Origin: Paramagnetospirillum caucaseum
GTDB lineage: Bacteria; Pseudomonadota; Alphaproteobacteria; Rhodospirillales; Magnetospirillaceae
Length of the DNA: 64,000 nt
Assembly: GCF_000342045.1 (NCBI RefSeq)
Contig: NZ_AONQ01000016.1
Span: forward strand, 1 to 64,000
Reading direction: 5' to 3'
The stretch's first letter is position 1, and each line of letters starts with the position of its first letter. Positions 1-64,000 of the stretch are shown here, one piece after another. A model generated the notes under the pieces. That model was given only the letters and a program-made list of their open reading frames with translations. It made no database searches and was not told where the DNA came from. The translations under genes were made by a program, and so were the position numbers.

Positions 1-391
1 TCTGCGGTTCGCGCCCGGTATTGACCTGGATGAGGACGCGGGGCCGCCGGCCGCTGCGCTCCATCTCGTCGGCGACGGCGCGGGCCAGCTTGGGCCGGTC
101 GATGGTCTCGATCATGTCGAACAGGGCGACGGCGTCGCGCACCTTGTTGCTCTGCAGCGGGCCGATCAGGTGAAGTTCCAGGCCGGGAAACTCCGTCTTA
201 AGGCCAGGGAACTTGCCTTTGGCCTCCTGCACCCGGTTTTCGCCGAACACACGATGGCCGGCGGCCAGGGCTTCGCGCACCGCCTCGGCCGGATGGGTCT
301 TGCTGACCGCCACCAGGGTGACGGGACGGCCGCGGGCGGCGGCCTCGATGCGGGAGTGGACGGCGGCAAGGCCGGCGGCGACGGCGGACAA
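1..391 (-). CDS. yggS: YggS/PLPBP family pyridoxal-phosphate-binding protein (3' part missing at window edge)
   Basis: The visible 130 codons read as the N-terminal part of the YggS/PLPBP family. This is a cytosolic TIM-barrel protein that binds pyridoxal phosphate and helps keep PLP and amino-acid pools balanced; no catalytic activity is established for the family. The VAVSKTHP segment carries the expected Schiff-base lysine (about residue 31), followed by FGENRVQEA and HLIGPLQSNKV, all family hallmarks. The gene runs off the left edge. I chose the TTG at 391 because a GGAG lies 11 nt upstream and no better start exists; this start is uncertain. It is divergent from the ThiE/TenI-like gene, with only 29 nt between the two starts. 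Confidence 0.87.
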   Translation of the reverse strand, partial: MSAVAAGLAAVHSRIEAAARGRPVTLVAVSKTHPAEAVREALAAGHRVFGENRVQEAKGKFPGLKTEFPGLELHLIGPLQSNKVRDAVALFDMIETIDRPKLARAVADEMERSGRRPRVLIQVNTGREPQ

Positions 392-420
392 GGCGGGGAT
401 TTCTCCGTTAGAATGCGGCC

Positions 421-1014
421 ATGACCGTAGCAAACCGCCGCCCCCGACTCAACAAGCCCCCCCGCCTGCTGCTGGTGACCGACGACATCCGCCTGCCCGA
501 TCCCCTGGCCGCCATGGCGCGCCTGCCGCCGGGGGCGGGGGTGATCCTGCGTCATTATGCCGGTGAGCGGCGGGCCGGTCTGGCGCGCGATGTGGCCCGG
601 CTGGCCCGGCGGCGGCGGCTTGTCCTGGTGGTGGCGGGAGACTGGCGGCTGGCGGCACGGCTGGGGGCGGACGGGCTGCATCTGCCGGAGGGACTGGCCC
701 GTCATGGCCTGCTGGCCGGGGCATTGGGCTGGGTGCGGCGGCGGCGGCGCCTGCTGCTGGTGGCCTGCCACGGTATGGCGGCACTGGCGCGGGCGAGGAT
801 TCTGGACGCCGATGCCGCTCTGCTGTCGCCGGTGTTTCCCACCCGAAGCCATCCGGGCGCGGCGACCATCGGGCCGCTGCGCTTCGGCTTGTGGGTGCGC
901 CGCGCCGGCCTGCCGGTGATCGCCCTGGGCGGCATGAGCCGCCGCCGTCTGCGCCGTCTGCCCCGCGGCGCGGCGGCGGGGATGGCGGCGATCGGCTCCC
1001 TTACAAAATCCTGA
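421..1014 (+). CDS. ThiE/TenI-family thiamine phosphate synthase-like protein
   Basis: This 197-residue protein is the size of thiamine-phosphate synthase and its TenI relatives, TIM-barrel enzymes or thiazole aromatases of thiamine biosynthesis. Visible landmarks are LLLVTDD near the N-terminus, ADGLHLPE (about residues 78-85), SPVFPTRSHPGA (about 136-147, the phosphate-loop region) and VIALGGM (about 161-167). It is very rich in arginine and alanine, and the usual lysine after the PVFPT loop is not present. Function as a true ThiE is therefore not certain; a TenI-like or degenerate role is possible. Its 3' end overlaps the convergent TPR gene by 14 nt. Confidence 0.72.
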   Translation: MTVANRRPRLNKPPRLLLVTDDIRLPDPLAAMARLPPGAGVILRHYAGERRAGLARDVARLARRRRLVLVVAGDWRLAARLGADGLHLPEGLARHGLLAGALGWVRRRRRLLLVACHGMAALARARILDADAALLSPVFPTRSHPGAATIGPLRFGLWVRRAGLPVIALGGMSRRRLRRLPRGAAAGMAAIGSLTKS

Positions 1015-2527
1015 GGGCCTGGGCGATGGCGGCCGCCACCGGGCGCCAGTCACCGATGGCGGGCTGGCGGAACAGGCGTGCCGTGGGATACCAGGGGGAA
1101 TCGCTCCGCCCGTCGAGCCAGCGCCATTCCGGGTAGGCCGAGGCCATCAGCCACAGGGGACAGCCCAGCGCCCCGGCCAGATGAGCGGTCGAGGTATCCG
1201 ACGACACCACCAGGTCGCAGGCCCGCATCAGGGCGGCAGTGCCGAGAAACGCGCCGGCCGCGTCGCAATCCCCGGGCAGCGGGGTGAGGGGGAAAGGCGC
1301 CTGGCCCACCGGCCCGCCGCCGTGGACGCTGAAGAAATCCACCCGGTCGGCGACTTCCGCCAGCGGCGCCAGATGGGACAGCGGCACCGAGCGGAAGTGA
1401 TCCAGATCATAATCCGGGTTGCCCTGCCAGTTGATGGCCACCGCCAGCCGCCCAGGGCGGCGGATGCGGCGGCGCCATGCCTCCACCGCGTCGCCGGGGG
1501 CGTGGAGATAGGGGACGCGGCCGGCCCCGAACGGTTCACTCGGCCACAGCAGCAGCGGCAGGCTGGCGATACCGACCTTGTGGTCGTGATCGGGCTCCGG
1601 CGTGCCCATGGCGTGGTAATCCAGGCGGGGATGGGTGGGGAAACAGACGCGCAGCATGGCGTTCAGCCGGGCCGGCAGCGACAGAACGACGCGGGCGCCC
1701 CGCTCCAGCAAGGGCAGGACAAAGCGGATATACTGGAACGTATCGCCAGCGTATTGATCCTGGTCGATCAGGATGACGCTGCCGTCCAGCCGGTCGGGCA
1801 GTCGGGCGAAGGGGCGGTCGTGCCGGGATTCGTAATCGGCCCAGCCGATGGCGTAATCCTCCTGGCGCAGGGCGGCGAAGCCCCGGTTGAAGCGGGCCTG
1901 CTTGTTGCCGGGGGCCAGCTCCACCGCCCGGTCGAGGGCGGCGCGGGCGGCGGCAACCTCGCCCTTCAGCAGATGGGCGTTGCCGCGATTGATCCAGGCG
2001 CCCACATGGCCGGGGATTGCGGCCAGCACCTGGTGGCACAGGTCCAGCGCCTCGTCGGCCCGGCCGGCCAGATGCAGGGCCGAGGCCAGGGTGGCGGCGA
2101 TGTCGGGATGGCCGGGGGCCAGGCCCAGGGCCAGGCCCAGCTCGGCCACCGCCTCGGGATAGCGGCGGGCGGCCTGCAGCAACTCGGCCAGGGTCAGGCG
2201 GAAGGACAGATCGGCCGGCCCCGCGGCGATGGCATGGCGCAGCGAGCGTTCCGCCTCGTCCCGGTCGGCGGCGCGGCCCAGGGCCAGCAGAGCGCGGGCC
2301 AGATTGGCATGGGCGGCGGGGTTGGAGGCGTCGAGGCCGATGGCGCGGCGGATATCCCGCGCCGCCTCGTCGGGCCGGCCCAGCTGCAAACGGGCGCAAC
2401 CCAGCAGATGCCACAGCCGGGAATTTCCCGGCTCGGTCCGCAGCAGCGTCTCGGCGGTCCGGGCGGCCTCGGCCGGCCGGCCCTGGCTCATATGGAGCAC
2501 GGCCTGTTCGAAACTGGGGGCGGTCAT
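1001..2527 (-). CDS. TPR-repeat protein with C-terminal glycosyltransferase-9-like domain
   Basis: The 508-residue product has an N-terminal half (about residues 1-270) made of tetratricopeptide repeats with the alternating Ala/Gly/Leu pattern typical of that fold. The C-terminal half resembles heptosyltransferase-type (GT9, GT-B fold) domains; the SSDTSTAHLAGALGCPLW stretch near the C-terminus fits the nucleotide-sugar-binding loop of that family. Such fusions are common in alphaproteobacteria and are usually linked to surface glycosylation, but neither donor nor acceptor can be read from the sequence. It lies downstream of the porin and is separated from it by a strong terminator. Its 3' end overlaps the ThiE-like gene. 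Confidence 0.8.
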   Translation of the reverse strand: MTAPSFEQAVLHMSQGRPAEAARTAETLLRTEPGNSRLWHLLGCARLQLGRPDEAARDIRRAIGLDASNPAAHANLARALLALGRAADRDEAERSLRHAIAAGPADLSFRLTLAELLQAARRYPEAVAELGLALGLAPGHPDIAATLASALHLAGRADEALDLCHQVLAAIPGHVGAWINRGNAHLLKGEVAAARAALDRAVELAPGNKQARFNRGFAALRQEDYAIGWADYESRHDRPFARLPDRLDGSVILIDQDQYAGDTFQYIRFVLPLLERGARVVLSLPARLNAMLRVCFPTHPRLDYHAMGTPEPDHDHKVGIASLPLLLWPSEPFGAGRVPYLHAPGDAVEAWRRRIRRPGRLAVAINWQGNPDYDLDHFRSVPLSHLAPLAEVADRVDFFSVHGGGPVGQAPFPLTPLPGDCDAAGAFLGTAALMRACDLVVSSDTSTAHLAGALGCPLWLMASAYPEWRWLDGRSDSPWYPTARLFRQPAIGDWRPVAAAIAQALRIL

Positions 2528-2537
2528 GAGGGACTCA

Positions 2538-2569
2538 CAAAAAGAAAGAGGGCGGCCGAAGCCGCCCTC
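2538..2569 (-). terminator. Rho-independent terminator of the porin gene
   Basis: On the minus strand a GC-only stem with a TTCG tetraloop (2549-2569; GAGGGCGGC paired with GCCGCCCTC) is followed directly by a T-rich run (2538-2548). It lies 26 nt past the porin stop codon and just before the start of the TPR gene. It therefore ends the abundant porin transcript. Confidence 0.92.
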
Positions 2570-2594
2570 CCCATGTCGAGATGTCGACGGCCTA

Positions 2595-3881
2595 TTAGAA
2601 GGCCAGCGACAGACCGGTCATGGCAGCCCAACCGGAGTTGGAATACTGGCTGTTCACAGCGGCGGTGGCACCGGCGATGCCGTCGCGCTGGTCGCGGTAC
2701 TCGATGTAGCCGACCGAAGCCAGGACGTCCACGCCCGGGCCGAGGTTGTACTTGCCCGAAGCCTGGTAGGCGTCGATGGTGTCGTCCTTGCCGTTACGCA
2801 GGGTGGTGTTCGACAGGCCGATCACCGACGAGTGGAAGTAGGCGAAGGACACGGCGTACGGGCCGGAAGCGTACTGCAGACCCACGTCGTAGGCATAGCC
2901 GCCGAAGTCGACGTCGACGCCGGCAGCCTGGGCACCCTTGATGGTGCCGATCTGCGAGGTGCCGCTCAGAGCCGCGGCGGTGTTGCCGCCGTTGCGACGG
3001 TCATCCGAGGCGCGCTGGAACGAGCCACCCAGGGTGAAGCCGGCATAGGACAGCTGAGCGCCGTAGGACTGCTGCGTGAAGGCGTTCTCGGCCTTGTTGG
3101 CAACGGCCTTCAGATCGACCCAGACGTAGCCGGCCGAAGCCTTCACGCCCACCGGGCCGAAGGTGTTGGCGTAGAGGGCGCCGCCGCCCCAGGCCTGCAG
3201 ACGGTCGTTGCCGGTGCCACGGGAGTGGCCGCCGAGGGAGGTGCCGGTCGCGTTGCGGGCGACGTTCGGGACGTACGAGGCGCCCAGGGTCAGACCATAG
3301 AAGGACGGAGCCACGTAGGTGAGCTTCTCGGCCTTGTCGTCGCTGATGATGTTGGTGGTGTTGGACGACGAGGTGTAGCCGACGCGCTGGTTCATGCCCA
3401 TCACGGTGCCCGGACGGGAAACCGAGAAGTTGCCCAGCATCATGCCGCCTTTGGTGAAGTTGGCAGCGGCGTCAGGAGCCTGGACGTGCAGCAGCGAGGT
3501 GCCGTTGGCGTGCATGCCGGCCAGGACCTTACCGAAGCCGCCTTCGATCCACGAATAGGCGTTGTCGATGCCGTCGGTGACGCCATCGGAGTGGCCGCCG
3601 GCTTCCATGGTGATCACGACGCCGACCTTCAGGCCGTTGTCCAGGGCGGTGCTGCCCTTGAAGTGGATCTCGTTGTCGCCCTTGACGTCGGCGTTCGAGC
3701 GATAGCTGGCGGCGGCCAGGCCGGCCTGCTCCTGGAAGGAGTCGTCCTGCCACACACCGACAACCCACCACTTGGAGTAGCCGCTGATGTCCAGCTTGAT
3801 CTTCTCAGCGGCGGAAGCGGCGCCGGCGCTCATCATGCCGGCGGCGACCAGCGCGGTGCTGGCGAAAAGAATCTTCTTCAT
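2595..3881 (-). CDS. Outer-membrane porin, gram-negative type
   Basis: This 428-residue protein has a clear Sec signal peptide (MKKILFASTALVAAG..., cleavage after ASA at about residue 24). A long alternating beta-strand-like sequence follows, ending in the C-terminal phenylalanine (LSLAF) that marks outer-membrane barrels. It should form a general diffusion channel, probably a trimer. The start at 3881 is fixed by the signal peptide and by an AAGAGGAGA ribosome-binding site just upstream; the reading frame stays open farther upstream, but that part is not coding. A strong terminator follows. Codon use is more biased and GC somewhat lower than in the neighbours, as expected for a highly expressed gene. 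Confidence 0.93.
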   Translation of the reverse strand: MKKILFASTALVAAGMMSAGAASAAEKIKLDISGYSKWWVVGVWQDDSFQEQAGLAAASYRSNADVKGDNEIHFKGSTALDNGLKVGVVITMEAGGHSDGVTDGIDNAYSWIEGGFGKVLAGMHANGTSLLHVQAPDAAANFTKGGMMLGNFSVSRPGTVMGMNQRVGYTSSSNTTNIISDDKAEKLTYVAPSFYGLTLGASYVPNVARNATGTSLGGHSRGTGNDRLQAWGGGALYANTFGPVGVKASAGYVWVDLKAVANKAENAFTQQSYGAQLSYAGFTLGGSFQRASDDRRNGGNTAAALSGTSQIGTIKGAQAAGVDVDFGGYAYDVGLQYASGPYAVSFAYFHSSVIGLSNTTLRNGKDDTIDAYQASGKYNLGPGVDVLASVGYIEYRDQRDGIAGATAAVNSQYSNSGWAAMTGLSLAF

Positions 3882-4196
3882 GGTATCTCCTCTTCTTTGG
3901 CCTTGCGACGACGACCCCCAATGGCCGCACCCGCTATCCAAATGAATGAACGAACGGTCGACATCACGCCATGGCCGGCGGCGACAGTCAAGCAAGGCGG
4001 GGCGGTGTCTGTATCGAAAACTCCGCACTGTGGCATCGATGCAACACAGGGGGGTGTCCGGGAGCATCCGGCGTTACCGCTTGCAGGGTGGGCGCCTCTC
4101 GTAGCATTCTTGCCTGTCGCGACGGCGGGAGCCTGCCGTCGGAGGATTTTCGCGTGCCAACAGGCCGCGCATCGGTGCGGCGGGGTGAAGACGGTG
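3882..4196. other. Divergent intergenic region between porin and DUF3576-type lipoprotein
   Basis: This 315-bp gap separates two divergent genes, so it must hold at least the porin promoter (minus strand) and probably one for the lipoprotein. On the minus strand, TTGACT near 4000 could serve as a -35 element, but no convincing -10 box follows. I see no inverted repeat, riboswitch or small gene here. Confidence 0.5.
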
Positions 4197-4745
4197 ATGA
4201 CGAGGAAGATTTCGGTGGGCGGGAAAATGTCGGTGAAGGGCCTGGGCGCCCTGGTGCTGGTCGGCGCGGCCCTGGTGCTGGCAGCCTGCGATCAGGGTCA
4301 GGCGGTCTACCCGACCAAGGAGAAGGGCGACGCCGCCCCGCGCATGTCCAACGAGAAGCGCGAGACCATCTTCGGGCCGGAAGGCCTGTTCGGCAAGAGC
4401 AAGTCGGATAACGAAGGGGTGGGCATCGGCGTCAACGCCTTCCTGTGGCGGGCGTCGCTCGATACCGTTTCCTTCATGCCGATCACCACGGCCGACGCCT
4501 TCGGCGGCACCATCATCACCGATTGGTACCAGCTGCCCGAGACGCCCAGCGAGCGCTACAAGGTCAACGTCTTCATCCTCGACCGGACGCTGCGCGCCGA
4601 CGGCGTCAAGGTCTCGCTGTTCAAGCAGGTCCGCGATGGCACCGGCAACTGGGTCGATGTGCGCGTCGATCCCAAGATGGTCGTCGACCTGGAAAACTCG
4701 ATCCTGACCCGGGCGCGCCAGCTCCGGGTCGTTTCGACCGAATAG
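4197..4745 (+). CDS. DUF3576-type outer-membrane lipoprotein
   Basis: This lipoprotein of about 182 residues carries a hydrophobic signal ending in LVLAAC, a good lipobox with the lipidated cysteine at about residue 31 from this start. The mature part ([27 protein letters not shown]) matches the DUF3576 family, short alphaproteobacterial lipoproteins of unknown function. An alternative ATG at 4227 would give a more usual 20-residue signal peptide; neither start has a strong ribosome-binding site. It precedes leuS by 70 nt in the same direction and may share its transcript. Confidence 0.82.
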
Positions 4746-4815
4746 AGCCGGTTCCCGGGCGGCGATGCCGCCCGGCGGCAACCGAGACATCCCACCAGCA
4801 GCAATGGACAGACCC

Positions 4816-7404
4816 ATGTCGCGCCCGGAAGGCATCAGCGGCGACCGCTACAACGTCAAGGAAACCGAAGCCCGCTGGCAGAAGGCCTGGGAAGAGAAGC
4901 GCTGCTTCGAGGCCGAGATCGCGCCGGGCAAGCCCAAATATTACGTGCTGGAGATGTTCCCCTATCCGTCGGGGCGCATCCATATGGGCCATGTGCGCAA
5001 CTACACCCTGGGCGACGTGGTGGCGCGCTACAAGCGGGCCAGGGGCTTCAACGTCCTGCACCCCATGGGTTGGGACGCCTTCGGCCTGCCCGCCGAGAAC
5101 GCCGCCATCTCCAACAACGTCCATCCCGCCAAGTGGACGCGCGAGAATATCGCCGCCATGCGCGAGCAGCTGAAGTCCATGGGCCTGTCCTATGACTGGC
5201 GGCGCGAGGTGGCCACCTGCGAGCCCGAATACTACCGCCACGAACAGAAGATGTTCCTGGACTTCCTCAAGGCCGGGCTGGTCTACCGCAAGGAATCCTG
5301 GGTCAATTGGGACCCGGTGGAAAACACCGTGCTGGCCAACGAACAGGTGATCGACGGCCGCGGCTGGCGTTCCGGCGCCCTGGTGGAGAAGCGCCTGCTC
5401 TCCCAGTGGTTCCTCAAGATCACCCATTACGCCCAGGACCTGCTCGACAGTCTGGCGACGCTGGAGCGCTGGCCCGAGCGGGTGCGCCTGATGCAGGAGA
5501 ACTGGATCGGCCGCTCCGAGGGCGCCCGGCTGATGTTCGACCTGGCGGGACGGGCGGATAAGCTGGAGGTCTTCACCACCCGCCCCGACACCCTGTTCGG
5601 CGCCAAGTTCGTCGCCATCGCCGCCAACCATCCCCTGGCCGGCGAGCTGGCGGCCGCCAATCCGGCCCTGGCCGGGTTCGTGGCCGAATGCAACCGCATG
5701 GGCACCTCGGAAGCGGCCATCGAGACCGCCGAGAAGAAGGGCTTCGATACCGGTCTCAAGGCCGTGCATCCCTTCGATCCCACCTGGACGCTGCCCATCT
5801 ACGTGGCCAATTTCGTGCTGATGGATTACGGCTCGGGCGCCATCTTCGGCTGCCCGGCCCATGACCAGCGCGACCTCGACTTCGCCAACAAGTACGGCCT
5901 GGGCTGGACCCAGGTGGTGGAGCCCGCTTCCGACAAAGAGGCGGTGCTGGCCGCCATCGCCAAGGGCGAGGCCTATGCCGGCGACGGCAAGGCGGTCAAT
6001 TCGAAATTCCTCGACGGGCTGGCGGTGGACGAGGCCAAGGCCGAGGCCATCCGCCGCATCGAGGAGATGGGCCGCGGCGAGCGCACCATCAACTACCGCC
6101 TGCGCGACTGGGGCGTGTCGCGCCAGCGCTATTGGGGCTGTCCCATCCCGGTGATTCACTGCGAGTCCTGCGGCACCGTGCCGGTGCCGGCCGAGCAGCT
6201 GCCGGTGGTGCTGCCCGAGGATGTCGGCTTCGACAGGCCGGGCAACCCGCTCGACCACCATCCCACCTGGAAGCACGTGGACTGCCCGTGCTGCGGCAAG
6301 CCGGCCCGGCGCGAGACCGACACCTTCGACACCTTCTTCGAATCCAGCTGGTACTTCGCCCGCTACACCTCGCCCGACCGGTCCGACGTGGCCTTCGACC
6401 GGGCGGCGGCGGATTACTGGATGAGCGTCGATCAATATATCGGCGGCATCGAGCACGCGGTGCTGCACCTGCTGTATTCCCGTTTCTTCACCCGGGCGCT
6501 CAAGGATTGCGGCTACCTGAACGTCAAGGAGCCCTTCGCCGGCCTGTTGACCCAGGGCATGATCTGCCACGAGACCTACAAATCCGAGGACGGCGCCTGG
6601 CTGTTCCCCACCGAGGTGGTTCCCGGTCCCGACGGCACGCTGGTGCACGCCGAGACGGGCGCCCCGGTCGCCGGCGGCCGCTCCGAGAAGATGAGCAAGT
6701 CCAAGAAGAACGTGGTCGATCCCGCCGGCATCATCGACGGCTACGGCGCCGACACCGCGCGGCTGTTCATGCTGTCGGATTCTCCGCCCGAGCGCGACCT
6801 GGACTGGACCGAGGCCGGCATCGACGGGGCCTGGCGCTACGTCAACCGGCTGTGGCGCATGGTCGCCGTCGCCGAGCTGCCGCCCGCCGGCACGCCCATG
6901 CCCGAGCTGTCGCCCGAGACCGTCAAGATCCGCCGCCTGCTGCACAAGACCATCGCCCAGGTGGGCGAGGATCTCGAGCGCTTCCACTTCAACAAGGCGG
7001 TGGCCCGCATCCGCGAGATGACCAACGGCCTGGGCGAATTGCCAGCCGGCGATGCCGGGGCCGCCTGGGTGCTGCGCGAGGGACTGGAGGCCACCGCCCG
7101 GCTGGTCGGGCCGATGATGCCCCATCTGGCCGAGGAGATGTGGCTGGCCCTGGGCGGGTCGGGCCTGCTGGCCGAGGCCGCCTGGCCGGTGGCCGATCCC
7201 GCTTTGCTGGTCGAGGACAGCGTCACCGTGGCCGTCCAGGTCAACGGCAAGCTGCGCGCTACCATCGAACTGCCCAAGGACGCCGATGCCGCCCTGGCGG
7301 AGCAGACGGCGCTTGCGCAACCCCCGGTGATTTCGGCAATGTCGGGAAAACCCGCGCGCAAGGTCGTGGTCGTGCCCAATCGGATCGTCAATGTGGTGGT
7401 CTAG
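4816..7404 (+). CDS. leuS: Leucyl-tRNA synthetase
   Basis: This class I aminoacyl-tRNA synthetase attaches leucine to tRNA-Leu in the cytosol. At 862 residues it has the normal bacterial length. The HIGH-type motif reads HMGH (residues 56-59) within [14 protein letters not shown]. The CP1 editing domain shows [10 protein letters not shown], and the KMSKS loop is intact (about residues 625-629). The start at 4816 was chosen because family proteins begin close to the RYNVKETE segment; ATG at 4804 or 4765 is possible and no ribosome-binding site decides between them. The stop overlaps the start of lptE by 14 nt. Confidence 0.97.
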
Positions 7405-7963
7405 AGCGCTTCTTCTCTTCGCTGTTCTGGCGCTGGGCCCGGCGGGCTGCGGCTTCAAGCCCATGTACGGCGCGCCGTCCGGCGCCGCGTCGGGCATCGA
7501 CGCCAATCTGGCCGCCATCCGTATCGAGCCGATCAAGGACCGGATCGGCCAGCAATTGCGCAACGGCCTGCTGCAGCGCCTGTCACCGCGGGGCGAGGCC
7601 GCCGACTATGCCTACAGCCTGAAGGTCGTGCTGAGCGAAGGCGTCAGCAATCTCGGGTTCCGCAAGGATACCTACGCCACCGTCGCCAACCTGAGCATGT
7701 CCGCCCAGATCCAGCTGAGCGGCGATAATGCGACGATCCTGGGGGAGACGGTCACCACCACCGTCTATTTCGACCATCTGGGACCGCGCTACGCCAGCGT
7801 CGCCACCGAGCGCGACGCCCAGGAACGGGCCCTCAACCAGCTGGCCGACGATATCCGCAACCGCATCGCGGTAGCGCTTCAGCGCTACCAGGCCAATCCC
7901 AACGACGAGCGCTACCGCCGCCGTTCCCTGTTCGGCGGCGAAGGCGGCGAGGGCCGGCGGTGA
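7391..7963 (+). CDS. lptE: LPS-assembly lipoprotein LptE
   Basis: This 190-residue lipoprotein has a short hydrophobic signal and a lipobox LGPAGC, with the cysteine at about residue 20. The GCGFKPMYG start of the mature part is typical of alphaproteobacterial LptE, the plug of the LptD translocon that inserts LPS into the outer leaflet. The order leuS-lptE-holA is a widely conserved arrangement and strongly supports the call. It overlaps leuS by 14 nt and holA by 4 nt (GTGA), so translation is probably coupled. Confidence 0.92.
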
Positions 7964-8982
7964 AGCTGAGCGGGTCGCGGGCCGAGGCGTTTCTCAAGGC
8001 GCCGGACCCGTCCGTCCGCGCCGTCCTGGTGTTCGGTCCCGATCTGGGGCTGGTGCGCGAACGGGTGCAGCGGCTGATCCGCTCCGTGGTGCCCGATGCC
8101 GCCGATCCCTTCCGGGTGGCCGAGCTGACGCCGGCCGCCCTGAAGGAGGTTCCCTCCCGTCTGGCCGACGAGGCCGCTTCCATGGCGCTGGGCGGCGGAC
8201 GGCGGGTGGTGGTGCTGCGTGACGCCGGCGACGGCCAGAGCGGCGCGGCGTCCTCGTTCCTGGCGCGGCCCATGGGCGACGCCCTGGTGGTGATCGAAGG
8301 CGGCGAACTGGGGCCGCGCTCCAGCTTGCGCAAGCTGTTCGAGGGTGCCGACAATGCCGCCGCCCTGGCCTGCTACGGCGACGAGGGCGGCTCGCTGGCC
8401 GGGGTGATCCAGGAGGAGCTGAAGGCCGCCGGGCTGATGGCCGAACCGGACGCCATGGCCTATCTGACCGAACATCTGGGCGGCGACCGCCGCCTGACCC
8501 GCGCCGAGCTGGGCAAACTGGCCCTTTACATGGGCGGGCCGGGGCGGGTGGGCCTCGAGGATGCCGTCGCCTGCATCGGCGACACCGCCGCCTTGGGGCT
8601 GGACGATCTGGCCCTGGCCACCGCCGAGGGCGACCATGCCGGGGCGCAGCGGGTGCTGGACCGCCTGCTGCGCGAGGGCGGCCAGCCGGTGGGCATGCTG
8701 CGCTCGGTGGCCCGGCACTTCCAGCGCCTGCATCTGGCCGCCGGATTGATGGCCCAGGGCAAGTCCACCGATCAGGCCATGGCCGCCCTGAAGCCGCCGG
8801 TGATCTTCAAGGCCGCCGAGCGCTTCAGGCGCCAGCTGTCGCGCTGGCCCGCCGACCGGCTGGGCAAGGCGTTGGACCTGCTGACCGAGGCCGAGGTGGA
8901 TTGCAAGACCACCGGCATGCCGGCCGCCGAGATCGCCTCGCGCGCCCTGATGATGATCGCCCGGGCGGCGGCGAGGCGCTGA
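7960..8982 (+). CDS. holA: DNA polymerase III delta subunit
   Basis: The 340-residue protein is the expected size for HolA, the clamp-loader subunit that opens the beta clamp. The N-terminus (VFGPDLGLVRERV) fits the family's P-loop-like region, which in delta does not hydrolyse ATP. The C-terminal third has the helical collar pattern (ADRLGKALDLLTEAEVDCKT). It starts at GTG 7960 overlapping the lptE stop by 4 nt, and its stop overlaps the next ATG (TGATG). The syntenic position after leuS-lptE supports the assignment. Confidence 0.92.
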   Translation: MKLSGSRAEAFLKAPDPSVRAVLVFGPDLGLVRERVQRLIRSVVPDAADPFRVAELTPAALKEVPSRLADEAASMALGGGRRVVVLRDAGDGQSGAASSFLARPMGDALVVIEGGELGPRSSLRKLFEGADNAAALACYGDEGGSLAGVIQEELKAAGLMAEPDAMAYLTEHLGGDRRLTRAELGKLALYMGGPGRVGLEDAVACIGDTAALGLDDLALATAEGDHAGAQRVLDRLLREGGQPVGMLRSVARHFQRLHLAAGLMAQGKSTDQAMAALKPPVIFKAAERFRRQLSRWPADRLGKALDLLTEAEVDCKTTGMPAAEIASRALMMIARAAARR

Positions 8983-10037
8983 TGGCCGGCCGCACCTCCC
9001 TCGGGCGCCTGATCGCCGTCAACCTGGGGATTCTCCTGGCCGGCCTGGTGATCGCCGAACTGGCGTTCGGCAGCTGGCTGTTCGGCCCCGGCTGGGGAAC
9101 CATGAACATTCCCCGCGACGTCCGCCGGATCTTCGACGTCAGCGGCCTGTACGGCGGACCCAAGGACGCTGTCTACAGCCGCGACCGCTGGGGTCTGCGG
9201 GGTGTCTACGAGGACCCCGGCGCCATCGACGTCCTGACCATCGGCGGCTCGACCACCGACCAGCGCTTCATCGGCGACGGCCAGACCTGGCAGGATTACC
9301 TGTCCCAGGATCTGGGCGGCCGGGTGGTGGTCAATGCCGGTATCGACGGCCAGTCGACGCTCGGCCATCTGCGGGCCTTCGACCGCTGGCTGTCGCAGAT
9401 TCCCGGCCTGAAGCCCCGTTTCGTCCTGGCCTATATCGGGGTCAACGACGCCCACCTGCAGGGCCAGCAGCAATGGGACGACATGGCGTCGCCCTCCGTC
9501 TGGCGCCGGGCCGGGCGCTACGTCGCCAACCATTCGGCCCTGGTGCAGGTGGCGACCACCATCCAGGGGACGCTGAAGGCCCGCAAGGCCCATGTGGTGC
9601 ATGGCGGGACCGAGGTGGCGCGCGGCCCGTGGGTGGCGGGCCGGCCGCCCGATCCGGCGCAGGCGGCGGATGCCGCCTTGGTCGAGGCCTACGGTCAGCG
9701 GGTCACCGCTTTGATCGCCCGCATCCGGGCCGCCGGAGCCCAGGCGATCATCGTCACCCAGAGCCGCTCCGACTACCGGGTGGGCGCGGCCGGCCAGCCC
9801 CTGGGGCGGGGGATGGCCCCGGATTCCGTGAATTTCGGCTCGTGGGCCATGCAGACCGCCTTCAACCGCCGCGCCATGGCGGCCTGCGCCGAGGCGGGGG
9901 CGGTCTGTCTCGACCTGGGCCGCGACCTGGCCTTCGAGGACGGCGACTTCTACGACTGGGTCCACACCACGCCGGCGGGCAATCGCCGCATCGCCCAGTG
10001 GCTGGCCCCCCGCCTGGCGCCGGTACTGGCGCAATAA
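8982..10037 (+). CDS. Membrane-anchored SGNH/GDSL-family hydrolase-like protein
   Basis: The 351-residue product begins with one hydrophobic segment (about residues 8-28), suggesting an inner-membrane anchor with a periplasmic domain. SGNH landmarks are visible: TIGGSTTD (block I, serine nucleophile), YIGVNDAH (block III, GxND) and DWVHTTPAGN near the C-terminus (block V, the D-x-x-H dyad). The family comprises esterases and acyl-group hydrolases; related anchored forms act on acetylated exopolysaccharides, so a glycan deacetylase is possible, though the substrate is unknown. It is coupled to holA through a TGATG overlap. The open frame extends upstream to 8901, but that part overlaps holA. 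Confidence 0.8.
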   Translation: MAGRTSLGRLIAVNLGILLAGLVIAELAFGSWLFGPGWGTMNIPRDVRRIFDVSGLYGGPKDAVYSRDRWGLRGVYEDPGAIDVLTIGGSTTDQRFIGDGQTWQDYLSQDLGGRVVVNAGIDGQSTLGHLRAFDRWLSQIPGLKPRFVLAYIGVNDAHLQGQQQWDDMASPSVWRRAGRYVANHSALVQVATTIQGTLKARKAHVVHGGTEVARGPWVAGRPPDPAQAADAALVEAYGQRVTALIARIRAAGAQAIIVTQSRSDYRVGAAGQPLGRGMAPDSVNFGSWAMQTAFNRRAMAACAEAGAVCLDLGRDLAFEDGDFYDWVHTTPAGNRRIAQWLAPRLAPVLAQ

Positions 10038-10153
10038 TCCGCTGAGTCCTGATACTATTCGACGATATCTCCGTCTTGTACAAAGTGGAGATCGCCCCCA
10101 TTCTTCCTGGGATAAGGCATGCACAGACATTGCCGGATCAAGGGGGGTGGGCC

Positions 10154-13100
10154 ATGGAAATCTCCGCTTATCTGGATCGGCGCATCGCCGAGTTGTCCGA
10201 ACCCTTGGCCAAGGCCGGCGCCGAACGCCTGATCCGCGCCTATGTGGCCGGCGTTCCCCTGGCCGATCTGGCCGAGGCCGACCCGGAGCTGGTCTACGGC
10301 GCCGCGCTCGGCCTGTTCGCCTTCATGCGCGAGCGCAAGCCGGGCGCGCCGTCCATCCGGGTGTTCGATCCCGATCTCGACCGCCACGGCTGGGTGTCCA
10401 GCCATTCGGTGGTGGAGATCGTCAACGACGACATGCCGTTCCTGGTGGATTCGGTGGCCATGGAACTGGCCCGGCACGGCATCAAGGTGCATCTGCTGGT
10501 TCATCCCGTGGTGCGGGTGGACCGCGAGCAATCGGGGATGCTGGCCGGCGTGGCGGACAACGGCGGCGGCACGCTGCAGGAATCGGTGATGCATGTGGAG
10601 ATCGACCGCCAACCGGCCGATATCCAGGCCCAGCTGGCCGCCTCGCTGGCCGAGGTGCTGGGCCAGGTGCGCTTCGCCGTCGCCGACTGGCGGCGGATGC
10701 TGGACACCCTGTGGACCGGAATCGCCGAGTTCGAGGGCGCGGCGGCCAAGGTGCCCGCCGAGGAGAAGCAGGAGGGGCTGGCCTTCCTGGAATGGCTGGC
10801 CGACAACCACTTCACCTTCCTGGGCTACCGCCGCTTCGACCTCGCCAAGGGGGTCGCCGCCGACCCGGCCAGCGGCCTGGGCATCCTGTCCGACGCGCAG
10901 GCCCACGTATTCGACGACACCATGACCCTGGCCGACATGCCGGCCGAGCTCAGGGCCTTCGTCCAGCGGCCCGAGCCGCTGATGGTCACCAAATCGGCCC
11001 GCCACGCGGTGATCCACCGGCCGGTGCGCATGGATATCATCGGGCTGAAGCAGTTCGATTCCAAGGGCCGGGTGGTCGGGCTGCACGCCTTCCTCGGCCT
11101 GTTCACCTCGGCCGCCTATAACGACCGCCCGGCGCAGATTCCCCTGCTCAGGCGCAAGATCGCCCGGGTCGAGGCCCGCGCCGGTTTCAACCGGTCCGGC
11201 CACGACGCCAAGGCCCTGACCAACATCCTGGAGACCTATCCCAGGGACGAGCTGTTCCAGGTGTCCGAGGACGCCCTGTTCGAGACCAGCATCGGCATCC
11301 TGCACCTGCAGGACCGCCAGCGCGTGGCGGTGTTCCTCCGGAACGACGAGTTCGAGCGCTTCGTCTCCTGCCTGGTGTTCGTGCCGCGCGACCGCTACGA
11401 CACGCCGCTGCGCCTGGCCATCACCGCCATGCTGGAAGAGGCGGTGGGCGGCACCCTGGACGCCTTCTACACCCAGGTGGCCGACCTGCCCCTGGCCCGG
11501 CTGCATTTCATCATCCGCACCAGCCCCGGCCATCTGCCCCGCATCGACGCCTCGGCGCTGGAGGCCCGCATCGCCGACGCGGCGCGCACCTGGCACGAGC
11601 ATCTGGGCGACGCCCTGATCCAGACCCATGGCGAGGCCAGCGGGCTGGCCCTGTCGCGCCGCTGGGGCAAGGGATTCCCCGCCTCCTACCGCGAAAGCCA
11701 CGGCGCCCTGGCGGCGGTGGCCGACGTGGGGCGCATCCAGGCGGCGGCGGGCGGCGACATCGTCCTCAATCTCTACCGCCCGGTGGAGGCCGAGCCGCGC
11801 CAGGGCAGGCTGAAGCTCTACCGCTCGGGCAATCCGGTGCCGCTGTCCGGCGTGCTGCCCATGCTCGAAGCCATGGGGCTGGTGGTCATCGCCGAGGTCC
11901 CCCACGAGATCATTCCCGAATCCGGCGGCGTGACCGTGTGGATTCACGATTTCGAGGTGGAAAGCGCCGACGGCTCGGCGCTCGACGTGGCCGAACGGCG
12001 CGAGCTGTTCCACGATGCCCTGGCGGCGGTGTGGCGGGGCGATTCCGAAAGCGACGGCTTCAACCGGCTGGTGCTGTCGGCCGGCCTGTCATGGCGCGAG
12101 ATCATGGTGCTGCGCGCCTGCACCAAGTATCTGCGCCAGACCGGCATCACCTACAGCCAGGCCTATATCGAGCAGGCGCTGGGCGGCAATGCCGACATGG
12201 CGGCCGGGCTGGTCCGGCTGTTCCTCGCCGTCTTCGACCCCAAGGGGCAGTCCGGCGACGCGGGCGATGCCGAGGCGGTGCTGCTGGCCGGGCTGGACAA
12301 GGTGGTCAGCGCCGACGACGACCGCATCCTGCGGCGCTTCCTCAACCTGATCCGTTCCACCTTGAGAACGAACTACTTCCAGGCCGGCGCCGACGGCAGG
12401 CCCAAGGCCTATCTGTCCTTCAAGCTGGATTCCAGGGCGGTGGACGAGTTGCCGGCGCCCCGGCCCCTGGTCGAGGTGTTCGTCTATTCCCCCCGGGTCG
12501 AGGCCATCCACCTGCGCGGCGGCAAGGTGGCGCGCGGCGGCATCCGCTGGTCCGACCGGCGCGAGGATTTCCGCACCGAGATTCTCGGCCTGATGAAGGC
12601 CCAGATGGTCAAGAACGCGGTGATCGTGCCGGTAGGCGCCAAGGGCGGCTTCGTGGTCAAGCGACCGCCTGCGACAGGTGGGCGCGAGGCGTATCTGGCC
12701 GAGGGCATCGAGTGCTACAAGACCCTGATGCGCGGTCTGCTGGACCTTACCGACAATCTGACGCCGGAAGGGGTCAGGCCGCCCCCGGATGTGTTGCGCA
12801 AAGACGGCGACGACCCCTATCTGGTGGTGGCCGCCGACAAGGGCACCGCCACCTTCTCCGACATCGCCAATTCCGTCTCGCTGGATTACGGCCATTGGCT
12901 GGGCGACGCCTTCGCCTCGGGCGGGTCCCAGGGCTACGACCACAAGAAGATGGGCATCACCGCCAAGGGTGCCTGGGTGGCGGTCGAGCGCCATTTCCGC
13001 GAGATGGGCGTCGATACGCGGAGCGAGGATTTCACGGTGATCGGGGTGGGCGACATGTCGGGCGACGTGTTCGGCAACGGTCTGCTGCGGTCGCGCCATG

Positions 13101-14953
13101 CCGGGCTGGTGGCCGCCTTCAACCACGCCCACATCTTCCTCGACCCCGAGCCCGACCGGGAGAAGACCTTCGCCGAGCGCGAAAGGCTGTTCAACGCCGT
13201 CAAGGCCTGGCCCGATTACGACGTCTCGCTGATCTCGGAAGGCGGCGGCATCTGGCCGCGCACCGCCAAGACCATTGCCATCAGCCGGCAAGTCAAGGCC
13301 CGTTTCGGTATCGAAGCGGATAGCCTGACCCCCACAGAGCTGATCCGCGTTCTGCTGAAGGCGCCGGTGGACCTGCTGTTCTTCGGCGGTATCGGCACCT
13401 ATGTGAAGGCGTCCAGCGAAAGCAACGCCGAGGCCGGCGACCGCGCCAACGATTCCTTGCGCATCAACGGCGCCGAGATCGGAGCCAAAGTGGTGGGCGA
13501 GGGCGCCAATCTGGGCTTCACCCAGCTGGGCCGCATCGAATACGCCATGAGCGGGGCGGGCGGCGAAGGCGGGCGCATCGACACCGACGCCATCGACAAT
13601 TCCGCCGGGGTGGATTGCTCGGACCACGAGGTCAACATCAAGATCCTGGTCAACGACCTGGTGGCGGCGGGCGACCTGACGCCAAAGCAGCGCGACAAGC
13701 TGCTGGCCGAAATGACCGAGGAGGTGGGCGCCCTGGTGCTGCGCGACAATTACCTGCAGACCCAGGCCCTGACCATGCTGCAGGCCCAGGGGCCTGAGCT
13801 GCTGGATGCCGAGGCCCGCTTCATGCGCCTGCTGGAAAAGAGCGGACGGCTGGACCGGGGTATTGAATTCCTGCCCACCGACGAAGCGCTGACCGACCGG
13901 GCGGCCCGCAAGCAGGGCTTCACCCGCCCCGAACTGGCGGTGCTGCTGGCCTATGGCAAGATCTGGCTGTACGACCATATCCTGGCCTCGGAACTGCCCG
14001 ATGACCCCTTCATGGCCATCGACCTTACCAACTACTTTCCGACGCAGCTACGGGATCGTTTCGGTCACGATATCCAGCGCCACCGGCTGCGGCGCGAGAT
14101 CATCGCCACGGTGGTGACCAATTCCATCGTCAACAGGGTGGGCGGCGCCTTCGTCTCGGAACTGATGGAGACCACCGGCCATCCCCCCGCCCAGGTGGCC
14201 AGGGCCTATATCGTGGCCCGCGATGCCTTCCGCATGCGCGAGGTGTGGCGGGCCATCGAGGAGCTGGACGGCAAGGTCGCCGCCGTGGCCCAGACCGCCA
14301 TGCAGCTGGAGGCCAACCGGCTGGTGGAGCGCGCCACCATGTGGGTGCTGCGTTCCATGCCGTCGCCCTTCGCGCTGGGGGCCGGCATCGCCGAACTGTC
14401 GCCCGGCGTCAAAGCCCTGGAAGGCGCGGTGCCGGGCATCCTGCCCCCGGATGCGGCGGCGGCGGTGCTGGCCCGCATCGAGCATTTCGTCGGACAAGGT
14501 GTGCCCCACGACTTGGCGCAGCGGGTGGGCAATCTGATCGTCCTGGCCTCGGCTGCCGACATCCTGCGCATCGCCACCCGTCAGGCTCTCACCATCGAGG
14601 CGGCGGGACGCCTCTATTTCGCGGTGGGCGCCCGCTTCTCGCTGGGCTGGCTGCGCGCTTCCGCCGAGAAACTGTCCGGTCGCGGCCACTGGCTGAAGCT
14701 GGCGGCGGCGGCCGCCATCGAGGATCTCTACGGCCATCAGCGCGACATCACCAGTGCGGTGGCGGCGTCCTATCCCGGCCTGGCGCCCGACGAGGCGGTG
14801 CAGGTCTGGCTGGAGGCCAACCGGGCGGCGGTGGAACGGGCCGAGACGCTGCTGGCTGAACTGAAGGCCGCGTCCCATATCGATCTATCCATGATCATGG
14901 TCGCCAACCGGCAGCTGCGCACCCTGACGGAATCGGGTGTTACGGCGCCGTAA
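10154..14953 (+). CDS. gdh: NAD-dependent glutamate dehydrogenase, large (about 180 kDa) type
   Basis: This 1599-residue enzyme belongs to the large NAD-GDH class that oxidises glutamate to 2-oxoglutarate and ammonium. The N-terminal third holds ACT-like regulatory segments (MPFLVDSVAMELARHGIKVH). The catalytic core near the middle shows KNAVIVPVGAKGGFVVKR and IGVGDMSGDVFGNGLL. The start at 10154 is preceded by a strong AAGGGGGG ribosome-binding site and gives the normal family length; an in-frame ATG at 10076 would add 26 residues with no such site. It is monocistronic in appearance: 116 nt separate it from the upstream gene and 30 nt from gmhA. Confidence 0.95.
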   Translation: MEISAYLDRRIAELSEPLAKAGAERLIRAYVAGVPLADLAEADPELVYGAALGLFAFMRERKPGAPSIRVFDPDLDRHGWVSSHSVVEIVNDDMPFLVDSVAMELARHGIKVHLLVHPVVRVDREQSGMLAGVADNGGGTLQESVMHVEIDRQPADIQAQLAASLAEVLGQVRFAVADWRRMLDTLWTGIAEFEGAAAKVPAEEKQEGLAFLEWLADNHFTFLGYRRFDLAKGVAADPASGLGILSDAQAHVFDDTMTLADMPAELRAFVQRPEPLMVTKSARHAVIHRPVRMDIIGLKQFDSKGRVVGLHAFLGLFTSAAYNDRPAQIPLLRRKIARVEARAGFNRSGHDAKALTNILETYPRDELFQVSEDALFETSIGILHLQDRQRVAVFLRNDEFERFVSCLVFVPRDRYDTPLRLAITAMLEEAVGGTLDAFYTQVADLPLARLHFIIRTSPGHLPRIDASALEARIADAARTWHEHLGDALIQTHGEASGLALSRRWGKGFPASYRESHGALAAVADVGRIQAAAGGDIVLNLYRPVEAEPRQGRLKLYRSGNPVPLSGVLPMLEAMGLVVIAEVPHEIIPESGGVTVWIHDFEVESADGSALDVAERRELFHDALAAVWRGDSESDGFNRLVLSAGLSWREIMVLRACTKYLRQTGITYSQAYIEQALGGNADMAAGLVRLFLAVFDPKGQSGDAGDAEAVLLAGLDKVVSADDDRILRRFLNLIRSTLRTNYFQAGADGRPKAYLSFKLDSRAVDELPAPRPLVEVFVYSPRVEAIHLRGGKVARGGIRWSDRREDFRTEILGLMKAQMVKNAVIVPVGAKGGFVVKRPPATGGREAYLAEGIECYKTLMRGLLDLTDNLTPEGVRPPPDVLRKDGDDPYLVVAADKGTATFSDIANSVSLDYGHWLGDAFASGGSQGYDHKKMGITAKGAWVAVERHFREMGVDTRSEDFTVIGVGDMSGDVFGNGLLRSRHAGLVAAFNHAHIFLDPEPDREKTFAERERLFNAVKAWPDYDVSLISEGGGIWPRTAKTIAISRQVKARFGIEADSLTPTELIRVLLKAPVDLLFFGGIGTYVKASSESNAEAGDRANDSLRINGAEIGAKVVGEGANLGFTQLGRIEYAMSGAGGEGGRIDTDAIDNSAGVDCSDHEVNIKILVNDLVAAGDLTPKQRDKLLAEMTEEVGALVLRDNYLQTQALTMLQAQGPELLDAEARFMRLLEKSGRLDRGIEFLPTDEALTDRAARKQGFTRPELAVLLAYGKIWLYDHILASELPDDPFMAIDLTNYFPTQLRDRFGHDIQRHRLRREIIATVVTNSIVNRVGGAFVSELMETTGHPPAQVARAYIVARDAFRMREVWRAIEELDGKVAAVAQTAMQLEANRLVERATMWVLRSMPSPFALGAGIAELSPGVKALEGAVPGILPPDAAAAVLARIEHFVGQGVPHDLAQRVGNLIVLASAADILRIATRQALTIEAAGRLYFAVGARFSLGWLRASAEKLSGRGHWLKLAAAAAIEDLYGHQRDITSAVAASYPGLAPDEAVQVWLEANRAAVERAETLLAELKAASHIDLSMIMVANRQLRTLTESGVTAP

Positions 14954-14983
14954 GGAAATTCATTCCTGGATGAGGATTGTCCC

Positions 14984-15562
14984 ATGAAATTTGCCGCTTT
15001 TCTCGACCAGCAGATCGCCGAGCACGCCGAGACCCTGGCGGTCACCGGAGCGGCGGTGCGCGAGCCCTTCCAGCATCTGGTCCAGGCCTGCATCGATTCC
15101 CTGGCCGCCGGTGGCAAGATCCTGTTCTTCGGCAATGGCGGGTCCGCCGCCGATGCCCAGCATTTGGCCGCCGAGCTGGTGGTGCGTTACCGGGTCAACC
15201 GCAAGGCTATCGCCGCCGTGGCTCTGACCACCGACACCTCGATTCTCACGGCCTGCTCCAACGACTTCTCCTACGAGGAGATCTTCTCGCGTCAGGTCGA
15301 GGCCCTGGGCCGGCCCGGCGACGTGGCCATCGGCATCACCACCTCGGGCAACAGCCCGAACGTGCTCACCGCCCTGGCGGTGGCCCGCGACATGGGGCTG
15401 GTGGCGGCGGGCCTCGCTGGCCGCGACGGCGGCAAGATGGTGGGGCTGGCCGATCCGCTGTTGATCGTGCCGTCCATGGTCACCGCCCGTATCCAGGAGA
15501 TGCACATCCTGATCGGCCATGCGCTCTGTGACCAGGTCGAGGCCATGGCGGCCCCGGCTTGA
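14984..15562 (+). CDS. gmhA: Phosphoheptose isomerase (sedoheptulose-7-phosphate isomerase)
   Basis: This 192-residue SIS-domain protein has the length and motifs of GmhA. GmhA converts sedoheptulose 7-phosphate to D-glycero-manno-heptose 7-phosphate, the first step of LPS-core heptose synthesis. Visible are [11 protein letters not shown] (sugar-phosphate and metal site), TTSGNSPN, and [16 protein letters not shown] near the C-terminus, which carries the zinc and catalytic histidine/glutamate residues. A GAGGA ribosome-binding site precedes the ATG. It lies directly upstream of the surface-carbamoylation cassette and may be co-transcribed with it. Confidence 0.93.
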
Positions 15563-15633
15563 CGGTTTGCCAGCTTGGGGCCGGCTGTGGTAGAAGTCCG
15601 CCAGATTTCAGCAATCAGGCCTGACCCAGCAGC

Positions 15634-16068
15634 ATGAGCAAGTCACAGGGTGCCATCGACGGCGGATCCCATGCCCGCAAAGTCGAGATGGGTTCGGACC
15701 GGTCTTTCGGGCTGGTTTTTGCCGTCGTTTTCGCCATCGTCGCGCTGTTTCCGCTGAAGGATGGCGGCGGGCCCCGGCTGTGGGCCGGTGCCATTGCCGC
15801 CGCCTTCCTCGTGGTGGCCTTTGTCTATCCCCAGGCGCTGAAGCCGCTCAACAGGCTGTGGTTCCTGGTGGGCGTGGCGCTGCATCATGTGGTGACACCG
15901 CTGGTCATGGGGCTGTTGTTCTTCCTGACGGTGACGCCGACCGCCCTGATTATGAGGGCCTTGGGCAAGGACCCGCTGCGCCTGGCCCGCGATGACAAGG
16001 CCGCCAGCTATTGGATCAACCGCACCCCGCCTGGCCCGGCGCCCGACAGCATGCGCCGCCAGTTCTAG
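15634..16068 (+). CDS. SxtJ-family membrane protein
   Basis: This is a 144-residue integral membrane protein with three or four hydrophobic segments (about residues 25-41, 48-67 and a long stretch at 75-105). It resembles the SxtJ family of unknown function. That family is repeatedly found beside carbamoyltransferases, as here and in the saxitoxin clusters (sxtI-sxtJ-sxtK). The soluble tail (KAASYWINRTPPG) is a conserved-looking C-terminal box. It is followed after 10 nt by the small DUF5989-type gene and then the carbamoyltransferase, which suggests a membrane-associated partner of that enzyme. Confidence 0.82.
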   Translation: MSKSQGAIDGGSHARKVEMGSDRSFGLVFAVVFAIVALFPLKDGGGPRLWAGAIAAAFLVVAFVYPQALKPLNRLWFLVGVALHHVVTPLVMGLLFFLTVTPTALIMRALGKDPLRLARDDKAASYWINRTPPGPAPDSMRRQF

Positions 16069-16078
16069 GAGATTGCCC

Positions 16079-16228
16079 GTGAGTTTCCTCATCGAGCTTT
16101 GGCAGTTTTTGCGCGAGCGCAAGAAATTCTGGCTTTTGCCTATCCTGATCATGATGGTGGTGTTCGGCGGCCTGATCGTGCTGAGCCAGGGTTCGGCGGT
16201 GGCACCCTTCATCTACACCCTGTTCTAA
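16079..16228 (+). CDS. DUF5989-type (SxtK-like) small membrane protein
   Basis: This short gene encodes 49 residues: SFLIELWQFLRERKKFW, then a single transmembrane helix (about residues 17-37). It starts at GTG 16079, preceded by an AGGAG site 8 nt upstream. The size, the aromatic/basic N-terminus and the position between an SxtJ-type gene and a carbamoyltransferase match the DUF5989/SxtK group. Its function is unknown; it plausibly anchors or assists the carbamoyltransferase at the membrane. The gene lies 12 nt before the next start. Confidence 0.82.
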   Translation: MSFLIELWQFLRERKKFWLLPILIMMVVFGGLIVLSQGSAVAPFIYTLF

Positions 16229-16240
16229 AGGTTCCGGCCC

Positions 16241-18079
16241 TTGCGCATTCTCGGTCTGTCCGCCCTGTATCACGACAGCGCCGCCGCCCTGATCGAGGAT
16301 GGGCGTATCGTCGCCTGCGCCCAGGAAGAGCGCTTCACCCGCAAAAAGCACGACGCCGCCTTCCCCGAGAACGCCATCGCCTATTGCCTGGCGGAAGCCG
16401 GGATCGGCCTGAACGACCTGGATCACGTGGTGTTCTACGACAAGCCGTTCCTCAAGTTCGAACGGCTGCTGGAAACCTATGTGGCCTTTGCTCCCAAGGG
16501 GTTCACCTCGTTCAAGACCGCCATTCCGGTGTGGCTGAAGGAAAAGCTGTTCCAGAAGGATTTGCTGGCGCGCGAGTTCAAGCGTTTTGCGCCCGATTTC
16601 GACTGGATGAACAAGCTGCTGTTCGCCGAGCATCATCTCAGTCACGCGGCCAGCGCCTTCTTTCCCTCCCCCTTCGAGGACGCCGCCGTGCTGACCATGG
16701 ACGGCGTGGGGGAGTGGACCACCACCTCGCTGGCCATGGGTTCGGGCAACCGGCTGGAGATCCACAAGGAACTGCACTTCCCCCATTCCCTGGGGCTGCT
16801 CTATTCCGCCTTCACCTACTATACCGGCTTCAAGGTCAATTCCGGCGAGTACAAGCTGATGGGCCTGGCGCCCTATGGCGAGCCGAAATACACCAGGCTG
16901 ATCCTCGACCATCTGGTGGATCTCAAGGAGGACGGCTCGTTCCGCCTGGACCAGTCGTATTTCGACTATTGCACCGGGCTGACCATGACCAACGGGCGTT
17001 TCTCGGCGCTGTTCGGCCAACCCGTGCGCAAGGCCGACAGGGAGCCGCTGACCCAGTTCCACATGGACATCGCCGCCTCCATCCAGGAGGTCACCGAGAT
17101 CATCGTGTCCAAGCTGTGCCACGGCATCAAAAAGGAGACCGGGGCCAAGAACCTGTGCCTGGCCGGCGGCGTGGCGCTCAACTGCGTCGCCAACGGCAAG
17201 ATCCTGCGCGAAGGCATCTTCGAGAACATCTGGATTCAGCCGGCGGCCGGCGATGCCGGCGGCGCCCTGGGTGCCGCCCTGGCCGGCTACCACATCCACA
17301 AGGGCCAGCCGCGCAGCGTGACGCCCGGCAAGGATGCCATGAAGGGCTCCTATCTCGGCCCTCTCTTCGAGCAGTCTGATATCGAGGCGCGGTTGACGAA
17401 AGCCGGGGCCAAATTCGAGGTGATGGGCGAGGATCAGGTGATCGAGGCCACGGCCACGGCCCTGGCCGACGAGAAGGCGGTGGGCTGGATGCAGGGCCGC
17501 ATGGAATTCGGCCCCCGGGCCCTAGGTGGCCGCTCTATCCTGGGCGATCCCCGTTCGCCTTCCATGCAGAAGACGCTGAACCTCAAGGTCAAGTACCGGG
17601 AAAGCTTCCGCCCCTTCGCGCCCAGCGTGCTGCGCGAAGATGTGGCCGAATGGTTCGACCTGGACGGCGATTCTCCCTATATGCTGCTGGTGGCGCCCGT
17701 CTCCGAAAAGCACCGCCGCGCCATGACCGAGGACGAGCAGAGGCTGTTCGGCATCGACAAGCTGAACGTGCCGCGTTCAAGCCTTCCGGCGGTGACCCAT
17801 GTGGATTATTCCGCCCGCGTACAGACCATCCACGCCGACACCAATCCGCGCTACCACGCCCTGATCTCGGCGTTCAAGGCCCGCACGGGGTGCGGCGTGG
17901 TGGTCAATACCAGCTTCAACGTGCGGGGCGAGCCCATCGTGTGCACGCCGGAAGATGCCTTCCGCTGCTTCATGGGCAGTGAAATCGAGGTCCTGGTGGT
18001 GGGTAATTGCTTCCTTCGGAAGGAAGAGCAGGACCCGGCGCTGAAGCTCGATTACAAGAACGCCTTCGAGCTGGACTGA
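16241..18079 (+). CDS. NodU/CmcH-family O-carbamoyltransferase
   Basis: The 612-residue enzyme matches the NodU/CmcH/TobZ/SxtI family, which moves a carbamoyl group from carbamoyl phosphate (via carbamoyl-AMP) to a hydroxyl, often on a sugar. The N-terminal Kae1-like domain shows LGLSALYHDSAAALI and the metal-binding AEHHLSHAASAFFPSP motif. The C-terminal YrdC-like domain shows MEFGPRALGGRSILGDPRSP. Translation starts at TTG 16241; the family's usual ILGLSxxxHDS start confirms it. With gmhA upstream and glycan genes around it, LPS or polysaccharide sugar carbamoylation is the likely role. The acceptor cannot be read from the sequence. Confidence 0.93.
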   Translation: MRILGLSALYHDSAAALIEDGRIVACAQEERFTRKKHDAAFPENAIAYCLAEAGIGLNDLDHVVFYDKPFLKFERLLETYVAFAPKGFTSFKTAIPVWLKEKLFQKDLLAREFKRFAPDFDWMNKLLFAEHHLSHAASAFFPSPFEDAAVLTMDGVGEWTTTSLAMGSGNRLEIHKELHFPHSLGLLYSAFTYYTGFKVNSGEYKLMGLAPYGEPKYTRLILDHLVDLKEDGSFRLDQSYFDYCTGLTMTNGRFSALFGQPVRKADREPLTQFHMDIAASIQEVTEIIVSKLCHGIKKETGAKNLCLAGGVALNCVANGKILREGIFENIWIQPAAGDAGGALGAALAGYHIHKGQPRSVTPGKDAMKGSYLGPLFEQSDIEARLTKAGAKFEVMGEDQVIEATATALADEKAVGWMQGRMEFGPRALGGRSILGDPRSPSMQKTLNLKVKYRESFRPFAPSVLREDVAEWFDLDGDSPYMLLVAPVSEKHRRAMTEDEQRLFGIDKLNVPRSSLPAVTHVDYSARVQTIHADTNPRYHALISAFKARTGCGVVVNTSFNVRGEPIVCTPEDAFRCFMGSEIEVLVVGNCFLRKEEQDPALKLDYKNAFELD

Positions 18080-18087
18080 TCCCGTCG

Positions 18088-19200
18088 ATGCTGAAGACCC
18101 TCAAGCGATCCCTGGGGTGGCGGCTTCTGCTGGAAGGCAACCGCCTGCTGGGCCGCTCGTGGGCGCCCTCGCCGCGCCGGGCCATCTTCATCGAACCCAC
18201 GTCGACCTGCAATCTGGGCTGCCGCTTCTGCACCTATGAGATGGAATTGCGACCGCGCCAGACCATGGATCTGGAGATGTTCGAATCCTTCGCCATCCAG
18301 GCGGAACGGATGGGATTCTCCCAGGTCTACCTGACACCGCAGACCGGCGACGTGTTCATGGACAAGGGCCTGGAAGAGAAACTGGCGGTTCTTGAAGGCC
18401 TGCCCGGCATCCAGGGCGTCGGGTTCTTCACCAATTTCGTTGCGGCAACACCCGAACGTCTGGCCGGGCTTAGGCTCTTCTCCAAGGTCAGCGGCATCCA
18501 GATCAGCCTTTATGGCGCCGACGAAGCGGGTTTCTTGGCGATCACCCGCCGTACGGCCAGCCAGTTCCAGCGCCTGCTCGCCAATCTCGATGCCTTGATC
18601 GCCCTGCTGCCCGATTGGCCTGGGCTGCTGCCTGGGCTGACGCTGCGGGTTGGAGATTCCTTCCGTCTCGACGGCTGGACCGGTCCGCTGGCCGAACGGG
18701 TGCTGCATCTGCGCGACCGCTTGGGCGTGACGCTCAATACCGATACCGATTACGACGATTGGTGTGGCCGGATCACCGAAGCCCATGTGGAGGGGCTGGA
18801 CATCACCATCCGCCAGGGACGCCCGGTCTACAACCGGGGGGCCTGCATCAAGGCGCTGGGCCAGCCGCTGATCCGTGTCAACGGCCAGGTGGATGCCTGC
18901 GCCTCGCGCGATACCATGGACATGCTGGTGCTGGGTGACCTGAAGGTCGAACCGCTGGCCACCATCCTGTCGTGGGACAATCCCCGCTATAGCTCGCTGC
19001 TGGAGGGCATGGACAGGGGGGATTTTCCCAAGGTCTGCCGCGACTGCGCCGTCTACCGTTCGGTCTACGATCCGCGCTGGGCCGAGGGACGCAGCGACGT
19101 CATGAGCCTGGGGCAGGCCCTGGATCTGATGAGCGGGCCGTCCGGGCCGACAGCCAGTGGAACAGCAATGCCGGGCCGATCAGGCAAAGCGCCACCTTGA
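18088..19200 (+). CDS. Radical SAM protein with C-terminal cysteine-rich region
   Basis: This 370-residue radical SAM protein carries the [4Fe-4S] motif CNLGCRFC (C41, C45, C48). Further cysteines in the C-terminal part (ACIKALG, DACASRD, CRDCAVYR) look like a SPASM-type auxiliary cluster domain. The reaction is unknown. Placed 9 nt after the carbamoyltransferase, it may modify the same glycan. Its last 30 or so residues (SGPSGPTASGTAMPGRSGKAPP) are low-complexity and lie entirely within the 101-nt antiparallel overlap with the next gene, so the native C-terminus may have been lost and replaced by read-through. An in-frame ATG at 18007 lies inside the carbamoyltransferase and was rejected. 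Confidence 0.85.
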   Translation: MLKTLKRSLGWRLLLEGNRLLGRSWAPSPRRAIFIEPTSTCNLGCRFCTYEMELRPRQTMDLEMFESFAIQAERMGFSQVYLTPQTGDVFMDKGLEEKLAVLEGLPGIQGVGFFTNFVAATPERLAGLRLFSKVSGIQISLYGADEAGFLAITRRTASQFQRLLANLDALIALLPDWPGLLPGLTLRVGDSFRLDGWTGPLAERVLHLRDRLGVTLNTDTDYDDWCGRITEAHVEGLDITIRQGRPVYNRGACIKALGQPLIRVNGQVDACASRDTMDMLVLGDLKVEPLATILSWDNPRYSSLLEGMDRGDFPKVCRDCAVYRSVYDPRWAEGRSDVMSLGQALDLMSGPSGPTASGTAMPGRSGKAPP

Positions 19201-20533
19201 CGGCGTTTCCAAGGTAAAGGGTGGAATGCTGGTCGAAATCCACCATCCAGCCGGTCATGGCGAGGATGGATGTGGCGAGTGCGGGGGGACCGCGCCTCGC
19301 CGCCAAGGCCAGCCCGGCTAGGCCAGCCACCACGACGGCGCCGAACACCAGAAGCATCGGCTTGCCCCCGTGCAACAGCGGCTCCCCCAACAACGTTATG
19401 GATGCGGAATGATGGCTTCTGGCCAGGTCTTGGGGCGGGAACAGGCAATAATCGACGGCATAGGCTCCACCCTGGGAATAGTCCGGCTTGTCGGGCCAGA
19501 TCTGGCGCGGAACGAGAATTCCGAACAGGTAACCGGGATCAGGCGGATTGCGCCCCTCCATGCTGGCCAAGCTGGCGGCATTGGCCGCACTGGTCAGGCA
19601 GAACATGGTTTCCGCCTGCCGCAGAGCAACCTTGCTTCTCAGGCTGCGGAACGCCCCCTCCACCGGATTGTTGATGCCGTAATTTCCGCGTTGGAAGCCA
19701 ATCAGGGCGACACTGGCCATGCAGAGAATTGCCACGGCCATCAGCAGCCAAAGGCCTTGGCGGAGTGTCCGCAGGCGTTGGCAGGAAACCAGGATCAGGC
19801 ACGAGGGCAGCACCAGGGCCAATGGCTTTATCCCGTCCCCGATGAATTCCACCCAGGACACCAATGTCACACCGGCAAGAAGCAGCGCGCCACCGGGTAA
19901 TCCCGCCGCCCACCACCGAGCGGCCTGGGCGATGGCGAAGGCCGCTAGCGGCAGCAAGAGGAAGGCAAGCTGTTTGCCCACCTCTCCCGCCGGGGCGTCC
20001 CCGCCCTTGATCAGACGGTGGGTAGCGAGCACAACCGCAATCATGCCGAGCAAGGCCAGAATTTCGGTCTTTCGCGGGAGTGGCGGCGTATTTGCTGCCA
20101 CGCCCGGAAGGCCGGCGATCACGGTGGAGGCTGCGAGCAGGCAAAGCGCGAACTGGACGACTATCAGCTCCACCGCCGAACCATAGGCAAGGACAACATT
20201 CATGACGACGAGGATGTCAGTCGCTTGAGCTCGCCTAGCATATTCGGTCGCATAGACCATGGGATCGTCAATGGGTGCGGCGCCCCCCAGGGTCTCCACC
20301 ATCACGGCTCCGGCGATGGAATAGAACACAAGGATGAGGTTTGGCAGGATGAATAAGGCGGAACTCAGGACAAGCCCGTTGCCTTTACGCCATTGTACGA
20401 CGGTGAGAAGGCCCAGGATTGCCAGGGCCAATGCCCGCACCAGCCAGGGCGACACCGGCCAAAGCAGCGGTGTGGCCAGGAGGACAAGAACAACCGCCAT
20501 TACGAGAAGGAAGGAAGATCTATTCTTGGTCAT
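19100..20533 (-). CDS. Polytopic membrane protein, possible polysaccharide (Wzy-like) polymerase
   Basis: The 477-residue protein is hydrophobic along most of its length, with about ten to twelve predicted membrane segments and one larger loop in the second half (GNYGINNPVEGAFRSLRSKV). Its size and topology fit Wzy-type O-antigen polymerases, which link repeat units on the periplasmic side. These proteins have almost no conserved sequence, so the call rests on topology and on position at the end of a polysaccharide locus. It begins 21 nt after cysNC. Its 3' end overlaps the convergent radical SAM gene by 101 nt. Confidence 0.6.
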   Translation of the reverse strand: MTKNRSSFLLVMAVVLVLLATPLLWPVSPWLVRALALAILGLLTVVQWRKGNGLVLSSALFILPNLILVFYSIAGAVMVETLGGAAPIDDPMVYATEYARRAQATDILVVMNVVLAYGSAVELIVVQFALCLLAASTVIAGLPGVAANTPPLPRKTEILALLGMIAVVLATHRLIKGGDAPAGEVGKQLAFLLLPLAAFAIAQAARWWAAGLPGGALLLAGVTLVSWVEFIGDGIKPLALVLPSCLILVSCQRLRTLRQGLWLLMAVAILCMASVALIGFQRGNYGINNPVEGAFRSLRSKVALRQAETMFCLTSAANAASLASMEGRNPPDPGYLFGILVPRQIWPDKPDYSQGGAYAVDYCLFPPQDLARSHHSASITLLGEPLLHGGKPMLLVFGAVVVAGLAGLALAARRGPPALATSILAMTGWMVDFDQHSTLYLGNAVKVALCLIGPALLFHWLSARTARSSDPGPAPGS

Positions 20534-20554
20534 GTCACTTCCGGACCGGGGCGA

Positions 20555-22456
20555 TCAGCCAGCAATGATGCCCTTCATGCGCAGCAAGGTCACCACAGAA
20601 TCGGCCAGGGCCATGGGACTGGAGGCCTGGGCATCGAGGCGCAATTCAGGGCTCTCCGGCGGCTCGTAGGGGGAATCCACCCCGGTGAAGTGCTGCAACT
20701 GCCCGGCACGGGCCTTGCGGTAGAGCCCCTTGGAATCGCGCTGCTCGCAGACGGCCAGGGGCGCATCAACAAAGATCTCGACCATCTCGCCCGGGTCCAG
20801 CATCTCTCGCACCATGGCGCGGTCCGCCTTGAACGGCGAGATGAAGGCGGCCAGCACGATCAGTCCGGCATCGACGAACAGGCTGCCCACCTCACCGACC
20901 CGGCGAATGTTTTCCACCCGGTCCTCGTCGGTGAAGCCCAGGTCCCTGTTCAGGCCGTGGCGGAGATTGTCGCCGTCCAGCAGATAGGTATGGTGGCCCA
21001 TGGCGTGCAATTGCTTTTCCACCAGATCGGCGATGGTGGACTTTCCCGATCCCGACAAACCGGTAAACCACAGAAGGCAGGCCTTGTGGCCCTTCAGGGT
21101 GGCATGGGCCGGCTTGTCCACGGTGAGGGCCTGCCAGTGGATGTTCTGGGCGCGGCGCAGCGCGAAGTCGATCATGCCGCAGGCCACAGTGGCGTTGGTC
21201 ACCTTGTCGATCAGGATGAAGCCGCCCAGGCCGTGCCCGCGCCCATAGGGCTCGAACGGCACCCGCTGATCCAGTGCCAGGGTGCAGACTGATACGTCGT
21301 TGAGGCCGAGGCGGGTGGCCGCCAGCTTCTCCAGAGTATTGACGTTGACCACATGTTTGATGTGGGTGATGCGGCAATTGGCGGTGCGGGTGCCCAGGCG
21401 CAGCAGGTAAGAGCGTCCGGGCAGCATGGGCTGTTCGGCCATCCACACCACATGGGCGGAGAACTGATCGGACGAGGCCGGGCGGTCATCGACCGCCGCC
21501 AGCACGTCGCCGCGCGAGATATCGACATCGTCGGCCAGGGTGACGGTCACCGCCTGTCCGGCGCTTGCTTCGTCCAGCGCGCGGGCGCCGCAAAATACGC
21601 CGGTCACTTTGCTGGTGCGTCCCGCCGGCTCGACGCTGATCTCCTGTCCGATCCGAATGCGACCGGCGGCGATGGTTCCGGCATAGCCGCGGAAATTCTG
21701 GTCCGGGCGGATGACGGTCTGTACCGGCAGGCGCAACGGCCTACGGGCCTCGGGCCGCGGAGGCTCGGCGGTCTCCAGGAAGGGGAGCAAGGCGGGGCCG
21801 CGATACCAGGGCGTTTCGACCACCGGAGCCAGCAGATTAGCGCCGGTCACCGCCGAGACGGGAATGGCGGTGATCCGCTCCAGACCCACCGAGGCGGCGA
21901 AACCGGCGAATTCGGCGGCGATGGCGTCGAACACGACCTGGGAATAGCCCACCAGGTCCATCTTGTTGACGGCCAGCACCACCTCGCGGATACCGGTCAG
22001 CGCCACCAGATAGGCGTGGCGTCGGGTCTGGGCCAGGACGCCCTTGCGGGCATCGACCAGCAGCACCGCCAGTTCCGCGGTGGAGGCACCGGTCACCATG
22101 TTGCGGGTGTACTGCTCATGGCCGGGGGTATCGGCGACGATGAAATTCCGCCGTTCGGTGCCGAAATAGCGGTAGGCAACGTCAATGGTGATGCCCTGCT
22201 CGCGTTCGGCCTGCAGGCCGTCCACCAGCAGCGAAAAGTCCAGTCCGCCGCCCGGCATGGTGCGGCGGCTGTCGCGTTCCAGTGTCGCCAACTGGTCGTC
22301 GGTCAGGCTGCCGGAATCGTGCAGGATGCGGCCGATCAGGGTGCTCTTGCCGTCGTCGACGCTGCCGCAGGTAAGGAAGCGGAGCAACGCGCGGTCCTGG
22401 ATGTGGTCGAGATGATCGGAGAACGCCCGGGCGTCCATCTGGGTGAGATCGATCAT
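20555..22456 (-). CDS. cysNC: Bifunctional sulfate adenylyltransferase subunit 1 / APS kinase
   Basis: This 633-residue fusion makes PAPS. The N-terminal GTPase part (CysN, about residues 1-430) shows the P-loop GSVDDGKSTLIGR, DTPGHEQY and NKMD boxes. The C-terminal part (CysC, about 440-633) has the APS-kinase P-loop GLSGSGKSTIAD and DGDNLRHGLNRDLGF. It works with CysD to adenylate sulfate and then phosphorylates APS. The start overlaps the cysD stop by 1 nt (TGATG). NodQ has the same architecture, and the position inside a glycan locus suggests supply of PAPS for polysaccharide sulfation, although no sulfotransferase was recognised nearby. Confidence 0.95.
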   Translation of the reverse strand: MIDLTQMDARAFSDHLDHIQDRALLRFLTCGSVDDGKSTLIGRILHDSGSLTDDQLATLERDSRRTMPGGGLDFSLLVDGLQAEREQGITIDVAYRYFGTERRNFIVADTPGHEQYTRNMVTGASTAELAVLLVDARKGVLAQTRRHAYLVALTGIREVVLAVNKMDLVGYSQVVFDAIAAEFAGFAASVGLERITAIPVSAVTGANLLAPVVETPWYRGPALLPFLETAEPPRPEARRPLRLPVQTVIRPDQNFRGYAGTIAAGRIRIGQEISVEPAGRTSKVTGVFCGARALDEASAGQAVTVTLADDVDISRGDVLAAVDDRPASSDQFSAHVVWMAEQPMLPGRSYLLRLGTRTANCRITHIKHVVNVNTLEKLAATRLGLNDVSVCTLALDQRVPFEPYGRGHGLGGFILIDKVTNATVACGMIDFALRRAQNIHWQALTVDKPAHATLKGHKACLLWFTGLSGSGKSTIADLVEKQLHAMGHHTYLLDGDNLRHGLNRDLGFTDEDRVENIRRVGEVGSLFVDAGLIVLAAFISPFKADRAMVREMLDPGEMVEIFVDAPLAVCEQRDSKGLYRKARAGQLQHFTGVDSPYEPPESPELRLDAQASSPMALADSVVTLLRMKGIIAG

Positions 22457-23352
22457 CAGAAGTAGCCTTCCTGCTTCTTTCTTTCCATGGAACCGGCCTG
22501 ATCGTGGTCGATGATGCGGCCCTGGCGCTCGCTGGTGCGGCTGGTCATCATTTCGCGGATCACCTCTTCCAGCGTGGTCGCCGAGGATTCCACGGCACCG
22601 GTTAAAGGCCAGCAGCCGAGCGTGCGGAAACGCACGCGCAGGTTTTCCACCGTTTCGCCCGGCTTGAAATCCATGCGATCATCATCAACCATCAGCAGAT
22701 TGCCGTCGCGGCGGACGATGGGACGCTCGGCGGCGAAATAGAGGGGCACCACCGGGATGCCCTCGCGCCGGATGTAGAGCCAGACGTCCAGCTCGGTCCA
22801 GTTGGACAGCGGGAAGACACGGATGCTCTCGCCCGGGGCCACCCGTCCGTTGTACAGGCTCCACAACTCGGGGCGCTGGGTCTTGGGGTCCCAGCGGTGC
22901 TGGGCGTTGCGGAACGAGAAGACCCGCTCCTTGGCGCGGCTTTTTTCCTCGTCGCGGCGTGCGCCCCCGAAGGCAGCATCGAAGCCGTATTTATCCAGGG
23001 CCTGCTTCAGGGCCTCGGTCTTCATCACGTCGGTGTGCACCGCCGAGCCGTGGCTGAACGGCCCGACCCTCGCCTGCACCCCCTCTTCGTTGACATGGGT
23101 GATCAGGTCCAGGCCCAACTCACGGGCGCGTTGATCGCGGAAGGCGATCATCTCGCGGAACTTCCAGGTGGTATCCACATGCATCAGCGGAAAGGGTGGC
23201 TTGGCCGGGTAAAACGCCTTCATGGCCAGATGCAGCATCACCGCGCTGTCCTTGCCGATGGAGTACAGCATCACCGGGTTGCGGGCCTGGGCGGCCGCAT
23301 CGCGGATGATATGGATGCTTTCGGCTTCCAGGTGGTCGAGATGGACGGTCAT
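22456..23352 (-). CDS. cysD: Sulfate adenylyltransferase subunit 2
   Basis: The 298-residue protein matches CysD, the ATP-sulfurylase catalytic subunit that forms APS from ATP and sulfate, powered by GTP hydrolysis in CysN. The PP-loop reads [13 protein letters not shown] (about residues 30-42), and the C-terminal GRIIDHD...[10 protein letters not shown] is the typical CysD tail. The start at 23352 is fixed by family length and by a 4-nt ATGA overlap with the O-antigen ligase stop; the frame stays open upstream but lies inside that gene. It forms a pair with cysNC. Confidence 0.95.
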
Positions 23353-24581
23353 GGGATATCTCGTTGCTTCAGGCCTGACAAGGTGAAAGCGGCGATGAAC
23401 CATAGGCCGGCTTGCCACCAGCTCTGCCATATGCCGTAGGACGTTGTGCCGATGGTCAAGGCCGCGCAATAGATGCCGCAAGCAATAGCACGACCGGTTC
23501 GGTCCGCTGAGTCCAGCCGATCGATCCCGGCCAGCACCCGGACTAGGAATGCTCCCGCCAGCAATGCGCCAAAGACCCCCAGCTCCAGCCAGATTTGCAG
23601 TATCCCGTTGTGGGGATGCAGCGGCAACATGGACTCGGTAATGCCCAAACGAGGCTGGCCATTGTCGAAGGTACGCCACAACTGTACCTCGTCATCGGCG
23701 CCGGGCAACTGACGCGATGCCTCCATCCCCCAGCCAATAATCGGCTTCTCAGCGATATGGCTCCCAGTGAAGCCCCAAATGGTTGTTCGGTGGTGGGACG
23801 ACAGCGGTAGCCACGTCCAATGCTGGAAGGTGTAGTGAGGTGAGGGCATATTGGCGGCGCCGATGGGCGCGACGATCCACAGCGCAGCCACTGCTGCTAT
23901 CACGAGGTGGATGCCGCGTCGTGGCCATGCCATCACGATTGCGCCGGCGGCAAGCCCCGTGAGGGCGGCCAGGCGGGTGGACAGGCTGTCGCTGCTGAAC
24001 ATGGCAAGCAGCGCAATCGCCGATACAACCAGCGGCCAACGCGGCTTGCTATGGCGGAACTGGGCCATGCAGGTCGCGGTGCAGAGGATCAAGATGGTAG
24101 CGCCGCGATTGAGCGGGCTTTTGATACCAACCAGAGGGCGATGTTTCGCCTTGGCGATCAGGGAGGAAATGCCCCGGTCGGTGAGGTACTCGGCGGTGAG
24201 CAGCGCGGCCCCTGCCAAACTCCCGGCCATCAGGTACCAAGCCAGTCGCCGCCGATCCTTCTGGTCAAGGTCGAGGGCGGCGGCAACCAGGATCAAGCCT
24301 CCGATGGTGGATAGCGCCTGCTTGGCCGCTCCCGCCAAGGCTTCGCGGGGGTCGATGGCCCACAGGGCCGACACCGCGGCCCAAACGGCCAGCAGCAGCG
24401 GTAGCCAAAGTACGGCGGCGGGCAGGTTGCCCCAACTTCTCTCGCGAATGACCAGCGGAAGGCAGGCCAGGGCGGCAACGGCGCCCAGAGGGGCCAGGCC
24501 CAGCGGCGCAAAGATACCGACCAAAGGCAGCAGAAGCGCCGATACCGCTAGGGCTGTCGCGGCCAAGCTGTGAGGTGTCAT
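23349..24581 (-). CDS. O-antigen ligase/polymerase family membrane protein (Wzy_C domain)
   Basis: This 410-residue protein has about ten membrane segments and a large periplasmic loop. The loop ends in [17 protein letters not shown], which fits the H-N-x9-G signature of O-antigen ligases (WaaL) and related polymerases and contains the catalytic histidine. It would join polymerised glycan to lipid A-core or act as a polymerase. The ATG at 24581 is the best start; a GTG at 24590 is possible. The open frame upstream only runs through the glycosyltransferase remnant. Its stop overlaps cysD. Confidence 0.85.
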
Positions 24582-24610
24582 AGCCTTCACGTCTCTGGCT
24601 TTTGGGGCGG

Positions 24611-24850
24611 TCAGGGAAACAGATTGTAGCGGGAGCCGAACACCACGTCGGCGCGTCCGTCCAGGATGGGGCCCCGCAGCTTGGGATAGTCGTTGGGGCT
24701 GTATTCCGGATCGGCGTCCTGAACGAGAACGATATCGCCCTCGAGGCCCGACCCTTTGCGGTTGGCGGCCAATAGGTGTCCGACGATGGTTTCTAGGGTC
24801 CGTTCCTCGTTGTAGCAGGGAATGACCGCCGAAAGCGTTTTGAAATCCAT
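24611..24850 (-). pseudogene. Remnant of a GT2 (dolichol-phosphate-mannose-synthase-like) glycosyltransferase
   Basis: The 79-codon frame begins like a family-2 glycosyltransferase ([17 protein letters not shown]) and then jumps straight to the [19 protein letters not shown] segment that normally lies about 50 residues farther on. It ends shortly after [12 protein letters not shown], whereas intact relatives exceed 230 residues. The VDDGSxD nucleotide-binding segment and the whole C-terminal half are absent. The DxD-like aspartates survive, but no working enzyme is expected. It looks like a gene that suffered an internal in-frame deletion and a 3' truncation, probably when the ligase-cysD-cysNC block was joined here. 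Confidence 0.82.
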
Positions 24851-24926
24851 CGGAACCCTTGGCGATCACTGTGGACGAAGGCTTGCTTCTATAGGCTTCC
24901 ATCCTGGTTTTGGCAAGGCGGCTCGA

Positions 24927-26627
24927 TCAGACCGCCGTCACCGAGATCCTGCCGTTCCAAGGAAGCCCAGACCGTGTGTGGACAAGGATGGCGAAGCAGG
25001 ATGCCGCCCGGCCATAGGCGGACCAATACGTCATCCCTTCCAGCGTAAACGGCGCGTCGGCGGTCATCAGCAACCGTCCGACCGGGGTGGTGATCATCAC
25101 GCCCTTTTCCTCCAGGCGGGCCGGGAACGGGGTCACCAGCCGCCGGGTGATCCGGTGCATGCCGTGTCCGTCGAGGCTATCGCTGATCTCCAGCCGGCCT
25201 CCGGCGAAGATCCAGGACCGCCCGGCCTCGGACACGCCCTGGGCGCGAAAACCCTGGTGCGAGAGTTTGACGACATCTCCCGCCTTGGCCAGGCAAGGCG
25301 CAGCCCTGCCCAGGCGGCGGCGAAAATCGGCGTCGTAATAGGGACGGTTGGGGGGGTAGGGATCGGCGCCGTCCACCTGAAGCAGGCCATGGACCTCCGC
25401 CGAGCGGTAGCGGGCCGCCTCGCCTGTTTCGCCATAGGCCCCGCGCCCCGGATCGATGAAGACGGGCTGGCCGCGCCAATGCAGTTCGGCGGCGCCCAGA
25501 TCCTGGTGGGCATGACCGGGCATGGCGGGCCAGCCCTGCGGCGAGGCGTGCCACAGGCCGCTCCATGGGCCGAAATCACCCCGCACCCAGCCCTCGGCCC
25601 GTAGCAGGCCCGGATCGGATGAAGGCGCTCCGTCGCGCATGGCCGTGACCGCCACCCGTTCCTCACCGGACAGCCAGGCGCCCCAGCCTTGCTCGAGCCC
25701 GCCGCCGGGCAGCAATCCGTCCAGGAATTCAGGGGGGCAGTCCGGGGAAATGTCGCCCACCAGCGGCAGTCCGCCGGGCAAGGCCAGATGGGGCAGGATT
25801 CCCAGACCCCGCAGGACGATGGCTTCCAGCTGGGCCGCCTCGGGCCGTCCATGCCGGCTTGCGGCCAGTTGGCACGACAGGTAGTTGCGGGTGAGCAGCA
25901 GATGGTAATGGCTGGATTGTTCGTTGAGGATGCCGGAGGGGCCGAACAGCCGTCCGGCCTCCGTCAGCAGGATGGCAAGGCCCAGCTTGGCGCAACGCTC
26001 CCAGCCGAGCGCCAGTCCGATCAGGTATAGGCCGCGACCGTTGTTGGCCAGATGGTTGCCGGTGTAATGCTGGCCGAAATACTCGAGGCGGGCGGCGATG
26101 GCCGGCGGGTGAGCCGCCAGCAGGGCGCCGGCACCCGGCGGCAGGGGGTGATGGCGGCTGTAATCCAGCAGGTTGGCGGCGCGCTCGGCGGCGGTGTAGG
26201 GATGCCAGGCCCAGGACTCGTCCGGTCGCCCATGGCGCTCCGCCCAACAGGCGAACAGACGCGCTACCCAGGCGGGGTTGGCCGAGGGGCCCAGCAGGGG
26301 CAGCCAGGCAAAGCGATGCACCGCCAATCTGGTCTCAAGGTCGGCCCAGTCCTGGAACAAGGCGGCCTCGCCGCCCGGCTCCAGGGCCAGGGTCGCCCCC
26401 GGAAGGGTGAGGGCGAGCGGCCCCTGGGGCAGGGGTTGCGGGGCCTCGGTCAGAGTGACGGGCGGCGCAGTCCCCAGATCGAAGGCGCCGTCATCGAGAT
26501 AGGGTGGCCGGTGAGGAGTAAAGGGCGGTGCTCCACTGGTGCGGCCCAGCACCCGCTCCAACAGCCAGCGGCGCAAGGCAGGGTCGTCGGCCAGTTGCCG
26601 CACCTTGCGGCGCAGGGCGCCGATCAT
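24927..26627 (-). CDS. Heparinase II/III-like family protein
   Basis: The 566-residue protein matches the heparinase II/III-like family. An alpha-helical N-terminal domain contains GNHLANNGRGLYLIG and NEQSSHYHLLLTRNY, which hold the conserved Asn/His positions. The beta-rich C-terminal half has the GHAHQDLGAAELHW motif. Members are polysaccharide lyases of uronic-acid glycans, and many copies in O-antigen or capsule loci have an unknown editing role. No signal peptide is seen, so it may be cytoplasmic or exported by another route. The start at 26627 forms an ATGA overlap with the upstream gene; an in-frame ATG farther upstream is inside that gene. Confidence 0.85.
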   Translation of the reverse strand: MIGALRRKVRQLADDPALRRWLLERVLGRTSGAPPFTPHRPPYLDDGAFDLGTAPPVTLTEAPQPLPQGPLALTLPGATLALEPGGEAALFQDWADLETRLAVHRFAWLPLLGPSANPAWVARLFACWAERHGRPDESWAWHPYTAAERAANLLDYSRHHPLPPGAGALLAAHPPAIAARLEYFGQHYTGNHLANNGRGLYLIGLALGWERCAKLGLAILLTEAGRLFGPSGILNEQSSHYHLLLTRNYLSCQLAASRHGRPEAAQLEAIVLRGLGILPHLALPGGLPLVGDISPDCPPEFLDGLLPGGGLEQGWGAWLSGEERVAVTAMRDGAPSSDPGLLRAEGWVRGDFGPWSGLWHASPQGWPAMPGHAHQDLGAAELHWRGQPVFIDPGRGAYGETGEAARYRSAEVHGLLQVDGADPYPPNRPYYDADFRRRLGRAAPCLAKAGDVVKLSHQGFRAQGVSEAGRSWIFAGGRLEISDSLDGHGMHRITRRLVTPFPARLEEKGVMITTPVGRLLMTADAPFTLEGMTYWSAYGRAASCFAILVHTRSGLPWNGRISVTAV

Positions 26628-28216
26628 GGCGTTCCCCCCGTCAGCCACTGGCGCCATGCTGCGGTCCCGGCGGGGATGAAGACATCGCTTTCGGCCAGCC
26701 CCGCCACCGGACGGGCCATGACCACCGCCTCGGCCAGCCCCTCTGCGTCGGCGGCGGGAACCGGCGGTCGGTCGGGCAGGATATCGTTGGCCAGAATCCC
26801 TTCCGGCAGGAAACGCACTACCGGCAGCCCGGCCAGCAGCGCTTCCAGCCCCACGGTGGTGGCGGCAAAGACCACGGCTCTCACCGCTCCAACTTGAGGC
26901 AGAGAGCCGGATGCAGCCTCCATGCCGGGTTCCGGCTTAAAGCCCACGGGGGTCATGGGGTGCTCGCGCACCAGCACGCGATGATCGGCGGCGCCCAGAC
27001 GGCGTCCGGCGGCGATCATCTGGCGCGCGATATCCGTCTGGGCGGGCAAGGCCAGGAACACCGGACCGGCGGGGTCGAAGGGGAGCGGCGCGGCGGGAGC
27101 GAAGCGCCAGACTCCGCCGATGACCAGATGGGAGGCGGGAATGCCCCACTCCGCCAATCGTCGGGCGGCGGCGGGACCGACGGCGCTGATGCGGTCGGGC
27201 AGTTCGAGGGCCGGATCATTCAGGGAATGGGCGGCGTGGTTCAATTCGTGGCGACCGATGGTGGCGTGCTGGCACCCGATCGTGGCGATGCCGCGCCGGC
27301 GGCAGGCCGCCGCGAAATCGCGCTCCCAGCCGTGATTCTCCCACGGCCAAGCGACGACCGCAGGCTTGGCGGCGTCCAGCCATCGCCTTTGGCAATGGAT
27401 CTGCCAGCGGATCATCGCCGCTTGTCCTCCCCCGCTTTCCAGGGCTGCGGCCCGACGCAGCAGCCATGAGTGGGGCCCGTGGCAGCGGGGCCGCCAGCGG
27501 GCGGACCACAGCCGTGTCAGGGCGTAGAGCGGTGAGCCGAAGCCATGCAGCGACAGGGTGCGGCCCCCGTCCTCGAGCGCCCGTGCCCGCTCCGGCAGGC
27601 AATCCACGTGCAGCATGCGGCCCAGGGACGGGATGTTCTGCATCAGGGGGCCGAAATAGGCGTCGAAGCCGTCGGTCCGGCTGGCGGGATGGCCATAGAC
27701 CAGCAGGACCGGCGTTCCCGGTCGGGTCAGACGGCGCTGTCGTCGCAGTGCGATTGCGGCCATGGCCATGCGCAGGCCGACGCGCAGCCTGGACGCTAGG
27801 CCACGCAGGGCCAAAAGGTACTCACGGCGGTGTAGTGGCGGTGGCTCTCCCTCGGCCCGTACACCGGGCAGGGCCGCAAGATGGCGAAAAAGCCATGGAT
27901 CGTCGCAGACCACCGCGACATCCTCGCTGCCGGCGGCCAGATCGCCAACCACCAGGGTCCAGGCCAGCATCAGGCCGAGATCGGAGATGGTTCCGGCGGC
28001 GCTGGGGGCATGGGCAAGCCGGGCATCCCCGCTTTGCCCGAGAGTGCGGGCCAGATCCAGCCAGACAGGGGCAGCCCGCTCGAAGGCGGCATCCAGGGCG
28101 GCAGCCATGCCGGGCAGACGGCGTGCCGGATCGGCAAGTGCCGGTGTTGCTGCTGCACACCAGCGCCGTCCACCGATTGTCGCGGTCGCCGTGGACGTCA
28201 CCAGCAGGACCGGCAT
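26624..28216 (-). CDS. Surface-carbohydrate biosynthesis protein, probable GT-B type (TIGR04326-like)
   Basis: I do not recognise a characterised homologue for this 530-residue protein. The second half has features of GT-B-fold transferases acting on surface glycans: WPWENHGWERDF, GCQHATIGRHELNH and a late ATTVGLEALLAGLPVVRFLP loop resembling the nucleotide-sugar-binding region. The pattern reminds me of the TIGR04326 surface-carbohydrate family; this is an inference from memory. The first 150 residues are Ala/Leu-rich with a short Rossmann-like start. It lies 10 nt after the methyltransferase gene and overlaps the heparinase gene by 4 nt. Confidence 0.62.
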   Translation of the reverse strand: MPVLLVTSTATATIGGRRWCAAATPALADPARRLPGMAAALDAAFERAAPVWLDLARTLGQSGDARLAHAPSAAGTISDLGLMLAWTLVVGDLAAGSEDVAVVCDDPWLFRHLAALPGVRAEGEPPPLHRREYLLALRGLASRLRVGLRMAMAAIALRRQRRLTRPGTPVLLVYGHPASRTDGFDAYFGPLMQNIPSLGRMLHVDCLPERARALEDGGRTLSLHGFGSPLYALTRLWSARWRPRCHGPHSWLLRRAAALESGGGQAAMIRWQIHCQRRWLDAAKPAVVAWPWENHGWERDFAAACRRRGIATIGCQHATIGRHELNHAAHSLNDPALELPDRISAVGPAAARRLAEWGIPASHLVIGGVWRFAPAAPLPFDPAGPVFLALPAQTDIARQMIAAGRRLGAADHRVLVREHPMTPVGFKPEPGMEAASGSLPQVGAVRAVVFAATTVGLEALLAGLPVVRFLPEGILANDILPDRPPVPAADAEGLAEAVVMARPVAGLAESDVFIPAGTAAWRQWLTGGTP

Positions 28217-28226
28217 GACGCGACTC

Positions 28227-28988
28227 CTACCCAGCTTTCCGCTGCGCCACTAGCAGCAGATTCTTGCCGAAGGGTGGGCGGATCAATGTTTCGATGGTGC
28301 GGGTGATCGGAATCCCGATCCGGTCGTAGAGGGCGATCTGCTTGGGGTTGAATTCGATCTTGCCCAGCCAGCGGTTCATTACCAGCCAGGGTAGAACCCC
28401 CAAAAGGTCGAAATAGCGGTTCTCCAGGACCGTCATCCCCGCCTTTTCCATCAACTCGGCCAGCCCGGGGCGCTGATAGCGGCGGAAGTGGCCGTAGAAT
28501 CGGTCCAGTTCGCTGAATAGGAACATCATGGCGGGAACGAAGATCACCAATTTCCCGCCTGGCCGCAGGGCTTGCCGGATGGAGTTGACCACGGCGAGGT
28601 CGTCCTCGATGTGCTCGAGCACGTTGATCATCACCACGGTGTCCAGGCTTGCCGCCTCGGCCTTGACCGACCATTCCTCGCACATGCGCGGAATCACCGT
28701 GATGCGCTCTTCTCCCGTGAAGCGGGCCTGCAGGTGGGCGAACAGCGGGGGCGAGGGCTCGACCACGTCGATATGCCGGACGGTCGGAAGACGCAGCAGA
28801 TCGGCGGTGAACGACCCGATGCCAGCCCCAATCTCGGCCACCTGCCCCTGGACGTGGGGAGAGATGGCGTCGACGATCCAGGTTCGATAGCGATGAAGAC
28901 TGGCAAGAATCTCCAGATCCTCGCCGCTGTACTCCGGCGGCGGCGGAAAGGTCAGATCGTCATCGTCGAGGGGGCCCACATGGGTCAT
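28227..28988 (-). CDS. Class I SAM-dependent methyltransferase
   Basis: The 253-residue protein shows SAM-binding motif I VAEIGAGIGSFTADLL (about residues 50-65), the acidic end of strand 2 (IDVVEPS), and TVVMINVLEHIEDD (motif IV region). This is typical of UbiE/COQ5-like methyltransferases. The acceptor is unknown, but the neighbours are glycan genes. I chose ATG 28988 because an AGGA lies 8 nt upstream; a GTG/ATG pair at 29006/29003 is also in frame and has no ribosome-binding site. The C-terminal PLVMNRWLGKIEFN-type segment may associate with the membrane. Confidence 0.85.
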   Translation of the reverse strand: MTHVGPLDDDDLTFPPPPEYSGEDLEILASLHRYRTWIVDAISPHVQGQVAEIGAGIGSFTADLLRLPTVRHIDVVEPSPPLFAHLQARFTGEERITVIPRMCEEWSVKAEAASLDTVVMINVLEHIEDDLAVVNSIRQALRPGGKLVIFVPAMMFLFSELDRFYGHFRRYQRPGLAELMEKAGMTVLENRYFDLLGVLPWLVMNRWLGKIEFNPKQIALYDRIGIPITRTIETLIRPPFGKNLLLVAQRKAG

Positions 28989-29018
28989 GATCGGTTCCTG
29001 CATCACACGCGCCGGTTC

Positions 29019-30935
29019 TTAGCGGATTTTCCCATTGCCCGCCATATCCGGCTGACAGTGGATCTTGAACACATGCAATGGGATGGTGGCTCCCATCCCG
29101 CCCAGGGTGCGTGATTCGATCAGCCGCCCGTCCAGCACCGTCACCGTTTCGGCCAGCCCGAGAGCTCTCAGCTGGTCCATCCGCTTTTTCAGGACAGAGG
29201 CATCGGACCCGTCACCGAGGCGGCCACCGACGGCCAACACATGGGTTCCGCCGGCCCGGCACAGTCCAGCGAGAAAACGCCGGATCTCGTCACCGGCGGG
29301 ACTGAGGTCGACCAGGGCCTGATTAGTGGGGTGGGCGTTGTAATAGGGCACGGTGAGCAGATAGTTGAGGAAGCGCGAATCGTGGATCACTCGCGCCTCA
29401 CTCCCCAGATTGGTGTTGATCCAACGCACGGCGTCGTAATAGGAGACCGATTGTGCAAGCCGTTGGTCGCGGGAAGCCCCCTTCCACAGGTCGCGGGCGA
29501 AGCGTTGGGCATAGATTGCTTGTCCGGCCAGTTGCAGGCCGATGGCCAGGATGAAGGCTGCAATTATCGCCTGGCGCGCCGGGCGATTGCGGGTCAGCCG
29601 TTCGGCCGCCACCGAGGCGGCCAGCAGCAGTACCGGCAGAATCGGCAGGAAATGGCGAATCCGTTGGGAGGCGCCCAGGAAGAACCACAGGCCGCCGAAC
29701 ACCAGCGCCACGGCCAGCATGCGCCAGAGAATCCGGGCCCCGGGCGTATCCCGCCTTGTCCACGCGGCCCCCAGCGCCAGGGGCAACAGTGCCATGGGCA
29801 GGGCGCCCAGGCCGACTCTCGCCGAATCCAGGGCAGGTGGTGGCGTGAAGGTGGCCAGGAAGGGATAGACCAGCAAGGACCAGGGTGTGCGCGAAAGGGC
29901 CAGTTCCCCCTCGTTCCAGGTCCGCTTGTGCCAGGCATGGAACTCCAGGGGCCACACGGACGGGTCGGAAGGGGGCAGCCAGGGGCGGAGCGTCGGGAAC
30001 AGCGGGTCGCCCATATGGAGCCAGTTCCAGCCGTACCATTGGAAACCGGCCAGCAGGGCGGTCGCAGTGAAAACCAGGGCCAACCGCCAGCGCCATGCCG
30101 GCAACAGCAGAACGAGTCCTAGGGCTACGGCGAACAGCAACCCGGTATACTTGCTGGCGACGAAAAATCCAGCGGCCACCCCGGCGACGGCGGCGTGGCG
30201 CACGCAGCCCCGTTCCACGGCACGGGCGGCGGCCAGGGCACCGATGATCACCAGCAGTCCCAGCTTGACTTCCACCTGCCCGGATCCCGCGCCATAGATG
30301 GTGGCGGGCAGGGTGGCGAAGGCCAGGGCGGTCATGGCCGACCAGTTGCGGTTCAGCCAGATTCGGGCCAAAGCGTAAAGGACCAGGACCATGCCCGCCG
30401 ACAGGGTGGCGGCCCAGGCGGTCATCATGATCTCGCCGCCCAGGGTGAAGGCGGCGGTATAATGCATTTGAGTCAGGAGGGGAACGGCACCGTCGATGGC
30501 ACGGGCGACGAACACGATCCGCCCTGCTTGGGCGAAGTCGCGGGCCAGGGCAAAATGATAGGCCAGGGAATCGGCATCAGTCGGCGGGCTGATCGCTTCC
30601 AGCGCCAGCATGGCGGCAGATCCGGCTGCCGCGAGAATCAGCAGGGGATGCAACCTGCCGCCCTCGGTCAGGGACGGGGCGGAATCGGTTTGGCTTAGCA
30701 GCAGGCAGCCAACCATTCCAGCCAGCAATCCACCGGCAACCATTCCGGCATTCAGGTGGCCCGAGGTGCCGATCCAGAACATCAACCAGCCCCAGATCCC
30801 CTGACCCAGGGCGAAGGACCAAGCCAGCGCCTCGGCTTGGCGTAGGTTACGGATCAGTCCCAGCAGGCGAAGTGCGATGGCTCCCCAGCCCAGGCAGCCC
30901 GCCAGCAACAGGGGAAGGCCAAGGGCAGCGGTCAT
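29019..30935 (-). CDS. Polytopic membrane glycosyltransferase-like protein (GT-C type)
   Basis: This 638-residue protein has about a dozen membrane segments and a soluble C-terminal domain (about residues 480-638). An early luminal loop reads ISPPTDADSLAYHFALARDF, with acidic residues in the position where ArnT/PMT-type GT-C enzymes keep their catalytic aspartate. Such proteins transfer a sugar from a polyprenyl-phosphate donor on the periplasmic side. The gene starts 2 nt after the GT2 stop; a GTG at 30941 would overlap that stop by 4 nt but is closer to the GGCGGG site. It resembles the gene at 33794-35719. Confidence 0.72.
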   Translation of the reverse strand: MTAALGLPLLLAGCLGWGAIALRLLGLIRNLRQAEALAWSFALGQGIWGWLMFWIGTSGHLNAGMVAGGLLAGMVGCLLLSQTDSAPSLTEGGRLHPLLILAAAGSAAMLALEAISPPTDADSLAYHFALARDFAQAGRIVFVARAIDGAVPLLTQMHYTAAFTLGGEIMMTAWAATLSAGMVLVLYALARIWLNRNWSAMTALAFATLPATIYGAGSGQVEVKLGLLVIIGALAAARAVERGCVRHAAVAGVAAGFFVASKYTGLLFAVALGLVLLLPAWRWRLALVFTATALLAGFQWYGWNWLHMGDPLFPTLRPWLPPSDPSVWPLEFHAWHKRTWNEGELALSRTPWSLLVYPFLATFTPPPALDSARVGLGALPMALLPLALGAAWTRRDTPGARILWRMLAVALVFGGLWFFLGASQRIRHFLPILPVLLLAASVAAERLTRNRPARQAIIAAFILAIGLQLAGQAIYAQRFARDLWKGASRDQRLAQSVSYYDAVRWINTNLGSEARVIHDSRFLNYLLTVPYYNAHPTNQALVDLSPAGDEIRRFLAGLCRAGGTHVLAVGGRLGDGSDASVLKKRMDQLRALGLAETVTVLDGRLIESRTLGGMGATIPLHVFKIHCQPDMAGNGKIR

Positions 30936-30937
30936 GC

Positions 30938-31906
30938 TCACTGTCCCGCCAAGGTCAGAAGCCGTGCGGCCATGGTGTCGAACTGGACGAGATAGCCGAG
31001 GAAAACCCCCACGACCCAGAACCACAGGGCCATGGCCGATGTGTGGGGAAAGGCGGCGAAGGTCTCGGGGATCAATCGGCTGGCGGCACCCAGCGCCGCC
31101 CAGGGGCGTTTTTGTCCGCGCAGGGCGTTGGCTGCCTCGTAATGGATCACCGCCAGCCGCTGGGCCGCCACCAGCCATGGGTGGACGGCGCGGCCCGTCA
31201 GGGCGCTCCGGTTACGCTCCAGCACCGCCAGGGAGCACCGGCGGCGACGCTCCACGTTGGCGGTGATGCCCTGGGGATTGCTGTGATAGCGGGTCAGCGC
31301 CCCGGCAAAGACCGTGAAGCTCCCCTTGGCCGCCAGACGCAGCCATAGGTCGTAATCCTGGGCGGCCCGCAGGGAGATTTCGAACCCGCCTGCCGCCACC
31401 ACCGCGTCACGGCGCGCCACCACCGTCGAGGTGGCGACGAATCCGCGCAGGAACAGGGCAGAGAAAGGATCGGCGGCGGCCCGGAAATGGCGGGCGCAGT
31501 CGAACACCACGCTGCTTCCATCCGGTGACAGCACTTCCATGTCATGGGAGGCGAACAGCAGCTCGGTTGCCTCGAGATGGGACAGGCTGGCAGCCAGCTT
31601 GCCCGGCAGCCACTCGTCATCGGCGTCGAGAAAGGCCAGCCAGCACCCCTCGGCCTGGGCAATGGCGGCATTGCGGGCGGCACCCGCGCCGGCATTGTCC
31701 TGGCGCAGCACGCTCAGCCGGGTATCGCCGAACAGCGGGCGGCAGGCTTCGGCGGCCTCGAAGGTGGCGTCGTCCGAGCCGTCATCGACGACGATGACCT
31801 GCCGGGGGAGGCGTGTCTGGGCCGCGATGGAGGCCAGGGCGCGACCGATGGTGCCGGCATTGCGGTAGGCGGGAATGATGACGCTGACGTCGGTGGTCTC
31901 AGCCAT
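30938..31906 (-). CDS. Glycosyltransferase family 2
   Basis: The 322-residue protein has an intact GT-A core. SVIIPAYRNAGTIGRAL is at the N-terminus, VIVVDDGSDDATF (DDGSDD near residues 40-45) binds the nucleotide, and FLDADDEW carries the metal-binding DxD. A C-terminal hydrophobic stretch (ALWFWVVGVFLGYLVQF) suggests membrane association. It would add one sugar to a lipid-linked repeat unit on the cytoplasmic side. The ATG at 31906 overlaps the asnB stop by 8 nt; a longer in-frame start exists inside asnB and was rejected. Confidence 0.9.
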   Translation of the reverse strand: MAETTDVSVIIPAYRNAGTIGRALASIAAQTRLPRQVIVVDDGSDDATFEAAEACRPLFGDTRLSVLRQDNAGAGAARNAAIAQAEGCWLAFLDADDEWLPGKLAASLSHLEATELLFASHDMEVLSPDGSSVVFDCARHFRAAADPFSALFLRGFVATSTVVARRDAVVAAGGFEISLRAAQDYDLWLRLAAKGSFTVFAGALTRYHSNPQGITANVERRRRCSLAVLERNRSALTGRAVHPWLVAAQRLAVIHYEAANALRGQKRPWAALGAASRLIPETFAAFPHTSAMALWFWVVGVFLGYLVQFDTMAARLLTLAGQ

Positions 31907-33791
31907 CGACGAAAGCCTCCAGACCGCCCTGGGGGGCAGCGGCAAGGCGGTTTTCGCCATGGATGAGGATGGTCAGCTCCAGCATCAGCAAAGCATAGAC
32001 CCGGTGGGCATGGCGGGAGGGGTCGGCCAGCAGCCGCTGAATGCCGGCGGCACTCCACCAGCCACGCTCCAGCGCCCGGCGCGAGGTCAGCAGGCGCCGG
32101 GCCGGTTCCGCCAGTCCGGCCCGCAGCCAGCTCGGCACCGGTGAGGCGAAACCCTGCTTGGGCGCGTCCAGGATTTCCGGCGGCAGGAAGGGCGCGGCCA
32201 TGGCGCGCTCCAGTCCCTTCTGGCGTCCGCCCGGAGTCCGGATGTCCGGCGGCACAGCCAGGGCGGCCTCCACCAGCCGGTGGTCGAGGAAGGGAACCCG
32301 GCCCTCGACACTGGCGGCCATGCTGGTGCGGTCCAGCAGGGTCAGCAGGTCCTCGGGCAGGTAGGTCATCAGGTCGGCGTACAGCATGCCGGACTGGCGC
32401 GGGCCGTGGAAATTGCCGAAATGGGCGGCCTGGGCGGGTGGCGGCGGGACCATGCGATTGCCGACCAGGGCGCGGATGGGCGGCGGAAACAAGGTGGAAT
32501 GGTCGTGGAGATAGGCGCCGGGATCGCCGGCGAATTTCTCCGACCGCGCCAGGCGCCAGGCGGTCATGGGGTCGATCAGCCCGGCCAGCGGCTCGGCCAG
32601 GCCTCGGCGCAGGACTTGGGGCAGCCGCAGATAGCGGGCCTCGACCGGCAGCTGGAAGTAACGGCCATAGCCGGCGAACAGCTCGTCGCCGCCGGTGCCG
32701 TTCAGGGCCACCCGCACCTCGTGCCCCAGCACGTCCTCGATCAGCTGGTTGGGCAGCAGGCTGGCGTCGGAGAGTGGCTCGTCGCAGGCCCAGGCCAGCC
32801 GGGGCAGGTGGGCGGCCACGTCCGTCATGGACAGGTCGAAGCAGGTATGGCGGGTGCCGTAGCGCGCCGCCACCAGCGCGGCCAGCGGGCTCTCATCCGC
32901 CGGGGCGCCCTGGAAGCGGACGGTGTAGGTGTTGAGCGGACGGTCCAGCCGCCGCGCCGCCAGGGCCACCAGAAGGCCGGAATCGATTCCGCCGGACAGC
33001 AGGGCGCCCAGCGGCACGTCCGAACGCAATTGCAGCCCGACGGCATCATCGAGCAAGGCGGTCAGGTGTTCACGGATGGCATCCGCCCCGTCCGGCAGGT
33101 CCGCTGCGGGAGCGGGACGCCAATAACGCTCCAGCCGGAGGGCGCCATCGGCCTCCACGGTCAGGCGATGGCCGGGGGGCAGCTTGTGGATGCCCTGCCA
33201 CAAGGTGTCCGGGGCGGGCACCCAGCCATGGGCGAGATAGCTGGAAACGGCAACCTCGCACACCCGTGGCTCGACCAGGCCGGAAGCGAACAGCGCCTTG
33301 ACCTCGGAGGCGAACACGATGCCGCCGCCCGCCAGACGGCTCCAATAGAGCGGCTTGATGCCTAAGCGGTCGCGCACCAGCACCAGCCGGTGCGGTTCGG
33401 GCTCGTAGAGGGCAAGGGCGTACATGCCGTTGAGGGCGTGGACAAAATCCGCACCCAGGGAATCGGCCAGGGGCAGGACCGGCTCCATGTCGCCCTTGGT
33501 CTGGAAGGCGTAACCGGCGCAGTCCGGGCGGCGGCGCAGTTCCTGGTAATTGTAGATCTCGCCGTTGCCCATCAGGACCCGACGCCCGCCGGCCTCGACG
33601 ATGGGCTGGCCGCCCGTGTCCAGATCGATGATGGCCAGGCGGGCGAAGCCGCACTGGTAACGGCGGTCAGGCGAGGTCCAGGTGCCGGTGCCGTCGGGAC
33701 CGCGATGGCGCATGGCCGTCAGCATGGCGGCAATATCCGCGTCACGGGGGGCAGTCTCGCGGGGCAGGAACAGTCCGGCCAGTCCGCACAT
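31899..33791 (-). CDS. asnB: Asparagine synthase (glutamine-hydrolysing)
   Basis: This 630-residue AsnB begins MCGLAGLF, so Cys2 is the glutaminase nucleophile. It has the RHRGPDG box of the N-terminal amidotransferase domain and SGGIDSGLLVALA as the PP-loop of the C-terminal synthetase domain. AsnB copies inside O-antigen and capsule loci often amidate a uronic acid or another sugar carboxylate rather than aspartate, and that role is plausible here. It sits 2 nt downstream of a GT-C gene and overlaps the following GT2. Confidence 0.92.
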   Translation of the reverse strand: MCGLAGLFLPRETAPRDADIAAMLTAMRHRGPDGTGTWTSPDRRYQCGFARLAIIDLDTGGQPIVEAGGRRVLMGNGEIYNYQELRRRPDCAGYAFQTKGDMEPVLPLADSLGADFVHALNGMYALALYEPEPHRLVLVRDRLGIKPLYWSRLAGGGIVFASEVKALFASGLVEPRVCEVAVSSYLAHGWVPAPDTLWQGIHKLPPGHRLTVEADGALRLERYWRPAPAADLPDGADAIREHLTALLDDAVGLQLRSDVPLGALLSGGIDSGLLVALAARRLDRPLNTYTVRFQGAPADESPLAALVAARYGTRHTCFDLSMTDVAAHLPRLAWACDEPLSDASLLPNQLIEDVLGHEVRVALNGTGGDELFAGYGRYFQLPVEARYLRLPQVLRRGLAEPLAGLIDPMTAWRLARSEKFAGDPGAYLHDHSTLFPPPIRALVGNRMVPPPPAQAAHFGNFHGPRQSGMLYADLMTYLPEDLLTLLDRTSMAASVEGRVPFLDHRLVEAALAVPPDIRTPGGRQKGLERAMAAPFLPPEILDAPKQGFASPVPSWLRAGLAEPARRLLTSRRALERGWWSAAGIQRLLADPSRHAHRVYALLMLELTILIHGENRLAAAPQGGLEAFVDG

Positions 33792-33793
33792 GA

Positions 33794-35719
33794 TCAGCCT
33801 CCCGCACGCAAACGGCGGCGCAGGGCCTCGCGGATTTCCACCCCGTCGTAGACATCGGCGAATTTGTCGGAAAACAGGGGCTGTACACTGTCGAGAGCCG
33901 GAACGATATGCTTCGCGATGCGGTCACCCGAGAGAACGGCCGTCCGCATTTCCGCGCGGGCGTCGGCATTGCGTCGGTTCTCGAAGCGTGATTGCACGAT
34001 GACATAGCGGATGTCGGCCTCGTCCAGCTTGGCCAGGAACTCCGCCGTCGAATAGGTGGGTAGCTTCCCGGTCATCCAGGCCTTTTCCTCGCCCGGCAGC
34101 CAGATCACCGCCGAGGTCGTCGGGCAGGTGGCGAAATGCGGCTGCAGCATGCTGAGATAGCGTTGGCCCGGCTGCAGACGCTCGGTCAGATATTTGCAGG
34201 CCAGGTAGTGGCTGCCGTCCATGGTCGGGGTCGTGGTCAGATAGGTCTCGACGCTTTGCAAGCCGAGGGCCACCGGCAGTCGAAGCACGGTATAGATGCC
34301 GACGAACATGGACTGGGTGGCCGCCAGGACCAGGAAGAGGGTCGCCAGTCCCAGACGGAGGGGACGCGACGCTCCCGCCTCTTCCCACAGTGACGCGGCG
34401 CCCAGGGCGGCCAGGCCGGCCAGCAGCGGGAACAGTGGCGCCAGAAACCGCACCTGCTGGGAAATCAGGTGGAACCAGCCAAGGTAGAAGCCCAGCGCGA
34501 CCGCCACGGCCGGAACGACATCGCGCGCCCGACGGCGCCCCAGAAAGGCGAAGGGAACCAGGGCCAGGAGGTAGGGGGCGCCGAGAATGACACCGTCGAA
34601 ATTCCGGAGGGGATCAACGGAGAACGCCCAGGGTGCCTCCAGGTGGGACAGCAGATCACGTCCGACGCCGTACTGCTCCCTGGCGTCTTCCATGAAGGCG
34701 GGGCCCCCTTTGTTGAAGACGGGATTGAGCAGGGGAAACAGCGGGTTGCCGGTCATGGCCAGATTGCGCGCCAGATGCGGGACGAAGATCGCCAGCGTCA
34801 CCAGAGGCCCGGTCAGCCAAGGGCCGATCTTCATCCGTCGCCGGAACAGATCCCAGAGCATGATGGGAGCAAAGGCACCTGCATAGAGCAGGGATGTGTA
34901 TTTGACGTGGAAGGCTCCGGCCAGCATCAGGCCGAACAGGCAGGCCAGGCCGTAACCGCCTTGGCGGCGAAGCAGCATGTAGGCCAGCAGCGCACCGCCG
35001 CAATACAAGGCTTGGGCCACTTCGACCTCAAGCGTGGCCATCTCCCAGACGACGACGCGGACGCTAAGGAACATCAGGGCCGCGGCCAATGCCGTCTTCC
35101 GACCGCCGCCCAGCCGCCGGGCCAGGGCCGCCGTCATCATGGCGGCGCCCAACCCCAGCAGGCCGTGCATCATCTGAGCAGCGCCGGTGCCGGAAAAGAC
35201 CAGGGCGAAGCGCGCCAGATTCTCCACCAGGATGGGGAAAAAGTTCCGGTTGTGCCAACCCCAGGCGATCTCCATCCATCCCTTCGCCACGTCGTAAAGC
35301 GGGATGGACAGGTGGTACATCAAGCTGTCGTAGTCGTTGGGCGGTGCCAGACCCTGGAGCAGGGCTGACAGAGCGATGCCCAGGATCAGCACCCAGAGCA
35401 ATGCTTCGAACCGATGGCCTGCGGATCCCCTGACCGAGGCAGTGACAAGCCCGCGCCACGCAGCCCAGGGCATGGCCCGCAGACCCGGTATGGCCCCCAG
35501 GATGAAGGCACCCGCCACCAGCCCCATGCCCAGCGGGTCCAGCCGCCAATGCCCCACGGCGAAGACCGCCAGATGGAGGCCCAGCGCGGCCACGGCCAGG
35601 CCGAAAGCCAGGCGCTCCAGATCGTTCAGCACCGCGTCACGGTCGAGCTTCGTTACGACGGTCCAACCGCAACCGGTCAGGATGACGCCTACAGCAAGGA
35701 TGAAAAGGAATGCCGTCAT
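33794..35719 (-). CDS. Polytopic membrane glycosyltransferase-like protein (GT-C type)
   Basis: The 641-residue protein is a second large membrane protein of GT-C type, with about twelve hydrophobic segments and a soluble C-terminal domain. The early loop LAPPNDYDSLMYHLSIPLYD parallels PPTDADSLAYHFALA in the gene at 29019-30935, so the two are probably distant paralogues, with the acidic pair in the catalytic position. It is expected to use a polyprenyl-phosphate sugar in the periplasm. Its ATG overlaps the stop of the 48-residue gene by 4 nt (ATGA). Confidence 0.72.
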   Translation of the reverse strand: MTAFLFILAVGVILTGCGWTVVTKLDRDAVLNDLERLAFGLAVAALGLHLAVFAVGHWRLDPLGMGLVAGAFILGAIPGLRAMPWAAWRGLVTASVRGSAGHRFEALLWVLILGIALSALLQGLAPPNDYDSLMYHLSIPLYDVAKGWMEIAWGWHNRNFFPILVENLARFALVFSGTGAAQMMHGLLGLGAAMMTAALARRLGGGRKTALAAALMFLSVRVVVWEMATLEVEVAQALYCGGALLAYMLLRRQGGYGLACLFGLMLAGAFHVKYTSLLYAGAFAPIMLWDLFRRRMKIGPWLTGPLVTLAIFVPHLARNLAMTGNPLFPLLNPVFNKGGPAFMEDAREQYGVGRDLLSHLEAPWAFSVDPLRNFDGVILGAPYLLALVPFAFLGRRRARDVVPAVAVALGFYLGWFHLISQQVRFLAPLFPLLAGLAALGAASLWEEAGASRPLRLGLATLFLVLAATQSMFVGIYTVLRLPVALGLQSVETYLTTTPTMDGSHYLACKYLTERLQPGQRYLSMLQPHFATCPTTSAVIWLPGEEKAWMTGKLPTYSTAEFLAKLDEADIRYVIVQSRFENRRNADARAEMRTAVLSGDRIAKHIVPALDSVQPLFSDKFADVYDGVEIREALRRRLRAGG

Positions 35720-35862
35720 GGACCTATTCCTAAAAACCGGCCCATCACGGCGAGCTTGCCCACAAAATAAGATTGGGATTTGGCGAAGTAGGCAAGGTTC
35801 ACCGAGGCCATCCAGGCGATACCGGCCACGGCGATCCAGGAAGGTTTGTCATGATTTCTCAT
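35716..35862 (-). CDS. 48-residue single-pass membrane protein, unknown
   Basis: This short frame links two larger genes: its ATG overlaps the methyltransferase stop (ATGA at 35859-35862) and its TGA overlaps the next start (ATGA at 35716-35719). Such double 4-nt coupling is hard to explain by chance. The peptide starts MRNHDKPSW and has one hydrophobic helix (about residues 9-27, with Trp at both ends). A short basic/hydrophobic tail follows (VGKLAVMGRFLGIGP). I know no family for it. It may be a small partner of the GT-C protein encoded next to it. Confidence 0.7.
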   Translation of the reverse strand: MRNHDKPSWIAVAGIAWMASVNLAYFAKSQSYFVGKLAVMGRFLGIGP

Positions 35863-36536
35863 CGTTCCACGCACCAGACGTTGGTCATCACACCGTCCAC
35901 TGGCACCGAGGCCGAGGCCGAGGCCGGGTGGAGATAGCCGTAATGGCTGGTCCGCCGGGCGCCGGGGGTCAGGCGGCGCACCGTCTCCAGCGCTTCGGCG
36001 GAATTGATCAGGACATAGGGCAGGGTAGTGGAGGCGTAACGTTCATCCTTGCCGCCGAAATCCATGCGAAAGTACGAGCGGGCCTTGTCCTCGATGGTCG
36101 GGCCTTCCGTCTCGCGCAGATCCATCAGCAGACAGCCGGCGGTATGGGACCACGCCTGGGCAATGGTCCGGCGCCAGCCCTCGTGCAGATGCAGGATGCC
36201 GAGAACCAGGACTAAGTCGAAGGTTTCGTCGCCCAGGCAGGCCCAATCGGCGTCCTCGGTGATGGTCTGGAAGGTATGGCCGGGATGACGGGCGCGGGCG
36301 CGCTCGATCATGGCGGGATTGATGTCGATACCGGTATAGCGGAAGTCCTTCAGGTGCTCGGCCAGGACCGAGGCGAACCCGCCCTGGGCGCAGCCCACGT
36401 CCAGGACCCGCATCCCTTCCCGCATGCGGTCCTTGAGGAAGAACCACTCCGAGGCGTAGACCTGCCCCGTGTTGGACCGTTCCGTGTCGAAGAAGTCGAG
36501 AACCCCGTCAAGGCCCCAGGCATCGGCGTTGTTCAT
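35859..36536 (-). CDS. Class I SAM-dependent methyltransferase
   Basis: The 225-residue protein shows motif I RVLDVGCAQGGFASVLAEHL (about residues 39-58), YTGIDINPAMIERAR for motif II, and FDLVLVLGILHLHEGW for motif IV, so SAM binding is well supported. The acceptor is unknown. The C-terminus contains a GCC-GAG hexanucleotide repeat (near 35910-35930) encoding ASASAS, which could vary in length without changing frame. It overlaps both neighbours by 4 nt, so it belongs to a coupled string of genes. Confidence 0.85.
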   Translation of the reverse strand: MNNADAWGLDGVLDFFDTERSNTGQVYASEWFFLKDRMREGMRVLDVGCAQGGFASVLAEHLKDFRYTGIDINPAMIERARARHPGHTFQTITEDADWACLGDETFDLVLVLGILHLHEGWRRTIAQAWSHTAGCLLMDLRETEGPTIEDKARSYFRMDFGGKDERYASTTLPYVLINSAEALETVRRLTPGARRTSHYGYLHPASASASVPVDGVMTNVWCVER

Positions 36537-36787
36537 TCGTCCTCCCCGGCCTCTAATTCCCGCACCCGTCTGGCCGCCAGAGCATATTTCAGCGCCTCGA
36601 TCTCTACCAGACCCTCCAGGACGGCGATCCGCTCGACCGCCTCCACTCCGCGAGCCGCCTCTATCACCCGGATGGCGTAATCGGGCTTGAGACCCAGTTT
36701 GGCCAGCCGCCGCGCCAGGGTCAGGACCAGCCGGTCCTTGTCCGCCAGCATCGTTTCTGAATCGATATGATCATAGGGATTGCTCAT
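36533..36787 (-). CDS. 84-residue hypothetical protein
   Basis: This small acidic, helical protein (MSNPYDHIDSETMLADKDRL...) has a charged, heptad-like C-terminal half (RIAVLEGLVEIEALKYALAARRVRELE) that could form a coiled coil. No family is recognised. Evidence for translation is its tight packing: 1-nt TGATG overlap with the dehydrogenase upstream and ATGA overlap with the methyltransferase downstream. It may act as a subunit or chaperone for one of these. Confidence 0.72.
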   Translation of the reverse strand: MSNPYDHIDSETMLADKDRLVLTLARRLAKLGLKPDYAIRVIEAARGVEAVERIAVLEGLVEIEALKYALAARRVRELEAGEDE

Positions 36788-37740
36788 CAGCCTTGACCCG
36801 CGAAATCCAGGGGGTCGCGTCCGGCGTCCAGGCCGGCGATGGCGGCGCGGCCCATGGCCAGCACAGCCTCCTCGGCGGAACCGCCGATATGGGGGAGCGC
36901 CAGCATGTTGGGCAGGCGAAGGAGTTCGAGGTCGGTGGGTGGCTCCTCGGCGAAGACGTCGAAGGCGGCCCCGGCCAGATGGCCGCTCATCAGCAGGTGC
37001 TTGAGGGCGACCTCGTCGACCAATCCACCACGGGCCAGATTCAGCAAAATCGCCCCCTCACGCATGGACGCCAGCTTTTCCGCCGTCATCATCCCTCGGG
37101 TCGAGGCATCGAGCGGCAGGTGCAGGGTGACGATATCGGCGCGGGCCAGCAACTCGCCGAGGCTCACCGGTCGCACCCCGTGGGCGGCGTAGAAGTCCGG
37201 GAAATCCTTGATGTCATGGGCCAGCACCGTGCAGCCGAAGGCGCGCAGCAAGATAGCGAGGTCCTTGCCCACATGGCCGCAGCCGACGATGCCCACCACT
37301 CTTTCCGACAATTGCCGACCCATCAGCTGGCGCCACTGGCCGCCTCGAACCAGGGTGTTGGCCTCGGGCACATGGCGCAGAAGGGCGATGGCGGCGCAGA
37401 TGGTCAGTTCGGCCACCGAACGGCGGTTGACGCCGCCGGTCCAGCCCAGGCGTTTGTCCAGCCGGCTCATGGCCGCCAGGTCGATCATGTCGAGGCCGAC
37501 GCCGTACTTGCCCACCACCTTCAGCCCGGGAAGGCGCGACAACACGCTCTCGTCGAGCTTTTCCAGGGCGGTGATGGCCTTGGCGTGACCGTCCAGGAAA
37601 GTCACCAGGGCGTCGCCGGACAGCGACAGCCCCGCATCATTGAACGTTACGATCTCGTATCGGCTCATCAGTTCCGCCCGCAGGACCGGATGGCGGGAGA
37701 ACGAGCGGGATGCCACGGCAACGCGGTCGGTGCGGTTCAT
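36787..37740 (-). CDS. D-isomer-specific 2-hydroxyacid dehydrogenase
   Basis: The 317-residue NAD-dependent enzyme has the Rossmann motif GIVGCGHVGKDLA (about residues 140-152). The catalytic triad is visible as LNLARGG (Arg), FAEEPP (Glu) and LPHIGG (His). The family interconverts D-2-hydroxy acids and 2-keto acids, for example phosphoglycerate dehydrogenases. In this locus it may work on a sugar-acid intermediate. The start at 37740 has a GGGGG site 5-10 nt upstream and matches family length; the longer open frame upstream overlaps the acyltransferase. Confidence 0.88.
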   Translation of the reverse strand: MNRTDRVAVASRSFSRHPVLRAELMSRYEIVTFNDAGLSLSGDALVTFLDGHAKAITALEKLDESVLSRLPGLKVVGKYGVGLDMIDLAAMSRLDKRLGWTGGVNRRSVAELTICAAIALLRHVPEANTLVRGGQWRQLMGRQLSERVVGIVGCGHVGKDLAILLRAFGCTVLAHDIKDFPDFYAAHGVRPVSLGELLARADIVTLHLPLDASTRGMMTAEKLASMREGAILLNLARGGLVDEVALKHLLMSGHLAGAAFDVFAEEPPTDLELLRLPNMLALPHIGGSAEEAVLAMGRAAIAGLDAGRDPLDFAGQG

Positions 37741-37754
37741 CAATCCCCCAGCCT

Positions 37755-38834
37755 TCAAACCGTGATCAAGGCGCGGCGCCGGGCGGCGTGGGCGACCCAG
37801 GCATCGGCCCAGCGGCGTCCCAGACGAACGCCCGGCTTTTCGATAACCCTGTATATCAAGGCGGAAAGGACCAGCGAAAGGCCGACTTGCACCAGGAAGG
37901 CAAGGTAGGGATCGGCGGCCAGTGCCGGCCACAATTCCAGGCTTGCTGGCCGCATCAGGCTATGCAGCAGGTAGACCGAATAGCTGATCTCGCCCAGCAG
38001 CACCAAAGGCCGCCACGACAGATGGGTCGAACGGTTGAGTGCCAGGAACAGCAGCAGGGCGATGGCGAAGCCGGCGAAATGGGACAGCCAGTGGCGGGCG
38101 AAGGCCTGGGGATAATAAAGAGCCCAGCAGATGCCCAGGAGCAACAGGATCAAGGCACCCGCCGCCCGCCACTGGCGGGCCGGGGCGGGGGCTGCCAGAC
38201 GGCACCAGGCCCCGAACAGCATGAGCAGCATATAAAGGCCCCAACCCACGGGCAGACCCACTCCGAACTGGCGGCGGATGAAGGCGGCGGCGAGCAGGGC
38301 GATACCCAGGCTCGCCACCAGCCATCCCAGGCGCTCGGGTGTCTGGAGAATGCGGCAGAGGAACAGCAAGGTGCACAGGACGTAGAACACCATCTCCACC
38401 TGAAGGGTCCAATAAACTCCCAGCAGGTCTTCGACGCCGAGGAAGCGCTGACCGAGGGTGACGTTGACGGCGATGGCGGTCCAGCCCGGCGGACTGGGCA
38501 GAATGAACAGCGCCAGTATGATCGAGGCCCAATAGGCGGGATAAAGGCGCATCACCCGCGACACCGCGAACCGCCGAAGATGGGAATCGGGATGGCCGAG
38601 CAGGCTGGACGGCACCACATAGCCGCTGATCAGGAAAAACAGCAGCACCCCGGTCTGGCCGTGCTGGAACAGCCAGTCCAGGCCACTGACGATCTGGGCG
38701 CCCAGCGGGTCGGCGGGAACCGGCATGAGATGGGCCAGCATTACCATGCAGGCGGCGATGCCACGCAGGCCATCGATGGACGTGATCCTGAGGCCGTGAT
38801 CCGGATTGGTCGGAATTTGCTCTAGGAGATGCAC
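37755..38834 (-). CDS. Acyltransferase family 3 (OafA/NodX-type) membrane protein
   Basis: The 359-residue protein has about ten membrane segments and the acyltransferase-3 signature: SIDGLRGIAACMVMLAHL at the N-terminus, FFLISGYVV and RVMRLYPAYWAS. It would O-acetylate (or otherwise acylate) a surface glycan sugar using a cytoplasmic acyl donor. The GTG start at 38834 overlaps the DHQ-synthase-like gene by 13 nt. The C-terminal extension seen in SGNH-fused OafA proteins is absent. Confidence 0.88.
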   Translation of the reverse strand: MHLLEQIPTNPDHGLRITSIDGLRGIAACMVMLAHLMPVPADPLGAQIVSGLDWLFQHGQTGVLLFFLISGYVVPSSLLGHPDSHLRRFAVSRVMRLYPAYWASIILALFILPSPPGWTAIAVNVTLGQRFLGVEDLLGVYWTLQVEMVFYVLCTLLFLCRILQTPERLGWLVASLGIALLAAAFIRRQFGVGLPVGWGLYMLLMLFGAWCRLAAPAPARQWRAAGALILLLLGICWALYYPQAFARHWLSHFAGFAIALLLFLALNRSTHLSWRPLVLLGEISYSVYLLHSLMRPASLELWPALAADPYLAFLVQVGLSLVLSALIYRVIEKPGVRLGRRWADAWVAHAARRRALITV

Positions 38835-39898
38835 CGCACCTGCTCCAGATACTGGCCGCAGAGGGCCTTGAAGCCGTCATCGGCCCGGTGCACGCCCCGG
38901 ACGATCCGGCCCTCGGCATCGGGCAGGATAAGGGTCACCGAGCCGGCCCCGGTGTTCTTCTTGTCCTTGGCGAGCGCCGCCAGGACGCGGTCGAGCGGCA
39001 CCGGATGAGCCTCGAAGCCCTGGTAATTACGGGCCAGCACCCCATGCGCCGTCCGCCAATGGTCTTCCGTGCCGATGCCCATCCTCCAGCTCATCCAGTT
39101 GGCCATGTCGAGGCCGATGGTCACCGCGATGCCGTGGGGGATGGAGAAATCCGTGGCGGCTTCCATGGCGTGGCCGAAGGAATGGCCCAGGTTGAACACC
39201 AGGCGCGGGCCGGTATCGAACTCGTCCTTCTCGATATAGCCTTTCTTGATCTCCAGCGAGGCGCGGATGGCCGCCTCCATGGCCTTGGGATCGGACAGCA
39301 TGGAATCGTAACCGGCGGCGAAGCGGGTGAAGGCCTCGGGGCCGGCGATGGCATGGACCTTCAGCATCTCGCCGATGCCGGAACGGATATCACGCTCGTC
39401 CAGGGTGGCGAGAAAACGGGTGGAGAGATGAATCTCCGAGGGCGGCGTGAAGGTGCCCAGGATATTCTTGGCCGCGCCGCAATTGATCGAGCTCTTGGAG
39501 CCGATGCAGGAATCGCATTGGGCCAGCAGGGTGGTGGGGTAGAAGGTCCAGGGCACGCCGCGCAGCATGGTGGCGGCCAGGAAGCAGGTGATGTCCTGGA
39601 TGATGCCGCCGCCCATGGCCACCAGTCGGTGGTCGCGGCGCAAACCCTTGGCAACCAGATGCTCCACGTAGGATGGGAAGCGTTCCAGTGACTTGGCGGA
39701 TTCGGTGGCCTCGATCCTGAGCACGCTGGGACCGGCCAGCACTTTGTCCAACTCGGTCGCGTAAAGCTCGGCCACCCGCCCGTCGATGATGACGTGGAGA
39801 TTGGAGGGATCGGCGGCGTTCAGCCGCTGGGCGGCGTCGGGCTCGACATGGACGCAATAGGCGCCCTTGTGAGACTGGATGACCATCGGATCAGACAT
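38822..39898 (-). CDS. 3-dehydroquinate-synthase-like sugar phosphate cyclase
   Basis: The 358-residue protein aligns by eye along its length with AroB-type cyclases: GGGIIQDITCFLAATMLRG, PTTLLAQCDSCIGSKSSIN, KNILGTF and the metal-site motif NLGHSFGHAMEAA. Several positions differ from true DHQ synthase (GGGIIQD where AroB usually has GGGVVGD, GSKSSIN for GGKTAVN). This argues for a relative acting on another sugar phosphate, such as valiolone or DOI-type cyclases. A metal-NAD type III alcohol dehydrogenase is a less likely alternative. It is coupled to an SDR and lies close to a KdsB-like gene, two Gfo/Idh genes and an aminotransferase. Confidence 0.83.
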   Translation of the reverse strand: MSDPMVIQSHKGAYCVHVEPDAAQRLNAADPSNLHVIIDGRVAELYATELDKVLAGPSVLRIEATESAKSLERFPSYVEHLVAKGLRRDHRLVAMGGGIIQDITCFLAATMLRGVPWTFYPTTLLAQCDSCIGSKSSINCGAAKNILGTFTPPSEIHLSTRFLATLDERDIRSGIGEMLKVHAIAGPEAFTRFAAGYDSMLSDPKAMEAAIRASLEIKKGYIEKDEFDTGPRLVFNLGHSFGHAMEAATDFSIPHGIAVTIGLDMANWMSWRMGIGTEDHWRTAHGVLARNYQGFEAHPVPLDRVLAALAKDKKNTGAGSVTLILPDAEGRIVRGVHRADDGFKALCGQYLEQVRCIS

Positions 39899-40610
39899 TG
39901 GTGAAACCCCCGTCGATGGCGATGGTCTGGCCGCTGATGAAGGTGTTTTCCGGCCCCGCCAGCCAGGCGACGAAGGCCGCCACCTCTTCCGGGGTCCCCA
40001 GGCGCCTGGCCGGAACCTGGGCGACCAGTTCGCGGATGCCGTCCTCGCCCAGCACGCGCCGGGTCAGCTCGGTGTCGATGAAGCCGGGCGCCACGCAATT
40101 GACCAGCACGCCGTTTTCCGCCACCTCGGCGGCGAGGGCGGCGGTCAGCCCGGCGAGGGCGAATTTTGAGGCGGAATAGCTACCACGTTGCGCTTTCGAG
40201 ATGATCCCCCAGATGGAGCCCATATTGACGATACGGCCCCAGCCCCGCTCCCGCATGCCCGGTGCCAGCGCCTGCATCAGCAGCATGGGGGCGGTGACGT
40301 TGACCTGCTGGATGGCCAGGAAATCCGCCGGATCGATCTCGGCGAAGGGGGCGATCCTGTTGATGCCGGCATTGTTGACCAGGATGTCGAAGCCCTGTCC
40401 GGCCACAGATGCCGTGAAAGCCGTGGTCGCCTCGAGATCGGAGAAATCCACGGCCAGATAGCCGCAGCCCTCGGGGGCCGCGCCATCGGCCCTGGTGCCG
40501 GTCACCGTTACCTGGGCGCCATCGGCGGCCAGACGCAGCGCGATGGCCTTGCCGATACCGCGCGTGCCGCCGGTGATCAGGGCCTTGCGGCGCGAGAGGG
40601 GAAGGGTCAT
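39891..40610 (-). CDS. Short-chain dehydrogenase/reductase
   Basis: The 239-residue classical SDR has the cofactor motif TGGTRGIGKA, the structural NNAGIN motif and the catalytic Ser/YSASK pair. Closest in style to FabG-like 3-oxoacyl reductases, but its position between a methyltransferase and a sugar cyclase points to a sugar or cyclitol oxidoreductase. ATG 40610 overlaps the upstream stop by 4 nt (ATGA); the frame stays open upstream, inside the methyltransferase. Confidence 0.88.
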   Translation of the reverse strand: MTLPLSRRKALITGGTRGIGKAIALRLAADGAQVTVTGTRADGAAPEGCGYLAVDFSDLEATTAFTASVAGQGFDILVNNAGINRIAPFAEIDPADFLAIQQVNVTAPMLLMQALAPGMRERGWGRIVNMGSIWGIISKAQRGSYSASKFALAGLTAALAAEVAENGVLVNCVAPGFIDTELTRRVLGEDGIRELVAQVPARRLGTPEEVAAFVAWLAGPENTFISGQTIAIDGGFTNV

Positions 40611-41698
40611 GCCACCTTCTCCACCACGATGTTCCAGCCGAAGCCCATGAATTGTCCCAACCACAGTTCCAGTGCCGTCTCCGGCACGAATTCCGCCGCG
40701 CCATAGACCAGCTCGGCGCCGGGATGGGGCCGGTGGCCCAGCGCCTTCAGCACCGCGTTGCGCAGCTGGGTCAGTCGCGGAATGGCGAAATTGTCGAACT
40801 GGAAGCTGTTCTTGCGCAAGGACACCACGCGGAAGGCCCGCAGGGCCTGCCTCAATTCGGTCTCGGAATAAATCCGGGTGAAGGGATTGCGGGTCTGGCC
40901 GAACTTTGGCTTGCCCTCGGTGACCCGACCCACCCATTCGGCCTCGGGCCAGCGGAACATCTCGCCCGAGAACAGGCCGCGCGGCACGATATTGGCCCAG
41001 AACACCGCCGAATGGCGGGCATAGAGCATGAGCACGGCCTTGCCGCCGGGCTTCAGGACCCGGTGCACCTCGGCCAGGGCCTGATCGGTGTCGCTGGAAT
41101 GGTGCAGCACGCCGTTGGAATAGACGATGTCGAACACCCCGTCCCGGAACGGCAGGTTCTCGGCGTCGCCCTGATAGGCGCGGCCCTCGTCGCCCTTGAC
41201 CAGCGAGAGGCGCAACGCGGTGGAGATGGCGCGCTGGGGCGTGATGTCCACGGCGGTGACCGAGGCGCCATGGCGCTTGAACAGGCAGGAATGGCCGCCG
41301 CCGCCGGGGCCGATCTCCAGGACCTGGCTGCCCGCCAATTGGGCCAGGGGCATCTCGACCACCGGCAGCAGGCCGCGCCGCCTGAACAGATCCTCGGTGA
41401 GGTCGAGAAGATGCTCGAGGCGCTCAGGCGTCAGGCCCTTATCGGTGGGGCCGTAAAGCTGCTCGTAGAGATCGCCCCACCAGGCGCGGATATTGCTCTT
41501 GGCCTCGCTGGCGATGGACTCGGGCGGCAGCAGGGCAGCGATGTGGCGGTCCTGGTCCACGGGGAAGCGGGCGCCGCAGCCGCAGGCCAGATCCTCACCG
41601 GATAGGGCCAGGGCACCCTGGCGGCACACCGGGCAGCGCAGCGCCCCGGCGGCGTCGCGCTCCAGCAGGGTGCGCCAGCCGCTCAATACTTGCCCCAC
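40607..41698 (-). CDS. Methyltransferase with N-terminal zinc-ribbon-like segment
   Basis: The 363-residue protein starts with a Trm112-like cysteine motif (RCPVCRQG...ACGCGARFPVD, about residues 21-48) and continues into a class I SAM domain with VLEIGPGGGGHSCLF and FDIVYSNGVLHHSSD. The target is unknown, presumably a sugar or lipid-linked glycan. The GTG at 41698 overlaps the KdsB-like gene by 16 nt; a TTG at 41686 has the better-placed GGGG site and is an alternative start four residues later. Confidence 0.85.
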   Translation of the reverse strand: MGQVLSGWRTLLERDAAGALRCPVCRQGALALSGEDLACGCGARFPVDQDRHIAALLPPESIASEAKSNIRAWWGDLYEQLYGPTDKGLTPERLEHLLDLTEDLFRRRGLLPVVEMPLAQLAGSQVLEIGPGGGGHSCLFKRHGASVTAVDITPQRAISTALRLSLVKGDEGRAYQGDAENLPFRDGVFDIVYSNGVLHHSSDTDQALAEVHRVLKPGGKAVLMLYARHSAVFWANIVPRGLFSGEMFRWPEAEWVGRVTEGKPKFGQTRNPFTRIYSETELRQALRAFRVVSLRKNSFQFDNFAIPRLTQLRNAVLKALGHRPHPGAELVYGAAEFVPETALELWLGQFMGFGWNIVVEKVA

Positions 41699-42453
41699 AG
41701 CACGTCATCCTGCATGGCCGCCTCGACGATGCCGATATCGTGGGGGCTGTCCACGGAATAGCTGGGGCGGAAGGGATAGGGGGCGATGTGCTGATGGAAG
41801 CCATGGTCGTAGAGCCGGTTGGAATCACACGCTTCCTTGATCTCCAGCGGGCTGGGGGGAAGATTGGTGAACAGCTTCAGGAACTCCCACTTGAAGCCGA
41901 AGATGCCGTAGATACGCCGGGCGCCTAAGTCCGGGCCGAAGGACTTGCAATGGGGGATGGGCTGGCGCGAGGTGTAGAGCACCCGGCCCGACAGGTCGGA
42001 AATGATCTTCAGCGCGTCGGGATTGCGGAACTGGGCCTCGTCGACGATGTCCATGGCCAGCATGGTGCCGCGCACCTCGCCCGGACGCTCCTCCATGGGG
42101 GCGATGGTGGCTTTGATCATGTCGGGATGCATCATGGGCTCGTCACCCTGGACGTTCAGCACGATGTCGTCGTCGGCCACCTCGATGCCGCATTTGGTGG
42201 CCGCTTCGGCGACCCGGTCCAGGGCGCGGGTATGGCTGTCGCTGGTCATGATCACCGGATAGCCCTTGCTCTCGGCAAAGGCCCGGATCTCCTCGTCGCA
42301 GGTGCAGATGGCCAGCACGTCGAAGCGGGGGAACAATTTGGCCCGCTCGAAGACGTGCTCGATCATGGGGCGGCCCATGATGGGAAACAGCGGCTTGCCG
42401 GGAAAGCGGCTGGCGGCCATGCGGGCGGGGATGAGGCCGATGATCTTGGTCAT
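41683..42453 (-). CDS. KdsB-like cytidylyltransferase
   Basis: The 256-residue protein resembles CMP-Kdo synthetase: IPARMAASRFPGKPL at the CTP-binding N-terminus and NVQGDEPMMHPDMI in the core. It differs where KdsB normally reads SGTDRxAE; here it is RALDRVAE. It also carries an unusual insertion-like stretch (IKEACDSNRLYDHGFHQH) near the C-terminus. I infer a CMP-activating enzyme for an acidic sugar other than plain Kdo. It is coupled by 4-nt overlap to a Gfo/Idh oxidoreductase. Confidence 0.83.
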   Translation of the reverse strand: MTKIIGLIPARMAASRFPGKPLFPIMGRPMIEHVFERAKLFPRFDVLAICTCDEEIRAFAESKGYPVIMTSDSHTRALDRVAEAATKCGIEVADDDIVLNVQGDEPMMHPDMIKATIAPMEERPGEVRGTMLAMDIVDEAQFRNPDALKIISDLSGRVLYTSRQPIPHCKSFGPDLGARRIYGIFGFKWEFLKLFTNLPPSPLEIKEACDSNRLYDHGFHQHIAPYPFRPSYSVDSPHDIGIVEAAMQDDVLWGKY

Positions 42454-43505
42454 AGAGGAGTCTCCGGCGGGCAATCGGTGAGGCGCCAGCGTGCCTTCCA
42501 GGCGGGATCGGCGCAATAGATGCGATAGACCAGCTCCATGGTCTTCAGGGCGTCGTCGCTGGACCCGGCCAGGATGGGGCCGCCGTTGAGAATCGCCTCG
42601 GCGAATTCGGCGATTTCGTCCTCCCAGCTGGGGTCCCGGTTGTAGCGGGTGGTCTGTTCCTTGGGATCGCCCTGGTCGTCGTCGCCCGCCCACAGCACGG
42701 TCAGGGTCTCGGCACCATAGCTCTTGGAGCCCGACAGGATGCCCGACAGGATCAGGGCGCCCTTCTCACAGGTTATTTCGAGATTGAAACGATGTCGCCA
42801 CTGGGTGGCAGTGGAATGCAGCATGGCGACGCAGCCCTGGTCCGAGCGCATCAGCGCATAGGCATTGTCCTCCACATCGTGCTTCCAGAAATCGTTGGAG
42901 ACGATGCTGCTGACCTCATGGAATTCGCCGCCGAAGAGGCGCATCAGATCCACCATGTGGATGCCCTGGTCGAGCAGGATGCCGCCGCCGGCCACGCTCC
43001 GCTGGGTGCGCCAGTCTGATTGCTGTCCGAAGCTGATGAACTGGCTCTTGCCGTAGACGCCGCGCATGTTGAGCACGCGGCCCAGCGAGCCGGCCCGCAC
43101 CAGGGCCAGCGCGTCACGCACCGAATCATGATAGCGGTGGTTGAAGCCGTATTTGAGCCGCAGACCGGGATGGCGGGTTTCGGCGGCGATCACCCGGCGG
43201 ATATCGGCCACGTCGCGGCCCGGCGGCTTCTCGCAGAAGACGTGCAGGCCGCGCTCCAGCCCGGCGATGGTGACGTCGGCGGCCACGTCGTTGGTCAGGC
43301 ACACCAGCAGGGCGTCGAGTTTTTCCGCCTCCAGCAGGCGTTGAGGGGTGCGATAGTGGCGCACACCGTCCTCCATCACGCCTTCCGACTCGAAGGCGCG
43401 GTCGCACACCGCCACGGTTTGCATGTCGGTGCGGCGGTCGATCACCTCGCGGCGGCGCCTGCCCACCACGCCGTAACCCGCGATGCCGACCCTCAAGGGT
43501 ATCAC
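42450..43505 (-). CDS. Gfo/Idh/MocA-family oxidoreductase
   Basis: The 351-residue NAD(P)-dependent dehydrogenase has the N-terminal VGIAGYGVVG nucleotide-binding fold, the EKPPG motif with the catalytic lysine, and LDQGIHMVDLMR in the substrate domain. Members oxidise or reduce sugar hydroxyls, often at C3 of nucleotide-linked or free sugars or inositols. It starts at GTG 43505, overlapping the second family member by 4 nt (GTGA). Both copies may perform successive or alternating oxidation steps on the same sugar. Confidence 0.88.
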   Translation of the reverse strand: MIPLRVGIAGYGVVGRRRREVIDRRTDMQTVAVCDRAFESEGVMEDGVRHYRTPQRLLEAEKLDALLVCLTNDVAADVTIAGLERGLHVFCEKPPGRDVADIRRVIAAETRHPGLRLKYGFNHRYHDSVRDALALVRAGSLGRVLNMRGVYGKSQFISFGQQSDWRTQRSVAGGGILLDQGIHMVDLMRLFGGEFHEVSSIVSNDFWKHDVEDNAYALMRSDQGCVAMLHSTATQWRHRFNLEITCEKGALILSGILSGSKSYGAETLTVLWAGDDDQGDPKEQTTRYNRDPSWEDEIAEFAEAILNGGPILAGSSDDALKTMELVYRIYCADPAWKARWRLTDCPPETPL

Positions 43506-44590
43506 GGCTTGGGAGTCCGGTAGAGATCGGACACCGTGTCATTGGCGCGGCCCAGCCGGGTGGACTGTTCGTCGGAATCCACCGTGACCCAGGCGCCGCC
43601 CGCCTCGTCCGAGCGGTAGAAGGAATGCCACAGCTTAAGGCTGGCCAGGCAATCCTCGCGGCTGACCTGGAAGGGACGCACGCCGTTCAGCGCGGCGACC
43701 AGGCCTTCATAGACGGCGATGTGGCCGAAGCCGTAGGCGTCGGGGATCTTTTCCGAATACTCGGCGCAGGCATTGGGATCGGGGGTGAAGACCTGCAGCT
43801 CGTTGACCGCCCAGCCGCCCAGCTGGGCCAGGCCCTTGGAGCCGACGATGGACAGCGAGGCCTCGAAATCGTCGGGCCGGGCGGCGGTGGTCACTTCCAG
43901 CGAGCCCACCGCGCCGGAGGGGTAGGTGTAGGTGGAGACCACGGTGTCCTCCACCTCGATTTCGGCGCCCAGCGTACGCATGGTGGCCGACACCGATTCC
44001 ACCTCGCCACCCAGATAGCGCAGCAGGTCGATATGGTGGATACCCTGGTTGGAGATGGCGCCGCCGTCATGGCTGAAGGTGCCGCGCCAGGGGGCGAGGT
44101 CGTAATAACGCTGCGGCCGGCACCAGCGCAGGCGCACGTTCATGATGCGGATGTCGCCCAGCTCGCCGTTCTCCAGCGAGTGCTTGACCTTCTGCACCGC
44201 CTTGTTGTGGCGGTTCTGGAACACCGGGAAGATCTGCCGGCCCTGGCGGGCGGCGAGATCGTAGGCGGCGTGCAGTTGCTCGGGCCGCATGAAGGTGGGC
44301 TTTTCCACGATCAGATGCTTGGAATAACGCTCCATCACCTCCATGGCGTGCTCGAAATGCATGCCGGACGGGGTGATGACGGCCACCACGTCGATCTCGG
44401 GCATGCTTTGCAGCATCTCGTGGTAATTGGTGAACCACTTGACGCCGAATTCGTCGCCATAGGCCTTGGCCTTCTCCGCCACCAGATCGCAGACGGCGAC
44501 GATGGTGCCGCCGTCCACCTTGGCGATGGACCGCAGGTGATGGCCGGCGACGCGGCCACAGCCGATCAGGGCAACCTTGACAGCGCTCAT
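43502..44590 (-). CDS. Gfo/Idh/MocA-family oxidoreductase
   Basis: The 362-residue enzyme shows VALIGCGRVAGHH, the EKP motif (LIVEKPTFMRPEQ) and SNQGIHHIDLLRYLGG. It resembles WlbA/WbpB-type UDP-N-acetylglucosaminuronate 3-dehydrogenases, whose 3-keto product feeds an aminotransferase. Here an aminotransferase (44587-45663) is directly upstream and coupled by an ATGA overlap, consistent with a keto-then-amino step. Substrate identity is inference only. Confidence 0.88.
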   Translation of the reverse strand: MSAVKVALIGCGRVAGHHLRSIAKVDGGTIVAVCDLVAEKAKAYGDEFGVKWFTNYHEMLQSMPEIDVVAVITPSGMHFEHAMEVMERYSKHLIVEKPTFMRPEQLHAAYDLAARQGRQIFPVFQNRHNKAVQKVKHSLENGELGDIRIMNVRLRWCRPQRYYDLAPWRGTFSHDGGAISNQGIHHIDLLRYLGGEVESVSATMRTLGAEIEVEDTVVSTYTYPSGAVGSLEVTTAARPDDFEASLSIVGSKGLAQLGGWAVNELQVFTPDPNACAEYSEKIPDAYGFGHIAVYEGLVAALNGVRPFQVSREDCLASLKLWHSFYRSDEAGGAWVTVDSDEQSTRLGRANDTVSDLYRTPKP

Positions 44591-45663
44591 GTCCGCACAC
44601 TCTCCTCGATACGGGTGATGACCGGCCCGAACAATTCCGGCGTGGTTGCCGAGAAGCGGGAGAAACCCTTAAGACAGGGTTCCGCGAAATCCTTGCGGTA
44701 ATACACCAGATCGGACAGCGCCGCATGCACCTTCTCCGCGTGCGCGCCGAAGGCCACATGCAGGAAGTTGCCGCCGCCCCGCAACGTGCGCAGGCCCAGG
44801 GCTTCCATACGGTCGAGGAACAGGGTCTTGCCGGCGGAAAGCCGCGTCACCGAGGCCTCCATGGCGTCGGCGTGGTCCAGCATGCGCTCGAACACCGCCA
44901 CCGCCATGGTGCCGGTCTCGTACATGGGCCGCACCTTGTGCAGCGCTATCGCCACCTCTTCCGAGGCGATGGCGTAACCGATGCGCACCCCGGCCATGCC
45001 CCAGGCCTTGCCGGTGGAGCGCGCCACCACCAGGTGGGGATGGCGGGTGATCAGGGGCACCACGCTGTCGGCATGGAAGGGATGATAGGCCTCGTCCACT
45101 AAGATGATGGCGCCCACCTCACCGGCGGCGGCGATGATCGCCTCCAACTCGTCGGGAGGGATGATGGTGCCGGTGGGGCTGTCGGGATTGGGCAGGCAGA
45201 CCACGCGGGGCCGTTCCTTGGCAATGGCGGCGATGATCCGCTCGGGCGGAAGGGCGGGACCCTTGTCCGAAGCCTCATACTCGAGCCCGACGGTCCGGGC
45301 GCCGTACATCTTCGAATAGACCGGATACATGGCGAAGGTGGGGACGGGGTGCAGCACTTTGTCACCCACCGAGACATAGGCCTCGAACACCGAGCGGATC
45401 ACCCCGTCCGAGCCGTGGGCCAGGCACAGGTTGTGCGGCAAGCAGCCCACCCAGGCAGCCAGCTTGGCGTAAAGCCTGGCGGCTTCGGGATAGGTGAAGA
45501 AGGTCTCGGGCGGCAGGCTGGCCACCACCCCGGCCACCACCTTGGACAGTTCGGGATCGGTGTTCTCGTTCTTGTCGAGCCACAGCATGGCGGGGTTGCG
45601 GCTTGCGTCCTTGGTCCAGTCGGGACGGGACACCTCGGCGAGCTGGGGGCGGGGATGGATCAT
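44587..45663 (-). CDS. HisC-like class I/II aminotransferase
   Basis: The 358-residue PLP enzyme belongs to the histidinol-phosphate aminotransferase-like group: LPNPDSPTGTIIPPDEL, VDEAYHPF and the PLP-lysine segment RSTGKAWGMAGVRIGYA. HisC relatives in sugar loci can act on keto sugars or cyclitol ketones. The gene sits 4 nt downstream of the ABC transporter gene and overlaps the Gfo/Idh gene by 4 nt. DegT-type sugar aminotransferases are a different family, which makes this an unusual choice for a glycan locus. Confidence 0.85.
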   Translation of the reverse strand: MIHPRPQLAEVSRPDWTKDASRNPAMLWLDKNENTDPELSKVVAGVVASLPPETFFTYPEAARLYAKLAAWVGCLPHNLCLAHGSDGVIRSVFEAYVSVGDKVLHPVPTFAMYPVYSKMYGARTVGLEYEASDKGPALPPERIIAAIAKERPRVVCLPNPDSPTGTIIPPDELEAIIAAAGEVGAIILVDEAYHPFHADSVVPLITRHPHLVVARSTGKAWGMAGVRIGYAIASEEVAIALHKVRPMYETGTMAVAVFERMLDHADAMEASVTRLSAGKTLFLDRMEALGLRTLRGGGNFLHVAFGAHAEKVHAALSDLVYYRKDFAEPCLKGFSRFSATTPELFGPVITRIEESVRT

Positions 45664-45667
45664 GGGC

Positions 45668-47497
45668 TCAACTCGCTGCTTGTTCGTCGATTACGCCATG
45701 CGACGCCATGGCCACCAGACGGGCAAAGCGTGGATTGATCTGCCGCAATTCGGCAAAGCTGCCGATCGCCGAAACTCGGCCATCCTCGAGAAAGATGATC
45801 TTGTCGCAGCGGGTCAGGGTACTGAGACGGTGGGCGATAATGACGATGGTCTTGTGCCCGGCCAGGGAGAAGATGGTTCTGGACACTTCCTGCTCCGTCT
45901 CGATGTCGAGGGCCGAGGTGGGCTCGTCGAGCACCAGCACTTCGGGGTCGCGATAAAGAGCGCGGGCGAGGCCAAGTCGCTGACGCTGCCCGCCGGAAAG
46001 ACCGGCGCCGCGTTCCCCAAGGATGGTGGCGTTACCCTCGGGAAGGCTGGCGACGAGATCGTCCAATTGGGCCATCCGAAGGGCGTTGTCGACCCGCAGT
46101 TCATCGATCTGGCCGGAATCCACGGCGAAAGCCACATTGCGGCGGAGGCTGTCATCAATGATGAAGATGTCCTGGGGGACGGTTCCCAGATTCCGGCGCC
46201 AGCCGCGGATGTCGTCCGCGATATTCTGCCCATCCACCCGGATCTGGCCGGAGGTCGGATCGAGCAGGCCGAGGAGGATGTCGGCCAGGGTGCTCTTGCC
46301 GGCGCCAGAGGGGCCGACAAGCCCCACCACGTCACCCCGGTTGATTTCCAGATTGACCGAATCGAGGACCAGCCTGTCGGTTCCAGGATAGGCATAGGAC
46401 AGGGATTCAACCCGGATTTCCCGCTCGAAGGGCATGCGGTCGGCCTTGGTGCTCCCCTGATCGAGCCTTTCATCCTCGGCGATGAAGCCGCTGAAATCCC
46501 GGCTGATCAGTTCGGCCGCCGGCAGAGAGATCCTTATTTCGCCGAGGGACACGAACAGGCGATTCAATTGGGGGATCATCCTGAAACCGGCGGCGGCGAA
46601 CAGGCCGAGGGCCGCCATGATTTCGCCGCCGCTGCGGTCCTGCAGCAGCATGACGACGATCACCAGGGTCATGGTCGAGATCATCACAACTTCGATCACC
46701 ATGCGCGGTAAGTCGCGGACTAGATTGACACGGGTCTGAATGCTCATCAGCCGCCACAGGATGCCGCTGAGCTTCTGGAGGTAGACCCCGTGCGATTCAT
46801 CCACCTTGATCTCGCGGATGGCGCCGAAGCATTGCTGCAGGCAGCGCTGGCGCTGGGTGGCCAACTCGGTCTGGCCCGCGCCCCATGCCTTGAGACGGTG
46901 ACGGATCAAGTAAAGGGGCAGGGCCAGGGCCAGGGCCAGGATGGAGAATACGCAAAAGGTCATCAGCGGCTCGACCGAGAACAGCACCGCCAGGATGGCG
47001 ATGATGATCAGCAGGTCGGTGACGATACGGACCATCCCGAGGACGACGTTGGCGAAGAAGCTGGGGATCTGGGCCGTCAGGTTCAGCGTCATCGCGGGGA
47101 CGCTGCGCCGGATCAGCTCGGCGTAGGGCATGAACAGGTAGCTGCGCAACAGCGAGCGGGCCAGGACGATCTCGGTGTCGCGGCGCAGTCGCATATTGAT
47201 CACCGAGGAGATCGCCATCAGGACGTTCTTCAGGACGAAGATGGCGGTCATGCCGATGGCCATCACCGCCAACACCTGGTTCGGCGAGGTTAGGGAGAAG
47301 AGTCCGGCAATGGCAGCGATCACGGGCGAATCGCCCATACCCGAGGGGTCGGCCAGCAGCTTGATCAGAGGAAAAACCGCGCCGATCCCCACCGCCTCCA
47401 GGACGGTTCCGATCACCAACAGGAATCCGATCAACGGCAGCCGCCGCCGCGTTCGGCGGTCGATGAGCCTCCAACATGTCTTGAACGTAGGGAACAA
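45668..47497 (-). CDS. ABC transporter, fused permease and ATPase (flippase/exporter type)
   Basis: The 609-residue half-transporter has about six membrane helices in the first 310 residues. The ATPase domain shows GPSGAGKSTLADILLG (Walker A), LSGGQRQRLGLARALY (signature), LVLDEPTSALD (Walker B) and an AHRLSTL switch. It resembles MsbA/PglK-type exporters that flip lipid-linked oligosaccharides, so it is a good candidate for moving the repeat unit across the inner membrane. It starts at TTG 47497 with a weak ribosome-binding site. A repeated AGGGCC hexamer near 46919-46940 lies in a membrane helix coding segment. Confidence 0.9.
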   Translation of the reverse strand: MFPTFKTCWRLIDRRTRRRLPLIGFLLVIGTVLEAVGIGAVFPLIKLLADPSGMGDSPVIAAIAGLFSLTSPNQVLAVMAIGMTAIFVLKNVLMAISSVINMRLRRDTEIVLARSLLRSYLFMPYAELIRRSVPAMTLNLTAQIPSFFANVVLGMVRIVTDLLIIIAILAVLFSVEPLMTFCVFSILALALALPLYLIRHRLKAWGAGQTELATQRQRCLQQCFGAIREIKVDESHGVYLQKLSGILWRLMSIQTRVNLVRDLPRMVIEVVMISTMTLVIVVMLLQDRSGGEIMAALGLFAAAGFRMIPQLNRLFVSLGEIRISLPAAELISRDFSGFIAEDERLDQGSTKADRMPFEREIRVESLSYAYPGTDRLVLDSVNLEINRGDVVGLVGPSGAGKSTLADILLGLLDPTSGQIRVDGQNIADDIRGWRRNLGTVPQDIFIIDDSLRRNVAFAVDSGQIDELRVDNALRMAQLDDLVASLPEGNATILGERGAGLSGGQRQRLGLARALYRDPEVLVLDEPTSALDIETEQEVSRTIFSLAGHKTIVIIAHRLSTLTRCDKIIFLEDGRVSAIGSFAELRQINPRFARLVAMASHGVIDEQAAS

Positions 47498-47590
47498 TAT
47501 ACGACTCTCGTCGAAGGGGCCGGGATGGCTCGGTGGTGTTCAGAAAACCTACTAGCATTCCATCCAGGCGCAAGTGGTCCGGCTCATCGG

Positions 47591-48463
47591 CTATCCCCGA
47601 ACCAGAATAACGTTCTCGACCGGGTGGTGCTTCTCGCCCTCGCGATTCTCGCGGGAGAGCCAATTGGAGCGCCGCGACGAGACCGTGAAGCCACGTTGTT
47701 CCAGTTTTTCAACGATGGCCACGTTGTCCGGCAGGTCGGTGCGGATCTCGACCAGGACGCTGCGCAACCGGGGGTCCTGGGTCAGACGTTCCGCCCCGTC
47801 GAAGATCAGCGGTTCGATGCCGTCCACGTCCACCTTGAGGAAGGTCGGAGCCGGCAGGTTCCAGGTATAGACCAGGTCGTCAAGGGAGCAGCCGATCTGC
47901 AGTTGGCGCACCGCCGCGCCCTCTGCCGGCTGGCCGAACTGGTTGAAGGCACCGCCCTTGGTCATGGCGTGCACCGCCAGACGGTCCAGCGCCAGGCCGC
48001 GGGTCAGCGGCACCGGGCAGGGTTCGATCTGGGCGCCCAGCCCATTGAGGACCACGTTCTCGGTGAGGATGGCGAAATTCTGCGCCTCTGGCTCGAAGGA
48101 AATGACCTTGCAGCCGGCGACCTTGGCGGCATAGAGGGAGTAGAGGCCGACATTGGCCCCCACGTCCCACAGAATGTCGTCGGCCCGGATGCCGTCGAGC
48201 CAGGTCACGGTTTCCGGCTCCTCGGTGTAGAAGGTCTCGGCGCGCCACACCAGGCGGCCATGGCCGCCACGGCACCACAGGGGACCCTTGGCGGTTTCGA
48301 TCCGACACACCGGGCGGATCTTCTGCACGATCTCGGTCGCCAGATAACCGGCACCATTGACGCCGGTCACTGACAGAAACAGATCCGCCAACAACCGTGC
48401 GAAATATTGCTTGCGGGACCGGGCGACATCGGACCCCATCGCCGAAGAATCGATCTTGCTCAC
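47591..48463 (-). CDS. FkbM-family methyltransferase
   Basis: The 290-residue protein carries DILWDVGANVGLYSLYAAK (motif I), KVISFEPEAQNFAIL (motif II) and PTFLKVDVDGIEPLIF, the pattern of FkbM-type O-methyltransferases common in polysaccharide loci. The GTG start at 48463 is 1 nt after the radical SAM stop and has GAGGAC 7 nt upstream, so it is probably co-translated. There are 93 nt between its stop and the ABC transporter start, the longest gap in this part of the locus; no promoter was recognised in it. Confidence 0.88.
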   Translation of the reverse strand: MSKIDSSAMGSDVARSRKQYFARLLADLFLSVTGVNGAGYLATEIVQKIRPVCRIETAKGPLWCRGGHGRLVWRAETFYTEEPETVTWLDGIRADDILWDVGANVGLYSLYAAKVAGCKVISFEPEAQNFAILTENVVLNGLGAQIEPCPVPLTRGLALDRLAVHAMTKGGAFNQFGQPAEGAAVRQLQIGCSLDDLVYTWNLPAPTFLKVDVDGIEPLIFDGAERLTQDPRLRSVLVEIRTDLPDNVAIVEKLEQRGFTVSSRRSNWLSRENREGEKHHPVENVILVRG

Positions 48464-48464
48464 G

Positions 48465-49589
48465 TCAGTCCTCATAGCAGCTGCGGCAGACCGCGGGGAT
48501 GCGGCCTTCCAGGTGGGCGCGCCGGAATTCCCGCCACGCCGCGCCATTCCATTCTTCCTCAAGCCGGTTGGCATCGCCGAGATCCGACGTTTCCGGATTG
48601 CCGATGATGCAGCACGGCACGATGCGAAGGTCAGACGAGACATAGCCCCGCTCGAACGGCCACGGGCACAGTTTGGCCGGTTCGGCGGTGCTGTATTTCG
48701 AGGTCACGCTCCAAAAGCGCACGGCGACCCCCAGTTCCTCGCCTCGGCGCATCATGACGTCGGCCTTTTCCGCCAAGCGCATGTAATCGACCGTCTGGGC
48801 GTCGTTGCGGCGGCGCCAATCGGGATCACCCCAATCGACCATGGTGGTGGAAAACGCCATGGAGGTGAACCCCAACCGCGCCGCCAGCGGGACGAAATCC
48901 TCTAGCTGGTGGTGGTTGGCCTTCTGCACCACCGTCCACATCTTGGTCCGCTCGATTCCCTGTTCCGCGCAATAGGCGTTGATCAGGCGGCAATTGTCCA
49001 CGACCCGCTCGAACACCCCGCCCGCCCGGACGCTCTCGAAGGTCTCCTTGTCGGCACCGTCGATGGAGATCTGGATCTCGTTGACCCCGGAATCCACCAG
49101 CTTGCGGTAATTGTCCTTGAGATGCAGCAACGAGGCGTTGGTGGTGGTCCGCACCCAGATGTTGCGCTCGCGGGCATAGCGGATCATGGCGAAATAATCA
49201 TCGCCCTGCATGGTGGGCTCGCCCATGCCCTGCAGCTTGATCTCGACCAGGCCCCATTGGGAATCGATCAGTCGCTTGAAAGCATCCAGGTCCATGTCGG
49301 CGGCGCGGCGACCCTTGGGCCAATCGCTGACCTGGCACATACCGCAACGGAAATTGCACCGGCTGACATTTTCGATATCCAGCCGCGGCGGCATATAATC
49401 CGCGTGTTCCGAGCGCCGGCTGGACGCCAGGAAACGCTTGTAATTTTCCCGCCGCCGGGGATCGCCCGCCAGGCACAGTTCCCGTTCGTCCAGGAATGCG
49501 GCGATATTGGGAACCGGTTCCGGCGCCGGAAGCGAGGGGACTGGCGCCCCCTCCTCCGGTCGGTAGCCGGGTGCCTGGACATCGGTCAT
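48465..49589 (-). CDS. Radical SAM/SPASM domain protein
   Basis: The 374-residue protein has the [4Fe-4S] motif CNFRCGMC (about residues 78-85). A C-terminal cysteine-rich segment (LCPWPFERGY, VPCCIIGN, CRSCYED) fits a SPASM/twitch domain binding a second cluster. The middle (LQGMGEPTM, NEIQISIDGA) follows the usual radical SAM barrel. The substrate is unknown; neighbours are an FkbM methyltransferase and a UDP-galactopyranose-mutase-like gene, so a sugar-modifying reaction is likely. It lies 2 nt from the upstream gene. Confidence 0.87.
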   Translation of the reverse strand: MTDVQAPGYRPEEGAPVPSLPAPEPVPNIAAFLDERELCLAGDPRRRENYKRFLASSRRSEHADYMPPRLDIENVSRCNFRCGMCQVSDWPKGRRAADMDLDAFKRLIDSQWGLVEIKLQGMGEPTMQGDDYFAMIRYARERNIWVRTTTNASLLHLKDNYRKLVDSGVNEIQISIDGADKETFESVRAGGVFERVVDNCRLINAYCAEQGIERTKMWTVVQKANHHQLEDFVPLAARLGFTSMAFSTTMVDWGDPDWRRRNDAQTVDYMRLAEKADVMMRRGEELGVAVRFWSVTSKYSTAEPAKLCPWPFERGYVSSDLRIVPCCIIGNPETSDLGDANRLEEEWNGAAWREFRRAHLEGRIPAVCRSCYED

Positions 49590-49591
49590 CG

Positions 49592-50695
49592 TCAGAAGCT
49601 CCTGAACATTTCCAGCGCCTGTTCGATGATGTTGCCGACATCGATGTAACGGTAGGTGCCGGCACGGCCGATCGAATAGACATCCTTGGGCAGGGCGTCG
49701 AAATATTGCTGGGCGCGATCCTGGTCTGCCTTCATGGGGAATGGATAGTACTTATTGTTGAAAGACGGGATCTCCAGGCCAAGCAGCGTGGTCGGCGAAT
49801 CATAATGATAGAAGTTCTTGTATTCCACGATGCGGGTGAACGGCTCCTGGTTCGCGTAATACAAGAAGTAAACGTTTTCGGGGAACACCTTCTTGACGGG
49901 CAGCACGATCTTGAAGAAATCGCGGCCCATCCAACGCAGCGGACCGAATGCGTTGTTCATCAACACCTCGGGGAAGATGGTGCTGATGATGATGTCATAG
50001 GTGTGCCATTCGCCCGCCACCTTCACCCGACGATTCTCGACGTCATATTCCTCGATGGGCGTGTTCAGGTGAACCTTGGTGTTCCGTGTGGAGATATCGA
50101 AATAATCGTCATAGCCGTTCATGGCCTTGGGGTAGCCCGAGATGGCCTCGGTCCACGCACCCTTGGGGCCGGTCTTGATGGCGACGCCCTTGGGCGTGAA
50201 GCCGAAATCGGTGATTTCGGTGTTGGAATCGATCTGCCACATCTTCTTGGAATAGCTCTCGACGAACTTTCCATAAAGGGTCGGCCCCACCGACATCAGC
50301 CAATATTCTTCGAGATTCTTGGCGCCTTCCGGACCGGGACAGTCCTTGAATTCCTCAAGGATCTTCTCGCGATCGGGCATTTCTTCGACTTCGTCGCGGT
50401 GGATGGGGAAATGCCAGAAGGACTGGTCCTTCTCGATATATGTCAGGAATTCATGGCCGTCCGGATAGCGGCGCATGGGGATGTGCTGGTTCAAGAACTC
50501 GAACACCTCTTCCTTCTTGGTCAGGAAGTGGCGCGGGCCGATGGTGTAGGGATGGCCGCCATAGACGAGGGTGCGGCAGCCGCCGCCCAGAACCGGCCCC
50601 TTCTCGATCAGGGTGACGTCGTAGCCCTTGTCGGTGAGCATGTGGGACGCGATGCAACCGGCGAAGCCACCACCGATGACGAGGATCTTGGTCAA
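49592..50695 (-). CDS. glf: UDP-galactopyranose mutase-like FAD protein
   Basis: The 367-residue flavoprotein shows the FAD-binding VIGGGFAGCIASHML start and YSKKMW in the middle. The GRAGTYRYIDVGNIIEQAL motif near the C-terminus is typical of UDP-galactopyranose mutases, which make UDP-galactofuranose. Start TTG 50695 has AAGGAG about 8 nt upstream and overlaps the epimerase stop by 4 nt (TTGA). Two 60-base stretches at 49801 and 49861 contain only 28 and 27 G/C, well below neighbouring genes, suggesting more recent acquisition. Confidence 0.8.
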   Translation of the reverse strand: MTKILVIGGGFAGCIASHMLTDKGYDVTLIEKGPVLGGGCRTLVYGGHPYTIGPRHFLTKKEEVFEFLNQHIPMRRYPDGHEFLTYIEKDQSFWHFPIHRDEVEEMPDREKILEEFKDCPGPEGAKNLEEYWLMSVGPTLYGKFVESYSKKMWQIDSNTEITDFGFTPKGVAIKTGPKGAWTEAISGYPKAMNGYDDYFDISTRNTKVHLNTPIEEYDVENRRVKVAGEWHTYDIIISTIFPEVLMNNAFGPLRWMGRDFFKIVLPVKKVFPENVYFLYYANQEPFTRIVEYKNFYHYDSPTTLLGLEIPSFNNKYYPFPMKADQDRAQQYFDALPKDVYSIGRAGTYRYIDVGNIIEQALEMFRSF

Positions 50696-51585
50696 ATTCT
50701 GTCTCCTTTGCCTTCGCTTGCGCGTGCAAGCACATAGCGGCGTACGATATCGGCCGTGGTTTTCGGCTCGAAACCGATGAGTGCACGCAGGGGTTCGATG
50801 GAAATGTGAAAAGATGGTTTTGCCGTCTGGCCGACGACGATGCTTGGCACGGTCCCGGCGGTTTCCGCCACCAAAGCGGCCAGATCGCGAATGGTCATGG
50901 GCATGGCCGCGCCGATCGCACACACACCGGCGCCTGATCGCCCGCGCGCCGCCGCAGCGACGCATGCCTCGGCCAGCCCGTCGATGTCGATCACATTGTT
51001 GAATAATCCATCGGGATTGAAGATGGACAGCGGCCGACCGGCGCACGCATCGTTCACCAGGCGGCCAAGCCACGGCTTGTAATAACCCGGCCCGACCACG
51101 CCGGGCAGGCGTAGCGAAAGGCTGGGAAAGGCCGCCACCTGTTCCGCCAGGACCTGTTCCGCCAACAGCTTGGTGGTCCCGTAAAGGCCGGGGTCGCGCA
51201 GCGGCGTGTCGCTATCCACCACCGGGTCGTTGATCGCGCCATAGACCGACAGGGTCGACAGATGGACCACCATGCCCGCCCCGGTGCGGGATAAATGGCG
51301 GGCCAGGGTCAGGGTCCCCCGTACATTGGACGCCACGAAGGCCTCGGCGCTGAGGTCGGCTTCGAGGTGGGTATGCGCCGCGGCGTGGATCACCAGATCG
51401 AACCGCCTGTCGGGCAGACGGCAATCGGGATCGGCCAGGTCGGCCTGCACCGTCACCGCCCCGTCCCAATGCGGGCGTGACTTGCGGTAGAGCGCGGTTA
51501 CGCGATGGCCCTGCGCGGCGAAGGTCCGTGCCAGGCCGCCACCGACAAATCCGCCCGCACCAGTGACGAGAATGTTCAGGCCCAT
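50692..51585 (-). CDS. NAD-dependent epimerase/dehydratase family protein
   Basis: The 297-residue extended SDR has the NILVTGAGGFVGGGL cofactor motif and STLSVYGAINDP followed by LYGTTK, giving the Ser/Tyr/Lys triad. It would epimerise, reduce or dehydrate a nucleotide sugar in the cytosol. It is packed between a cupin gene (10-nt overlap) and the UGM-like gene (4-nt overlap). The exact substrate is not evident. Confidence 0.87.
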   Translation of the reverse strand: MGLNILVTGAGGFVGGGLARTFAAQGHRVTALYRKSRPHWDGAVTVQADLADPDCRLPDRRFDLVIHAAAHTHLEADLSAEAFVASNVRGTLTLARHLSRTGAGMVVHLSTLSVYGAINDPVVDSDTPLRDPGLYGTTKLLAEQVLAEQVAAFPSLSLRLPGVVGPGYYKPWLGRLVNDACAGRPLSIFNPDGLFNNVIDIDGLAEACVAAAARGRSGAGVCAIGAAMPMTIRDLAALVAETAGTVPSIVVGQTAKPSFHISIEPLRALIGFEPKTTADIVRRYVLARASEGKGDRI

Positions 51586-52121
51586 GGCGCCTCGCAGACC
51601 CGGCGGCGCAGGTCAGACATCCAACGGTCCTGGGCGTCCTGGCCCACCGGCGCCCAGGATGGAAGTTCGGCATCACAGGCCGGATCGAAGGGGCCGGGCT
51701 TGCTTTCGTGATAGACTGCGTCCTCGGACAACACCAAGACCGTGTGCCAGCTGCGCGGCGCGACCCGCGCGATCGTTCCGCCACCCGGCGCCAGGCGGGC
51801 GACATGGAGGATGCTGCCCTGATCATCGAACTGCACCATGGCCACGCTGCCACGGATCACATGACAGGTTTCGCCCTTGGCGTGGTGGCGATGCGGGCGG
51901 GCATAGCCCGAGGCACTTTCCACGATCACCATGTCGTGAAACGGATCCTGGGGATCGCGGTGCAGGCAAAGCCGCGCGGCTCCGCCGGCGCGTCGGGCGG
52001 CCTCGGCCAGGGTGTCGATCATGATGCTATCGACCTGGGGCGTGGCCGAGTCGCAGAAAAAGGAAAGCGTCCTTGCCCCCTCGGCACGCCGGAATCCGGG
52101 AATGGTCAGAATCTCGTCCAT
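51576..52121 (-). CDS. WbuC-type cupin-fold protein
   Basis: The 181-residue protein has a single cupin barrel, with the metal-binding HRHHAKGETCHVIRG and a later PRSWHTVLVL segment. The form resembles WbuC-family cupins found in O-antigen clusters, whose function is still unclear. Sugar isomerase or epimerase activity is a possibility. It starts 2 nt after the B12 radical SAM stop and overlaps the epimerase gene by 10 nt. Confidence 0.78.
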   Translation of the reverse strand: MDEILTIPGFRRAEGARTLSFFCDSATPQVDSIMIDTLAEAARRAGGAARLCLHRDPQDPFHDMVIVESASGYARPHRHHAKGETCHVIRGSVAMVQFDDQGSILHVARLAPGGGTIARVAPRSWHTVLVLSEDAVYHESKPGPFDPACDAELPSWAPVGQDAQDRWMSDLRRRVCEAPWA

Positions 52122-52123
52122 GC

Positions 52124-53989
52124 CTAGAGCTTCAGCTTGGAGAGGATGCGCGGCTTGTCGCGGTTGCGGAAGTCAAGCGTGGTGAGGTCTTCGGCTGCGA
52201 GGCCGAACGCGTGGAAGCGGTCGCGCCAATAGGGCGAGCTGTCCAGTCGGCGCTGAAGGCGTTCGACCACGACCGGATCCACGCGCCCGTCCCTGCGATA
52301 TTGCAGGAAACCCTGGAAATACAGCGAAAACCCGTTCTCGGGGGAGATCACGTCACCCAATACCCGGAGATGCGCCATCAACTGCTCAATCTTCACCCGA
52401 CGGGTCTCATGGAAGATCCGGTGGAAATTGAGGTGATAGTTCATGAAGAACCAGATGTCGGTCAATTGCTCGCCGGTGGGGATCGAATCCATGGGAATGG
52501 AGGAGAACGCCTGCTCGAAATCCGGCGTGCCCAGCGCCAGACCCTGTTCGATCTCGGTCTGCTTGCCGTAGGCGCCGCCGTTGAAACGGATGTCCTTGTC
52601 CACCGCCTGGATCAGGCCCTGCGCCACCATGGAATCATAGAGCGGGGTGTTGGGCAGAGGCTGCAGCTGGGAACAGCGATACCAATCCAGGTCCATGGCC
52701 CGGGCGACATTGATGGTGTCCAGGATCATGGACATGGTTTCGCCGGGGAAGCCAATCATCAGGAAGACGCTGGCATGAATGCTTTCATAGCGCCGCAGGA
52801 CTTCGGCCGCTTCCAGGAACGTCTCGGGTGTGCCGGGCTTGCGGACGCTCTTCAGGATCTCTCGGTTGCCCGATTCCATGCCGATGTTCACGGCGATGCA
52901 ACCGCTTGCGGCGGCGGCGGCAATGACCTCGTCGGTGCAGGAAGCCGCCAGAACGCCGTTGGTGGCGTCCCAGGTCAAGTTCAGGTTGCGCCGGGTCATC
53001 TCATTGAATAACTCGATTGCCCGACCGTGATCCTTGAGCAGGTCGTCATCCAGCCACATGACGTGGGTGACGCCACGCTCGTTGGTCAGATACTCCAGCT
53101 CGTCCACCACCGAGGACACGGAACGCTGCCGCACGCCCTTGCCATTGAAGTTGCGTACCGAGCAGAAGGTGCACATGGCACGGCAGCCGCGGTTCGACAG
53201 AGCGGTGGCGAAAATGGTTTCCTGGGGCTTGAAGCAATAGAAGGCGCCGATGGTGCCGTGGCGCGAATATTCCTCGATGGGCACCAGATCATAGGCGGGC
53301 AGGGTGTCGAGATCGTCGCCGTCCGGACGCAGATCGCGGTTGAAGGCCAGATGGCGGCCCGGCCCATCGTTCAGTACAACCTGGCCCAGATCCGCCGAAG
53401 GACGCTTTTTATTGATCGCGTCGATCAGGATTGGAAAGGCGACCTCGGCCTCGCCGCTGACGGCGGCGCAAGGGGTCTCGAGATCGTCCAGGATGCGATG
53501 CAAATCGTTGGTCACATGCACGCCCCCCACCACCGTCGGCACCTTGGCTTCAGCGATGGCGGCACAGACCCGGCGCAGCGACGCATGGGTCATGGTGAAC
53601 ATGCAGGTGACGCCACAGAGGTCGGGCGGGTAGGCGGCAATCTCGGCATCCAGCAGGTGCCGCCAGGTGCCGTCGAAATCAAAATCCTCGGCTTTCTCCA
53701 CCTCGTGGCTGTGTTTCAGCAGCGCGTGATTGAGGTTGAGGATGCGGACCTCAATGCCTTTCTTGCGGAGAACCTGAGCCAGCAGCATCAGGCCATAGGG
53801 CGGGTAATTGGTGTAGCGGCCGCGCTGGGCGGTGTCAAAGCGGAACAGGCCGGCATCGGCATCGGGCGGCGTGACCAGCAGCACCCGACGGATGGCGCGT
53901 TGCGGCCAGATCCGGTCGAACATCGCTTCGGCGTGTTCTTCGCGGGAGTGCGCGTCCTCGATACTGTCGAACGCAATGCTGCTAGCCAT
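52124..53989 (-). CDS. B12-binding-domain radical SAM protein
   Basis: The 621-residue protein has an N-terminal cobalamin-binding-type Rossmann domain (VLLVTPPDADAGLF, YPPYGLMLLAQVLRKKG, VVGGVHVTNDLH) followed by a radical SAM barrel with CRAMCTFC. The class includes methyltransferases acting on unactivated carbons and ring-forming enzymes. As part of a glycan locus it could C-methylate a sugar. The ATG overlaps the upstream SDR stop by 8 nt. No DxHxxG motif was seen, so cobalamin may bind base-on-free or weakly. Confidence 0.88.
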   Translation of the reverse strand: MASSIAFDSIEDAHSREEHAEAMFDRIWPQRAIRRVLLVTPPDADAGLFRFDTAQRGRYTNYPPYGLMLLAQVLRKKGIEVRILNLNHALLKHSHEVEKAEDFDFDGTWRHLLDAEIAAYPPDLCGVTCMFTMTHASLRRVCAAIAEAKVPTVVGGVHVTNDLHRILDDLETPCAAVSGEAEVAFPILIDAINKKRPSADLGQVVLNDGPGRHLAFNRDLRPDGDDLDTLPAYDLVPIEEYSRHGTIGAFYCFKPQETIFATALSNRGCRAMCTFCSVRNFNGKGVRQRSVSSVVDELEYLTNERGVTHVMWLDDDLLKDHGRAIELFNEMTRRNLNLTWDATNGVLAASCTDEVIAAAAASGCIAVNIGMESGNREILKSVRKPGTPETFLEAAEVLRRYESIHASVFLMIGFPGETMSMILDTINVARAMDLDWYRCSQLQPLPNTPLYDSMVAQGLIQAVDKDIRFNGGAYGKQTEIEQGLALGTPDFEQAFSSIPMDSIPTGEQLTDIWFFMNYHLNFHRIFHETRRVKIEQLMAHLRVLGDVISPENGFSLYFQGFLQYRRDGRVDPVVVERLQRRLDSSPYWRDRFHAFGLAAEDLTTLDFRNRDKPRILSKLKL

Positions 53990-54899
53990 TTACAATCCCT
54001 TCCGGGCTCGTGCTGGAACGCCACCGATCCAGAATCTTGACTTTGTCGCGAACCGCGTCGCGCGGCGCAGTGAAATCCATCCCAAGCAAGGACCGGATGC
54101 GGCTGTTGCGCAGCCAGGATTTCCGAGGCCGCTTCTCCGCGAAGGGAATATCCGCGAAACGAGCCACCTCATACATCATTTGTCCGCCGAAAACACTATC
54201 TTCGGCGATCCAGCCTGCCAGTTCGGCCCGCGTCACCGGCGGGTTGGCCACGCCATGCAGAATACCCGTGACCGGGTGGTCGGCGAGTTCCAGCAGAAGA
54301 CGGGCGGTGTCCCCGACAGCGGTGACGGAAAGCAGGTTGTCGGACGCCATGCGCGCCTGCCCTGACAGCAAGGTACGATAGGTCTTGGAGACAACGCAAT
54401 TGTCATCCACCCCAGGACACACTGTCGCGCCCGTACGCAGGATAAGCCAATTTCCCGGTCGCTCGAGCAGGTGGCGCTCTACCTCCACCTTCTGCCGTCC
54501 GTATTCGGTGGTCGGCGTCGTGGCGTCGTCCTCGGTATAGCCACCCGTCTCGCCGTCGAAGACCATCTCGGAGGAGACGAACACCACGCGCGCGCGCGCC
54601 GCAAGCGCTTCCTCGTGCAGGCGTATGGCCGCCGTCACATTCACCCCGCGGGCAGCGGTGGGATCGCGGCTCACCACGTCGGGGGAGGTCATGGCACCAA
54701 GCACGTAGGCACAATCGCCGGCCCCAAGGTTGGGCACCAGATCGGCAAGCCGGCCTTCGACCATGTCGAACGACCGCAAGCCCGCGCCGCCGGCGCGGCT
54801 GGTGGCGACGACCGTCCGTCGCGCGGCACGGGCGAGAGCATGCAAGGGTCGACCGATGCTGCCGGTGGCGCCAACGATGATGATCCGCCCTTGGGTCAT
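53982..54899 (-). CDS. NAD(P)-dependent sugar reductase/epimerase (RmlD-like SDR)
   Basis: The 305-residue extended SDR begins IIIVGATGSIGRPLHAL and has SSEMVFDGETGGYTEDDATTP plus EYGRQKVEVE, where Tyr and Lys form the catalytic pair. The pattern resembles dTDP-4-dehydrorhamnose reductases (RmlD), so a 4-keto-sugar reductase is the leading guess. A (CG)6 dinucleotide tract at 54587-54598 lies in the coding region and could slip. ATG 54899 overlaps the methyltransferase stop by 4 nt; the open frame upstream is inside that gene. Confidence 0.82.
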   Translation of the reverse strand: MTQGRIIIVGATGSIGRPLHALARAARRTVVATSRAGGAGLRSFDMVEGRLADLVPNLGAGDCAYVLGAMTSPDVVSRDPTAARGVNVTAAIRLHEEALAARARVVFVSSEMVFDGETGGYTEDDATTPTTEYGRQKVEVERHLLERPGNWLILRTGATVCPGVDDNCVVSKTYRTLLSGQARMASDNLLSVTAVGDTARLLLELADHPVTGILHGVANPPVTRAELAGWIAEDSVFGGQMMYEVARFADIPFAEKRPRKSWLRNSRIRSLLGMDFTAPRDAVRDKVKILDRWRSSTSPEGIVNG

Positions 54900-55561
54900 T
54901 CGAAATAGATGAATCCCAGGTCGCCCCGATACCCCGCCAGATCCGCGAACCACGCCCATTCCTCGGGCGTGTGGAACGTCTGGCAGGTGAGCTGCCAGTA
55001 CAGGAGATTCGCCTTCTCCCGCTCGTTTCGGTACGATTCCACACACAGCCAGCGCCGTTCCCGACCGACCCGCTGCATTTCCCGCAACGCTGCGAACAAT
55101 TCGAAATTGAACAGGTTGTGGAAGGTGTTGATGGAAAAAACGAAGTCGAAATGGCCATCGGGCCAGGGCAGCGGCTTGGCGCAGTCGCCGGCTTTCAAGA
55201 ACGGTCGCACCTCCTCCTTGGCGTTATCGATGCCATAGGCGGAAATGTCGATGCCGGCGATCTCGATCCCAGGAACCGCTTGGGTCAGCTCGTACAGCAG
55301 AAAGGCCTTGCCGCAGCCGATGTCCAGGATGCGGTCGCCCGGCTTCAGGCCGTAATGCCGGGCCATGGCCTCGGCCACCGGGCGCCAGCGTCCGTCATAG
55401 CGCATGCCGCCATAGCCATGGCGGCGGTCACCGTCCCAATAATCGAAGCCCCATTGCTTGGCCACGGTGGCGCATTCGGCCTTGTCGTGTTCCACCACCC
55501 GCTGGACGTAGTCGCGCTTGGTTTTGGTATGGAGGGATTCAAGGAAGTCGACGACGGCCAT
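54896..55561 (-). CDS. Class I SAM-dependent methyltransferase
   Basis: The 221-residue protein has RILDIGCGKAFLLYELTQAV (motif I), IAGIDISAYGIDNAKEE (motif II) and FDFVFSINTFHNLFNFEL (motif IV). It is the intact paralogue of the deleted copy at 59462-59932; the two share long identical runs such as NEREKANLLYW and the closing YxGDLGFIxFE. The acceptor is unknown. It starts 12 nt after the previous gene and overlaps the SDR by 4 nt. Confidence 0.87.
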   Translation of the reverse strand: MAVVDFLESLHTKTKRDYVQRVVEHDKAECATVAKQWGFDYWDGDRRHGYGGMRYDGRWRPVAEAMARHYGLKPGDRILDIGCGKAFLLYELTQAVPGIEIAGIDISAYGIDNAKEEVRPFLKAGDCAKPLPWPDGHFDFVFSINTFHNLFNFELFAALREMQRVGRERRWLCVESYRNEREKANLLYWQLTCQTFHTPEEWAWFADLAGYRGDLGFIYFE

Positions 55562-55573
55562 GGCGATTGTGCC

Positions 55574-56701
55574 TTATTTCAGATTGCCTGGTACCGTAAC
55601 CCCGGCATGGGCCAGGAAGGCATAGTCCAGGGGAGCCTCGGATGCGAGGAACGGGATGACCTCGCGCGCGGCCACGGTTTCGGTCCTTCCGCTGGGTGCG
55701 AAGCGGGGCAGGCCGTTGTCGAGGGACACCAGCGGGAAACGGGCGCGGAGGGCGTTGCGTCGGCGCTTTACCGCCAACCGGCGGAAGATCCCGGTCGCCG
55801 CCATGTCGTCCGGCGCGATGGCCAGGTCCGACAGCGGGCCGCTCTTGGGGACGAAGGCATAGAAGAGACGCTTGGCGATGGCGTCGAAGCCGGCGGCGTC
55901 AAACTCGTGGAACAGGGCGGCTCTGCTGCCGTGGCGGGACGTACCGCCTAAATGTTCGAACAGATGGGCGCTGGCGCCATCGCGCTTGAGCATCTGATTT
56001 GAAATTCGAAGGGCAAAACGCCGGGCGTCCTGGGACATCTCGACCAGGCAGTGCTCGGAGAGCACCACGTCGACGGCAAACGGCATGGTGCCTGTCAAGG
56101 TCAGGAACTGCCACCATGGGACATGGGTGATGACCTTGGTCGGGTCGTCACGCAGTGGCCCGGCATCCGGCACGGCGAAGTCGAGGACGGAATCGCCAGC
56201 TAACGCGCCGTACAGCCTGTTCTGCCACAAGTAGAAGCCTTGGGAGTTGTCCATGGCGATGAGGCGGTGACCGGCGCGGCAGAGAAAGGCGCCGAGATAG
56301 GCGCTACCGGGGCCGAACTCGAAGACGGTCAAGGACTTCTTGCCGACTTTCCCAGCCCAGCCATTAACGAGGCGCAGAGTCTCGATGGCCGACAGTGTCG
56401 CCAGCCAGGGCCGGATCGGTCGCTGGAAATGGGTGGCGGTAAGAGTGAGGACCACTTCGCTGACATCGCGGATCAGCTCAGCCTCGTCGATGCTCAGCAC
56501 GACGCCATCGGCGAGCAGGTTGGGCGCGGAGTATTCGTGCATGGCATCGACATAGCGCAGCAGCTCGATTTCCTCGCGCACCACAACGGGATAACCGTAA
56601 TCTTGAAAGGTAACGGGGCCGAATGCCGAGATTTCACGGGCACTCAGCCGCGAGCGCGCTGTCCGCTCCTGGGAATCGTAGTCTTCAATGGAAAGAAACA
56701 T
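55574..56701 (-). CDS. Methyltransferase-like protein, unknown substrate
   Basis: I do not recognise a named family for this 375-residue protein. The central SLTVFEFGPGSAYLGAFLCR and HRLIAMDNSQGFYLW resemble SAM-binding motifs I and II, and VVLSEHCLVEMSQDARRFAL sits where motif IV is expected, so a class I methyltransferase fold is likely. Two flanking domains (about residues 1-120 and 290-375) are not assigned. The start at 56701 begins MFLSIEDYDSQ; the open frame upstream runs only through the MITE-like element. Confidence 0.65.
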   Translation of the reverse strand: MFLSIEDYDSQERTARSRLSAREISAFGPVTFQDYGYPVVVREEIELLRYVDAMHEYSAPNLLADGVVLSIDEAELIRDVSEVVLTLTATHFQRPIRPWLATLSAIETLRLVNGWAGKVGKKSLTVFEFGPGSAYLGAFLCRAGHRLIAMDNSQGFYLWQNRLYGALAGDSVLDFAVPDAGPLRDDPTKVITHVPWWQFLTLTGTMPFAVDVVLSEHCLVEMSQDARRFALRISNQMLKRDGASAHLFEHLGGTSRHGSRAALFHEFDAAGFDAIAKRLFYAFVPKSGPLSDLAIAPDDMAATGIFRRLAVKRRRNALRARFPLVSLDNGLPRFAPSGRTETVAAREVIPFLASEAPLDYAFLAHAGVTVPGNLK

Positions 56702-56748
56702 CAGCGGCTCCGGTCTCAAACAAACTTGCCGTGGTCGGAATCGATTGT

Positions 56749-56775
56749 TAGAGCGTGATGGGGTTAGGTTGACAC
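56749..56775 (+). repeat. Left terminal inverted repeat of MITE-like element
   Basis: This begins TAGAGCGTGATGGGGTTAGG and continues to 56775. It is the inverse complement of 56996-57022 except for two positions. Confidence 0.8.
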
Positions 56776-56995
56776 ACTTCGTTGCTCCATGCGGGGCGGC
56801 AGACCGCGAGGCGCACCCCGCAGGCCGATGCGGCGCATCGGGCAAGGGGTGGAACGTAGCGGATGCCCGCCGCATGGGCAATCCGGAGGAACGGGCCGAT
56901 TTGCGACCCCTGCTGCGTCAAACACCTTGACCGTAGCCCCGCTACGCTCGGCGGTGTTTTCCTGGCAGCGTCTCGCAAATCGTCACCGTCGAAGC

Positions 56996-57022
56996 GTATC
57001 AACCTAACCCCATCCCGCTCTA
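56996..57022 (-). repeat. Right terminal inverted repeat of MITE-like element
   Basis: Read on the minus strand this begins TAGAGCGGGATGGGGTTAGG. It pairs with 56749-56775 at 25 of 27 positions. Confidence 0.8.
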
Positions 57023-57143
57023 GGGGGGCAGCCCATGGGGAACATGGCGCATTCGTCCAAGAACTGGGGCAGTTCGCGCCCTTAGTATCCGATTCAAACC
57101 AGCCCATCAAGGCGGATGCGCCGGGCCAGGTTTTGACCGGGGG

Positions 57144-58340
57144 TCAACTGGCCTCGATCAAATGGCGGTATTTCAGCGCGAAGCTCGGACCGATGTCGGG
57201 GCCATACTCCACGACCTCGGGGACTTCCGCCCAGAAACGCTCCTTGTAAAGGCGTTGCAGCCGGGCGGCCTCGGGGTCGGGCGCGCGACCGTCCAGACGG
57301 TCGAACATGTCACGGCACAGATCCAGGATTTCCTCGTCGGTATTGTCCACCGGCCAGCGACCGGTGCGGGCATAGAACTCCGACTGGTCCCAAACCCACG
57401 GTTCCTTGTTGGCTCCGGGATTGCAATTGAACATGCCCTGGCGATGCAACTCTGCAAACGTCATCAGTTCGCCGGTAGGCTCGCGGATCAGCTTGGGCAC
57501 CAGCAAAGAGATGGGGTTTCCGGGCATGGCCATATAAGGGAGGTTGTTGGCCATGGCGACCGGCCTGCCGAACAACGAGGGAATGGAAATGGTTCCGGTG
57601 GGCGAACCCAGAAGGAACAGGCACTTGCCCAGAAGGTAGATATCGCCAAAATCGCTACGAAACTTCGAGGCGTAATCGATGATGCGGGGATTGCCGATAT
57701 CGGGCAGCGGCGAATCCACCATAGCGCCCATGCGAATGGCAAAGCCACCCCGCTCGGTCACCAGCCGCGCCGCGTCGAGATAGGATTCGACGGTGCAGTT
57801 GCGGTGATCCTTGTCGTCGTGGCCGACGCGGGCCTCATGAAAGCTGGGATCGCGGGACGTGAAGCAGACGAACCAATCGTCGGGGCCGAGCCCCATGCGC
57901 TGCAAGAGTTCGTGGCCTAGGCGCTCCTCCTCTTCGGTGAAGGAGAGGACGCCGTTACATAGGGCGATGTTCTTGTGGAGGCCTGCATTGCAGTCGAGTG
58001 GCGCGAATACCCGGGATTTCTGGACGCGCTGTCCGGCATAATGGTAGATGGCGGATAGAACCCTTGATTCAATGACCGGAAGCACTCGCTTCCACATGTT
58101 GAACAGCTGCCGATTGCAGGGGTTTGCGCCGAAGAAGATACGGAAGGTCCGTTTCTCCGGCCCCAGGCGCCGTCGCGCCGCCGCGTAGATAAGGGTGTTT
58201 AGCGCCAGATGGCCGATGCGGGCGGTCCACAAATGAGTGATGCGCACCCGTATGATCGGCTCCAGGCAGATCAGGACCGCAAGAACCGGCCAGGCGATCA
58301 GGCGCGCGATAAGCGGGAAAAGCCGTTTTATCGGGGCCAT
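57144..58340 (-). CDS. TIGR04372-like putative glycosyltransferase
   Basis: The 398-residue protein has a hydrophobic N-terminal segment (about residues 10-35) and then a soluble domain containing CFTSRDPSFHEAR, HRNCTVESYLDAARLVTERGG (split here only for length) and RMGAMVDSPLPD. A later FRSDFGDIYLLGKCLFLLGS is typical of the TIGR04372 group of putative surface-glycan glycosyltransferases. Activity is unproven in the family. The neighbours (radical SAM, methyltransferases) support a glycan role. It follows the radical SAM gene by 4 nt. Confidence 0.72.
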   Translation of the reverse strand: MAPIKRLFPLIARLIAWPVLAVLICLEPIIRVRITHLWTARIGHLALNTLIYAAARRRLGPEKRTFRIFFGANPCNRQLFNMWKRVLPVIESRVLSAIYHYAGQRVQKSRVFAPLDCNAGLHKNIALCNGVLSFTEEEERLGHELLQRMGLGPDDWFVCFTSRDPSFHEARVGHDDKDHRNCTVESYLDAARLVTERGGFAIRMGAMVDSPLPDIGNPRIIDYASKFRSDFGDIYLLGKCLFLLGSPTGTISIPSLFGRPVAMANNLPYMAMPGNPISLLVPKLIREPTGELMTFAELHRQGMFNCNPGANKEPWVWDQSEFYARTGRWPVDNTDEEILDLCRDMFDRLDGRAPDPEAARLQRLYKERFWAEVPEVVEYGPDIGPSFALKYRHLIEAS

Positions 58341-58344
58341 TCCC

Positions 58345-59454
58345 TCATTCCCCGATCCAGCGGAGACCGAACCGGCGGGCTAGCCTGAGCCGTATCAGCT
58401 CCAGGGTCCAGGCGAAGCTCTCGCGCAGAGAAAGTCGGACCGGCTCGAAGATGGAGCAATTGGCGCAGACCGGCGCCCAATTGCCGCTGGCCATGTCCTT
58501 CAATACCTGACGGTGACGCGGGGCGAACAGAATGTCGTCCAGCGACGCCTCGCGGGTGTCGCCGATCACCAGCTCGTCATAATTGGTGTTCATATACTGG
58601 CACGAACAGACACGGACCTGGCCGTCGGGCAGAATCGACACGTCTTTCAGCGGGTTGCGGCAGGGCCGCCGCTTGGGGTCGAATTCGCGGTGACGTAACT
58701 TCATGGTACCAGGCATGTCGTCATCGGTAATGACGCCGCCCCAGGTGAACATTTCCTCGTTGCGGATCTGCTCGGGGGGAATGATCAGAGTGCCATCGGC
58801 GATATAGGGCTCCAGTCGCTTCATGCCCTCGTCCTGGAGGACCTCCTCCCAGGGGCGGTCGATCCGTGGGTAGAGTTCGATCTTGATCGGGCTGTTGGCG
58901 GCACGCTTGGCCTCCGCCAATTTGATCACACCCTCCAGAACCTCGTCGGCCTTATCAACGCCGTAAACCAGCTTGTAATCCTCGCGGTCGAAACCAGGGA
59001 TGCTGATGGCGATGTTGTCCACCACCTGCACCAGTTCCTCGCACAGATTGCCGCGTTTGAGCAGGATGCCGTTGGTGGGAAAGAAGATGGTGGTCACCCC
59101 CTTGTCCTTGGCGTAACGCAGCTTGGTGATCAGATCGGGATCGACCAGTGCGTCACCGTTATTGGTTCCCACCTCCAGGCGGGTGTCGCCGGTGACCTTG
59201 GACATCCAGTCGTCGATGGCCCGGCAGAATTCGCGGGTTTCGGCGACGATCTTTTCCTCTGTACTGTGGCGATACGAGCAGAATACGCAGCGGGCGTTGC
59301 AGATGTTCGTAGGATGAAGATGCAGGGTGTGGGGGTGCCGCTTGAACCGGCGGACGAGCAGCTCGTCCTCCAGGAGGTAGTTGTTGACGATGGCCCTCAT
59401 GACCCTTTCCTTGAGGGTACTGAGGACGCGCTTGGCAGGCGTGAGGATGCTCAT
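58345..59454 (-). CDS. Radical SAM/SPASM domain protein
   Basis: The 369-residue protein carries CNARCVFC (about residues 53-60) for the radical SAM cluster. C-terminal cysteines (RRPCRNPL, VRVCSCQYM, VCANCSIF) are consistent with a SPASM auxiliary cluster. The N-terminal 50 residues are basic and helical, and the C-terminal end (AWTLELIRLRLARRFGLRW) looks like a membrane-binding amphipathic helix. The reaction is unknown. It lies 7 nt downstream of the deleted methyltransferase paralogue. Confidence 0.87.
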   Translation of the reverse strand: MSILTPAKRVLSTLKERVMRAIVNNYLLEDELLVRRFKRHPHTLHLHPTNICNARCVFCSYRHSTEEKIVAETREFCRAIDDWMSKVTGDTRLEVGTNNGDALVDPDLITKLRYAKDKGVTTIFFPTNGILLKRGNLCEELVQVVDNIAISIPGFDREDYKLVYGVDKADEVLEGVIKLAEAKRAANSPIKIELYPRIDRPWEEVLQDEGMKRLEPYIADGTLIIPPEQIRNEEMFTWGGVITDDDMPGTMKLRHREFDPKRRPCRNPLKDVSILPDGQVRVCSCQYMNTNYDELVIGDTREASLDDILFAPRHRQVLKDMASGNWAPVCANCSIFEPVRLSLRESFAWTLELIRLRLARRFGLRWIGE

Positions 59455-59461
59455 GGGGTCA

Positions 59462-59932
59462 CTACTCGAAAGAGATGAAGCCGAGGTCGCCGGTATAACC
59501 GGCCTGTCCGGCGAACCAGACCCATTCCGCGGGGGGGTGGACGGTTTCGCAGGTCAACGGCCAATACAGCAGGTTGGCCTTCTCCCGCTCGTTCCGGTCC
59601 GACTTGAACAGATCGAAATTCATCAGGTTGTGCAGGGTATTGATGGAGATGACGAAATCAAAGCGTCCGTCGGGCCAGGGCCGCGAGGTGCCGTTGCCGA
59701 CCACCGGATCGGAGCGCGCCTCTTCCTTGGAATCGGCGATGTCGTCGTCCGAAATGTCGAGACTGGCAACCTCTACTCCCGTGACTGCCTGGGTAAACTC
59801 GTAGGGCAGATGGGCCTTGCCACAGCCAACGTCAAGAATGCGGCCCCCCGCCTTGTCGTGCGCGGTTACCCGACCGACATAGTCGCGCCGGGTTACCTTG
59901 TTGTCGCGGTCAAGGACGTCTATTTGGCTCAA
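59462..59932 (-). pseudogene. Methyltransferase paralogue with two internal in-frame deletions
   Basis: The 156-codon frame is a shortened relative of the methyltransferase at 54896-55561. It keeps the N-terminal RDYVxRVxxHDKA and the SAM motif RILDVGCGKAHLPYEF, and it keeps NEREKANLLYW and the C-terminal YTGDLGFISFE. It lacks about 50 residues between HDKA and GRILD, and about 17 between DLF and RNEREK. Both gaps preserve frame. The missing parts include a conserved substrate-side region, so activity is doubtful; a slimmed but folded protein cannot be excluded. Confidence 0.72.
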
Positions 59933-59970
59933 GGCAGTGTTTCCTGGGGGCCGAGCATCAGAAGAAGCGA

Positions 59971-60756
59971 CTATCTTGGCTTGGCATACTTGTTGACCTG
60001 CTGCGGCCAGACCAGGGGGCCATCCTTGGTCTTGCGCAGGGCAGCCAGGATCACCGCCGAGACACGCTCGCCCCGGCTTAAGGTGGCAAGCACGTCGGCA
60101 AGGTAGAACGACATGGACATGCGCCGGGGCTCACGGGTGCGGATATCCTGGGCCTTGACCAGGCGCTTCTGACGCTCGCAGGCCATGGCGGTGACGACCA
60201 CGTCCGAGGAGTGCAGCAGCATCACCAGTTCGTAGCCGCTGAACTTCGCCAAGCTGCGGTACCAGATGTTGTGGATGTTGTAGAAGCCGTGGTGATAGCC
60301 GCCCAGAGTTGGCCACTGGGCCAGCCACAGGCCGCCCACCTTGAGGGCATTATGGGCGTTGACGAAGTTCTGGCCGATGTTGAAGACGTGCTCACCAGTG
60401 CCAAAGTCGGTGACGATGTCGAATTGGCGGTCGAGGACGAGCGGATCATTGAGGTTGTGGTTGTAGGTGGCGGTGGGGTCCAGCAGATCGACACTGGCGT
60501 ATTCCTCGATGCCAAACAGGCGGTAGAGCGCTTTCTGGGCATCGGGCCTGAAGGCCTTGCCGTCATGGGCGACCCCGGCGAAGTCCTGCGCCGCCTGCGG
60601 TCCACCCACTCGCCGGGCCAGATCGAAGTAGTAGGTATGGTCCTTCATGGCGACGACGGTCTGCGGTCCGAATTCCAGCAACGAGCGGGAGTCCTTGAAA
60701 TGGCCGTCGGCGGCCAGTTGTGCTAGGCCCTCAGCGATGAACGGGCTGATACCCAT
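59971..60756 (-). CDS. Methyltransferase-like protein, unknown substrate
   Basis: The 261-residue protein has a weak class I methyltransferase look: SLLEFGPQTVVAMK near the N-terminus, FDIVTDFGTGEHVFNIGQ in the middle (where motif IV sits), and NALKVGGLWLAQWPTLGGYHHGF after it. A glycine-rich motif I is not clearly present, so SAM binding is uncertain. It lies 38 nt upstream of the deleted methyltransferase and 68 nt from the radical SAM gene before it. Confidence 0.6.
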   Translation of the reverse strand: MGISPFIAEGLAQLAADGHFKDSRSLLEFGPQTVVAMKDHTYYFDLARRVGGPQAAQDFAGVAHDGKAFRPDAQKALYRLFGIEEYASVDLLDPTATYNHNLNDPLVLDRQFDIVTDFGTGEHVFNIGQNFVNAHNALKVGGLWLAQWPTLGGYHHGFYNIHNIWYRSLAKFSGYELVMLLHSSDVVVTAMACERQKRLVKAQDIRTREPRRMSMSFYLADVLATLSRGERVSAVILAALRKTKDGPLVWPQQVNKYAKPR

Positions 60757-60824
60757 TGTTCCGTCACTCCTATATCTGTGTCAGGAAGGGCGCCGCGCTG
60801 GCGGCTGTCACCCACCGTTTCTCA

Positions 60825-61889
60825 TCAGACGAATACGCCATGGTCCGGGTCGATGGACAGGACTTCGTGCAGCGCCAGGTTCTTGGTGTGGGTCACGCAG
60901 TGGTGGCGGCACATCTGGGATGGATCGAAAGCGAAGAGCTTTTGGCGGTTTTCTTCCGAGAACCAGTAGTCACGAAACGAACGATCACGGATCGACCCCA
61001 AGGTTCCCTCGGCGGTATATGCCTTGTCCTGGCAGGTGTAAACCGAAAGATCGGCCCCGATGACGGTGAGGAATTGCAGGAACGGGCAGGTGGTATAGCT
61101 CTTCTCGAAGCGTTCCTCGGTTTCATGAAAATGGTTCAGCACCCGGAAGGTGTCGGTCTGCAGGGCCATGGCCTGGTCGATCTGGCTGGTGACCACTTCC
61201 ATCAGCTCGCGATGATAGGCGTTGTTGGCCGTCACGTCGTTGGCCACCACCGCAGCGGACAGCTTGACGTGGTTGACGCCGACCTCGCGGAACATCTCCA
61301 CCACCTCGGCCACGCGGCGGTAGTTGTTCTTGCCGATGATGAACGAGACGCCCAGAACGCATTTGGTGCCGGTGGCGACGAAATTGCGCATGTTGGCCAT
61401 CAGGCGGGTGAACTCGCCGTCCTTGGCCCCGCGCGAGGCGACATAGCTTTCGTCGTCCCAGGCATCCACCGAGACGCGGACCCAGGTGCCGTGGCGGGCG
61501 AAGGCTTCGGCGACCCGGCCCTTGAGGTTCGATCCGTTGGTGAGCGTCGCCACCTTGACCCCGCCCGCGGCCAGTCTTTCGATCACCTCGGGCAGGGTCT
61601 TGTAAAGCAGTGGCTCGCCGCCGCCCGAGAATGTGACGGCCCTGACTCCCATGGCGACGATGTCATCGACGATTTCCATCATCTTGGCGGCGGGGATCTG
61701 GTCGTTCTCGTCCATGTCCTCGCCGAGCTTGAGATCATCGGTGCGATAGGCGCAGTACCAGCAATGGTGATTGCAATGGTTGATAGGCTTGATTCTGATG
61801 TGTACGGGCGCCGCCACGCGGCCTTCCCGAAGGGCCGTCAGCTGGTCCGGGAAGCCCAGGAATTTAAGAGCGCTGTACAGGGTGGCCAT
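60825..61889 (-). CDS. Radical SAM protein with C-terminal auxiliary cysteine region
   Basis: The 354-residue protein has the [4Fe-4S] motif CNHHCWYC (about residues 39-46), SGGGEPLLYK at the SAM-binding GGEP position, and VSVDAWDDESY in the barrel. C-terminal cysteines (TTCPFLQF, YTCQDKAY, MCRHHCVTH) suggest a SPASM-type second cluster. It is close in style to MoaA/NifB-like and peptide- or sugar-modifying members; the substrate is unknown. The gene follows the transketolase pair by 73 nt, a gap with no recognised signal. Confidence 0.87.
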   Translation of the reverse strand: MATLYSALKFLGFPDQLTALREGRVAAPVHIRIKPINHCNHHCWYCAYRTDDLKLGEDMDENDQIPAAKMMEIVDDIVAMGVRAVTFSGGGEPLLYKTLPEVIERLAAGGVKVATLTNGSNLKGRVAEAFARHGTWVRVSVDAWDDESYVASRGAKDGEFTRLMANMRNFVATGTKCVLGVSFIIGKNNYRRVAEVVEMFREVGVNHVKLSAAVVANDVTANNAYHRELMEVVTSQIDQAMALQTDTFRVLNHFHETEERFEKSYTTCPFLQFLTVIGADLSVYTCQDKAYTAEGTLGSIRDRSFRDYWFSEENRQKLFAFDPSQMCRHHCVTHTKNLALHEVLSIDPDHGVFV

Positions 61890-61962
61890 GGATGGAGTTT
61901 CCTCGGGTTGGGCTCACGATAGCGCCGACTGGCGGCTCTGGATGGAGGCGGTGATGGGCCGG

Positions 61963-62889
61963 TCAGGTCTGGTTCAACCGTCCGAGGACGCTGGCGGCGA
62001 TACCCTCGGGGTGCAGGCCGTACAGTTCCAGCATGCTGTCCTGTGAGCCATAGGTGCGGGTGAAGGAATCGGGCAGCGCCAGGCGCAGGATTCTGGACAG
62101 TCGTCCACCCCGGTCTGCCAGGGCCTCCAGCACGGCGCTTCCCAGGCCGGCGGTGAGCACATGCTCCTCGACGGTGACCAGCAGGTCCACCTGGGCCGCC
62201 AGATCGGCGATGGCGGCCACATCCAGCGGCTTGACCGTATGGCAATGAAGGACACCGGCCTCGATGCCGGATTCAGCCAGCAGGCCGGCGGCCCGCAGGC
62301 AGCGTTCACTCATCACGCCGGTGGAGATCATGCCGACCCGACCGGCGGGCTTCAGGGTGATGGCCGTGCCGATGGCAAAGCCGTGTGCGGCCTTGGACAC
62401 CACCGGGTCTCCGCCCTTGCCGAAGCGGACATAGACCGGGCCGGGATAGTCCAGGGTGGCGGGAATCAGGCGGGTCATCTCCTCGGCATCCACCGGGGCG
62501 ATGACCGTCATGTTGGGCAGCGCCCGCAGGATGGCCATGTCCTCGATGGCCAGATGGGTCGGTCCCAGGGGGGCATAGACCACGCCGCCGCCGCTGGCCA
62601 ACAGCCGCACCGGCAGCTTGTGCAGGCAGAGATCGACGGCGACCTGCTCGTAGCAGCGCCGGGTCAGGAAGGTGGCGATGGTGTTGACGTAGGGGATGAA
62701 CCCCTCCATGGCCAGTCCGGCGGCCATGCCGATGATGTTCTGTTCGGCCACGCCTTCCATGAAGAAGCGATCCGGCATCTCGGCCTTGAATTTCTTCAAG
62801 GTGCCGACGCCGAGATCGGAGCCGACGAAGACCACACGCTGGTCGCGCTTGGCCAGTTCGTAAACCTGGTCGAGGGCGGTCTGGCGCAT
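61963..62889 (-). CDS. Transketolase, C-terminal subunit (split type)
   Basis: The 308-residue protein is the pyrimidine-binding and C-terminal half of a transketolase: DRFFMEGVAEQNIIGMAAGLA carries the catalytic glutamate for TPP activation (given here by residues near 45-50), and the C-terminal domain begins near residue 190. It must pair with the product of 62889-63716 to form an active enzyme that moves two-carbon units between sugars. The two genes overlap by 1 nt (TGATG). Split transketolases in surface-sugar loci may make unusual ketoses. Confidence 0.92.
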   Translation of the reverse strand: MRQTALDQVYELAKRDQRVVFVGSDLGVGTLKKFKAEMPDRFFMEGVAEQNIIGMAAGLAMEGFIPYVNTIATFLTRRCYEQVAVDLCLHKLPVRLLASGGGVVYAPLGPTHLAIEDMAILRALPNMTVIAPVDAEEMTRLIPATLDYPGPVYVRFGKGGDPVVSKAAHGFAIGTAITLKPAGRVGMISTGVMSERCLRAAGLLAESGIEAGVLHCHTVKPLDVAAIADLAAQVDLLVTVEEHVLTAGLGSAVLEALADRGGRLSRILRLALPDSFTRTYGSQDSMLELYGLHPEGIAASVLGRLNQT

Positions 62890-63716
62890 CAGGTGTTCTC
62901 CAAAGCGGCATACATGGCGCTGATCTGGTCGGGGGCGATCTTGGACTTGTGATGCCAGGAAGGCTCGTTCTCGGCGAAGGGAATGCCGCGCCCCTTGATG
63001 GTGTGGCAGATGATCGCAGTCGGCTTGCCCGTCTCGGCGGGGGCGGCCAGAACCTGCCTGAGAGCGTTGGTGTCGTGGCCGTCCACCTCGATGGCGGCGA
63101 AGCCGAAGGCCCGCCACTTGTCGGCCAGGGGCTCGAGGGGCTGGACCTCGGAGACGAAGCCGTAGGATTGGATCTTGTTGTAATCGACCATGGCCACCAG
63201 ATTGTCGAGCCCGTGCTTGCCGGCGCTCATGGCCGCTTCCCAGACGCTGCCCTCGTTGATCTCGCCGTCACCCATGGCGACGAAGACCCGTGTTCCGCTC
63301 CGTTTGATGCGCGCCGCCAGGGCCATGCCGACGCCGATGGACAGGCCGTGGCCCAGCGCGCCGGTCGAGGCTTCGACGCCGGGGATCTTGCCGGCCTCGG
63401 GATGGCCGCCGAGATAGCTGTCGCGGTGACAGAACCGGCGCAGTTCCTCCACGGGGAAATAGCCCTTGTCGGCAAGAATGGCGTAGAGCGCCAGGCATCC
63501 ATGGCCCTTGGAAAGGATGAAACGGTCACGGCCTTCCCATTTGGGCTCTTGGGGTCGGTGGCGCAAGATGTCGTCGTAGAGAACCCGTACGATTTCGATC
63601 AGCGACAGGGACGAGCCGAGATGGCCCCGGCCACCGCCGTCCAGGGCGTCGATGACCAGACGCCGGAGCATCTTCGAGCGGTTGTCCAGGGGTGGCGTAT
63701 CGTTGCGCAGCGTCAT
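62889..63716 (-). CDS. Transketolase, N-terminal subunit (split type)
   Basis: The 275-residue protein is the TPP-diphosphate-binding half of transketolase: GGGRGHLGSSLSLIE, FILSKGHGCLALYA and the TPP/Mg motif GDGEINEGSVWEAA followed by the Asn in VDYNKIQSYG. It works with the C-terminal subunit encoded next. ATG 63716 overlaps the upstream phosphotransferase-like stop by 4 nt (ATGA), so it belongs to the same transcript; the open frame upstream lies in that gene. Confidence 0.92.
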   Translation of the reverse strand: MTLRNDTPPLDNRSKMLRRLVIDALDGGGRGHLGSSLSLIEIVRVLYDDILRHRPQEPKWEGRDRFILSKGHGCLALYAILADKGYFPVEELRRFCHRDSYLGGHPEAGKIPGVEASTGALGHGLSIGVGMALAARIKRSGTRVFVAMGDGEINEGSVWEAAMSAGKHGLDNLVAMVDYNKIQSYGFVSEVQPLEPLADKWRAFGFAAIEVDGHDTNALRQVLAAPAETGKPTAIICHTIKGRGIPFAENEPSWHHKSKIAPDQISAMYAALENT

Positions 63717-64000
63717 GGATGTGCTTCCAGGGTGGCGGAAAGAAGGGCTTGGGCCTTGGCGAGCTGGCGGGCCTCGGCGGCCCGGCGGTCGCCGGCGCCC
63801 GCCAGGGCGCGCCGGACCCAGCGTTCGGGCAGGAACTCGTTCAGGATGATCATGCACCAGCGGAGCGCGTAGAGCGGCAGGAACAGCCTGAGGCGAAGGT
63901 CGAAGGCGGGATCGGCGCCGTAGAGCCGCCCTGCCCCGTCCAGGAACCGTTCCTTCTGTACCGCTGTCAGGTTCATGCCGGGATGCAGCACGAAATCGGC
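63713..64000 (-). CDS. C-terminal part of a phosphotransferase-like (APH/kinase-fold) protein
   Basis: Ninety-five codons of a gene entering from the right edge. The visible end (DFVLHPGMNLT, LRLFLPLYALRWCMIILNEF, then a charged helical tail) has the character of the C-terminal lobe of aminoglycoside-phosphotransferase-like small-molecule kinases. A sugar kinase that primes a glycan precursor is possible. The catalytic loop lies outside the window, so the assignment is tentative. Its stop overlaps the transketolase start by 4 nt. Confidence 0.5.
   Translation of the reverse strand, partial: ADFVLHPGMNLTAVQKERFLDGAGRLYGADPAFDLRLRLFLPLYALRWCMIILNEFLPERWVRRALAGAGDRRAAEARQLAKAQALLSATLEAHP

What the first reader, a model, noticed from the sequence alone, without database searches (positions are those of the whole stretch)
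36787..45663. Possible undescribed pathway to a CMP-activated carbocyclic or aminated acidic sugar
Seen: eight of nine adjacent, overlapping genes look metabolic or glycan-modifying. They encode a HisC-like aminotransferase, two Gfo/Idh/MocA dehydrogenases, a KdsB-like cytidylyltransferase, a Zn-ribbon methyltransferase, an SDR, a DHQ-synthase-like cyclase, an acyltransferase and a 2-hydroxyacid dehydrogenase. Known: DHQ-synthase relatives make cyclitol ketones (valiolone, DOI types), Gfo/Idh plus aminotransferase pairs create amino groups at keto positions, and KdsB-type enzymes activate acidic sugars as CMP derivatives. Inference: together they could build an aminated cyclitol or modified octulosonate for a surface glycan. 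I know no described pathway with this exact set; no NeuB-type or KdsA-type condensing enzyme is present.
Basis: partly seen in the sequence, partly recalled or inferred. Interest (0 to 1): 0.75.

Follow-up and report, generated by a model that had tools for sequence, protein, structure and literature searches.

The report
Likely CMP-activated carbocyclic sugar pathway
A nine-gene bacterial operon carries a relative of dehydroquinate synthase that is not the shikimate enzyme, beside a CMP-sugar synthetase whose sugar-site residues change together with that cyclase, so the two likely work in one pathway that would make a CMP-activated ring-carbon (carbocyclic), probably aminated, acidic sugar for the cell surface.

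Summary
All nine genes are there, minus strand, with overlapping or near-touching ends. The cyclase passes NCBIfam TIGR04425 (uncharacterised), fails the aroB cut-off, and the genome has a separate aroB. It keeps AroB's catalytic residues, unlike two 2-deoxy-scyllo-inosose synthases, which points to an acid substrate. Among 80 named relatives an SDR gene is found in 76. A PF02348 cytidylyltransferase lies within 10 kb in 36 of 37 fully flanked loci, against 5 of 17 control glycan loci. New here: cyclase-less relatives keep GFO1, GFO2, KdsB and HADH but have a HAD phosphatase beside KdsB (22 of 25 genomes, 24 by a direct scan; 0 of 16 cyclase genomes). In the window and its nearest relatives SDR-cyclase lies in that place. 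Only 3 of 258 KdsB columns separate the two sets (I/V181, Y/G182, S/Y231); two align with E. coli KdsB H181 and L182, the third lies four residues before metal ligand D235. All three held in 20 of 20 further sequences. GFO2 and HADH have no such column. On the KdsB tree this is one switch, not many. I conclude that cyclase and KdsB probably share one pathway: ring closure with phosphate loss, reduction, amination, CMP activation. The product is inferred and untested.

The parts
44587..45663 (-). AT: HisC-like class I aminotransferase (PF00155), predicted to put an amine on a ketone of the sugar
   Evidence: hisC equivalog 202 bits, below its cut-off 276.55; orthologues (48% identity or more) in 14 of 199 genomes of the order, 13 with the cyclase
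43502..44590 (-). GFO1: Gfo/Idh/MocA dehydrogenase; cyclase-less relatives carry a 5-residue insertion that follows its P283, cyclase loci do not
   Evidence: (best PDB 3q2i, 3q2k)
42450..43505 (-). GFO2: Gfo/Idh/MocA dehydrogenase, in nearly every cyclase locus; no column follows cyclase presence
   Evidence: 64 of 80 loci; 36 of 37 full loci
41683..42453 (-). KDSB: KdsB-like CTP:acid-sugar cytidylyltransferase (PF02348), type A
   Evidence: kdsB equivalog 144.9 bits, below its cut-off 155.2; subfamily NF003952 passed (206.7, cut-off 193)
41908..41913 (-). KDSB codons I181-Y182, aligned with E. coli KdsB H181-L182; V-G in cyclase-less relatives
   Evidence: 18 against 18 rows; 20 of 20 further sequences
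41761..41763 (-). KDSB codon S231, four residues before the metal ligand position D235; Y in cyclase-less relatives
40607..41698 (-). MT: SAM methyltransferase with an N-terminal zinc-ribbon-like stretch (by eye)
   Evidence: PF08241; not kept in all relatives
39891..40610 (-). SDR: short-chain dehydrogenase, constant partner of the cyclase
   Evidence: in 76 of 80 loci, directly upstream on the same strand in 72 of those 76
38822..39898 (-). CYC: TIGR04425 AroB-related cyclase
   Evidence: (468.6 bits, cut-off 400)
39191..39247 (-). CYC stretch K218 to N236 with K218, R232 and N236, the AroB-type residues that two DOI synthases lack in part
   Evidence: K 80/80, R 80/80, N 79/80; roles recalled
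37755..38834 (-). ACT: membrane acyltransferase (PF01757)
   Evidence: not part of the conserved neighbourhood clusters
36787..37740 (-). HADH: D-2-hydroxyacid dehydrogenase, phosphoglycerate-dehydrogenase-like
   Evidence: in 32 of 37 full cyclase loci and next to the phosphatase in cyclase-less relatives
26627..28249 (-). TIGR04326-like protein (reading frame between stops), also found near GFO1 in relatives; possible transferase
   Evidence: TIGR04326 48.4 bits, below its cut-off 250; no Pfam

Best explanation
This is a surface-glycan operon in which an AroB-related cyclase with its SDR partner likely replaces a phosphatase step, so that the neighbouring KdsB-like enzyme would CMP-activate a carbocyclic, probably aminated, acidic sugar instead of an ordinary ulosonic acid. 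Shown: the cyclase lies outside AroB but keeps the AroB catalytic residues. Cyclase-less relatives have a HAD phosphatase beside KdsB; in the window and its nearest relatives SDR-cyclase lies in that place. KdsB pocket-region residues 181, 182 and 231 and a GFO1 loop change with cyclase presence; GFO2 and HADH have no such column. Inferred: GFO2 and HADH act on a precursor common to both versions. CYC oxidises a 2-keto acid phosphate, eliminates its phosphate and closes the ring (a C7, DAHP-like acid is the size that gives a six-ring). SDR reduces the product; GFO1 with AT exchanges a hydroxyl for an amine. KDSB transfers CMP to the carbon that bears OH and COOH, the carbocyclic counterpart of an ulosonic acid's anomeric carbon. 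MT and ACT decorate. No step has been assayed.
For: TIGR04425 passed and aroB failed; separate aroB; fingerprint and own branch. PF02348 enzyme near the cyclase in 36 of 37 full loci against 5 of 17 controls. HAD phosphatase within 6 kb of KDSB in 22 of 25 cyclase-less and 0 of 16 cyclase genomes; a direct scan adds two of the three misses. Three KDSB columns and one GFO1 insertion separate the sets, none in GFO2 or HADH; 20 of 20 further KDSB sequences agree. AT in 13 cyclase genomes of 14.
Against: The KDSB pattern is one switch on its tree, and independent pairs on the HADH and GFO trees are too few for significance. KDSB type A, GFO1, GFO2 and HADH occur without the cyclase in 25 genomes, so KDSB does not need it. 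In several other type A loci (L078, L081, L085, L099, L100, L116) KDSB lies on the far side of AT-GFO1 and not next to SDR-cyclase. One AT genome, G099, lacks the cyclase. A CMP ester on a tertiary carbon without ring oxygen would be a poor glycosyl donor (chemical reasoning). No condensing enzyme is in the cluster.
Confidence: 0.45

Rival explanations
1. Two separate sugars of one glycan: SDR-cyclase with GFO2 and HADH makes a carbocycle that is not joined through CMP, while AT-GFO1-KDSB makes an ordinary CMP-amino-ulosonate. They lie together because both serve one polymer.
For: KDSB type A with GFO1 exists without the cyclase, and SDR-cyclase-GFO2 exists with quite different CMP-transferases. 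Unrelated CDP-sugar genes also lie nearby (RfbF in 27 loci).
Against: The phosphatase is missing where the cyclase is present, and KDSB residues track the cyclase.
Confidence: 0.25
2. Phospholyase only: CYC oxidises and eliminates phosphate but the product re-closes on oxygen, giving an unusual deoxy-ulosonic acid that KDSB activates in the ordinary way. No carbocycle is made.
For: Explains the phosphatase exchange and normal CMP chemistry; TIGR04425's own name stresses the phospholyase.
Against: All positions matched to AroB's metal, lysine and histidine sites are kept, and AroB closes a carbocycle with that set.
Confidence: 0.17
3. Ketose- or aldose-phosphate cyclase of the valiolone or DOI kind, acting on a neutral sugar phosphate; a GmhA-like sugar isomerase gene in some loci would feed it.
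For: GmhA-like SIS genes in 15 of 37 full loci.
Against: R232 and N236 are kept in 80 and 79 of 80 rows, whereas two DOI synthases and one other non-AroB homologue (Gloeothece) differ at both and a Streptomyces homologue at R232. No EEVS or DDGS sequence was aligned.
Confidence: 0.08
4. A second 3-dehydroquinate synthase that merely feeds quinate-like metabolites or backs up aroB.
For: Same catalytic residues as AroB; DAHP is available in the cell.
Against: Separate aroB, failed aroB cut-off, own branch with changed pocket positions, constant glycan-type neighbours in many phyla.
Confidence: 0.05

Closest known systems
TIGR04425, AroB-related putative sugar phosphate phospholyase (cyclizing)
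   Same: The cyclase is a member by score.
   Different: NCBI lists it as a hypothetical equivalog; no function, partners or specificity code were found in the papers searched.
AroB and the sugar phosphate cyclase superfamily (DHQS, aminoDHQS, EEVS, EVS, DDGS, DOIS, EboD)
   Same: Fold and catalytic residues. EboD is another uncharacterised branch (PMC5133447, passages).
   Different: Own branch, changed pocket positions, neighbours are CMP-transferases and Gfo/Idh dehydrogenases; the members named are not described as feeding CMP-sugars in the passages I saw.
CMP-Kdo synthesis (KdsA-KdsC-KdsB)
   Same: The cyclase-less version has a HAD phosphatase next to a KdsB-like enzyme, the logic of KdsC-KdsB (pathway recalled).
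   Different: No KdsA in the cluster; in the cyclase version the phosphatase is gone; the kdsB cut-off is not met.
KdnA/KdnB 8-amino-Kdo pathway of Shewanella (recalled; listing only)
   Same: Dehydrogenase plus aminotransferase feeding a KdsB.
   Different: Here the dehydrogenase is Gfo/Idh and the aminotransferase HisC-like; a true cyclase homologue is present.
WlbA/WbpB-type Gfo/Idh dehydrogenase with aminotransferase (recalled)
   Same: GFO1's best solved relatives are 3q2i and 3q2k, which I recall as WlbA.
   Different: The aminotransferase here is HisC-like, and the partner nucleotide would be CMP and not UDP.

Membership tests
AroB (3-dehydroquinate synthase) | score over the aroB equivalog cut-off (TIGR01357, 305 bits) | tested here: not met
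   245.2 bits
AroB (3-dehydroquinate synthase) | catalytic residues R130, D146, K152, N162, E194, K197, K250, R264, N268, H271, H275, H287, K356 (A. nidulans numbering and roles recalled) | tested here: met
   12 of the 13 positions in 80 of 80 rows, N268 in 79 of 80
AroB (3-dehydroquinate synthase) | groups with AroB and is the genome's only copy | tested here: not met
   own branch (SH-aLRT 98, quick tree); another DHQ synthase on contig C55
TIGR04425 | score over the cut-off (400 bits) | tested here: met
   468.6 bits
2-deoxy-scyllo-inosose synthase | non-AroB residues at the R264 and N268 positions | tested here: not met
   R and N here; A/G and E in two annotated DOI synthases
[quoted passage not shown]
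   no EEVS sequence could be aligned; 4p53 is only the rank 46 Foldseek match
KdsB (CMP-Kdo synthetase) | score over the kdsB equivalog cut-off (TIGR00466, 155.2 bits) | tested here: not met
   144.9 bits; subfamily NF003952 is passed, 206.7 against 193
KdsB (CMP-Kdo synthetase) | E. coli KdsB residues H181, Y185, E210, Q211 (sugar-site role recalled) and metal ligands D100, D235 | tested here: inconclusive
   by the alignment I, F, D, S at the first four; D at 235 and the NVQGDEP stretch kept
HisC | score over the hisC cut-off (TIGR01141, 276.55 bits) | tested here: not met
   202 bits
CMP-activated carbocyclic sugar pathway (proposed) | cyclase and CMP-transferase act on one substrate line | tested here: inconclusive
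   linkage and residue changes agree but rest on one switch in the KDSB tree
CMP-activated carbocyclic sugar pathway (proposed) | carbocyclic CMP-sugar detected | not testable with these tools
   needs assay or glycan analysis

The most novel reading that the evidence does not exclude
Bacteria of about a dozen phyla make CMP-activated carba-ulosonic acids, the carbocyclic twins of Kdo-like sugars. A descendant of AroB turns phosphate removal into ring closure, and the CMP-transferase has re-tuned its sugar pocket (positions 181, 182, 231) to match; an aminated version and a pyruvate-aldolase version exist.
Probability: 0.35. Interest if true: 0.85.

Novelty: new variant of a known kind. Interest (0 to 1): 0.64.

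Why it matters
CMP activation is known to me for ulosonic acids and some phosphonates, not for carbocycles. If the reading holds, a widespread uncharacterised family (TIGR04425) gets a role, a class of surface sugars would have been missed in glycan analysis, and a three-residue code in a KdsB-like enzyme would predict from sequence which strains make it. It makes the function of TIGR04425 directly testable with a few purified enzymes.

Tried and rejected
A plain AroB or a DOI-type reading was rejected by cut-offs, tree and fingerprint. Linked inheritance of the whole operon as the only cause of the KDSB pattern was weakened: HADH and GFO2 have no separating column and their trees mix the two sets more (5 and 3 changes against 1). 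A sign test on independent pairs had too few pairs to decide (2, 1 and 1 on supported branches). Plasmid records hold no close relative of the cyclase (115 records, all under 60% identity). The structure model and Foldseek only confirmed the DHQS fold. Literature: no held paper has TIGR04425 or the other four terms; some searches gave listings in which I saw no description of this pathway. I read passages of PMC5133447, PMC4426668, PMC3149649 and PMC2901514, no whole paper. Only open-licence papers are held.
Full report
What is there. Nine minus-strand genes fill 36787-45663, with seven overlapping junctions and one 14-base gap. Pfam confirms all nine classes. The aminotransferase fails the hisC cut-off, the cytidylyltransferase the kdsB cut-off and the cyclase the aroB cut-off; the cyclase passes TIGR04425, 'AroB-related putative sugar phosphate phospholyase (cyclizing)', with 468.6 bits against 400. 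The same genome has another, higher-scoring DHQ synthase on contig C55 and, among five PF02348 matches, a higher-scoring one on C69. NeuB-, PF00793- and HpcH-type enzymes exist in the genome, on other contigs.

The cyclase. A quick tree of 80 cyclase rows (79 named relatives that pass a length filter, and the window's) and 14 references puts the 80 on one side of a branch (SH-aLRT 98; two references have very long branches). Positions matched to AroB's metal, phosphate and carboxylate sites are kept: R113, D129, K135, N145, E177, K180, K218, R232, H239, H243, H255 and K314 in 80 of 80, N236 in 79. Two annotated DOI synthases differ at R232 and N236, and the Gloeothece homologue at both as well; a Streptomyces halstedii homologue differs at R232. 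Other positions have changed: S134, S136, S137 and D228 in all 80, V181 in 78, H182 and F227 in 77, I257 in 66 (the AroB position matching F227 varies among AroBs too). Residue roles and A. nidulans numbering are recalled. An AlphaFold model (pLDDT 87.4, 17 sequences) has DHQS structures as its best Foldseek matches, with DOI synthase at rank 7 and EEVS at rank 46. I take this as a prediction of a 2-keto acid phosphate substrate and AroB-like chemistry with a changed pocket.

Neighbourhoods. A scan of genome contigs found 145 relatives, of which the tool kept the best 80 loci. By record names they fall in 13 phyla, 46 in Pseudomonadota and 3 without a phylum. Clustering their ORFs finds SDR in 76 of 80, GFO2 in 64, HADH in 50 plus 9 of a second cluster, and a KdsB cluster in 42; these counts include short contigs. 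SDR is directly upstream of the cyclase in 72 of the 76. Among 37 loci with at least 9 kb on both sides, SDR is in 36, GFO2 in 36, HADH in 32 and a PF02348-type enzyme in 36, L117 being the miss (own HMM, seeds partly from these loci). Of 43 loci with less flank, 22 show one. In 17 glycan loci centred on CDP-glucose dehydratase, in genomes without the cyclase, the same HMM finds it in 5; two short control loci and one locus chosen for AT were left out. The control comes from one order, the cyclase loci from many phyla.

Two alternative partners. In the KdsB cluster, type A (17 loci) goes with AT or GFO1 in 15; the two exceptions are short contigs. Type B (25 loci) goes with an HpcH/HpaI-type aldolase gene in 22. 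No locus has both an aldolase (25 loci) and AT or GFO1 (17 loci). Several loci without the KdsB cluster have NeuA/PseF-like enzymes instead.

The phosphatase exchange. Of 199 genomes of the order, 24 have a cyclase over the cut-off and one more, G007, a piece at a contig end. KDSB type A (57% identity or more) is in 41 genomes: 16 with a cyclase, counting G007, and 25 without. In 20 cyclase-less loci (fetched) GFO1 and GFO2 are found in all, KDSB in 18 (the other two stretches end before it) and a HAD phosphatase beside KDSB in 17 of those 18, one of them a piece at a contig end; L153 (G025) has none. In the 12 loci where KDSB, phosphatase and HADH are all seen, the phosphatase lies between the other two. 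Genome-wide, a listed phosphatase match lies within 6 kb of KDSB in 22 of 25 cyclase-less and 0 of 16 cyclase genomes (Fisher p 9e-9, genomes not independent). The list was cut; the direct scan adds G124 and the cut gene of G110, leaving G025. In 99 cyclase loci scanned (named and unnamed, partly the same contigs) the only hit was one of 45 bits in L048. The phosphatase resembles phosphoglycolate phosphatase. In the window and in L038, L040, L048, L049 and L053 SDR-cyclase stands between KDSB and HADH, the place of the phosphatase; in L078, L081, L085, L099, L100 and L116 KDSB lies elsewhere, after AT-GFO1.

The specificity columns. Aligning KDSB type A of 18 cyclase and 18 cyclase-less loci, 3 of 258 columns separate the sets completely: 181 (I/V), 182 (Y/G) and 231 (S/Y). 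GFO1 has 7 of 370 such columns, five of them one insertion present in the 18 cyclase-less and absent from the 16 cyclase rows. GFO2 (16 against 18 rows) and HADH (16 against 12) have none. Twenty further KDSB sequences (9 with cyclase, 11 without, the same order; four of the 11 from one genome) all agree. By the alignment to 1vh1, 181 and 182 match H181 and L182 of E. coli KdsB and 231 lies four residues before D235. PMC2901514 (passages) names Gln98, Asp100 and Asp235 as metal ligands of L-CKS, and PMC3149649 (passages) places Kdo binding in the C-terminal domain. That H181 itself touches Kdo is recalled.

How strong this is. In the KDSB tree the 18 cyclase-less rows are one clade (98/95): 1 change against 12.3 in shuffles. 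The perfect match is therefore one switch that has been kept, not many. The HADH tree needs 5 changes, at least 2 on supported branches; GFO1 and GFO2 need 3, at least 1. KDSB thus follows the cyclase more closely than its neighbours do, but independent pairs are too few for significance. AT matches at 48% identity or more are in 14 genomes, 13 with the cyclase; two weaker matches (G019 40%, G082 30%) are in genomes without it. The exception among the 14, G099, has AT directly before a PseF-like cytidylyltransferase, with a HAD-type hydrolase nearby.

Reading. Genes whose sequence shows no column tied to the cyclase (GFO2, HADH) probably act before it or on a shared precursor; those that do (GFO1, KDSB) probably act after it. 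The simplest pathway is ring closure with phosphate loss by CYC, reduction by SDR, oxidation and amination by GFO1 and AT, and CMP transfer by KDSB. An AroB-type ring closure of a C7 2-keto acid leaves a carbon with OH and COOH, the carbocyclic counterpart of an ulosonic acid's anomeric carbon, which would explain why a KdsB-type enzyme is the partner. This is inference from family chemistry. The main chemical objection is that such a CMP ester is a poor glycosyl donor, which keeps the phospholyase-only rival alive.

Novelty. TIGR04425 is catalogued, but I found no function in the papers searched. The module logic, the phosphatase exchange and the three-residue code were not in any listing I saw; the parts are of known kinds.

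Noticed in passing
26627-28249 (minus), and L047, L050, L141-L160: A protein without Pfam domains, weakly like TIGR04326 (surface carbohydrate biosynthesis, 48.4 bits against a cut-off of 250), lies near GFO1 in many relatives and 9 kb downstream of the operon here; stronger TIGR04326 members lie by the cyclase in other loci (L081, L106). It could be the transferase for the CMP sugar.
   Followed up: partly
L184:9443-11277: In G099, which lacks the cyclase, an AT relative (51-52% identity) overlaps the start of a PseF-like cytidylyltransferase, with a 2-hydroxyacid-dehydrogenase-like ORF (by eye) and a HAD hydrolase upstream.
   Followed up: partly
L071, L074, L080, L087, L114: A third form of the neighbourhood: SDR-cyclase-GFO2 with a YhcH-like protein (by eye), another cytidylyltransferase and, in some, NeuB and NeuC, without the KdsB cluster.
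   Followed up: partly
L032, L033, L034, L035: Cyclase homologues below the TIGR04425 cut-off share part of its changed pocket residues and may be further undescribed branches; L034 and L035 are from the window's own family.
   Followed up: no
29019-36536 and 45668-53989: The operon lies in a large glycan-type region: family 2 glycosyltransferase, asparagine-synthase-like protein, two PMT-like membrane proteins, methyltransferase, ABC transporter and radical SAM proteins.
   Followed up: partly
   Followed up: no
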